Assembly (NCBI GenBank): GCA_024693205.1
Contig: JAILLJ010000027.1
Span: 1-32,704 of the forward strand
Direction: 5' to 3'
DNA: 32,704 nt
Source: Clostridiales bacterium
GTDB lineage: Bacteria; Bacillota; Clostridia; Oscillospirales; Acutalibacteraceae
How positions within the stretch are numbered: position 1 is the first letter of the stretch; every line of letters starts with the position of its first letter. The position numbers were made by a program, and so were the translations under genes. Below are positions 1 through 32,704 of this stretch, one piece after another. The notes below the pieces were generated by a model, which worked only from the letters and a program-made list of their open reading frames with translations, was not told the origin of the DNA and did no database searches.

Positions 1-1160
1 CCACCGCCGCCGTGTTTGTCGTCGCGGTCGTCGGATGTATCGGCGTCGGTAAATTCATTTCGTTTGCCGCCGAGTACTCTGTCGAGCTCACGGATGGCGT
101 TCTTTTGCTGATCGTTTAATTTCTTCGGCACCTCGACCGCAACGCGAACGAGCTGATTGCCCTTTCCGCGGCCGTTGAGATTCTGAATGCCTCTGCCCTT
201 TAGCATAAACACATCTCCGGGCTGTGTTCCCGCCGGAAGCTCCCATTTGACCTTTCCGTCGAGCGTCGGCACCATGAGCGTATCGCCGAGCGCCGCCTGC
301 GCGAAGCTGACGGTTATATCGCACCAAACGTCATAGCCGTCGCGTTCAAAGAACGGGTGAGGACGAACGAATACTGCGACATGAAGATCGCCGGGCGTAC
401 CGCCGTTCATGCCCTTATGGCCTTCTCCGCGAACGTTGATGACCTGGCGGTCGTCGATGCCGGCAGGTATGTTGACGTCGACGGTGACGCGCCTTGTTAC
501 GCGCCCGCCGCCGCGGCATTTCTGGCACGGATTTTCGACGATCTTGCCTTTACCTTTACATTTCGGACAGACCTTGGAGGTCGATATCTCTCCGAACGGC
601 GTGCGCTGACGCGACATTACCTGACCTCTGCCGTTGCAGTCCGGACATGTTTTAGGCGAGGAGCCTTTTGACGCGCCGCTTCCGCCGCATTCGGGACAGA
701 CCTCTATCCTTTGGACGGCCACGGTACGTTTACAGCCCTTTGCGGCTTCCTCGAAGGAGATCGTGACTCTTTCCTGGATATCCTCGCCGCGTCTCGGCGC
801 GTTGGGATTTGACTGCCTGCCGAATCCGCCGCCGAAACCGCTTCCGAATATGCTTCCGAAGAGGTCGCCGAGGTCGAAGTCCATTCCGCCGAATCCGCCG
901 CCGGGTCCACCGCCCGCGCCGAAGTTGGGATCTACACCGGCGTGACCGAACTGGTCATACCGCTGTCTCTTGTCGGCGTCGGAAAGCACCTCATAAGCTT
1001 CGTTTGCCTCTTTGAATTTTGCCTCGGCGTCCTTGTTGCCGGGATTAAGGTCGGGATGGTACTGCTTCGCCTTTTTTCTGTATGCTTTTTTTATTTCTTC
1101 CTCGGACGCGTTTTTTTCAACGCCGAGCACTTCGTAATAGTCGCGTTTATTCTCAGCCAA
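1..1160 (-). CDS. dnaJ: Chaperone protein DnaJ (3' end truncated by window edge; TTG start)
   Basis: Reverse-strand translation gives M(TTG)[78 protein letters not shown]..., then a Gly-rich region and four CxxCxGxG-type zinc motifs ([32 protein letters not shown]). SD-like aaggagc lies upstream of the TTG. No stop codon in the window, so it is not in the ORF track. Confidence 0.95.
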
Positions 1161-1236
1161 AAGAATTGCTCCTTTTTAAAACCTACCAGTCAAGGGCGTT
1201 GAGCGGTCGGCTCTCGGCCCTCGGCTGCCGTTACGT

Positions 1237-3096
1237 TCAATCTTTATCTTCCGGAATATCGGTGAAGTCCGCTTCCTGATATCCGCCGCCCTGAGGACCG
1301 TTCTGGCCGAAGCCGCCCTGCGCCGCGTTGGGATCGAAACCGCCCTGCGGACCGGCCTGGCCGCCTGCCGCCTTGTAAAGCTTTTCGGATATCTCATAGA
1401 ACTTCTTCTGAAGCTCCTCCTGGCGCGATTTGATGAGATTTATATCCTGTCCCTTGAGCGCTTCCTTGAGAGCGTCTATCTTGTCGTTTATCTCTTTTTT
1501 GTCATCCTCGGAGAACTTGTCGCCGTTCTCGCTGATGAGCTTTTCACACTGATATACCATCTGATCGGCTTCGTTTCTGGCGTCGACCTCTTCCTTGCGC
1601 TGTTTGTCCTCCTGAGCGAACTGCTCGGCCTCATGGACTGCCTTTTCGATATCTTCCTTTGACATATTTGTCGAGGAGGTGATGGATATAGACTGTTCCT
1701 TGTTGGTGCCGAGATCCTTTGCCGAGACGTGAACGATGCCGTTGGCGTCGATGTCGAAGGTTACCTCGATCTGCGGAACGCCTCTGCGCGCCGGCATGAT
1801 GCCGTCAAGATGGAACACGCCGAGAGTTTTGTTGTCCTTCGCAAATTCACGTTCGCCCTGAAGCACATGGACTTCTACCGAGGGCTGATTATCCGACGCT
1901 GTCGAGAAGATCTGGCTCTTCTTTACGGGGATAGTCGTATTTCTGTCGATTATCTTTGTGTTGATGCCGCCCATCGTTTCGATGCCGAGCGAAAGCGGAG
2001 TTACGTCGAGGAGAAGAAGTCCTTCGACTTCGCCGCCCATTACGCCTGCCTGGAGAGCCGCGCCCATTGCGACACATTCGTCGGGATTTATGCCCTTGAA
2101 CGGCTCTTTGCCGATAAAGCTCTGTACGGAATCCTGGACTGCCGGAATACGCGACGAGCCGCCGACCATGAGGACCTTGTCGATCTCGGAAATTTTAAGT
2201 CCGCTGTCGGAGATAGCCTGTCTTACCGGACCCATCGTCGCTTCGACGAGGTCATGCGTAAGCTCATTGAATTTAGCTCTTGTAAGAGTTGTTTCGAGAT
2301 GCTTCGGGCCTGTTTGATCGGCCGTGATGAAGGGAAGGCTGATAGCGGAGGACGTAACGCCCGAAAGCTCGATCTTTGCCTTTTCAGCCGCTTCCTTGAG
2401 TCTCTGCATCGCCATCTTGTCGCCGCGAAGGTCGATACCGTTTTCGGCCTTGAAGCCGTCCGCGAGCCAGTTGATGATCCTTTGGTCGAAGTCGTCGCCG
2501 CCGAGGTGGTTGTTACCGGCGGTCGCGAGAACCTCCTGAACGCCGTCGCCCATTTCGATTATCGAAACGTCGAACGTGCCGCCGCCGAGGTCAAATACCA
2601 TTACTCTCTGATCCGACTCTTTGTCGATGCCGTAAGCCAACGCCGCGGCTGTCGGCTCGTTGATTATTCTCTTTACCTCAAGACCCGCTATTTTTCCGGC
2701 GTCCTTTGTTGCCTGACGCTGTGAGTCGGTGAAATACGCGGGAACGGTTATGACGGCTTCGGAGACCCTTTCACCGAGATATTCCTCGGCGTCGCTCTTG
2801 AGCTTTTGAAGGATCATTGCCGAGATCTCCTGGGGAGTGTATTTCTTGTCGTCGATCCTTACATGATAATCCGAACCCATCTGCCTTTTGATGGATGAAA
2901 CCGTGCGGTCGGGATTTGTGATCGCCTGACGTTTTGCGACCTGACCTATAAGACGTTCGCCTGTTTTGCCGAACGCCACGACGGACGGAGTCGTTCTCGC
3001 TCCCTCGGGATTGGGGATGACTACCGCTTTGCCGCCCTCGATGACCGCTACGCATGAATTTGTCGTACCTAAATCAATACCTATAACTTTTGACAT
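1237..3096 (-). CDS. dnaK: Chaperone protein DnaK (Hsp70)
   Basis: [42 protein letters not shown]..., [15 protein letters not shown]; Gly/Gln-rich C-terminus. Start placed at the ATG preceded by acggagg rather than the upstream GTG at 3144. Confidence 0.98.
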
Positions 3097-3130
3097 AATA
3101 TTTTCCTCCGTAATATGAATTATTTTATTA

Positions 3131-3297
3131 GGGCAATACCGCACAAATCGGGGTGTGCGGATTGCGAAGTAAGATTGTTCGTCAGGTTGTGCAAAAAGAA
3201 CGCAGGCTTGCTAACGCAAGTCAAGAGATTTTTGCGCAGTCAGACGAAATAAGATTCAAGCAAGGCGTACGCCGCGATTTGTGTGGCATTGCCTTAG
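3131..3297. repeat. REP/BIME-like palindromic intergenic element (long form: terminal hairpins plus central hairpin)
   Basis: ggcaataccgcacaaatcg (3132-3150) matches the reverse complement of cgatttgtgtggcattgcc (3275-3293) at 17 of 19 positions. Each end also folds alone: GCAAT-a-CCGCAC/GTGCGG-ATTGC (3133-3165) and AAGGC..GCCGC/GTGGC..GCCTT (3262-3295). Imperfect central hairpin at about 3171-3255. Confidence 0.8.
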
Positions 3298-3854
3298 TTT
3301 GCCACCTGTACCATAGCGTGGCGTATAACTTTGTCTCCTGCTTTGTATCCCTTGGCGAACACAGCCGAAACGACGTTTTCGCCGAGCGACTCGTCCTCGA
3401 TATGCATCACCGCGTTGTATTGGTTGGGATCGAATGCGTCTCCGACCTCGCCGAATTCCGTGACGCCGAGCTTTGTGAACACATCCGCAAACTGCTTGGC
3501 TATCATCTCGACGCCCTTTTTGTAATCTTCGATGTTTTCCGTTTTGTTGCCGAGCGCTCTTTCGAGGTTGTCGGTTATCGGCAAAAATTCGGATATCACC
3601 GTCGATTTTACCGAAGCGTAAAGCTCATCCTTTTCTCTTGCCGTGCGTTTGCGGTAGTTGTCGTATTCCGCGGCAAGCCTTAAGAGATCATCGGATTTTT
3701 TGTCGAGCTGTTTTTTAAGCGTTTCGCACTCGGTCTCCTCGGTCTTTTTTTCTTTTTGTTCCTCGCCTTCGTTCTTTTTATCTTCCGCTTTTTCAGCGGG
3801 CTCGTTCTTTTCCTCTTTTTGTGAGGGATTTTCCGTCTTTTCTTTTTTAGCCAC
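3294..3854 (-). CDS. grpE: Nucleotide exchange factor GrpE
   Basis: Acidic/Lys-rich N-terminus, then LLRLAAEYDNYRKRTAREKDELY...FLPITDNLERAL...GVTEFGEVGDAFDPNQYNAVMHIED...VFAKGYKAGDKVIRHAMVQVAN; sits between hrcA and dnaK. Confidence 0.97.
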   Translation of the reverse strand: MAKKEKTENPSQKEEKNEPAEKAEDKKNEGEEQKEKKTEETECETLKKQLDKKSDDLLRLAAEYDNYRKRTAREKDELYASVKSTVISEFLPITDNLERALGNKTENIEDYKKGVEMIAKQFADVFTKLGVTEFGEVGDAFDPNQYNAVMHIEDESLGENVVSAVFAKGYKAGDKVIRHAMVQVAN

Positions 3855-3884
3855 CTTTATTATCTACCTTTCAATTTGATCTTT

Positions 3885-4907
3885 CTATTCTTCCAGCGCC
3901 TTTGTCAAAATATGTCCCACAAGATCGGTCAGATATTTTACGCTCGGAATGAGTTTTGCGTAATCGAGCCTTGTCGGTCCGATAAGTCCGAGCGAGCCGC
4001 CGTCCTGATTGTTTACGCTGTAGCGCGAAAGGATGACGCTGCTGTTTTCGAGCTGAGGGAATTTGTTTTCCTTGCCTATCGTTATATTGACCCCGCTCTT
4101 GCCGTTTGTTATAAGATGTCCGAGCGGTTCGCCCCTGCGCAAAAAGTCGATCAGCTCATATACGTTGGCTTCAAGCTCGCGGTAATTCAAAAGATTTGAC
4201 TGGCCGTTCAGCCTGACGTCCATATGAGCCGCCTCGTCCGCAAGCTCCGTAACTCCCGCAAGGAGCGGAAGCATCGAAAACGCGTCGCTGCCCATTGACG
4301 CCGCCAGCGTCTGCATCGTCGTGATATTTACTTCTCCGAGCGACTTGCCGACGAGCGCGGAAGTGATGTTGTAAAATCGTTCGAGCAGGGGAGTCGATAT
4401 CTCGCTGTCGGAGCGGCAGATACGGCTTTTAAGGATACCGGTCGAGGTCAAGAGAATTATCATTGCCGTATGCGATCCGACGGGCACCGTTTCGATCCGT
4501 CGTATCGAGGCGTTTTCGCCGACCGACATGGTCGACACCGCGGCGCAGTTCGTCATATCCGCGAGCACCTCGCCCGCCTTCTTTAAAAGCTTATCGGGAT
4601 CGGTGCCGGCGCCGGACACGGCGTGTTCGATCTTTTTACGCAGCGTTTCGTCGATCTCCTGACTGCCCATGAGGTTGTCGACGTAGTACCTGTAGCCGTT
4701 TGAGGTAGGAATCCTTCCCGCCGAGGTATGCGGCTGATCGAGAAGCCCCATTGACGAAAGCTCCGCCATTTCGTTTCGTATCGTGGCGGACGAGAGATTC
4801 ATGTCAAGCACCTTCAGGAGATTTTTAGAGCCGACAGGCTCTCCCGTTTTTATATACTGCTCGACGACAGCGGCAAGTATTCTTTTCTTTCTTTCACTTA
4901 ATTCCAT
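3885..4907 (-). CDS. hrcA: Heat-inducible transcriptional repressor HrcA
   Basis: MELSERKKRILAAVVEQYIKTGEPVGSKNLLK...LSSATIRNEMAELSSMGLLDQPHTSAGRIPTSNGYRYYVDNLM. Start moved from the ORF-track 4982 to the ATG at 4907, because the extra 25 residues would overlap the CIRCE operator. Confidence 0.95.
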   Translation of the reverse strand: MELSERKKRILAAVVEQYIKTGEPVGSKNLLKVLDMNLSSATIRNEMAELSSMGLLDQPHTSAGRIPTSNGYRYYVDNLMGSQEIDETLRKKIEHAVSGAGTDPDKLLKKAGEVLADMTNCAAVSTMSVGENASIRRIETVPVGSHTAMIILLTSTGILKSRICRSDSEISTPLLERFYNITSALVGKSLGEVNITTMQTLAASMGSDAFSMLPLLAGVTELADEAAHMDVRLNGQSNLLNYRELEANVYELIDFLRRGEPLGHLITNGKSGVNITIGKENKFPQLENSSVILSRYSVNNQDGGSLGLIGPTRLDYAKLIPSVKYLTDLVGHILTKALEE

Positions 4908-4936
4908 TGTTACCGCCTTCTTATCATCTGAGGAAG

Positions 4937-4963
4937 TTAGCACTCTTAACGCCTGAGTGCTAA
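4937..4963. promoter_or_regulatory. CIRCE operator (HrcA binding site)
   Basis: TTAGCACTC-ttaacgcct-GAGTGCTAA, exact match to the CIRCE consensus TTAGCACTC-N9-GAGTGCTAA. Confidence 0.98.
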
Positions 4964-4973
4964 CTCTGCTAAT

Positions 4974-5002
4974 AATATACAACCGCTTTGCCGTTTTGTC
5001 AA
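4974..5002 (-). promoter_or_regulatory. Sigma-A-type promoter of the hrcA operon
   Basis: Minus strand TTGACA (4997-5002), 17-bp spacer, TATATT (4974-4979), immediately upstream of CIRCE. Confidence 0.9.
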
Positions 5003-5104
5003 TAATTTAATTGTAAATACTTTGTTAACTTCGCAAAAATATTTTGCTTCTTTCGCAACAATGAATATTTTTTTGCCGTCTGTCCGATTTTTCGATAAAA
5101 ACTC

Positions 5105-5132
5105 TTGAAATAAGCGGCTAAACGGCTATAAT
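5105..5132 (+). promoter_or_regulatory. Sigma-A-type promoter of the sugar cluster
   Basis: TTGAAA (5105-5110), 16-bp spacer, TATAAT (5127-5132). Confidence 0.75.
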
Positions 5133-5144
5133 GTACTTGTGTAT

Positions 5145-5160
5145 ATATGTATATACATAT
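5145..5160. promoter_or_regulatory. 16-bp perfect palindrome, candidate operator
   Basis: ATATGTATATACATAT is its own reverse complement; starts 13 bp after the -10 box. Confidence 0.5.
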
Positions 5161-5197
5161 TTAAAACAAAACTACAAATGAATGTGAGGAATCCGTC

Positions 5198-6283
5198 ATG
5201 AGTAAAAAGCTTAAAGTAGGCATCATCGGATGCGGCGGTATCGCCAACGGCAAGCATATGCCGAGTCTCGCCGAGATCGAAGAAGTCGAAATGGTGGCGT
5301 TCTGCGACATTGTCGAGGAGAGAGCTGTTGAGGCAAAGGAAAAATTCGGTACTCCCGACGCAAAGACATATGTAGATTACAAAGAGCTTTTAAAGGATGA
5401 GAGCATCGACGTCGTCCACGTCTGCACTCCCAACCGTTCCCACAGCTTTATAACCATCGACGCGCTCGAAGCCGGAAAACACGTCATGTGTGAAAAGCCG
5501 ATGGCAAAGACATACGCCGAGGCAAAAAAGATGTACGAGGCTTCCGTACGGACGGGCAAAAAGCTTACGATAGGATATCAGCAGCGCTGGAGAGGCGATT
5601 CGCAGTATCTTTATCAGGCGTGCCGCGACGGCGAGCTCGGCGACATATATTACGCAAAGGCAATAGCGCTCCGCAGGCGCGCCGTGCCGACATGGGGAGT
5701 TTTCCTCAATGAATACGAGCAGGGCGGCGGTCCGCTTATCGATATCGGCACACACGCGCTCGACCTCACTCTCTGGATGATGGACAACTATAAGCCGAAG
5801 ATGGTCGTCGGCACAAAATATAAAAAGCTCAATGACGCTAAAAATACAGCCAACGCGTGGGGCGATTGGGATCCCGAAAAAAATACGGTCGAGGATTCCG
5901 CGTTCGGATTTATCGTGATGGAAAACGGCGCTACGGTGATCCTTGAATCGAGCTGGGCGCTCAATATAGCCGACCCGCACGAAGCCATAACGCTTCTTTG
6001 CGGCGACAAGGCCGGAGCGGATATGTACGACGGACTTCGTATAAACTACGTAAAAAATAACCGCCAGGTGATAGAGAAGCCCGACTTCTCGACGGGCGGC
6101 GTGGCGTTCTTTGAGGGCAAGGGAGACGGTTCTCCGGCGCTGCTTGAGGCGAGAGCATGGATAGACGCCGTGCTTAACGATACCGAGCCTCCGACGAAGG
6201 CGTCGCAGGCGCTCGTAGTGACACAGATACTCGAGGCCATCTACGAATCTTCCAAGACGGGCAAGCCGGTATATTTTGACTGA
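5198..6283 (+). CDS. Gfo/Idh/MocA family oxidoreductase
   Basis: N-terminal Rossmann KVGIIGCGGIANGKHMPSL; HVCTPNRSH; EAGKHVMCEKPMAKTYAEA; GGGPLIDIGTHALDL. Confidence 0.95.
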   Translation: MSKKLKVGIIGCGGIANGKHMPSLAEIEEVEMVAFCDIVEERAVEAKEKFGTPDAKTYVDYKELLKDESIDVVHVCTPNRSHSFITIDALEAGKHVMCEKPMAKTYAEAKKMYEASVRTGKKLTIGYQQRWRGDSQYLYQACRDGELGDIYYAKAIALRRRAVPTWGVFLNEYEQGGGPLIDIGTHALDLTLWMMDNYKPKMVVGTKYKKLNDAKNTANAWGDWDPEKNTVEDSAFGFIVMENGATVILESSWALNIADPHEAITLLCGDKAGADMYDGLRINYVKNNRQVIEKPDFSTGGVAFFEGKGDGSPALLEARAWIDAVLNDTEPPTKASQALVVTQILEAIYESSKTGKPVYFD

Positions 6284-6301
6284 TAAAGGAGAAAAGCCGA
6301 A

Positions 6302-7033
6302 ATGAAAATTGCTGTTCAGTATTATACATTAAGAAACGACTACAAGACCGCCGATGAATTTCTTGCGCTTTTCAAAAAGGTCAAGGAGCTCGGCTTTGAG
6401 GGCATAGAATTTGCCGGCTTCGGCGGAAACGAGCCCGAAAAAATCAGAGCGGCGCTCGACGAGGCGGGACTTGTCGCCGTCGGCGCTCACTACGGTATGG
6501 GCAACTTCGATACGCCCGAAAAGGTGAAGGAGACCATAGCCGTCGCAAAGACTCTCGGCGCTCCCACTATCGGAACGGGCGGAGAGCCTCATAAAACAAA
6601 GGAGGAAGTCGACCGCCTTTGCCGTATCTTCAAGGCCGCCAACGAGATGGGCGAAAAAGAGGGCGTAAAGTTCTATTACCACAACCATTACGAGGAGTTC
6701 CAGATCGATTTTGACGGAAAGCTCTGTGAGGACGTGATCGCCGAGAACACATATATCCAGGTGGACACATACTGGAGCTTTTTCGCAGGCGTCGACAACT
6801 ATAAATTCATGACGGAAAACAAAGACAGGATTGTCCATATCCATATAAAGGACGGAATAGACGGACATCCTACTGCTCTCGGCGAGGGCAACTGCGATCT
6901 TAAAGCGGTCGTAAAGGCCGCCGAGGATATCGGTCTTGAATGGATGATCCTCGAAAACGACGACCCGACGCCAAGCGGTCTCGAGGATATTGCAAGAAGC
7001 ATGAAATATATTAAAGAAAACCTTATATTTTGA
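6302..7033 (+). CDS. Sugar phosphate isomerase/epimerase family protein (xylose isomerase-like TIM barrel)
   Basis: MKIAVQYYTLRNDYKTADEFLALFKKVKELGFEGIEFAGFGG...YYHNHYEEF...QVDTYWSFFAGVD...VHIHIKDG...WMILENDDP. Confidence 0.9.
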   Translation: MKIAVQYYTLRNDYKTADEFLALFKKVKELGFEGIEFAGFGGNEPEKIRAALDEAGLVAVGAHYGMGNFDTPEKVKETIAVAKTLGAPTIGTGGEPHKTKEEVDRLCRIFKAANEMGEKEGVKFYYHNHYEEFQIDFDGKLCEDVIAENTYIQVDTYWSFFAGVDNYKFMTENKDRIVHIHIKDGIDGHPTALGEGNCDLKAVVKAAEDIGLEWMILENDDPTPSGLEDIARSMKYIKENLIF

Positions 7034-7048
7034 AAGGATATGTGAAAT

Positions 7049-8014
7049 ATGAAGCTCGGTGTTTTTACAACGCTTTTAAGCGATCTCTCGCTTGACGAAT
7101 CATGTAAATATTTTAAGTCGCTCGGGATAGAGATGGTCGAGATAGGCTGCGGCGGTTACCCCGGAAACGCCCACGCCGACCCCGAGATCCTTCTGAACGA
7201 CGACGCGAAGCTGAAGGAATTTACCGATACCGTTAAAAAATACGGTCTTGAGATAAGCGCGCTCAGCTGCCACGGAAATCCCGTCCATCCAAATAAGGAG
7301 ATCGCCGCGAAATTCGACAAGACTATCCGCGACACGATCCTTCTTGCCGAAAAGATAGGACTTCATCAGATAAACACATTTTCCGGATGTCCCGGCGACT
7401 GCGAGACGGCGAAATATCCCAACTGGGTGACGTGCCCGTGGCCCAACGACTTTACGGATATCCTTAATTGGCAGTGGAACGAGGTGCTCATTCCGTATTG
7501 GAAGGAGCTTGTCTCATTCGCAAAGGCGCACGGCGTCGACAAGATCGCGCTTGAGCTTCATCCGGGCTTCTGCGTCTACAATACAGAGAGCCTGCTTCGT
7601 CTTCGCGAGGCGGTAGGTCCCGAGATCGGCGCTAACCTCGATCCGAGCCACCTTATATGGCAGGGAATGGATCCCGCCGTCTGCATCAAAAAGCTCGGCG
7701 ACGCGATATTCCATTTCCACGCGAAGGACACAAAGCTCGACAACAGAAACATCGCCGTAAACGGCGTGCTTGATACAAAATCATACTCGGACGAGATCAA
7801 CCGTTCATGGATATTCCGGACGATAGGCTACGGCAACGACGCGTCATATTGGAAGGATATCATCTCCGCTCTCCGCCTTGTCGGATACGACTATGCGATA
7901 AGCATAGAGCATGAGGACAGCCTCATGAGCAAGCGCGAAGGACTTACGAAGGCCGTCGATTTCCTTAAAGGGATGCTCCTTAAGGAAAAAGTCGGCGAGA
8001 TGTGGTGGATCTGA
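7049..8014 (+). CDS. Sugar phosphate isomerase/epimerase family protein (AP endonuclease family 2-like TIM barrel)
   Basis: MKLGVFTTLLSDLSLDESCKYFKSLGIEMVEIGCGGYPGNAHADPEILL...LELHPGFCVYN...IGANLDPSHLIWQGMDP...IFHFHAKDTKLD...ISIEHEDSLMSKREGL. Confidence 0.9.
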   Translation: MKLGVFTTLLSDLSLDESCKYFKSLGIEMVEIGCGGYPGNAHADPEILLNDDAKLKEFTDTVKKYGLEISALSCHGNPVHPNKEIAAKFDKTIRDTILLAEKIGLHQINTFSGCPGDCETAKYPNWVTCPWPNDFTDILNWQWNEVLIPYWKELVSFAKAHGVDKIALELHPGFCVYNTESLLRLREAVGPEIGANLDPSHLIWQGMDPAVCIKKLGDAIFHFHAKDTKLDNRNIAVNGVLDTKSYSDEINRSWIFRTIGYGNDASYWKDIISALRLVGYDYAISIEHEDSLMSKREGLTKAVDFLKGMLLKEKVGEMWWI

Positions 8015-8047
8015 CCCGAAATTTTCAGGAAATACGAGGAGAAAGAA

Positions 8048-9100
8048 ATGGCAAAAAAAGTTATCGGCGGAGCGGTCATAGGCTACGGCGGCATGGGAGG
8101 CTTCCATGCGAATAAAATGCAGACAGTCGACGGGATAAGACTTGTCGGTGTTTACGATATCGATCCCGAAAGAAACAAGGTGGCGAGGGAGCGCGGGATA
8201 AAGGCATATGATTCCCGCGAGGAGCTTCTTGCCGACAAGGATATCGACGTCGTAGTCGTCGCCACGCCAAACGATTTTCATAAGGAAATAGTTATAGACG
8301 TCTTAAAGGCGGGAAAGAACGCCGTCTCCGAAAAGCCGGTCACGCTTTCCTGCGCGGAGCTTGAAGAGATGATCGCCGCGTCGAAAAAATACGGCAAGCT
8401 CTTTACGGTCCATCAGAACAGACGCTGGGACGAGGATTTTCTTACCGTCAAAAAAATAGTCGACGACAACGTTATCGGCAGAGTTTTCCGCATCGAGTCA
8501 AAGGTACACGGCTCCCACGGCATCCCCGAGGGCTGGCGTCAGGAAAAGGAGCACGGCGGCGGAATGCTTCTCGATTGGGGAGTACATCTTCTCGACCAGA
8601 TGCTGACGCTTATGCGCGGTCATAAGCTTGTTTCGGTCTACGCCACCTTTACGAACATAACAAACAAGGAATGTGACGACGGCTTTACCTGTATCTGTAA
8701 ATTCGACAACGACGTCGAATGGGTCGTTGAGGTCGATACAAACAACTTCATCAGCATGCCGAGATGGTATGTGCTCGGTGAAAACGGCTCCGCGGTCGTC
8801 AGGGATTGGGACTGCAGCGGCGAAATCGTCAAGGTCGTAAACTTCGAGCAGTACGAGATCGTTCCGGTACATGCCGGAGCGGGACTGACAAAGACGATGG
8901 CGCCGAGAAACGAGGACACCGTCAAGACGTTCCCGATAGAAAAGGTCGAGGCCGACTGGACGGAATATTATAAGAACCTCATAGCGACGATAAACGGAGA
9001 GGCGACGATCGAGGTAACTCACGACCAGCTTCGTCAGTCCGAGTCGCTGATAGAAGCGATATTCAGATCGGTGGAAACGAACGAAGTAATAAAGTTTTAA
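8048..9100 (+). CDS. Gfo/Idh/MocA family oxidoreductase
   Basis: GGAVIGYGGMGGFHANKMQTVDGIRLVGVYDIDPERNKVARERG; VVATPNDFHKEIVIDVLKAGKNAVSEKPVTLS; GGGMLLDWGVHLLDQML. Confidence 0.95.
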   Translation: MAKKVIGGAVIGYGGMGGFHANKMQTVDGIRLVGVYDIDPERNKVARERGIKAYDSREELLADKDIDVVVVATPNDFHKEIVIDVLKAGKNAVSEKPVTLSCAELEEMIAASKKYGKLFTVHQNRRWDEDFLTVKKIVDDNVIGRVFRIESKVHGSHGIPEGWRQEKEHGGGMLLDWGVHLLDQMLTLMRGHKLVSVYATFTNITNKECDDGFTCICKFDNDVEWVVEVDTNNFISMPRWYVLGENGSAVVRDWDCSGEIVKVVNFEQYEIVPVHAGAGLTKTMAPRNEDTVKTFPIEKVEADWTEYYKNLIATINGEATIEVTHDQLRQSESLIEAIFRSVETNEVIKF

Positions 9101-9108
9101 TTTTAAAT

Positions 9109-9144
9109 AAAAAGGCGGGCGATCGTCGATCGCCCGCCTTTTTT
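9109..9144. terminator. Intrinsic terminator, probably bidirectional
   Basis: AAAAAGGCGGGCGATC-gtc-GATCGCCCGCCTTTTT: perfect 16-bp stem (outer 5 bp A:T) with a T run. Confidence 0.95.
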
Positions 9145-9324
9145 GTCCGTCTGTTTATCCGTCTGTAAGCGGTGAAATGTATTTTCACGAAAAAAATAAG
9201 GCTGTTCTTTAATAAAGGATAAAAAAATTTCCAAAATAGTGTTTATTTCTTCCGAGAAATAGAATATAATAGATAAGTATACATGCGCTCCGGAATGTGC
9301 AATAATTCTAAAAGGGTGATAATT

Positions 9325-10710
9325 TTGACGTCAATAGATGAACTTCTTAAAAAAGTCAAACGAATACATTTCATCGGAATAGGCGGGAGCGGCATGTGCC
9401 CGCTCGCCGAGATACTGAATAAGGAGGGCTATGAGCTTTCCGGCTCCGACAACAACGACGGAGATACATTAAACAGGATCCGCGCTCTTGGCATCCCGGT
9501 ATTTATGGGACAGCGCGCCGAAAACATAAAGGGAGCGGAGATGATAGTATATACCGCCGCTCTTCTTCCGGACAACCCTGAGCTTGTGGCCGCCAAAGGA
9601 TCGGGCATACCGACCTTTGAGCGTTCAAAGCTTTTCGGAGCGATAACGAGGATGTACGGCAACTGCATCGGAGTTTGCGGAACACACGGAAAGACGACGA
9701 CGACGTCAATGCTTTCCCAGATAATGATAGAATCGGGCTGTGATCCGACGTGTGTGATAGGCGGAAAGCTCCCGCTGACCGGCACTAACGGCAGAGTGGG
9801 GCATACCGACCTCATGATATGCGAGGCGTGTGAATTTGTCGATACGTTCCTCGATCTTTCGCCCGACACGGCGGTGATACTTAACATCGACGCCGACCAC
9901 CTCGATTATTTCAAGACGGTAGACAATCTCATAGCGTCGTTTACTAAATTCTCGAACATCACGACAAAAAACATCGTATATAACGGCGACGACGAGAGGA
10001 CATTAAAGGCACTCGAAAGCGTAAAGGATAAAAACATGATAAGCTTCGGCAAGGGCGAAGACTGCGACTATACGGCGAAAAATATCGTGATGAATAGCGC
10101 GTTTCCGGAGTTTGACGTCGTTTATAAGGGAGAGACGCTCGGACGTGTTTCGCTTAAGGTGCCGGGGATCCATAACGTGTACAACGCTCTCGCGGCGATC
10201 GCGGCGGCGAGGCTCAACGGAGTCGAATTTTCCGACATAAAGAAGAGCATTTCAAACTTCCACGGAGCGGGCAGGCGCTTTGAGATACTCGGAAAATGTA
10301 ACGGCGTAACGATAGCCGACGACTATGCCCATCATCCGAAGGAGATCGAGGTCACGTTGACGGCGGCAAAGGAGATGGACTACAAAAGGGTCTGGGCTGT
10401 TTTCCAGCCGTTCACATATTCGCGAACGGCAATGCTGATAGACGACTTTGCAAAAGCCCTGAAGATCGCCGACAGGATAGTGATGACCGAGATAATGGGC
10501 TCGCGCGAAAGAAACACATACGACGTCCACACCTCCCAGCTTGCCGCTAAGATCGACGGCAGCGTATGGTTCGACACCTTTGAGGAGGTCGCGCAGTATA
10601 TCGTCGATAACGCGGAGGACGGCGACCTTGTGATAACGCTCGGATGCGGCGATATCTACAAGGCGGCAAAGCTTATGATAAAAAAATATAAGCAGCAGGG
10701 CGACTGCTGA
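9325..10710 (+). CDS. murC: UDP-N-acetylmuramate--L-alanine ligase
   Basis: VKRIHFIGIGGSGMCPLAEILNKEGYELSGSD; GVCGTHGKTTTTSMLSQI; INIDADHLDYF; ADDYAHHPKEIEVTL. ORF track starts at 9283; the in-frame TTG at 9325 preceded by aaagggtg fits MurC N-termini better. Confidence 0.95.
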   Translation: MTSIDELLKKVKRIHFIGIGGSGMCPLAEILNKEGYELSGSDNNDGDTLNRIRALGIPVFMGQRAENIKGAEMIVYTAALLPDNPELVAAKGSGIPTFERSKLFGAITRMYGNCIGVCGTHGKTTTTSMLSQIMIESGCDPTCVIGGKLPLTGTNGRVGHTDLMICEACEFVDTFLDLSPDTAVILNIDADHLDYFKTVDNLIASFTKFSNITTKNIVYNGDDERTLKALESVKDKNMISFGKGEDCDYTAKNIVMNSAFPEFDVVYKGETLGRVSLKVPGIHNVYNALAAIAAARLNGVEFSDIKKSISNFHGAGRRFEILGKCNGVTIADDYAHHPKEIEVTLTAAKEMDYKRVWAVFQPFTYSRTAMLIDDFAKALKIADRIVMTEIMGSRERNTYDVHTSQLAAKIDGSVWFDTFEEVAQYIVDNAEDGDLVITLGCGDIYKAAKLMIKKYKQQGDC

Positions 10711-10742
10711 GGAGCTTAAAATAAAGGAAGGAGAGCGAAGAA

Positions 10743-13700
10743 ATGAAATATACGATAAACCGAAAGAATTATAAGAGCTTCAAGACGTTTGAACAAAACA
10801 AGAGGGCGGCAAGGTCATATTTTATACCTTATTCATCCGCCGCGGCTCTTAAGGACACGCCGTTCCGCGACGAAAGAAATTCGTCCGACATGGTAAAGGT
10901 CCTTTCGGGCGAATGGGATTTCAAGTATTATTCCGATATCGCCGATATGCCGCGATCCGTCGAAACGGCGGAGATAAGCTTCGATACGGTAAAGGTACCG
11001 TCGACGTGGCAAAGGACAGGCTATGAGCCTCCCGTATATATCAACTGCGCCTATGCCTTCGATGAAACGCCTCCGAATCTTCCCGAAAACATGTCGGCGG
11101 CGATCTATCGCACGTTTTTTGACGTAAACGATCTTACAAAAAAATACATACTTGCCTTTTTGGGCGTAATACCATGTATCGACGTCTACATAAACGGCGA
11201 ATATGTGGGCTACAGCGAGGGCGCTCACAACACCGCGGAATTCGATATAAACGATTTCGTCGCCGAGGGTAAAAACGAGCTTGTCGCCGTCGTTTACAAA
11301 TGGTCGACGGGAACATATCTCGAATGTCAGGATATGTTCAGAGAAAACGGCATTTTCAGAGACGTCCTGCTTTATGAGATGCCGGCGGGCTTCATAAATG
11401 ATTTCGGGATAAAGACAAAGAAGGTCGGTCAGTATTACAGCCTTTCGCTCTCCGTTTCTCTTTTGGGAGAATACGAGGGGTGCTTTGTCGACGTTTCGCT
11501 CGAAAAGGACGGCACGGTCATCGCCGCGGACAGCGTCGAGGCAAAGGAGCTTTCCGAAATATCGTTCGGAAAGCTTGACGTAAAGGAATGGAACGCCGAG
11601 ATACCGGAGCTTTATCAGCTTTATATAACTCTCAAAAAGGACGGACAAGAGATCGAAACGGTGAGAAATTTCACCGGCTTCAAGCATATCGAGATAGACG
11701 GAACCACCTTCCTTTTCAACGGTAAAAACATAAAAATAAAGGGCGTGAACCATCACGACACAGATCCCGTGACCGGCTACGTCATGACAATAGACGATAT
11801 CATCAAGGATATCCGTCTCATGAAGCTGTTCAACGTCAACGGCGTAAGGACGTCTCATTATCCGCCCGATCCTCAGTTCATGACGCTTTGCGACATATAC
11901 GGACTTTATGTCGTGGACGAGGCGGATATCGAGACTCACGGCTGCGGAGTAGAGCCGATAAACGACATAAATGCGATAAGCCACAGCATAAAATGGCTCC
12001 CGCGTTACATCGACAGAGTGTCGCGCATGTACGAGCGCGACAAGAACCACCCCTCCGTAACGATGTGGTCGCTCGGCAACGAGGCCGGCGGATATAAGTG
12101 CCAGGACGGCTGCTTCGATTATCTTCAGAGCGTCTGCCCTGAGATCCCCGTTCACTACGAGGGCGTTTCGAGGACGGCGCGCCACGCGTATTCCGTGATG
12201 TCCGAGATGTACACCCATCCCGACGACCTTATACTCGTCCGCGACAGAAAGAGAAAGAAATGCTATACCGACAAGCCGTTCTTCCTCTGCGAATACTGCC
12301 ACGCGATGGGCGTCGGCCCCGGCAGTCTCAGCGACTATTGGGATATCATTTATTCCGACGATATATTCATGGGCGGCTGTATCTGGGAATGGGCGGATCA
12401 CGCGGTCTATCATGAAAGCGGAAAATACAAATACACCTACGGCGGCGACCACGGCGAGAAGAAGCATGACGGGAATTTCTGCGTCGACGCGCTCTTCTAT
12501 CCCGACAGGACGCCGCATACAGGCGCCTATGAGATGAAAAACGTCTACCGTCCCGTAATGGCGTCATACGACAAAAAGGCCGATGTGTTCAAATTTCTGA
12601 ATACAAACCGTTTCCGCGCCGCCGATTATCTTTCGATCTCGTGGCAGCTTTTCAAAAACGGGGAACCGCTGACAAACGGAGAGTTCTCTCTCCCGATAGA
12701 GCCGCAGCAGGAAAAGAATTTCCGCATCGAGCTTCCCGAAATGACAGACGGCGAATATTATATTGTTTTCACATATCTTGACGGCGCGACAGAGGTCGCA
12801 AAGGAGATGATAAACCTTTGCGGCGAGATGCCTGTCCTCAAAGCGCCCGAGTGCAAAAAAGCGTCCCTGACCGATGAAAACGGATTTGTGACGGTAAAGA
12901 CAAGCGCAGGAAAAGCTGTATTCGACAAGGCGGACGGAGCTATGATCTCCTATGAGATAAACGGAAAAGAGATGCTGAACAAAACGCCCGCCGCTTACAG
13001 GGGCTTTACCGCCAATCTTTTCCGCGCCTCCCTCGACAACGACGATAGGAAAAAAGACGAATGGGCAAAGAACGGCCTCAACGCGTATACTCCCGTTCTT
13101 TCAGCGTTTGAAAGCGGCACGGACACAGATACCGTGTTCGTCAACGCCGACTATAACCTCATTTTCGGCGAACTCAACATAGCGGCAGTCAGGCTGTCAT
13201 ATAAGCTCTACGGCGACGGAACGATAGACGTCGAAGCGTCGGTAACGCCCAAGACTCTCGACTGCGCCGACGACATCCCGCGCTTCGGCGTTATGCTCGA
13301 AATGGACAGGTCGCTCGACAACGTGAGATATTTCGGACTCGGTGAAAAAGAAAATCTTCCCGATTTCACGGCGCAATCCGTCCTCGGGATCTACGACGCG
13401 AAGGTCGACGAGCTATATGAGCCGTACATAAAGCCGCAGGACAACGGCAACCACGGCGGGACGAGATATTTAAAGCTTTCCGACAGCGACGGAGACGGCG
13501 TTGTATTTACGGCGAGCGAAAATCCCTTCAGCTTCAGCGTCCGTCATTTCACACAAAAGCTGCTCTGCGGCGCGAAGCATACAGAGGACGTCGTTGACGA
13601 AAACACAACGGCTGTCAGCATCGACGGCTTTGTAAGAGGCACGGGAACCTCGAGCTGCGGACCCGATACGCTTCCGAAATATAAGGTGGACTGCTCGGCA

Positions 13701-15485
13701 GGTCTTACGTTCGCGTTCAGGATGGCGCCCTTAAAGACGGGATCGGGCGCGAAAACCGCCAAAAAGTCCGAGTCAAAAAAATCGGACGCCCCTAAAGGAT
13801 CAAAAGACGTTTCCGAAGGCGAAACGGAAAATGCGGAGAAAAGCGAAATGTTTGAAATAAAGAAATACGAAAAGACGGTCTACGATACGAAGTTCATCCC
13901 GCGCGCCGTGTCGCCGGAGGAGGTAGGCGTATCGTCAAAGACGATCGAAGAATTTGCCGATATGCTCAACAGCTCGGGCGTTCGTTATCATTCATATATG
14001 ATAATCCGTCACGGCAAGGTCGTCGCGGAGAGCCACCGCTATCCCTTCAATCCCGAAACGCCCCATATAATGTATTCGATAAGCAAGAGCGTCACCTCCT
14101 GCGCGATCGGTCTCGCCATAGAGGAGGGATATCTTACGCTCGACACAAAGGTCGCCGACATCTTCCCCGAATACATAAACGAGGACGAGGCGGAGAAGTT
14201 TTCAAAGATAACGGTCAGACACCTTCTCTCGATGACCGCGGGCAAGGACCCCAACAACATGCTCAACAAGACGAAGGGCCATTGGATAAACCACTTTACG
14301 GACGCCGGATGGTACGGCGAGCCGGGCGAAAAATTCAAGTATATAAATGAAAACATCTACATGCTCTGCGCAATGCTCAAGAGACTTACGGGACAGACGG
14401 TCAGCGAATTTCTGACTCCGCGTCTTTGGGAGCCGCTCGGAGTAAAGACTCCCTATTGGGAGACCGACGAAAACGGGATCGAGTCGGGCGGCTGGGGTAT
14501 TTTCCTGACGCTCGAAGCGTTCGCGAAGTTCCTGCTTGTCTATGAACAAAACGGAAAATTCGAGGACAAACAGATAATACCCGAAAAGTGGGTCGAGGAA
14601 TCGTGCAAGCTCTGGTCAAACAAGGCGCAGCGCGATGACGGCGACTACTCCGGCTACGGCTACTGCTTCTGGATAAGGAGAGCGGACGACGAAAAAACAA
14701 AGGATTACCACGCGTCGGGCGTTTTCGGACAGATAGGACAGATAGATCAAACGAGGGATCTGGTCATCGCCGTAATGAGCGGCGAGACGGACGATTCGCC
14801 TATCTGGAAGGGCATAAATCTCTTTTACAATGACGAAGCGTTCGTGCCGGAGGACAAGTCCCCGACCGAAAACAAGGCGCTCAAAGAAAAGCTCGCTTCC
14901 GTATATATCGACGACGTTCCCTATTCGAGCTACCGCAGTCCGCTCGAAAAGGAAATAAACGACAAGACGGTATTTTTCTCGAAGCCTCTTTTCGCAAATA
15001 TCGCGGGCTTCCCCCCGACGGTGCTCAACATCGTTTCGGTCTATATGACAAAAGACAGAGCGGGAAATATCGACCATGTAAAATTCAGATTTTACGACGA
15101 TTTCTTCCTGTTCCAGTGGCGTGAGGGCGACGAGATATGCTGTATTTTGAGCGGCCTCGACGGGAAATACAGGAGAAGCATGATAACTCTCGCGGGAACG
15201 AGATATACGGCTTGCTCCGCGGCGAAGTGGGTAAACGACGACACGCTCGAACTTTGGATAAGACCTCTTGAGTCGATCGGAAAACGCGTTATGACGTTCC
15301 GCTTCAGCGGCTCCCGCGTGACGCTCGAGATGTACAGCGACCCGACGGTCATGGAAATTCTCGATTCCGTAAGGAAGTACGTTACAAAGATAATCCCGAC
15401 AAAGCACGGCGAGGAAATAACCTCAAAGCTTCTCGACCGCCTTGTGAGTTATATCCAGCCGACGATGAAGGGATATTTGCGCTGA
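10743..15485 (+). CDS. Fusion protein: GH2 beta-galactosidase (about aa 1-1000) + Lys/Ser/Glu-rich linker + class-C beta-lactamase-like serine hydrolase (about aa 1036-1580)
   Basis: GH2: LSGEWDFKYY, VPSTWQRTGYEPPVYIN, HHDTDPVTGYVMT, VTMWSLGNEAGG, KPFFLCEYCHAMG, FRASLDNDD, QDNGNHGGTRYLKL. Linker: GSGAKTAKKSESKKSDAPKGSKDVSEGETENAEKSE. Hydrolase: YSISKSVTS (SxxK), FKYINENIYML (YxN), YHASGVFGQIGQID (HxSG). One uninterrupted reading frame. Confidence 0.93.
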   Translation: MKYTINRKNYKSFKTFEQNKRAARSYFIPYSSAAALKDTPFRDERNSSDMVKVLSGEWDFKYYSDIADMPRSVETAEISFDTVKVPSTWQRTGYEPPVYINCAYAFDETPPNLPENMSAAIYRTFFDVNDLTKKYILAFLGVIPCIDVYINGEYVGYSEGAHNTAEFDINDFVAEGKNELVAVVYKWSTGTYLECQDMFRENGIFRDVLLYEMPAGFINDFGIKTKKVGQYYSLSLSVSLLGEYEGCFVDVSLEKDGTVIAADSVEAKELSEISFGKLDVKEWNAEIPELYQLYITLKKDGQEIETVRNFTGFKHIEIDGTTFLFNGKNIKIKGVNHHDTDPVTGYVMTIDDIIKDIRLMKLFNVNGVRTSHYPPDPQFMTLCDIYGLYVVDEADIETHGCGVEPINDINAISHSIKWLPRYIDRVSRMYERDKNHPSVTMWSLGNEAGGYKCQDGCFDYLQSVCPEIPVHYEGVSRTARHAYSVMSEMYTHPDDLILVRDRKRKKCYTDKPFFLCEYCHAMGVGPGSLSDYWDIIYSDDIFMGGCIWEWADHAVYHESGKYKYTYGGDHGEKKHDGNFCVDALFYPDRTPHTGAYEMKNVYRPVMASYDKKADVFKFLNTNRFRAADYLSISWQLFKNGEPLTNGEFSLPIEPQQEKNFRIELPEMTDGEYYIVFTYLDGATEVAKEMINLCGEMPVLKAPECKKASLTDENGFVTVKTSAGKAVFDKADGAMISYEINGKEMLNKTPAAYRGFTANLFRASLDNDDRKKDEWAKNGLNAYTPVLSAFESGTDTDTVFVNADYNLIFGELNIAAVRLSYKLYGDGTIDVEASVTPKTLDCADDIPRFGVMLEMDRSLDNVRYFGLGEKENLPDFTAQSVLGIYDAKVDELYEPYIKPQDNGNHGGTRYLKLSDSDGDGVVFTASENPFSFSVRHFTQKLLCGAKHTEDVVDENTTAVSIDGFVRGTGTSSCGPDTLPKYKVDCSAGLTFAFRMAPLKTGSGAKTAKKSESKKSDAPKGSKDVSEGETENAEKSEMFEIKKYEKTVYDTKFIPRAVSPEEVGVSSKTIEEFADMLNSSGVRYHSYMIIRHGKVVAESHRYPFNPETPHIMYSISKSVTSCAIGLAIEEGYLTLDTKVADIFPEYINEDEAEKFSKITVRHLLSMTAGKDPNNMLNKTKGHWINHFTDAGWYGEPGEKFKYINENIYMLCAMLKRLTGQTVSEFLTPRLWEPLGVKTPYWETDENGIESGGWGIFLTLEAFAKFLLVYEQNGKFEDKQIIPEKWVEESCKLWSNKAQRDDGDYSGYGYCFWIRRADDEKTKDYHASGVFGQIGQIDQTRDLVIAVMSGETDDSPIWKGINLFYNDEAFVPEDKSPTENKALKEKLASVYIDDVPYSSYRSPLEKEINDKTVFFSKPLFANIAGFPPTVLNIVSVYMTKDRAGNIDHVKFRFYDDFFLFQWREGDEICCILSGLDGKYRRSMITLAGTRYTACSAAKWVNDDTLELWIRPLESIGKRVMTFRFSGSRVTLEMYSDPTVMEILDSVRKYVTKIIPTKHGEEITSKLLDRLVSYIQPTMKGYLR

Positions 15486-15491
15486 ATGTTG

Positions 15492-15520
15492 TTGACTTGA
15501 ACGGCGCATTTTGATAAAAT
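15492..15520 (+). promoter_or_regulatory. Sigma-A-type promoter upstream of lipoprotein gene
   Basis: TTGACT (15492-15497), 17-bp spacer, TAAAAT (15515-15520). Confidence 0.7.
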
Positions 15521-15550
15521 ATCATTATAAAAGCAAGAGGAGAGATATAC

Positions 15551-16465
15551 ATGAAAAAATCGCTTTTAAAAATTTTTGCTCTCGCGCTTTCCGTTTTGAT
15601 GGTACTTTCGTTTGCCGCATGCGGCGGCGATAAGGACGACACGACCGATGTGACCGAGCCCGCGGCGGACACGACCTCTGCAGACGTCATGACCGAAGAA
15701 ACCGGAAACGACGAAACATCCGCTCCCGCCGACGTGACCGAGCCGGAAGAAACTACGGCCGAAGCGACGACGGAAACGACGACTGCGGAAGAAACTACAC
15801 AGGCCGCCCAAAAGGCTCCTTCGGGCAAAGCGGAGATCATTAAATTTTATAACGACGCGACAGCCAAAGCCGTCGAAAAAAAGGCCGCCTTCTCAAAGAC
15901 GAGAGAGACGGGCAGCGAGACATATGACGCGGGTCTTGCGCTCAAGGCGTTCAAGAACATCGTCTATAAGTTCATGGGTATCGGCTCCGAAAACAAATAC
16001 ACAAAGGACGTTGTGAAGGGCGACGAGAGCTACGAAAAATATTTCAAAGCGAGCACCCTTTCCGAATCCGACGTCACCTCCGCGACATGCGACGTGTCCG
16101 GCAAAAATTACGTCATCACTCTTTCGGTTAAAGACGGGTCAAGCTCCGTTATCGACGGACAGTCCGTTTCCCTCAACGCTCCGCTTGACAAGAGCGGTAT
16201 AAGCTCCGGCACGGAGGACAAGGACTATTACGACCACAAGACGGCCCAGTGCGTATATGACGCCATCAACGAGATAGCGGGCAACGCCACTATAAAGGAA
16301 GCATATTCAAGCGCCGTCGTCAAGGCGACAGTTGACAGCGAGACGGGCGAGATCAAAGATATTACCGTGACGTTTGACATTGATTTTGAAATGTCACAGA
16401 TCTACGGCTCCGGCGGAACGGCGAGCGGCACGACTACAGTTAAATTCACGAACTTCAATTATTAA
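15551..16465 (+). CDS. Hypothetical lipoprotein with Thr/Glu-rich linker
   Basis: MKKSLLKIFALALSVLMVLSFAAC lipobox, then DDTTDVTEPAADTTSADV...EETTAEATTETTTAEETTQ low-complexity stretch. SD agaggaga upstream. Confidence 0.9.
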   Translation: MKKSLLKIFALALSVLMVLSFAACGGDKDDTTDVTEPAADTTSADVMTEETGNDETSAPADVTEPEETTAEATTETTTAEETTQAAQKAPSGKAEIIKFYNDATAKAVEKKAAFSKTRETGSETYDAGLALKAFKNIVYKFMGIGSENKYTKDVVKGDESYEKYFKASTLSESDVTSATCDVSGKNYVITLSVKDGSSSVIDGQSVSLNAPLDKSGISSGTEDKDYYDHKTAQCVYDAINEIAGNATIKEAYSSAVVKATVDSETGEIKDITVTFDIDFEMSQIYGSGGTASGTTTVKFTNFNY

Positions 16466-17005
16466 ATGTCTGAATACGATGTAAAAATTGTGCGCTCCGA
16501 CAGAAGGACCTGCGCGATACAGATAGACCGCGATCTTACGGTCGTTTTGAGACTGCCGAAAAACTATCCGGAGTCTCGGATACCCGAGCTTCTCCGTCAG
16601 TACGACGCATGGATAAAAAAGCATATCGAGATAATGCGTTTAAAAAACGAAGCCCGTACTGAGTACGAGCTTACGGACGATGATATAAAAAGGCTGACGG
16701 AGCTTGCGCGGCGGGTGATACCCGAAAAGGTTAAGCATTACAGCAAGATAATGGGGCTGACTCCGACGGGAGTAAAAATAACATCCGCGCATTCGCGCTT
16801 CGGGAGCTGCAGCGGAAAAAACAGTCTTTGTTTTTCATATATCCTTATGCGCTATCCCGACGAAGCGATAGACTATGTCGTCGTGCATGAGCTTGCCCAT
16901 ATAAAGCACCACAACCACAGCAGGTCGTTTTATTCACTCGTCGGAAAATATATGCCCGACTACCGTGAGCGCGAAAAGCTTTTGAGAGGGACGCCGGAGT
17001 TTTAG
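16466..17005 (+). CDS. YgjP/DUF45-like (SprT-like) zinc metallopeptidase
   Basis: Motif VVHELAHIKHHNHSRSFYSLVGKYMPDYRERE (HELAH...NHS.xF); SRFGSCSGKNSLCFSYILMRYP. Confidence 0.92.
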   Translation: MSEYDVKIVRSDRRTCAIQIDRDLTVVLRLPKNYPESRIPELLRQYDAWIKKHIEIMRLKNEARTEYELTDDDIKRLTELARRVIPEKVKHYSKIMGLTPTGVKITSAHSRFGSCSGKNSLCFSYILMRYPDEAIDYVVVHELAHIKHHNHSRSFYSLVGKYMPDYREREKLLRGTPEF

Positions 17006-17010
17006 CGGCG

Positions 17011-17580
17011 TTACCTTAATATAATTTCATCAAGCGGTCTTTTGGGGACAAAATGAGTATTCGTTTTGTCCCTGTAGTATTTTATGTCGCCGTCTGTTTC
17101 GTCGACGATGACGACCTTTTCATTCGGTACGCCGAGGGCGATGACGAGACGGGGAACGATGTTTTCGCGAAGACGAAGGAGCGAGGAGACCTTTTCTTTG
17201 TTAAAGCTTCCGATCATGCAGGCTCCTATTCCCTTTTCGGACGCGCCGAGAACTATCGTCTGGGCGCATATCCCGACGTCGACCTCCGGCGACTCCGGGC
17301 TGATCGTTTTGTCGTAACAGACTATGATATAGCCCGAAGGCTCGTTTCCCTTGAACGGCGGTTTGTTCTCTTTATAGTATCCCGCCCACGCGAGACACGG
17401 AAAGATTTCGTCGCACATATCCTTTTCACAGACACAGGCGAATTTGAGCGGCTGTCTGTTGGCTGTCGACGGAGTAAAGCGGCAAAGCTCGACAAGGTAT
17501 CTCAAAAGATCGGGGCTGAGCGCTTCGCCTCCTTTGAAATTTCGGTAGCTTCTTGTCTTTTTTACAAGCTCGGAAAACAT
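17011..17580 (-). CDS. Nitroreductase family protein
   Basis: MFSELVKKTRSYRNFKGGEALSPDLLRYLVELCRFTPSTANRQPLKFACV...ALGASEKGIGACMIGSFNKE-type core (VLGASEKGIGACMIG)...ALGVPNEKVVIVDE. Start at the Met preceded by aaaggaggag, downstream of the ORF-track start. Confidence 0.9.
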   Translation of the reverse strand: MFSELVKKTRSYRNFKGGEALSPDLLRYLVELCRFTPSTANRQPLKFACVCEKDMCDEIFPCLAWAGYYKENKPPFKGNEPSGYIIVCYDKTISPESPEVDVGICAQTIVLGASEKGIGACMIGSFNKEKVSSLLRLRENIVPRLVIALGVPNEKVVIVDETDGDIKYYRDKTNTHFVPKRPLDEIILR

Positions 17581-17712
17581 TTTCTCTCCTCCTTTTTTAT
17601 AAAATATATCATCATAAAAACGAAACGTCAATTAAATCTTGCAAGATATGACGCATTGTGATAAAATACAATATTGCAGTATGCTTTGAAAGGACGGCGA
17701 AAACGTCAGATC

Positions 17713-17931
17713 ATGAAACAGGCTTTATTCAACAAGGGGATAGTCGAACCGAAATGCAGGCACTGCGAATACGGCCGTCTGACTCCCGACGGCGAAACGG
17801 TGCTGTGTATAAAAAGAGGCATTATGGAAGCCGATTCTTCATGCCGCTCGTTTTCTTACGATCCGCTTAAAAGGATACCCCGGAAGGCGCCGAAGATACC
17901 GGAATATTCCGCCGACGATTTTTCCATATAA
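17713..17931 (+). CDS. Small conserved-looking Cys-containing protein, function unknown
   Basis: MKQALFNKGIVEPKCRHCEYGRLTPDGETVLCIKRGIMEADSSCRSFSYDPLKRIPRKAPKIPEYSADDFSI; four Cys as CxxC...C...C. Start uncertain (ORF-track TTG at 17674 is possible). Confidence 0.7.
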   Translation: MKQALFNKGIVEPKCRHCEYGRLTPDGETVLCIKRGIMEADSSCRSFSYDPLKRIPRKAPKIPEYSADDFSI

Positions 17932-17957
17932 CTTTTAAAATAAAGTTTTTCATCCGA

Positions 17958-17987
17958 TTGACAACAGTCGCGCGCATGTAATATAAT
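17958..17987 (+). promoter_or_regulatory. Sigma-A-type promoter of DUF1846 gene
   Basis: TTGACA (17958-17963), 18-bp spacer, TATAAT (17982-17987). Confidence 0.85.
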
Positions 17988-18029
17988 TGTTTTATTCAAG
18001 TAAATCGTTCAAGCGTCGGAGGTGGGTGT

Positions 18030-19517
18030 ATGTTTAAAACGGGCTTTGACAATAACGAATATATAAGAAGACAGTCCGAACAGATCCGTAAGCGTATCGA
18101 CGAATTCGGAGGTAAGCTTTATCTCGAATTCGGCGGAAAACTTTTTGACGACTATCACGCTTCAAGGGTGCTTCCGGGCTTTAAGCCCGACAGTAAGCTC
18201 CAGATGCTTAAGGAGATAGCCTCCGACGTCGAAATAGTTATCGCTATCAACGCCGGCGATATCGAAAGCAACAAGAGACGCAGCGATATCAACATAACCT
18301 ACGACAGCGATGTGCTTCGTCTTATCGACAGCTTCCGCGGGATAGGACTTTATGTCGGCTCCGTCGTTATAAATCAGTTCGACGGTCAGCCCGCCGCCAA
18401 AAAATTCAAGGAAAAGCTTGAACGTCTCGGAATAAAAGTATTTCTCCATTATATAATAGAAGGATACCCCCTTGCCGTTTCCCATATAGTTTCCGACGAC
18501 GGCTTCGGCAAAAACGAATATATCGAGACGTCGCGTCCGCTTATCGTCGTGACGGCGCCCGGACCGGGAAGCGGAAAGATGTCGACATGTCTGTCACAGC
18601 TTTACCACGAAAACATGAGGGGCATCAAGGCGGGCTACGCCAAGTTTGAGACGTTCCCCATCTGGAACCTTCCGTTAAAGCATCCCGTCAATCTCGCTTA
18701 TGAGGCGGCGACGGCAGACCTTAACGACGTAAACATGATAGACCCGTATCACCTCGAGTCATACGGAGTCATGACCGTAAACTACAACCGCGACGTCGAG
18801 GTCTTCCCTGTACTCAACGCCATCTTTGAAAAGATATTCGGTAAATCGCCCTATAAATCCCCGACGGATATGGGCGTCAACATGGCGGGCTTTTGCATAA
18901 CCGACGACGAGGCGGTCAGGGAAGCGTCATACGACGAAATAATAAGGCGCTATTTCGCGATACTCTGCGACTTCAAGTCGGGCAAAGGCAGTCAGTCGGC
19001 CGTCGATAAGATAGAGCTTCTTTTAAAACAGGCGGGTATCTCTCCCGAAGACCGCAAGGTCGTGGGATGCGCCATGAGAAGAAGCGAAGAGACCGACAAT
19101 CAGCCGGCAATGGCTATCGAGCTTCCGAACGGGGAGATAATAACGGGCAAGACGTCCGATCTTCTCGGAGCTTCCGCCGCCGCGCTTTTGAACGCAGTCA
19201 AGGCGCTCGCGGGAATAGAAAAAAAGGAGCATCTTATCGAGCCCTCCGTTATCGAGCCGATACAGAGCTTAAAGGTCAACAATCTCGGCAACCACAATCC
19301 GAGGCTCCATTCCGACGAAGCGCTGATAGCTCTTGCGATCTGCGCCGCCGAAAATCCCGAAGCCGAGCTTGCGATAAAACAGCTCCCGCTTTTAAAGAAC
19401 TGTGAGGCGCATTCGAGCGTCATGCTCTCCCAGGTAGATAACGATATATTCAGAAAGCTCGGCATCCGCCTTACATGCGAGCCGAAATACGAAACGAGTA
19501 AATTATACCATCAGTAA
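18030..19517 (+). CDS. DUF1846 family protein
   Basis: MFKTGFDNNEYIRRQSEQIRKRIDEFGGKLYLEFGGKLFDDYHASRVLPGFKPDSKLQML...VTAPGPGSGKMSTCLSQLYHENMRGIKAGYAKFETFPIWNLPLKHPVNLAYEAATADLNDVNMIDPYHLE. SD ggaggtggg. Confidence 0.92.
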   Translation: MFKTGFDNNEYIRRQSEQIRKRIDEFGGKLYLEFGGKLFDDYHASRVLPGFKPDSKLQMLKEIASDVEIVIAINAGDIESNKRRSDINITYDSDVLRLIDSFRGIGLYVGSVVINQFDGQPAAKKFKEKLERLGIKVFLHYIIEGYPLAVSHIVSDDGFGKNEYIETSRPLIVVTAPGPGSGKMSTCLSQLYHENMRGIKAGYAKFETFPIWNLPLKHPVNLAYEAATADLNDVNMIDPYHLESYGVMTVNYNRDVEVFPVLNAIFEKIFGKSPYKSPTDMGVNMAGFCITDDEAVREASYDEIIRRYFAILCDFKSGKGSQSAVDKIELLLKQAGISPEDRKVVGCAMRRSEETDNQPAMAIELPNGEIITGKTSDLLGASAAALLNAVKALAGIEKKEHLIEPSVIEPIQSLKVNNLGNHNPRLHSDEALIALAICAAENPEAELAIKQLPLLKNCEAHSSVMLSQVDNDIFRKLGIRLTCEPKYETSKLYHQ

Positions 19518-19550
19518 ACAAATAAAACAGAGAAAGGAACTCAAGAGAAC

Positions 19551-19898
19551 ATGGATAAGAACAAGGTAAGAATAAATATCTGCGGCGCGGATTATATTAT
19601 CAGCACTGAAGACGATCCCGAATATGTTACGGAGCTCGGAAAAGAGATCGACGAAAAAATGCGTACGCTTTTAAACAGCAACCAGCGTCTTTCCGTCACA
19701 CAGGCCGCCGTGCTTTGCTCGCTCGAATTCCTCGACGAGTTCAAAAAATCCGACACGACCGCGGAGCATCTTCGCTCACAGATACAGGATTATCTTGAGG
19801 ACGCCGCGAGAGCGAGAACGGATTCCGAGATAACAAAAAGAGAAGCGGAAAGGCTCGGCAAGGAGCTTGCCTCGCTTCGCGCAAAGGGCAATAAATAA
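19551..19898 (+). CDS. zapA: Cell division protein ZapA
   Basis: KNKVRINICGADYIISTEDDPEYVTELGKEIDEKMRTLLNSNQRLSVTQAAVLCSLEFLDEFKK with coiled-coil C-terminus. Confidence 0.88.
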   Translation: MDKNKVRINICGADYIISTEDDPEYVTELGKEIDEKMRTLLNSNQRLSVTQAAVLCSLEFLDEFKKSDTTAEHLRSQIQDYLEDAARARTDSEITKREAERLGKELASLRAKGNK

Positions 19899-21929
19899 AT
19901 GAAACCTGAAATACTTGCTCCGGCGGGAGGCTTTGAGTCGCTTGTCGCCGCGGTCAGGTGCGGCGCGGACGCCGTTTATTTCGGAGGTCAGGCGCTGAAC
20001 GCACGACGCGGAGCGGAAAATTTCAGCGACGACGACCTTTACGCCGCCGTTTCATATTGCCGGCTTCACGGCGTCAAGACGTATCTGACACTTAATACGC
20101 TTGTCGGAGACGGCGAATTTAAAAAAGCGAAAGAGATCATTAAGCGTGCCTGCGCCATCGGCGCAGACGCGCTTATTTTGCAGGATATCGGGATATCGGC
20201 TGTAGTCAGGGACTATACCGATATCCCGCTTCACGCTTCTACCCAGACGTCGGTACAGACGCCGGAGGGGATAAACCTGCTCACGGAAATGGGCTTTAAA
20301 CGCGCGGTCTTGCCGAGAGAGCTGACAAAAAACGAGATAAAAAATATCGCTCAAAAAACCGATATCGAGCTTGAGGTCTTTGTCCACGGGGCGCTCTGCA
20401 TGTGCGTTTCGGGACAGTGCCTTTTGAGCGCGGTCTTGGGTTCACGGAGCGGCAACAGGGGACTTTGCGCCCAGCCTTGCCGCCTGCCGTTTTCCGCAGA
20501 GGGCGGAACGGGATACGACCTAAGCCTAAAGGATCTTTCGCTGCTGCCGCATCTTCGGGAGCTAAAGGATATCGGCGTTACGTCGTTTAAAATAGAGGGA
20601 AGAATGAAGCGGCCGGAATATGTCGCCGCCGCGGTGACGGCGTGCAGAGCCGCGCTGAACGGAGAAGATGACGGCGATATAAACGAAAAGCTCCGAAGCG
20701 TATTTTCACGCTCGGGCTTTACCGACGGATATTTTACGGGACTTCGCGGAAGAAAGATGTTCGGAGTGAGGGGACACGACGACGTCACGGCCGCCGCGCC
20801 GGTGCTGTCTTCGCTTAAAAAGCTTTACGAAAAGGAGAGGGAGGACGTTCCCGTCGATTTTGTTTTCGGATGTAAAAAAGATGAGCCGACATATCTGACC
20901 GCCATGTCCGGTGAAAGCTCGGCGACCGTTACGGGCGAGATACCGCAGGCGGCTGAAACGAGGGGACTTACGGAGGAGTCGGTCTTACAGAGGCTTTCAA
21001 AATGCGGCGGTACGGCGTTTTATCTGAATTCTCTCGTGACTGACATGGACGACGGGCTGTTTATATCGGCGTCGTCGCTGAATGCTTTGAGAAGAGACGC
21101 GCTGTCGGAGCTTGAAGAAAAAATAAAATCTCCCGTTCCTCATTCATTCAGGGAGCCGGAAATAAATATCGAAAGCCATAACGCGCAGGAAAAAGCGGAT
21201 ATTTATATGCGCTTTGAAAGAGCTTCGCAGATACCGGAAAACGCAAAGAATGCGAAAAAAATAATATTGCCGCTCTCGTGCGATACGGATGATTTTATTG
21301 AGACGGGCGCCGTACCGGAAATACCGAGAGGGATATTCGGCTCGTCCGAAAAAATTAAAAAGAAACTGCTTGAACTTAAAAACGCCGGAATATATGAGGC
21401 GTTTTGCGGAACGATCGACGGCATAGCTGTTGCGAGAGAGTCGGGATTTCGTATAACCGCCTCGTTCGGAACGAATATATATAATTCGCTTTCGGCGCGG
21501 GAGATAGAAAAACTCGGAGCAAAGGAATTTCTCCTTTCCGTCGAGCTGAGTTTAAAAACGTGTGAAAAGATCGGCGGCAGTCTGCCGCGCGGCGTTTTCG
21601 CATACGGCAGGATACCGCTTATGCTGATGAGAAATTGTCCGGCGCGAAACGGCAGGACATGCGATGAGTGCAGGGAAAGCGGAAAGCTGACAGACAGGAA
21701 AAAAGCGGAATTTCCGATATCCTGCGTCGGGGGCTGCGCCGAGCTTCTCAATTCGTGCCCCGTCTATATGGCGGACAAGCTCGACGATATAAAAAACGTC
21801 GATTTCATGCTGTATTATTTCACAAAAGAGAGCAGAGGCGACTGCGAGAGGATAATAAAAAAATACGCAGAGAAAACGCCGTTCGACGGAACGTTCACAA
21901 GAGGACTGTTTTACAGGGGCGTGGAATAA
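19899..21929 (+). CDS. U32 family peptidase
   Basis: MKPEILAPAGGFESLVAAVRCGADAVYFGGQALNAR...PLHASTQTSVQTPEGINLLTEMGFKRAVLPRELT...FVHGALCMCVSGQCLLSAVLGSRSGNRGLCAQPCRLP...SFKIEGRMKRPEYVAAAV. Confidence 0.95.
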   Translation: MKPEILAPAGGFESLVAAVRCGADAVYFGGQALNARRGAENFSDDDLYAAVSYCRLHGVKTYLTLNTLVGDGEFKKAKEIIKRACAIGADALILQDIGISAVVRDYTDIPLHASTQTSVQTPEGINLLTEMGFKRAVLPRELTKNEIKNIAQKTDIELEVFVHGALCMCVSGQCLLSAVLGSRSGNRGLCAQPCRLPFSAEGGTGYDLSLKDLSLLPHLRELKDIGVTSFKIEGRMKRPEYVAAAVTACRAALNGEDDGDINEKLRSVFSRSGFTDGYFTGLRGRKMFGVRGHDDVTAAAPVLSSLKKLYEKEREDVPVDFVFGCKKDEPTYLTAMSGESSATVTGEIPQAAETRGLTEESVLQRLSKCGGTAFYLNSLVTDMDDGLFISASSLNALRRDALSELEEKIKSPVPHSFREPEINIESHNAQEKADIYMRFERASQIPENAKNAKKIILPLSCDTDDFIETGAVPEIPRGIFGSSEKIKKKLLELKNAGIYEAFCGTIDGIAVARESGFRITASFGTNIYNSLSAREIEKLGAKEFLLSVELSLKTCEKIGGSLPRGVFAYGRIPLMLMRNCPARNGRTCDECRESGKLTDRKKAEFPISCVGGCAELLNSCPVYMADKLDDIKNVDFMLYYFTKESRGDCERIIKKYAEKTPFDGTFTRGLFYRGVE

Positions 21930-21953
21930 TCGGCTTCCCTTGGGGGCGCGGGT

Positions 21954-22026
21954 GAGCCTCCCTTGAGTAAATGGAGGCTCTATAGCTACCTCGTCAGCTT
22001 GCCCGCCTGACATTCCGGTCGGGCAA
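21954..22026. repeat. Two adjacent perfect inverted repeats between convergent genes
   Basis: GAGCCTCC (21954-21961)-N11-GGAGGCTC (21973-21980), and TTGCCCG (21999-22005)-N14-CGGGCAA (22020-22026). Confidence 0.7.
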
Positions 22027-22053
22027 AAACAAAAAGTCTCCCTCAATCTATCT

Positions 22054-22134
22054 TCTCGAAATGTCTGCGGACACTGTCCGCCTCGAAATGTCTGCGGACA
22101 CTGTCCGCCTCGAAATGTCCGCGGGCACTGCCCG
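22054..22134. repeat. Three tandem 27-bp palindromic units
   Basis: (t/c)ctcgaaatgtctgcggacactgtccg x2, then cctcgaaatgtccgcgggcactgcccg; each contains GCGGRCA-c-TGYCCGC. Confidence 0.9.
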
Positions 22135-22137
22135 CCG

Positions 22138-22886
22138 CTAATCGAGGATCATACAAAGTACGGTGACGTCGTCCTCGCGGACGTTTTCCTTTCTGATACG
22201 CGCTTCGTTTGCGATGAGATCGGCGAATTCCTGGGCGCTGTCGCCGGTGTAGTTGATAAGTTCGCTTATTATCCAGGAGTCGTTTTCCGTCAAGAGTTCG
22301 TCTGATACCATCAATATGATATCTCCCGACGAAAGGGGGGAATACGCCTTTTCAAATTTGACGTCCCTCAATATCCCGGCAGGGAGCGCCGCGAGCTCGA
22401 GCTTTGCGGCTTTATTTTTTTTACGGACGAATGTGGCGGCTCCGCCTGCCTTCATGAATTCCGTTTCGCCGGTATAAAGGTCGATGCAGGCGACGTCGAG
22501 CGTTGAAACGGACTCGTCGATGCCGTTTACGAGAAGCGCGGAGTTGACTATTTCGAGCGCGCTGTCAAAGCTTATTCCGGCGCGGACAAGCTTTGAAAAA
22601 AGCTCTGCTGTCATCGCCGCGTCGATCGCGGCGCGTCCGCCCGTTCCCATCCCGTCGCTGAGCACGATTATCTACCTGCCGAGGCGGCGCATCCCGCGGC
22701 GGCTCCCGCGGCCGCCGAGACGGCGTAGACCCCGGGAGCGGACGACGCCAGCGATACGGCGAATGTCGGGAGAAGCCCGAGAAGCTTCACTCGCCCGAGC
22801 AGGAACGACGCGGCGAAGCAGACGCCTTGAAGGAACGCAAATTTTATACCGTAAGGCATTTCGACTTTTTTTCTGACGCTTTCCAT
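22138..22886 (-). pseudogene. spoIIE: spoIIE remnant: N-terminal membrane start joined out of frame to the C-terminal PP2C domain
   Basis: 22668-22886 encodes MESVRKKVEMPYGIKFAFLQGVCFAASFLLGRVKLLGLLPTFAVSL... ending AGR*. The other frame continues IIVLSDGMGTGGRAAIDAAMTAELFSKLVRAGISFDSALEIVNSALLVNGIDESVSTLDVACIDLYTGETEFMKAGGAATFVRK, typical of the SpoIIE phosphatase domain. The rest of the membrane domain and the middle region are absent. Confidence 0.8.
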
Positions 22887-23091
22887 AATTCAGCTTCCTA
22901 TCCTTTTTTACGCTGATTATACATCGTGAAATGAGAAAAACATGTCGCATCACGCTGTCGTTTGACGGGCTGTTTTGCCGATTTTAAAAATTTCAAAAAA
23001 AAATAAATATTTTTTTGATTTTTTATGTAAAACTATTTAAAAGTATGATATAATACTTTGAATACATATTATTCCGAAAGGAGCGGCCGCG

Positions 23092-23877
23092 TTGAACGAC
23101 AAAACCGGTCAGGAGCAAAATACTCTTATAATAGGAAGAAACGCGCTGCTTGAGGCGCTGAAAAGCGGACGTGAGATAGACTGCGTCACTGTAGCGAGGG
23201 GCGAACGCGGAGGTTCGATAGGAAAGATAATATCCGAATGTAAAAAGATCGGTATCCCCGTCAAAGAGGCCGACTCAAAAAAGCTTGATTATATGTGCGG
23301 CCACTCAAACCACCAGGGAGTTATAGCATCCGTTGCGGCGCATGAATATTCCTCTCTCGAGGATATCCTTTCGGCGGCTGATGAAAAGGGCGAACCGCCG
23401 TTCATCATCATTTGCGACGGGCTTGAGGATCCCCATAATTTAGGCGCGATAATACGTACCGCGGAGGCGGCGGGCGCTCACGGAGTGATAATACCGAAGC
23501 GTCGGAGCGCGTCGCTGACATTCGCTACCGCAAAGACGTCGGCAGGCGCTGTAGAATATGTGCCTGTAGCGCGCGTGACAAATATCGCGTCCACCATAGA
23601 CGAACTGAAAAAAAGGGGAGTCTGGATATACGGCGCGGACGTCGGCGGTACTATGTGGTGCGACTCAAAGGCCGACGGCGCAGCGGCTCTCGTAATAGGC
23701 TCCGAGGGATATGGCCTCAGCCGTCTCGTAAAGGAAAAATGCGATTTTATAATGTCTCTTCCGATGAAGGGAAAGATCAATTCCCTGAACGCCTCAGTGG
23801 CGGCGGGAATACTGATGTATGAAATATTACGTCAGCGTTCAGATATAAAAACAGATGCGGGAGGAAATGCGAAATGA
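23092..23877 (+). CDS. rlmB: 23S rRNA (guanosine-2'-O-)-methyltransferase RlmB / TrmH-family SpoU methylase (TTG start)
   Basis: IIGRNALLEALKSGREIDCVTVARG...ICDGLEDPHNLGAIIRTAEAAGAHGVIIPKRRSASLTFATAKTSAGAVEYVPVARVTN...LVIGSEGYGLSRLVKEKCDFIMSLPMKGKINSLNASVAAGILMYE. SD aaaggag. Confidence 0.95.
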   Translation: MNDKTGQEQNTLIIGRNALLEALKSGREIDCVTVARGERGGSIGKIISECKKIGIPVKEADSKKLDYMCGHSNHQGVIASVAAHEYSSLEDILSAADEKGEPPFIIICDGLEDPHNLGAIIRTAEAAGAHGVIIPKRRSASLTFATAKTSAGAVEYVPVARVTNIASTIDELKKRGVWIYGADVGGTMWCDSKADGAAALVIGSEGYGLSRLVKEKCDFIMSLPMKGKINSLNASVAAGILMYEILRQRSDIKTDAGGNAK

Positions 23878-26800
23878 GCGACAGATATGTCAGCGGCTCG
23901 GGCGACGGAAACGACGAGATAGACCGTATCCTTGCTGAAGTCAATAAACAAAACATGGAGAGATCCGCATACGATAACGACACGCTTGCCCCGCGTAAGC
24001 AGTGGACAGACAGCGAAATAAACAGGCTGCTCGGAAAAGACGATCCGACGGCAGGTATTTCCGACTACGATTTTCCGGAGCCGGAGGATCTTACATATGT
24101 TCCCGAGGTCGTCGACGACCTTTCGTTTAATGTTCCAAAGGATTCGAGCGAGCCGGAAACGGTAACGCCCGATGAAAAATCGGAGACGTCAGATGAGCCG
24201 CGTGAAGCGATACCGGTATTTACCGTCGAGGAAACCGACGATACGTCGGCGGAGAATATAGATATTTCGGCGGACGAAACGGCGACGGAGGTGCCCTTTG
24301 AAGTCCAAGGAAACGAAGAGCCGACAGATATATTTTCTTCCGAAAGGCCGTCGGAGAAAGCTCCCGAACAGGCGGTAAAAAGAGAACGCGGCTTTTTCGG
24401 AAAAAAGCCCGTCCGTCAGGAACAACAGCCGTTTACGACAAATCAGCTCAGGGCGTCCGGTCTCGGAAAGTCGACCGACCCCTCGCGCGCCGCGACGCCG
24501 AGGACGACGCATATCCCGCAGCCTACAGAGGATGTAAGACAGTCTCTAAACAGCGATGCGACAAAAACATTCAGACCGATCCGTCCGGGTCAGTCAAGAG
24601 CTCCGCAGGGGAGACAGGGCGTAAGAGGAAACAGGCCCGATAGGATCGGAGCGGGACAGAGATCTGCCGTTTTGAATACGGCGGGAAGTCAAAACAAAAA
24701 AACATCCCCCGACGTAACGGAGGACGTAGATATATATTCCGACTCAAGCATAGCGCGTAAATTTGAAAATATGCGCGAAAATGCGGGGAGAGACGGTAAA
24801 AGAAAAGGCCCGCGTACGGTAAAGCTTCAGACCGACGGAGAAAATCTCTTTCCCGTATACGACGGCGAGATGCATAACGAACAGCGCGAAAGGTTCATGC
24901 GCAAGGTCGAATACAAACATCCCGACGAGGATTACGATCCCAAGACCGACAAGACCCCTATCGAGGAGCCGGGCGTCATAGTTAAGGAAGGAAAGACCGA
25001 CGAAAAGACGGGACTTGTCGAGGTGCCGCAGATCCGCTTTGCCGACAACATGCTTCGCGACGCAAAAGAAGGTAAGACAATAGTCGCCGAGACAAAGGAG
25101 CCTAAACCGGCTCCGAAAGAAAAAGAGTCCGAGATGGTGGACGGCCAGATAACTCTCCGGGGCTTTTCGTTCAGCGACGACGTCGAAAAGGTCGACGAAA
25201 AGCAGGTCGAGGGAGAGCTCAGCAGCAAGCGCCAGGAAAAGGCAAAAAATTTCAGGATAATGAAATTTGCCTCCGAATACGAGACTGATCTTCCGAAGCC
25301 CTATGAGGACGAGGAAGAAAAGGATGAAGAAACGGGACCGGGCGAAGGAGAGGAAGGGAACAACGCCGAGCCGACGGAATACACACATCCGTCCGAGCGG
25401 ATGAAGATCGGCCACTCGCTTCTTAAGACGAGAAGATCGCTTATGATCTCGACCTTGGGAGTGGGCGTTATAGATCTTATCCTTATCATCCTCTCACAGG
25501 TTGCAAAAAACAGCATGAACGCCGATGTGATATTTGCCGTGTCGACATTCCTTTTGTCCGGAGCGGCGGCGCTCTGCATAAATTCCGTTATCGCCGGCTT
25601 CAAGGCTCTCTTTACCGGAAAGCCCAATGAGGATTCTGCCGTTTCGATAGTTCTCGCGTTCGCATTTATCCACAGCATATTGGCGTTTATATTCTCATCG
25701 TCGCTCGGCGAAGCGAGCATATACTGCGCCGCGTCGGTATTTTTACTTTTACTGAGCAGGGCGTCAAAGATACTTGCAAATTCCGCGACGCTTAAAAACT
25801 TCAAGTTCTGCGCGTTCAAGGATTCCGAGTCCATATACGGAATACAGAATTTCGACGACAAGAACACGAGCTTTGAAATAGGACGCAGTCTTCTTCTCGG
25901 CGATCCCGAGCTGAGATATTCCTGCCGCGCAAAATTCCCGTCCGATTTTATAAAATATTCAAATCTCCAAAATCCGACCGAAAAGGTAGCGAAGCTTCTT
26001 ATCCCCGCCGCCGCGGGCATAAGCTTTATTGTCGCTATAATAGGCTGGATAAAGTCGGACGGAGTTCTGATGAGCGCGTTCACTTCGTTTGTCGGAGCGC
26101 TCTGCATTTCGATGCCGGCATGCGCTTCGCTGGCTGTAACGCTTCCGTTTTTCATCGAATCGGGCAAGCTCACACAAAGCGGAGGAATGATAGCGTCGCC
26201 CGGAGCGGCGGCCATATGCAGCAGCGCAAATGCGGTCGTTATAAACAGCGCCGACCTTTACGACGGAGATCATTGTAAGATGTTCGGCTTTAAGGATTAT
26301 AAGGCGACAAATATCAAGGATATCCTGCTCTACGCCGCGGCGATGGTAATAGGCTCCGGCGGACCGCTTACGACGGAATTTGAAAAAATAATAGAACACA
26401 GCAACATATTACTGCCTCCCGTAAAGTCGCTGAAATATGAAGAAAAGCTGGGACTTACCGCGTGGATACGCGGACAGAGGGTGCTTCTCGGCAACAGAAA
26501 TCTCCTTATCAACCACAGCATCGAAACGCCTCCAAAGGGCGCCGAACAAAAATATACCGAGACAGGCAAACGCGTTCTTTACATGGCTATCGAAAACAGG
26601 CTCGCCATCATGCTCGTCGTCGGATACGCCGAAAACGAGAGCCTTCGTCCGTATCTCCGCAGGCTGATAGAGGACGGAAAAAATATCCTCGTCAGCGTAA
26701 CGGACTGCAACATCACCGAGGAATTTATCAACGAGGGCTTCGGGCTTCCGCCCGGATGCGTTAAAATAATCAGCCCGACCGCGGCCGCCATGTTCGGAGA

Positions 26801-27083
26801 CGAAATCAAAAAGATAAAACAGTCCGTGCCCGCGACGGCGATCCATGACGGAAAGCCGGAGTCGTTCCTGCGCTGTGTTTCTGCGGCGACGTCTGTTAAA
26901 AACATCGCCAACACTGCGGCGCTCTTTGAAATGATCGGAGCAGCCCTCGGACTTTTGCTCTTCATCATCTTGCTTCTTGCCGTCGGCCTTTCGGGCGTCG
27001 GCTCGCTGACGGTGATACTCTTTACTCTCCTTTGGACAGCCGTAGCGGCAGGCTTCGGGATAGTAAGAAATCTTAAACGTTAA
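23874..27083 (+). CDS. Large membrane protein resembling a degenerate (catalytically inactive) P-type ATPase with a long disordered charged N-terminal region
   Basis: About 500-aa hydrophilic acidic N-terminus; hydrophobic segments LMISTLGVGVIDLILIILSQ, VIFAVSTFLLSGAAALCINSVI, SAVSIVLAFAFIHSILAFIF, ASIYCAASVFLLLLS, LLIPAAAGISFIVAIIGWI, FVGALCISMPACASLAVTLPFFI, then ANAVVINSADLYDG where DKTGT is expected, LTAWIRGQRVLLGNRNLLINHSIETP (nucleotide-domain-like), NILVSVTDCNITEEFINEGFGLP where TGDN is expected, and two C-terminal TM segments. ATGA overlap with rlmB. Confidence 0.7.
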   Translation: MSDRYVSGSGDGNDEIDRILAEVNKQNMERSAYDNDTLAPRKQWTDSEINRLLGKDDPTAGISDYDFPEPEDLTYVPEVVDDLSFNVPKDSSEPETVTPDEKSETSDEPREAIPVFTVEETDDTSAENIDISADETATEVPFEVQGNEEPTDIFSSERPSEKAPEQAVKRERGFFGKKPVRQEQQPFTTNQLRASGLGKSTDPSRAATPRTTHIPQPTEDVRQSLNSDATKTFRPIRPGQSRAPQGRQGVRGNRPDRIGAGQRSAVLNTAGSQNKKTSPDVTEDVDIYSDSSIARKFENMRENAGRDGKRKGPRTVKLQTDGENLFPVYDGEMHNEQRERFMRKVEYKHPDEDYDPKTDKTPIEEPGVIVKEGKTDEKTGLVEVPQIRFADNMLRDAKEGKTIVAETKEPKPAPKEKESEMVDGQITLRGFSFSDDVEKVDEKQVEGELSSKRQEKAKNFRIMKFASEYETDLPKPYEDEEEKDEETGPGEGEEGNNAEPTEYTHPSERMKIGHSLLKTRRSLMISTLGVGVIDLILIILSQVAKNSMNADVIFAVSTFLLSGAAALCINSVIAGFKALFTGKPNEDSAVSIVLAFAFIHSILAFIFSSSLGEASIYCAASVFLLLLSRASKILANSATLKNFKFCAFKDSESIYGIQNFDDKNTSFEIGRSLLLGDPELRYSCRAKFPSDFIKYSNLQNPTEKVAKLLIPAAAGISFIVAIIGWIKSDGVLMSAFTSFVGALCISMPACASLAVTLPFFIESGKLTQSGGMIASPGAAAICSSANAVVINSADLYDGDHCKMFGFKDYKATNIKDILLYAAAMVIGSGGPLTTEFEKIIEHSNILLPPVKSLKYEEKLGLTAWIRGQRVLLGNRNLLINHSIETPPKGAEQKYTETGKRVLYMAIENRLAIMLVVGYAENESLRPYLRRLIEDGKNILVSVTDCNITEEFINEGFGLPPGCVKIISPTAAAMFGDEIKKIKQSVPATAIHDGKPESFLRCVSAATSVKNIANTAALFEMIGAALGLLLFIILLLAVGLSGVGSLTVILFTLLWTAVAAGFGIVRNLKR

Positions 27084-27094
27084 TTGATCGGTAA

Positions 27095-27134
27095 AAAAAG
27101 GACTGAGGCGAAAGATCGTCTCAGTCCTTTTTAA
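27095..27134. terminator. Intrinsic terminator between convergent genes
   Basis: AAAAAGGACTGAGGCG-aaagat-CGTCTCAGTCCTTTTT: long stem (one internal G-T) with flanking A/T runs. Confidence 0.92.
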
Positions 27135-27156
27135 GTTGTTGATTAACAGTTTATTA

Positions 27157-28500
27157 TTATACGAGGCCTTCCGACATCATTGCGTCAGCGACCTTGATAA
27201 ATCCGGCAATGTTCGCGCCGGCGACAAGATCGTCGCCGAAGCCGTATTTCTGTGCCGCTTCAACGGAGTTTTGGAAGATGTTTTTCATAATGCCCTGAAG
27301 CTTCTCGTCGACCTCTTCGGAGGTCCAGTTGTAACGCATGGAGTTCTGTGACATCTCAAGACCGGAGACCGATACGCCGCCGGCATTTACTGCCTTTGAG
27401 GGAGCGATGATAACGCCGTTCTCCTTGAGGTATTCCGTAGCTTCGGCAGTCGTGGGCATATTGGCGACCTCGACGTAATATTTCACGCCGTTTTTGACCA
27501 TGTTCTTGGCGTCCTCGATACCGACTTCATTCTGTGTCGCGCAGGGCATCGGGATATCGACCTTGACCTCCCAGGGCTTCTTGCCGGCATAGAACGGCAC
27601 GCCGAACTTATCCGCGTAATCCTGAACCTTGTTGCGGCAGGAAGCGCGCATTTCAAGAAGATAATCTATCTTTTCCTTTGTATTTACGCCGTCGGCGTCA
27701 TAGATATATCCGTCGGGGCCGGAGAGGGTAACTACCTTGCCGCCGAGATCCGTGATCTTTTGGACCGTGCCCCACGCCACGTTGCCGAATCCGGAAACCG
27801 CGAACGTTTTGCCCTCTATCGTGTCGCCGAAGTGTTTGAGCATTTCGACTACGTAATATGTTGCGCCGAAGCCTGTCGCCTCGGGACGTACAAGAGAACC
27901 GCCGAAGGGAAGTCCCTTGCCTGTAAGAACGCCCGTGAACTCGTTGCGAAGGCGTTTATACTGGCCGTAAAGATATCCGATCTCTCTTCCGCCGACGCCG
28001 ATATCGCCTGCGGGAACGTCTGTGTTGGGGCCGATATGACGGCAAAGCTCCGTCATGAAGCTCTGGCAGAAACGCATTACCTCAGCGTCGGATTTACCCT
28101 TGGGGTCAAAGTCCGAGCCGCCCTTGCCGCCGCCCATCGGGAGACCGGTAAGGCTGTTTTTGAAGATCTGTTCAAATCCGAGAAATTTGATAATGCCGAT
28201 GTAGACCGAGGGATGGAAACGAAGTCCGCCCTTGTAGGGGCCTATTGCGCTGTTGAACTGAACTCTGTAGCCGCGGTTTACCTGTACCTTGCCGTTGTCG
28301 TCAGTCCAGACGACGCGGAACGATACCTGTCTTTCGGGCTCGACAAGTCTTTCGAGAAGGCCTGCCGCTTCGTACTCCGGGTGTGCGTCTATTACAGGGC
28401 CGAGAGAAGAAAGAACTTCTTCGACGGTCTGAACAAACTCAGGCTCGGAAGCGTTTTTCTTTTTTGTTTCGTTGATTACCTTTTCAAGATACGCGTTCAT
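27157..28500 (-). CDS. gdhA: NADP-specific glutamate dehydrogenase
   Basis: FRVVWTDDNGKVQVNRGYRVQFNSAIGPYKGGLRFHPSVYIGIIKFLGFEQIFKNSLTGLPMGGGKGGSDFDPKGKSDAEVMRFCQSFM...PAGDIGVGGREIGYLYGQYKR. Confidence 0.98.
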   Translation of the reverse strand: MNAYLEKVINETKKKNASEPEFVQTVEEVLSSLGPVIDAHPEYEAAGLLERLVEPERQVSFRVVWTDDNGKVQVNRGYRVQFNSAIGPYKGGLRFHPSVYIGIIKFLGFEQIFKNSLTGLPMGGGKGGSDFDPKGKSDAEVMRFCQSFMTELCRHIGPNTDVPAGDIGVGGREIGYLYGQYKRLRNEFTGVLTGKGLPFGGSLVRPEATGFGATYYVVEMLKHFGDTIEGKTFAVSGFGNVAWGTVQKITDLGGKVVTLSGPDGYIYDADGVNTKEKIDYLLEMRASCRNKVQDYADKFGVPFYAGKKPWEVKVDIPMPCATQNEVGIEDAKNMVKNGVKYYVEVANMPTTAEATEYLKENGVIIAPSKAVNAGGVSVSGLEMSQNSMRYNWTSEEVDEKLQGIMKNIFQNSVEAAQKYGFGDDLVAGANIAGFIKVADAMMSEGLV

Positions 28501-28566
28501 TAATTCTTACCTCCAAATATCGTGTTATTAAGCGGTCGATTTAAGCCGCTAAAGCAAAACACATAC

Positions 28567-28596
28567 AATTATAGTCTTCCAACTATAATTATTCAA
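28567..28596 (-). promoter_or_regulatory. gdhA promoter overlapped by a 9-bp inverted repeat
   Basis: Minus strand TTGAAT (28591-28596), 17-bp spacer, TATAAT (28568-28573). AATTATAGT (28567-28575)-N6-ACTATAATT (28582-28590) covers the -10 and most of the spacer. Confidence 0.75.
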
Positions 28597-28607
28597 GCAT
28601 TTTTTTG

Positions 28608-29108
28608 TTATTTCTGCAACGTTTTCACAATTTCACCTACAAAGACCTTGTGATAATCTCCGTTTTTGTAGTTATCGTCAATGGATCTGTCGAGGAATCC
28701 GTCGGGTAAAATATCAAAAACGGCGATTTTTTTGCATACCAAAACCGTTTCGGCTTCATCGAAAAAAACAGCGTCTCCGTAGGAAGCGGGAGTAAGACCG
28801 GTCGCCGCCGCTTTGTCGACGTCTCTGCCGCTTTTTGAGCCGCAGAACGCAAGCTCCTTTTTATATTTTCCGCCGAAAAAGCTTAAAGTAAAGAAGTCCT
28901 CTCTGTTAATGAATTCGAGCGTATATCTCTGAGGGCGAATAAATATGAACGCGACGTCGCGTCCCCAAAGCTCGCCCAGGCCGCCCCAGCTGACGGTCAT
29001 GGTGTTGAATTTTTTGTTATCTCCTGCCGTTACGAGCGCCCAATCGTCGGAGATCATTTTAACGGCGCTTTCCTTTATCTCTCGTATGTTTGTTTCTTTA
29101 AATGACAT
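28608..29108 (-). CDS. Flavin reductase family protein (flavoredoxin-like)
   Basis: WALVTAGDNKKFNTMTVSWGGLGELWGRDVAFIFIRPQRYTLEFINREDFFTLSFFGGKYKKELAFCGSKSGRDVDKAAATGLTP; SD aaggagatgc. Confidence 0.85.
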   Translation of the reverse strand: MSFKETNIREIKESAVKMISDDWALVTAGDNKKFNTMTVSWGGLGELWGRDVAFIFIRPQRYTLEFINREDFFTLSFFGGKYKKELAFCGSKSGRDVDKAAATGLTPASYGDAVFFDEAETVLVCKKIAVFDILPDGFLDRSIDDNYKNGDYHKVFVGEIVKTLQK

Positions 29109-29121
29109 GATAGCATCTCCT

Positions 29122-29158
29122 TAAAGGCGTACGCCGCGACTGTGCGGCGTTGCCTTAA
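29122..29158. repeat. Solo hairpin copy of the palindromic element seen at 3131-3297
   Basis: aaaggcgtacgccgcgactgtgcggcgttgccttaa; compare aaggcgtacgccgcgatttgtgtggcattgccttag at 3262-3297. Confidence 0.8.
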
Positions 29159-29649
29159 TAATCGTTTAATGTAAACAGCGTTTCACGGACGCCGGATTTG
29201 TCGATATCGCGCAGCGCAGGCGCGAAATAAAGACCGAGCGCCCTGCCGGCGGGAAACAGGTCGCCGAGAGGAACAAGCACAAACGCCCTTTTCAGTATGC
29301 CCGGATGAGGGAGCGTCAGCTCGAACGATTCGTCCCTGATGTTTTCAAAAAGCAGAAGATCGAGGTCTATCGTCCTCGGGCCGTCCTTTACCGTCCTTAG
29401 CCGACCCATAGCCGCCTCTATCCCGAGACAGGCGCCTAAAAGCGCTCTCGGAGTAAGGCGCGTCTCGATGAGTATCGCCGCGTTGAAAAAGTCGGGTTGA
29501 ATGACCTCCCCGACGGGTACGGTCTCGTATATTTTTGACAGCCCTACGACCTGTGTTCCGGGAAGAAGAGATACAGCCTTGACAGCCGCCTTTAAATTTG
29601 TGGGGCTGTCTCCGAGATTGGAGCCGAGTCCTATAACAGCTTTACTCAT
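29155..29649 (-). CDS. folK: 2-amino-4-hydroxy-6-hydroxymethyldihydropteridine diphosphokinase (HPPK)
   Basis: AVIGLGSNLGDSPTNLKAAVKAVSLLPGTQVVGLSKIYETVPVG...QPDFFNAAILIETRLTPRALLGACLGIEAAMGR...GPRTIDLDLLLFENI...LPHPGILKRAFVLVPLGDL. Confidence 0.96.
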   Translation of the reverse strand: MSKAVIGLGSNLGDSPTNLKAAVKAVSLLPGTQVVGLSKIYETVPVGEVIQPDFFNAAILIETRLTPRALLGACLGIEAAMGRLRTVKDGPRTIDLDLLLFENIRDESFELTLPHPGILKRAFVLVPLGDLFPAGRALGLYFAPALRDIDKSGVRETLFTLNDY

Positions 29650-29671
29650 TTTTTCAGTCCTTTACCGTTTA

Positions 29672-30895
29672 TTATCTTTCGCGTACTATTTCCGCGGCGA
29701 CAAAACCGAAGTCTGCGTTTATCGGCGCTTCGGGTTTTTTAAGAGTTATGCGAAGTTTTCTTATCGCGGGAAATTCGTCAAAAACAGCGTCCGATACTTT
29801 TTGCGCCGCCTTTTCAATAAGGTCGTATTTGTTTTCGGTCATCGCGCGTTTGACCGTCTTTATTATTTTGGCGTAGTTTACCGTATCGCCGAGGTCGTCG
29901 GAATAACACGCTTTTCTTACCGCCGCGTCGGCATAAATATCAAGGATAAAATTCTGGCCGTCGGTCTTTTCCTCGGGATTTACTCCGTGATACGCAAAGA
30001 TTTTAAGTCCCTCTATGATTATCCTGTCCGTTTGTTCATCGTCTGTTTTTCGATATCTCACGATGCGGTCGGCTGTCAAAGCTCCGCCGACAGCCGAAAA
30101 GACGTCGTGGGCGCGGATGATATCGGCTCCTCCGGCTATCGCGAGAGTGTGTGCCGCAACGGTGCCTGCGTCGCGCTTTGAAGGCTCGCTTTCGCCTGTC
30201 ACTTCGCCTATGAATCTCTTTCTTGAAGCTCCGACGAGAAGCGCGCAGCCGAGCGTGTTTATCTTTTTCAGATCTCCCAAGAGATAGGCGTCGTCATCAC
30301 GGCTTTTTCCGAAGCCTATCCCGACGTCGAGGCAGATGCTTTTTTTATCTATACCGCACATCTCCGCCGCAGAGACAGCGCTTTTGAAAAACGAGTTTAC
30401 CGAGCCGATGATATCTTTTGTGCATGAGCTTTCGGCGTTTGAGTCGCCGCCGTGAACGATCACCCAGCCTGCGCCGTATTCTTTGATGAGCTTTGCCATT
30501 TCGGGATCGAATTTTCCGCTGACGTCGTTTATTATCGCCGCGCCGTGTTCGAGGGCGTAGCGCGCTGTTTCGACGTTGTAGGTATCTGCCGATATGGGAA
30601 CGGAGATCTCTTTTGAAAGAAGCGGCAAAACGCCTCTCAGCCTCGATATTTCTTCCTCGGGGCTTATTATTTCGGCTCCCGGTCTTGTCGACATGGCTCC
30701 GACGTCGATGATATCGGCGCCGGTGTTTTGCATCGACACGGCATGGCTCACGGCGCTTTCGGGCGAAAAATATTTTCCGCCGTCCGAAAACGAATCGGGC
30801 GTCACGTTGAGTATCCCCATGACATATGTTTTTTTATTAAGTAAAAAGGAAAAATTCTTCCCGCAAAAATATTCCGGCACGTTCATTTTTTTCAA
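29672..30895 (-). CDS. folP-folB: Bifunctional dihydropteroate synthase / dihydroneopterin aldolase fusion
   Basis: DHPS: VMGILNVTPDSFSDGGKYFSPESAV...GADIIDVGAMSTRPGAE...GASRKRFIGEVTGE. After YRKTDDEQTDR the DHNA part: IIIEGLKIFAYHGVNPEEKTDGQNFILDIYADAAVRKACYSDDLGDTVNYAKIIKTVKRAMTENKYDLIEKAAQKVSDAVFDEFPAIRKLRITLKKPEAPINADFGFVAAEIVRER. Confidence 0.95.
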   Translation of the reverse strand: MKKMNVPEYFCGKNFSFLLNKKTYVMGILNVTPDSFSDGGKYFSPESAVSHAVSMQNTGADIIDVGAMSTRPGAEIISPEEEISRLRGVLPLLSKEISVPISADTYNVETARYALEHGAAIINDVSGKFDPEMAKLIKEYGAGWVIVHGGDSNAESSCTKDIIGSVNSFFKSAVSAAEMCGIDKKSICLDVGIGFGKSRDDDAYLLGDLKKINTLGCALLVGASRKRFIGEVTGESEPSKRDAGTVAAHTLAIAGGADIIRAHDVFSAVGGALTADRIVRYRKTDDEQTDRIIIEGLKIFAYHGVNPEEKTDGQNFILDIYADAAVRKACYSDDLGDTVNYAKIIKTVKRAMTENKYDLIEKAAQKVSDAVFDEFPAIRKLRITLKKPEAPINADFGFVAAEIVRER

Positions 30896-30916
30896 CTCTC
30901 AGCTTATTATATCGGT

Positions 30917-31480
30917 TTATTTTTGTCCTTTGAGAAGAGTCATGACCTCGGCTCTTGTTCTCGCGTCGCTTCGCATCATTCCTCTTAACGCGGAGGTCTG
31001 CGTTTCACTGCCTGCCGCGCGCGCTCCGCGCATCGTCATACAGAGGTGCTGAGCCTCGATGACGACCGCCACTCCCTTCGGAGAAAGCTCGGCAAAGAGG
31101 AAATCGGCTATCTGCGCCGTAAGGCGTTCCTGGAGCTGAGGACGCTTTGCGAAGGTGTCGACTATCCTCGCGAGCTTGGAAAGCCCTATCACCTTACCGT
31201 CGTTGGGGATGTACGCGATATGCGCCTTTCCCATGAATGGGATCAGATGATGCTCGCACATCGAATAGAGCGGTATATCGCGGACGATCACCATTTCGTC
31301 GTTGTTGTTTTCGTTAAAAATTTTAAGATGTCTTTTCGGGTCGTCCTCGAGTCCCGAAAAAATCTCTTCATACATCCTCGCGACTCTCGCGGGAGTTTCG
31401 ACAAGCCCTTCTCTGTCGGGGTCTTCGCCGATGGCGATAAGTATATCGCGCACAGCGTTTTCGATTTTTTGTTTATCCAT
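30917..31480 (-). CDS. folE: GTP cyclohydrolase I
   Basis: [20 protein letters not shown]...[65 protein letters not shown]...[32 protein letters not shown]. Confidence 0.98.
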
Positions 31481-32704
31481 TCAGCTTCTTCTCCTGTTCC
31501 TTGTCCGCGCCGCATCACAGTAGTTTACGCCGCTGAAATTAACGCTGTCGATGACACGCCCGAGAAGCGTGTCGCAGACAACTATATTCAGTCCGTCAAG
31601 ATCAAGTGAATAATCGACGCCGTCTATTGTTATCCGGCATTCCCCGTCGTTTTCTCCGCCGGATATCTCAAACGTCATACCGTTTACATGATATGTCAAA
31701 ATACCGTCTTTGTTTTCGGAAATGAAGGCGGTATTTCCTTTATAGACTCCGTTTTTAAAGACGGAATTTGATATGAACGGATAGGTTATGCCCGGCGTCG
31801 TATCCGTTTTGCCGTCGTCGTTTTTAAGGGCGACGGAGACGATATATCTTTCGTCCGAGATGATATCGAGATAATCCGAAAGATCCGTTTCGCCCTTTAT
31901 CGGATAAGCTTCAGATGAAAAGACGGAATAGTCAAATTCTTCGGTAAGCGTTTTGATCTTTGACAGCTCCGACATGTAGTTTTCCTTTGTCAGAAGCCCT
32001 TCGCCTTTTGACATTTTCTCCGTTATTTTATCGGAGACGAGCGGAGAAAAATGCTGGCTGTCGACGTAATTATAAAGGTTTCCGATCATATCCCTTTCGG
32101 TCTGGAAGCAAAACATCCTGACATTTTTATAAGCCGAGAGCATTTCAAACGCCTTTTGATAGACGCTGAGCATCGTATCGGTATATCCGCTTTCATAGCG
32201 CTCCCTGAGATAAACGATGCTTTTGGGCGGGATAAAAAGATAAAATTCGACGCCTTGATATTTTTCCGCGATATCTTTAATAAAGCTGTTCATGTTCGCG
32301 TCGAAGAAACGCAAATTATAATTTTTTACGTCGGACGGCGCTGTCGGCTTTTCGGTCATCACGATGTCTTTTGCGTCGGACAGTATCGCAAATTCTCTTA
32401 AATAATACTGGTTTGAACTTAAATATACGTCGTCGAGCGAATCGGTCTTTTCTTTTTTTGAAGTCTTGATGAGGACCTTTCCGATCTTTTCTATAAGGAT
32501 ACTTTTATTCAAGACGTATTTGACGTCGTTGAAAACGTTACTGTCGTAAAGGTGCCACGGAAGCTCATAGATATCGCTTGAAGCGTCGGAGGATATCAGC
32601 TCCGCGTCGAAATTCATGATAACCGTTTTGAGATTTTTATTTTTTTTGAGCGCGACGCCGAGGACCTTTGAAATATTTTCAAAGCCTATCCCGCAAAGCG
32701 GAGC
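31481..32704 (-). CDS. Hypothetical protein, possibly SGNH/DltD-like (N-terminus beyond window edge)
   Basis: Frame stays open upstream of the ORF-track Met at 32617: APLCGIGFENISKVLGVALKKNKNLKTVIMNFDAELISSD... to the edge. Middle has EFYLFIPPKSIVYLRERYESGYTDTML...VRMFCFQTERDMIGNLYNYVDSQHFSPLVSDKITEKM (D-x-x-H-like end typical of SGNH folds). Confidence 0.6.
   Translation of the reverse strand, partial: APLCGIGFENISKVLGVALKKNKNLKTVIMNFDAELISSDASSDIYELPWHLYDSNVFNDVKYVLNKSILIEKIGKVLIKTSKKEKTDSLDDVYLSSNQYYLREFAILSDAKDIVMTEKPTAPSDVKNYNLRFFDANMNSFIKDIAEKYQGVEFYLFIPPKSIVYLRERYESGYTDTMLSVYQKAFEMLSAYKNVRMFCFQTERDMIGNLYNYVDSQHFSPLVSDKITEKMSKGEGLLTKENYMSELSKIKTLTEEFDYSVFSSEAYPIKGETDLSDYLDIISDERYIVSVALKNDDGKTDTTPGITYPFISNSVFKNGVYKGNTAFISENKDGILTYHVNGMTFEISGGENDGECRITIDGVDYSLDLDGLNIVVCDTLLGRVIDSVNFSGVNYCDAARTRNRRRS

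What the first reader, a model, noticed from the sequence alone, without database searches (positions are those of the whole stretch)
10743..15485. Single ORF fusing complete GH2 beta-galactosidase to a class-C beta-lactamase-like serine hydrolase
Both halves look full length with catalytic motifs intact: GH2 acid/base WSLGNEAG and nucleophile FLCEYCHAMG; hydrolase SISK, YIN and HASG motifs. They are joined by a K/S/E-rich linker of about 35 aa. No signal peptide is visible at the N-terminus, so both activities would be cytoplasmic, which is odd for a penicillin-binding-type fold. Pairing suggests deacylation plus de-galactosylation of one substrate (an acylated galactoside), or a glycan ester step. 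It sits directly downstream of murC on the same strand.
Basis: partly seen in the sequence, partly recalled or inferred. Interest (0 to 1): 0.7.

Follow-up and report, generated by a model that had tools for sequence, protein, structure and literature searches.

The report
Galactosidase fused to lipid-esterase-like enzyme
In one genus of uncultured gut-type Clostridia, a sugar-cutting enzyme (beta-galactosidase) and an ester-cutting enzyme encoded next door have merged into a single protein; relatives of the second enzyme sit beside a lipid-breakdown gene, so the fused protein probably strips both the fatty (acyl) and the galactose part from one molecule inside the cell.

Summary
ORF 10743-15485 (1580 aa) fuses a complete LacZ-type GH2 beta-galactosidase (52-994) to a class-C-beta-lactamase-fold serine hydrolase, "HYD" (~1046-1580). 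It is not an assembly artefact: four species of the genus carry the fusion with unrelated linkers, and six carry the same two genes unfused in tandem, three of them in one frame with a single intervening stop. No other fusion was seen in 200 genomes (135 genera) of the family. Both halves keep their core catalytic residues; the "HASG" histidine is not conserved. (1) murC-GH2 is a tight conserved bicistron (mostly -16 to +5 nt), also found in 12 genomes that lack HYD there. (2) HYD paralogues lie beside YhhN (lysoplasmalogenase family) in 24 genomes of 10 genera, including this one. HYD is therefore most likely a cytosolic acyl esterase of lipid metabolism, not a beta-lactamase or PBP. Best mechanism: de-acylation plus de-galactosylation of one acylated beta-galactoside, most likely a galactosyl glycerolipid; the substrate is inferred. 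Rivals: acylated oligosaccharides, or a LacA/BAS-suc-like acyltransferase. Status: new variant (new domain pairing) of known enzyme kinds.

The parts
9283..10710 (+). murC (UDP-N-acetylmuramate--L-alanine ligase), conserved upstream partner of the GH2 gene
   Evidence: TIGR01082 451.9 bits against cut-off 335; directly upstream of GH2 in all 10 genus loci and in 12 genomes outside the HYD-bearing clade
10743..15485 (+). Fused ORF, 1580 aa: GH2 beta-galactosidase + linker + serine hydrolase (HYD)
10896..11384 (+). GH2 sugar-binding domain (PF02837), residues 52-214
11505..11684 (+). GH2 immunoglobulin-like domain (PF00703), residues 255-314
11688..12557 (+). GH2 TIM barrel (PF02836), residues 316-605; E447 at 12081-12083 and E517 at 12291-12293
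12597..12776 (+). LacZ domain 4 (PF16353), residues 619-678
12909..13724 (+). Bgal_small_N (PF02929), residues 723-994
13743..13877 (+). Linker, residues 1001-1045, K/S/E-rich; length and sequence not conserved among the four fused species
13835..13850 (+). Possible relic of the former HYD start: GGAG, 9 nt, in-frame ATG at 13848; could give some free HYD (inferred, not seen in other fused species)
13878..15482 (+). HYD half, residues 1046-1580
13992..14780 (+). Beta-lactamase-fold serine hydrolase domain (PF00144), residues 1084-1346; S1112 at 14076, K1115 at 14085, Y1200 at 14340
15069..15341 (+). C-terminal antiparallel beta domain of HYD (about 8 strands), residues about 1443-1533
   Evidence: AlphaFold2 model, pLDDT 89, pTM 0.90

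Best explanation
A cytosolic bifunctional hydrolase made by loss of the stop codon between two adjacent genes. Shown by sequence comparison: an older murC-GH2 gene pair gained a HYD gene directly downstream in one genus, and in one branch of that genus GH2 and HYD are one protein with a flexible, unconserved linker. Inferred: the N-terminal half is a retaining beta-galactosidase (E447 acid/base, E517 nucleophile). The C-terminal half is a Ser-Lys-Tyr acyl esterase (S1112 attacks an ester, K1115 and Y1200 act as base, water releases the acyl group). The two work in sequence on one acylated beta-galactoside. Because HYD paralogues are paired with YhhN, a family whose tested members act only on lipids already deacylated at sn-2, the favoured substrate is a beta-galactosyl glycerolipid (galactosyl diacylglycerol, its vinyl-ether form, or a lyso form): HYD removes fatty acid and GH2 releases galactose from the resulting galactosylglycerol. 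Fusion fixes a 1:1 ratio and keeps the intermediate close. The fusion, its history and the enzyme classes are solid (above 0.9); shared action on an acylated galactoside about 0.55; a galactosyl lipid specifically about 0.35.
For: Fused ORF and domains. Four fused and six tandem species; fused HYDs one clade (96/95), GH2 halves agree (SH-aLRT 92), the pair-type HYD clade 100/100. All LacZ -1-subsite residues examined are kept in all or nearly all of the 98 homologues, except D for N604 and C for W999, which nearly all of these homologues share. HYD catalytic core invariant; nearest folds are esterases, NylB and an acyltransferase. HYD-YhhN neighbours: 26 same-strand pairs in 24 genomes of 10 genera, YhhN nearly always downstream, mostly at about 140-300 nt. 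A tested YhhN needs a free sn-2 hydroxyl, so a de-acylating partner is expected (PMC9052158). Galactosylglycerols from galactolipids are named as LacZ substrates (PMC8333865). Gram-positive bacteria often hold glycosyldiradylglycerols, partly as vinyl ethers (PMC9702350). No sugar transporter or sugar regulator was identified beside the gene in the window, and only murC (and, further off, zapA and U32) is conserved around it. The genome holds another LacZ-like gene (C76), so this copy is not the sole one.
Against: No biochemical evidence for any substrate. The YhhN link is to HYD paralogues at about 40% identity, never to the GH2-linked copies. The PF09989 marker that I take from memory for plasmalogen synthesis is absent from this genome and from several others with HYD-YhhN, so an endogenous vinyl-ether lipid is not required. 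E. coli has YhhN too, so YhhN alone does not prove plasmalogens. A cytosolic enzyme would reach only inner-leaflet or imported lipid. The GH2 active site is generic. Joint transcription with murC may be positional.
Confidence: 0.5

Rival explanations
1. The pair handles imported plant or mucus oligosaccharides bearing O-acyl groups: HYD takes off acetyl (or other short acyl) esters in the cytosol so that GH2 can remove beta-galactose.
For: Cytosolic esterases and GH-CE two-domain enzymes (Xyn10D, Xsa43H) are known in the rumen bacterium Butyrivibrio proteoclasticus (PMC5217386). No signal peptide is visible on either part. Many close relatives come from rumen and gut samples.
Against: No transporter, regulator or other glycan gene was identified next to it in the window, and none is conserved in the genus; HYD paralogues pair with a lipid-enzyme family rather than with glycan genes.
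Confidence: 0.25
2. HYD is an acyltransferase, a counterpart of LacA beside LacZ: it acylates galactosides (or another acceptor) instead of de-acylating them, as BAS-suc succinylates cholic acid.
For: The best NCBIfam match of HYD is 3-succinylated cholic acid synthase (E 1.5e-52), a beta-lactamase-family acyl enzyme (PMC11749272). Macrolactin acyltransferase and EstCE1 are among fold neighbours. E. coli has lacZ-lacY-lacA in one operon.
Against: Score 179 bits against a curated cut-off of 800, so it is not that enzyme. Closest folds are hydrolases. YhhN pairing fits de-acylation better.
Confidence: 0.15
3. The fusion is mostly about co-expression: two cytosolic enzymes with unrelated substrates joined by chance stop loss in a murC operon and kept because it is harmless.
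For: In three tandem species the genes are in one frame with a single stop between them, so one base change fuses them. Linkers are unconserved. Six related species do without fusion.
Against: The pair is kept adjacent in all 10 genus genomes with the locus recovered, at roughly 50-60% protein identity to the window, and the fused form persists across a clade of four species.
Confidence: 0.1

Closest known systems
GH2 LacZ/Ebg-type beta-galactosidase (E. coli LacZ, NF052611)
   Same: All domains in order and the catalytic and -1-subsite residues examined, except N604 to D and W999 to C
   Different: Carries a C-terminal serine hydrolase; below the curated NCBIfam cut-offs (734 bits against 999); lies in a murC bicistron, not beside a permease
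YhhN-paired serine hydrolases of the same bacterial family (HYD solo paralogues)
   Same: Same length, alignable end to end, invariant S-x-x-K and Y, about 40% identity
   Different: Paralogues are separate genes beside YhhN; the GH2-linked copies form their own 100/100 clade
BAS-suc, 3-succinylated cholic acid synthase (NF045925)
   Same: Best NCBIfam match for HYD over about 350 residues
   Different: 179 bits against cut-off 800; no bile-acid genes seen nearby; not fused to GH2
Class C-like esterases and PBP homologues with solved structures: Lsa45 (8dc1), PIB-1 (8rlj), NylB (1wyb), EstG (7uda)
   Same: Same core fold and, by established knowledge of the fold, the same Ser-Lys-Tyr arrangement
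   Different: About 20% identity, TM-score by query length at most 0.51; HYD has an extra C-terminal beta domain
Cytosolic GH-esterase two-domain enzymes of Butyrivibrio (Xyn10D, Xsa43H; PMC5217386)
   Same: Glycosidase and esterase in one cytosolic polypeptide
   Different: Other GH families (10, 43) and xylan substrates
lacZ-lacA of E. coli
   Same: Beta-galactosidase and an acyl-group enzyme in one operon
   Different: LacA is an unrelated acetyltransferase fold (own knowledge) and is not fused

Membership tests
GH2 beta-galactosidase (LacZ type) | Five LacZ domains including Bgal_small_N | tested here: met
   Pfam matches above cut-off for PF02837, PF00703, PF02836, PF16353, PF02929
GH2 beta-galactosidase (LacZ type) | Acid/base E461 and nucleophile E537 plus D201, H357, H391, H418, N460, Y503, H540, W568, F601 | tested here: met
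   Alignment to E. coli LacZ: E447, E517 and the rest conserved; N604 to D and W999 to C as in nearly all these relatives
GH2 beta-galactosidase (LacZ type) | Hydrolysis of beta-galactosides | not testable with these tools
   needs enzyme assay
Class C beta-lactamase (AmpC) | S-x-x-K nucleophile motif | tested here: met
   S1112-I-S-K1115, invariant in 29 sequences
Class C beta-lactamase (AmpC) | Y-x-N motif | tested here: inconclusive
   Y1200 invariant; N present here but S in many homologues
Class C beta-lactamase (AmpC) | Third motif K/H-T/S-G conserved | tested here: not met
   HASG is found in this protein; H and S are not conserved in the family
Class C beta-lactamase (AmpC) | Curated model score (NF033085, cut-off 415 bits) | tested here: not met
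   26.9 bits
3-succinylated cholic acid synthase (BAS-suc) | Curated model score (NF045925, cut-off 800 bits) | tested here: not met
   178.7 bits, positions 31-378 of 498
YhhN-linked HYD family | Sequence relatedness and catalytic core | tested here: met
   about 40% identity over full length; tree joins it to solo copies
YhhN-linked HYD family | YhhN gene next door | tested here: not met
   None of the GH2-linked copies has YhhN beside it; the solo copy in the same genome does
YhhN-linked HYD family | Lipid acyl-ester hydrolysis | not testable with these tools
   inferred from gene pairing only

The most novel reading that the evidence does not exclude
A dedicated galactolipid-degrading fusion: one cytosolic protein that both de-acylates and de-galactosylates beta-galactosyl glycerolipids (plant-derived or the cell's own, vinyl-ether forms included), evolved from a previously undescribed HYD-YhhN lipid-turnover gene family and expressed with murC as part of envelope upkeep.
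Probability: 0.25. Interest if true: 0.65.

Novelty: new variant of a known kind. Interest (0 to 1): 0.45.

Why it matters
Fusions reveal which reactions belong together. This one, caught with its unfused forms in sister species, says that a LacZ-type enzyme and a beta-lactamase-fold esterase may share a job. The wider signal may matter more: a family of cytosolic PF00144 proteins, easily mis-annotated as beta-lactamases, is repeatedly paired with YhhN across gut-type Clostridia, pointing to an untested bacterial route for breaking down (lyso)plasmalogens or related lipids, and for the fused form to bacterial use of galactolipids, an old suggestion for what LacZ is for (Egel 1979, cited in PMC8333865). 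The murC-GH2 bicistron is a second unexplained and testable link.

Tried and rejected
Assembly or frameshift artefact: rejected, since four species are fused with different linkers and six others show clean stop plus start junctions. Class C beta-lactamase or PBP: rejected on curated score, motif and location. Altered GH2 active site: I first read D201 as replaced by T from motif memory; the alignment showed D197 at that place. Plasmalogen synthesis genes as an explanation for HYD-YhhN: PF09989 is absent from this genome and from G001-G003, G010, G012 and G019, all of which carry HYD-YhhN; the choice of PF09989 as the marker rests on memory and was not confirmed in PMC12838417. The iolG/iolE-like cluster upstream (5198-9100) as partner: not conserved next to the pair in relatives. 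Literature for a GH2-PF00144 fusion or a YhhN/beta-lactamase neighbourhood: nothing relevant found. A second structure prediction was not used because four fused sequences are too few to place the two halves relative to each other. The order 'tandem first, then fused' rests on outgroups being separate genes and on the start-like relic in the linker; the tree alone, in which fused and tandem are sister clades, would also allow fusion first and splitting later.

Full report
Observation. The window holds one open frame from 10743 to 15485. Pfam assigns residues 52-994 to the complete LacZ-type GH2 set and 1084-1346 to Beta-lactamase PF00144. The window is the whole of contig C142 of a 2.17 Mb, 188-contig genome that is 84% complete.

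Is the fusion real? The locus was compared in every same-genus genome where it was recovered. In G007, G009, G005 and the window the two parts are one frame; linkers differ in length (gaps of 216, 48, 48 and 135 nt between the anchor points used) and in sequence. In G001, G002, G003, G004, G006 and G010 GH2 ends with a stop and HYD has its own start, mostly with a visible ribosome-binding site. In G001, G002 and G004 the two genes are in the same frame with one stop between them, so loss of one stop makes the fusion. The window linker ends in MFEIKKYEKTVYDTKF, which resembles the N-terminus of the tandem HYD genes (for example MAEITMTRFEHEQQDSIR), with GGAG nine bases before the ATG (13835-13850). 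That looks like a fossil start and might still give some free HYD.

How wide is it? In 60 relatives and in 200 genomes of the family from 135 genera, HYD lies in a frame above 1000 aa only in this genus. An 80-locus scan of public genomes returned no GH2-HYD pair outside the genus, either fused or in tandem. Trees agree: the GH2-linked HYD copies are one clade (100/100), the fused ones one clade (96/95 for HYD, SH-aLRT 92 for GH2), the tandem ones another.

murC. The GH2 gene directly follows murC in the genus and in 12 more genomes that lack HYD at the locus. Gaps are -16 to +5 nt in 19 of 22 loci; the exceptions are 32 (the window), 158 and 377 nt. The other flanks of several of the twelve differ, so this is a bicistron rather than general synteny. 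Its meaning is unknown; it implies expression together with cell-wall synthesis. In other genera of the family murC is followed by other genes and GH2 lies elsewhere.

GH2 half. Alignment with E. coli LacZ (locus L161) shows the catalytic pair and the galactose-binding residues conserved in the window and in all or nearly all of 98 homologues; the only changes are N604 to D and W999 to C, shared by nearly all of these relatives. Ordinary beta-galactosidase chemistry is expected (inference). The genome has at least one more LacZ-like gene, on C76.

HYD half. S1112, K1115 and Y1200 are invariant in 29 sequences; the H of HASG and the N of YIN are not. AlphaFold2 gives a confident model (pLDDT 89, pTM 0.90) with a C-terminal antiparallel beta domain. 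Foldseek places the core in the beta-lactamase fold and ranks Lsa45, PIB-1, 6-aminohexanoate-dimer hydrolase, EstG, a family VIII carboxylesterase and macrolactin acyltransferase high. The best curated name is 3-succinylated cholic acid synthase but far below its cut-off; class C beta-lactamase is further still. No signal peptide is evident in the tandem HYD proteins or in the solo ones whose N-termini were read (judged by eye).

What the paralogues say. Solo HYD genes have a conserved neighbour of about 240 aa, which is YhhN, PF07947. From coordinates, one search counts 26 same-strand neighbour pairs in 24 genomes of 10 genera, nearly always HYD then YhhN. This genome has such a pair too, with HYD apparently split over contig ends C47 and C74. 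A mycobacterial YhhN was shown to hydrolyse lysoplasmalogens, to need a free sn-2 hydroxyl, and to occur in an organism without its own plasmalogens (PMC9052158). A de-acylating partner would supply that substrate. The family is therefore read as lipid acyl esterases (inference from gene pairing). The marker PF09989 is absent from this genome and from several others with the pair, so the lipid need not be an endogenous plasmalogen; that marker was chosen from memory.

Mechanism. If HYD is a lipid esterase, the natural joint substrate with a beta-galactosidase is a beta-galactosyl glycerolipid: HYD frees fatty acid, GH2 then frees galactose from galactosylglycerol. LacZ is reported to cleave galactosylglycerols derived from galactolipids (PMC8333865), and Gram-positive bacteria often carry glycosyldiradylglycerols, partly as vinyl ethers (PMC9702350). 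Shown: fusion, its relatives, conserved residues, predicted fold, neighbourhoods. Inferred: esterase activity, lipid substrate, order of steps, benefit of fusion.

Rivals. Acylated oligosaccharides are possible, and cytosolic GH-esterase two-domain enzymes are known in Butyrivibrio (PMC5217386), but no transport or glycan gene was identified beside it. Acyl transfer (LacA-like, BAS-suc-like) is possible because the fold supports both reactions. Neutral fusion is possible because it takes one mutation, but the pair has stayed together across species only 50-60% identical to the window in these proteins.

Verdict. A real, clade-restricted gene fusion of two known enzyme families, with a conserved-neighbourhood clue that changes the likely role of the second half. 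New variant of a known kind; moderate interest; substrate untested.

Noticed in passing
window 9283-10742; L043, L046, L047, L049-L051, L053, L055-L059: murC and a LacZ-type GH2 gene form a tight bicistron (gap mostly -16 to +5 nt) in two related clades with differing outer flanks; no known reason links them.
   Followed up: partly
G000 C74:57-1441 (L128) and 23 other genomes: PF00144 serine hydrolase directly beside YhhN (lysoplasmalogenase family), 26 same-strand neighbour pairs in 24 genomes of 10 genera; looks like an undescribed lipid-turnover gene pair.
   Followed up: partly
window 29672-30895 (-): Dihydropteroate synthase fused to dihydroneopterin aldolase (Pterin_bind 26-263 + FolB 292-403), in a folate cluster with HPPK (29155-29649) and folE (30917-31480).
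   Followed up: no
window 23874-27083 (+): 1069-aa protein directly after a SpoU-type rRNA methyltransferase; no Pfam domain at E below 1 and only weak NCBIfam similarity (heavy-metal P-type ATPase models, part of the protein).
   Followed up: partly
window 5198-9100 (+): Two Gfo/Idh/MocA oxidoreductases flanking two sugar-isomerase TIM barrels (iolG/iolE-like), a likely 3-keto-sugar or inositol-type module; not conserved beside murC-GH2-HYD in relatives.
   Followed up: partly
window 15551-16465 (+): 304-aa protein with no confident family, between the fusion and a YgjP-like gene; a homologue sits at the same place in G007 (L122 12716-13936).
   Followed up: no
L109 (JAMPEQ010000008.1) and L023 (G031): A contig labelled Bacteroides sp. 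carries a GH2 gene identical to that of a genome placed in this Clostridia family; the label of the public record looks wrong.
   Followed up: no
G000-G010: PF09989 (2-hydroxyacyl-CoA dehydratase activase-type domain, a possible plasmalogen-synthase marker) is present in about half of the genomes of this genus and absent from the rest.
   Followed up: partly
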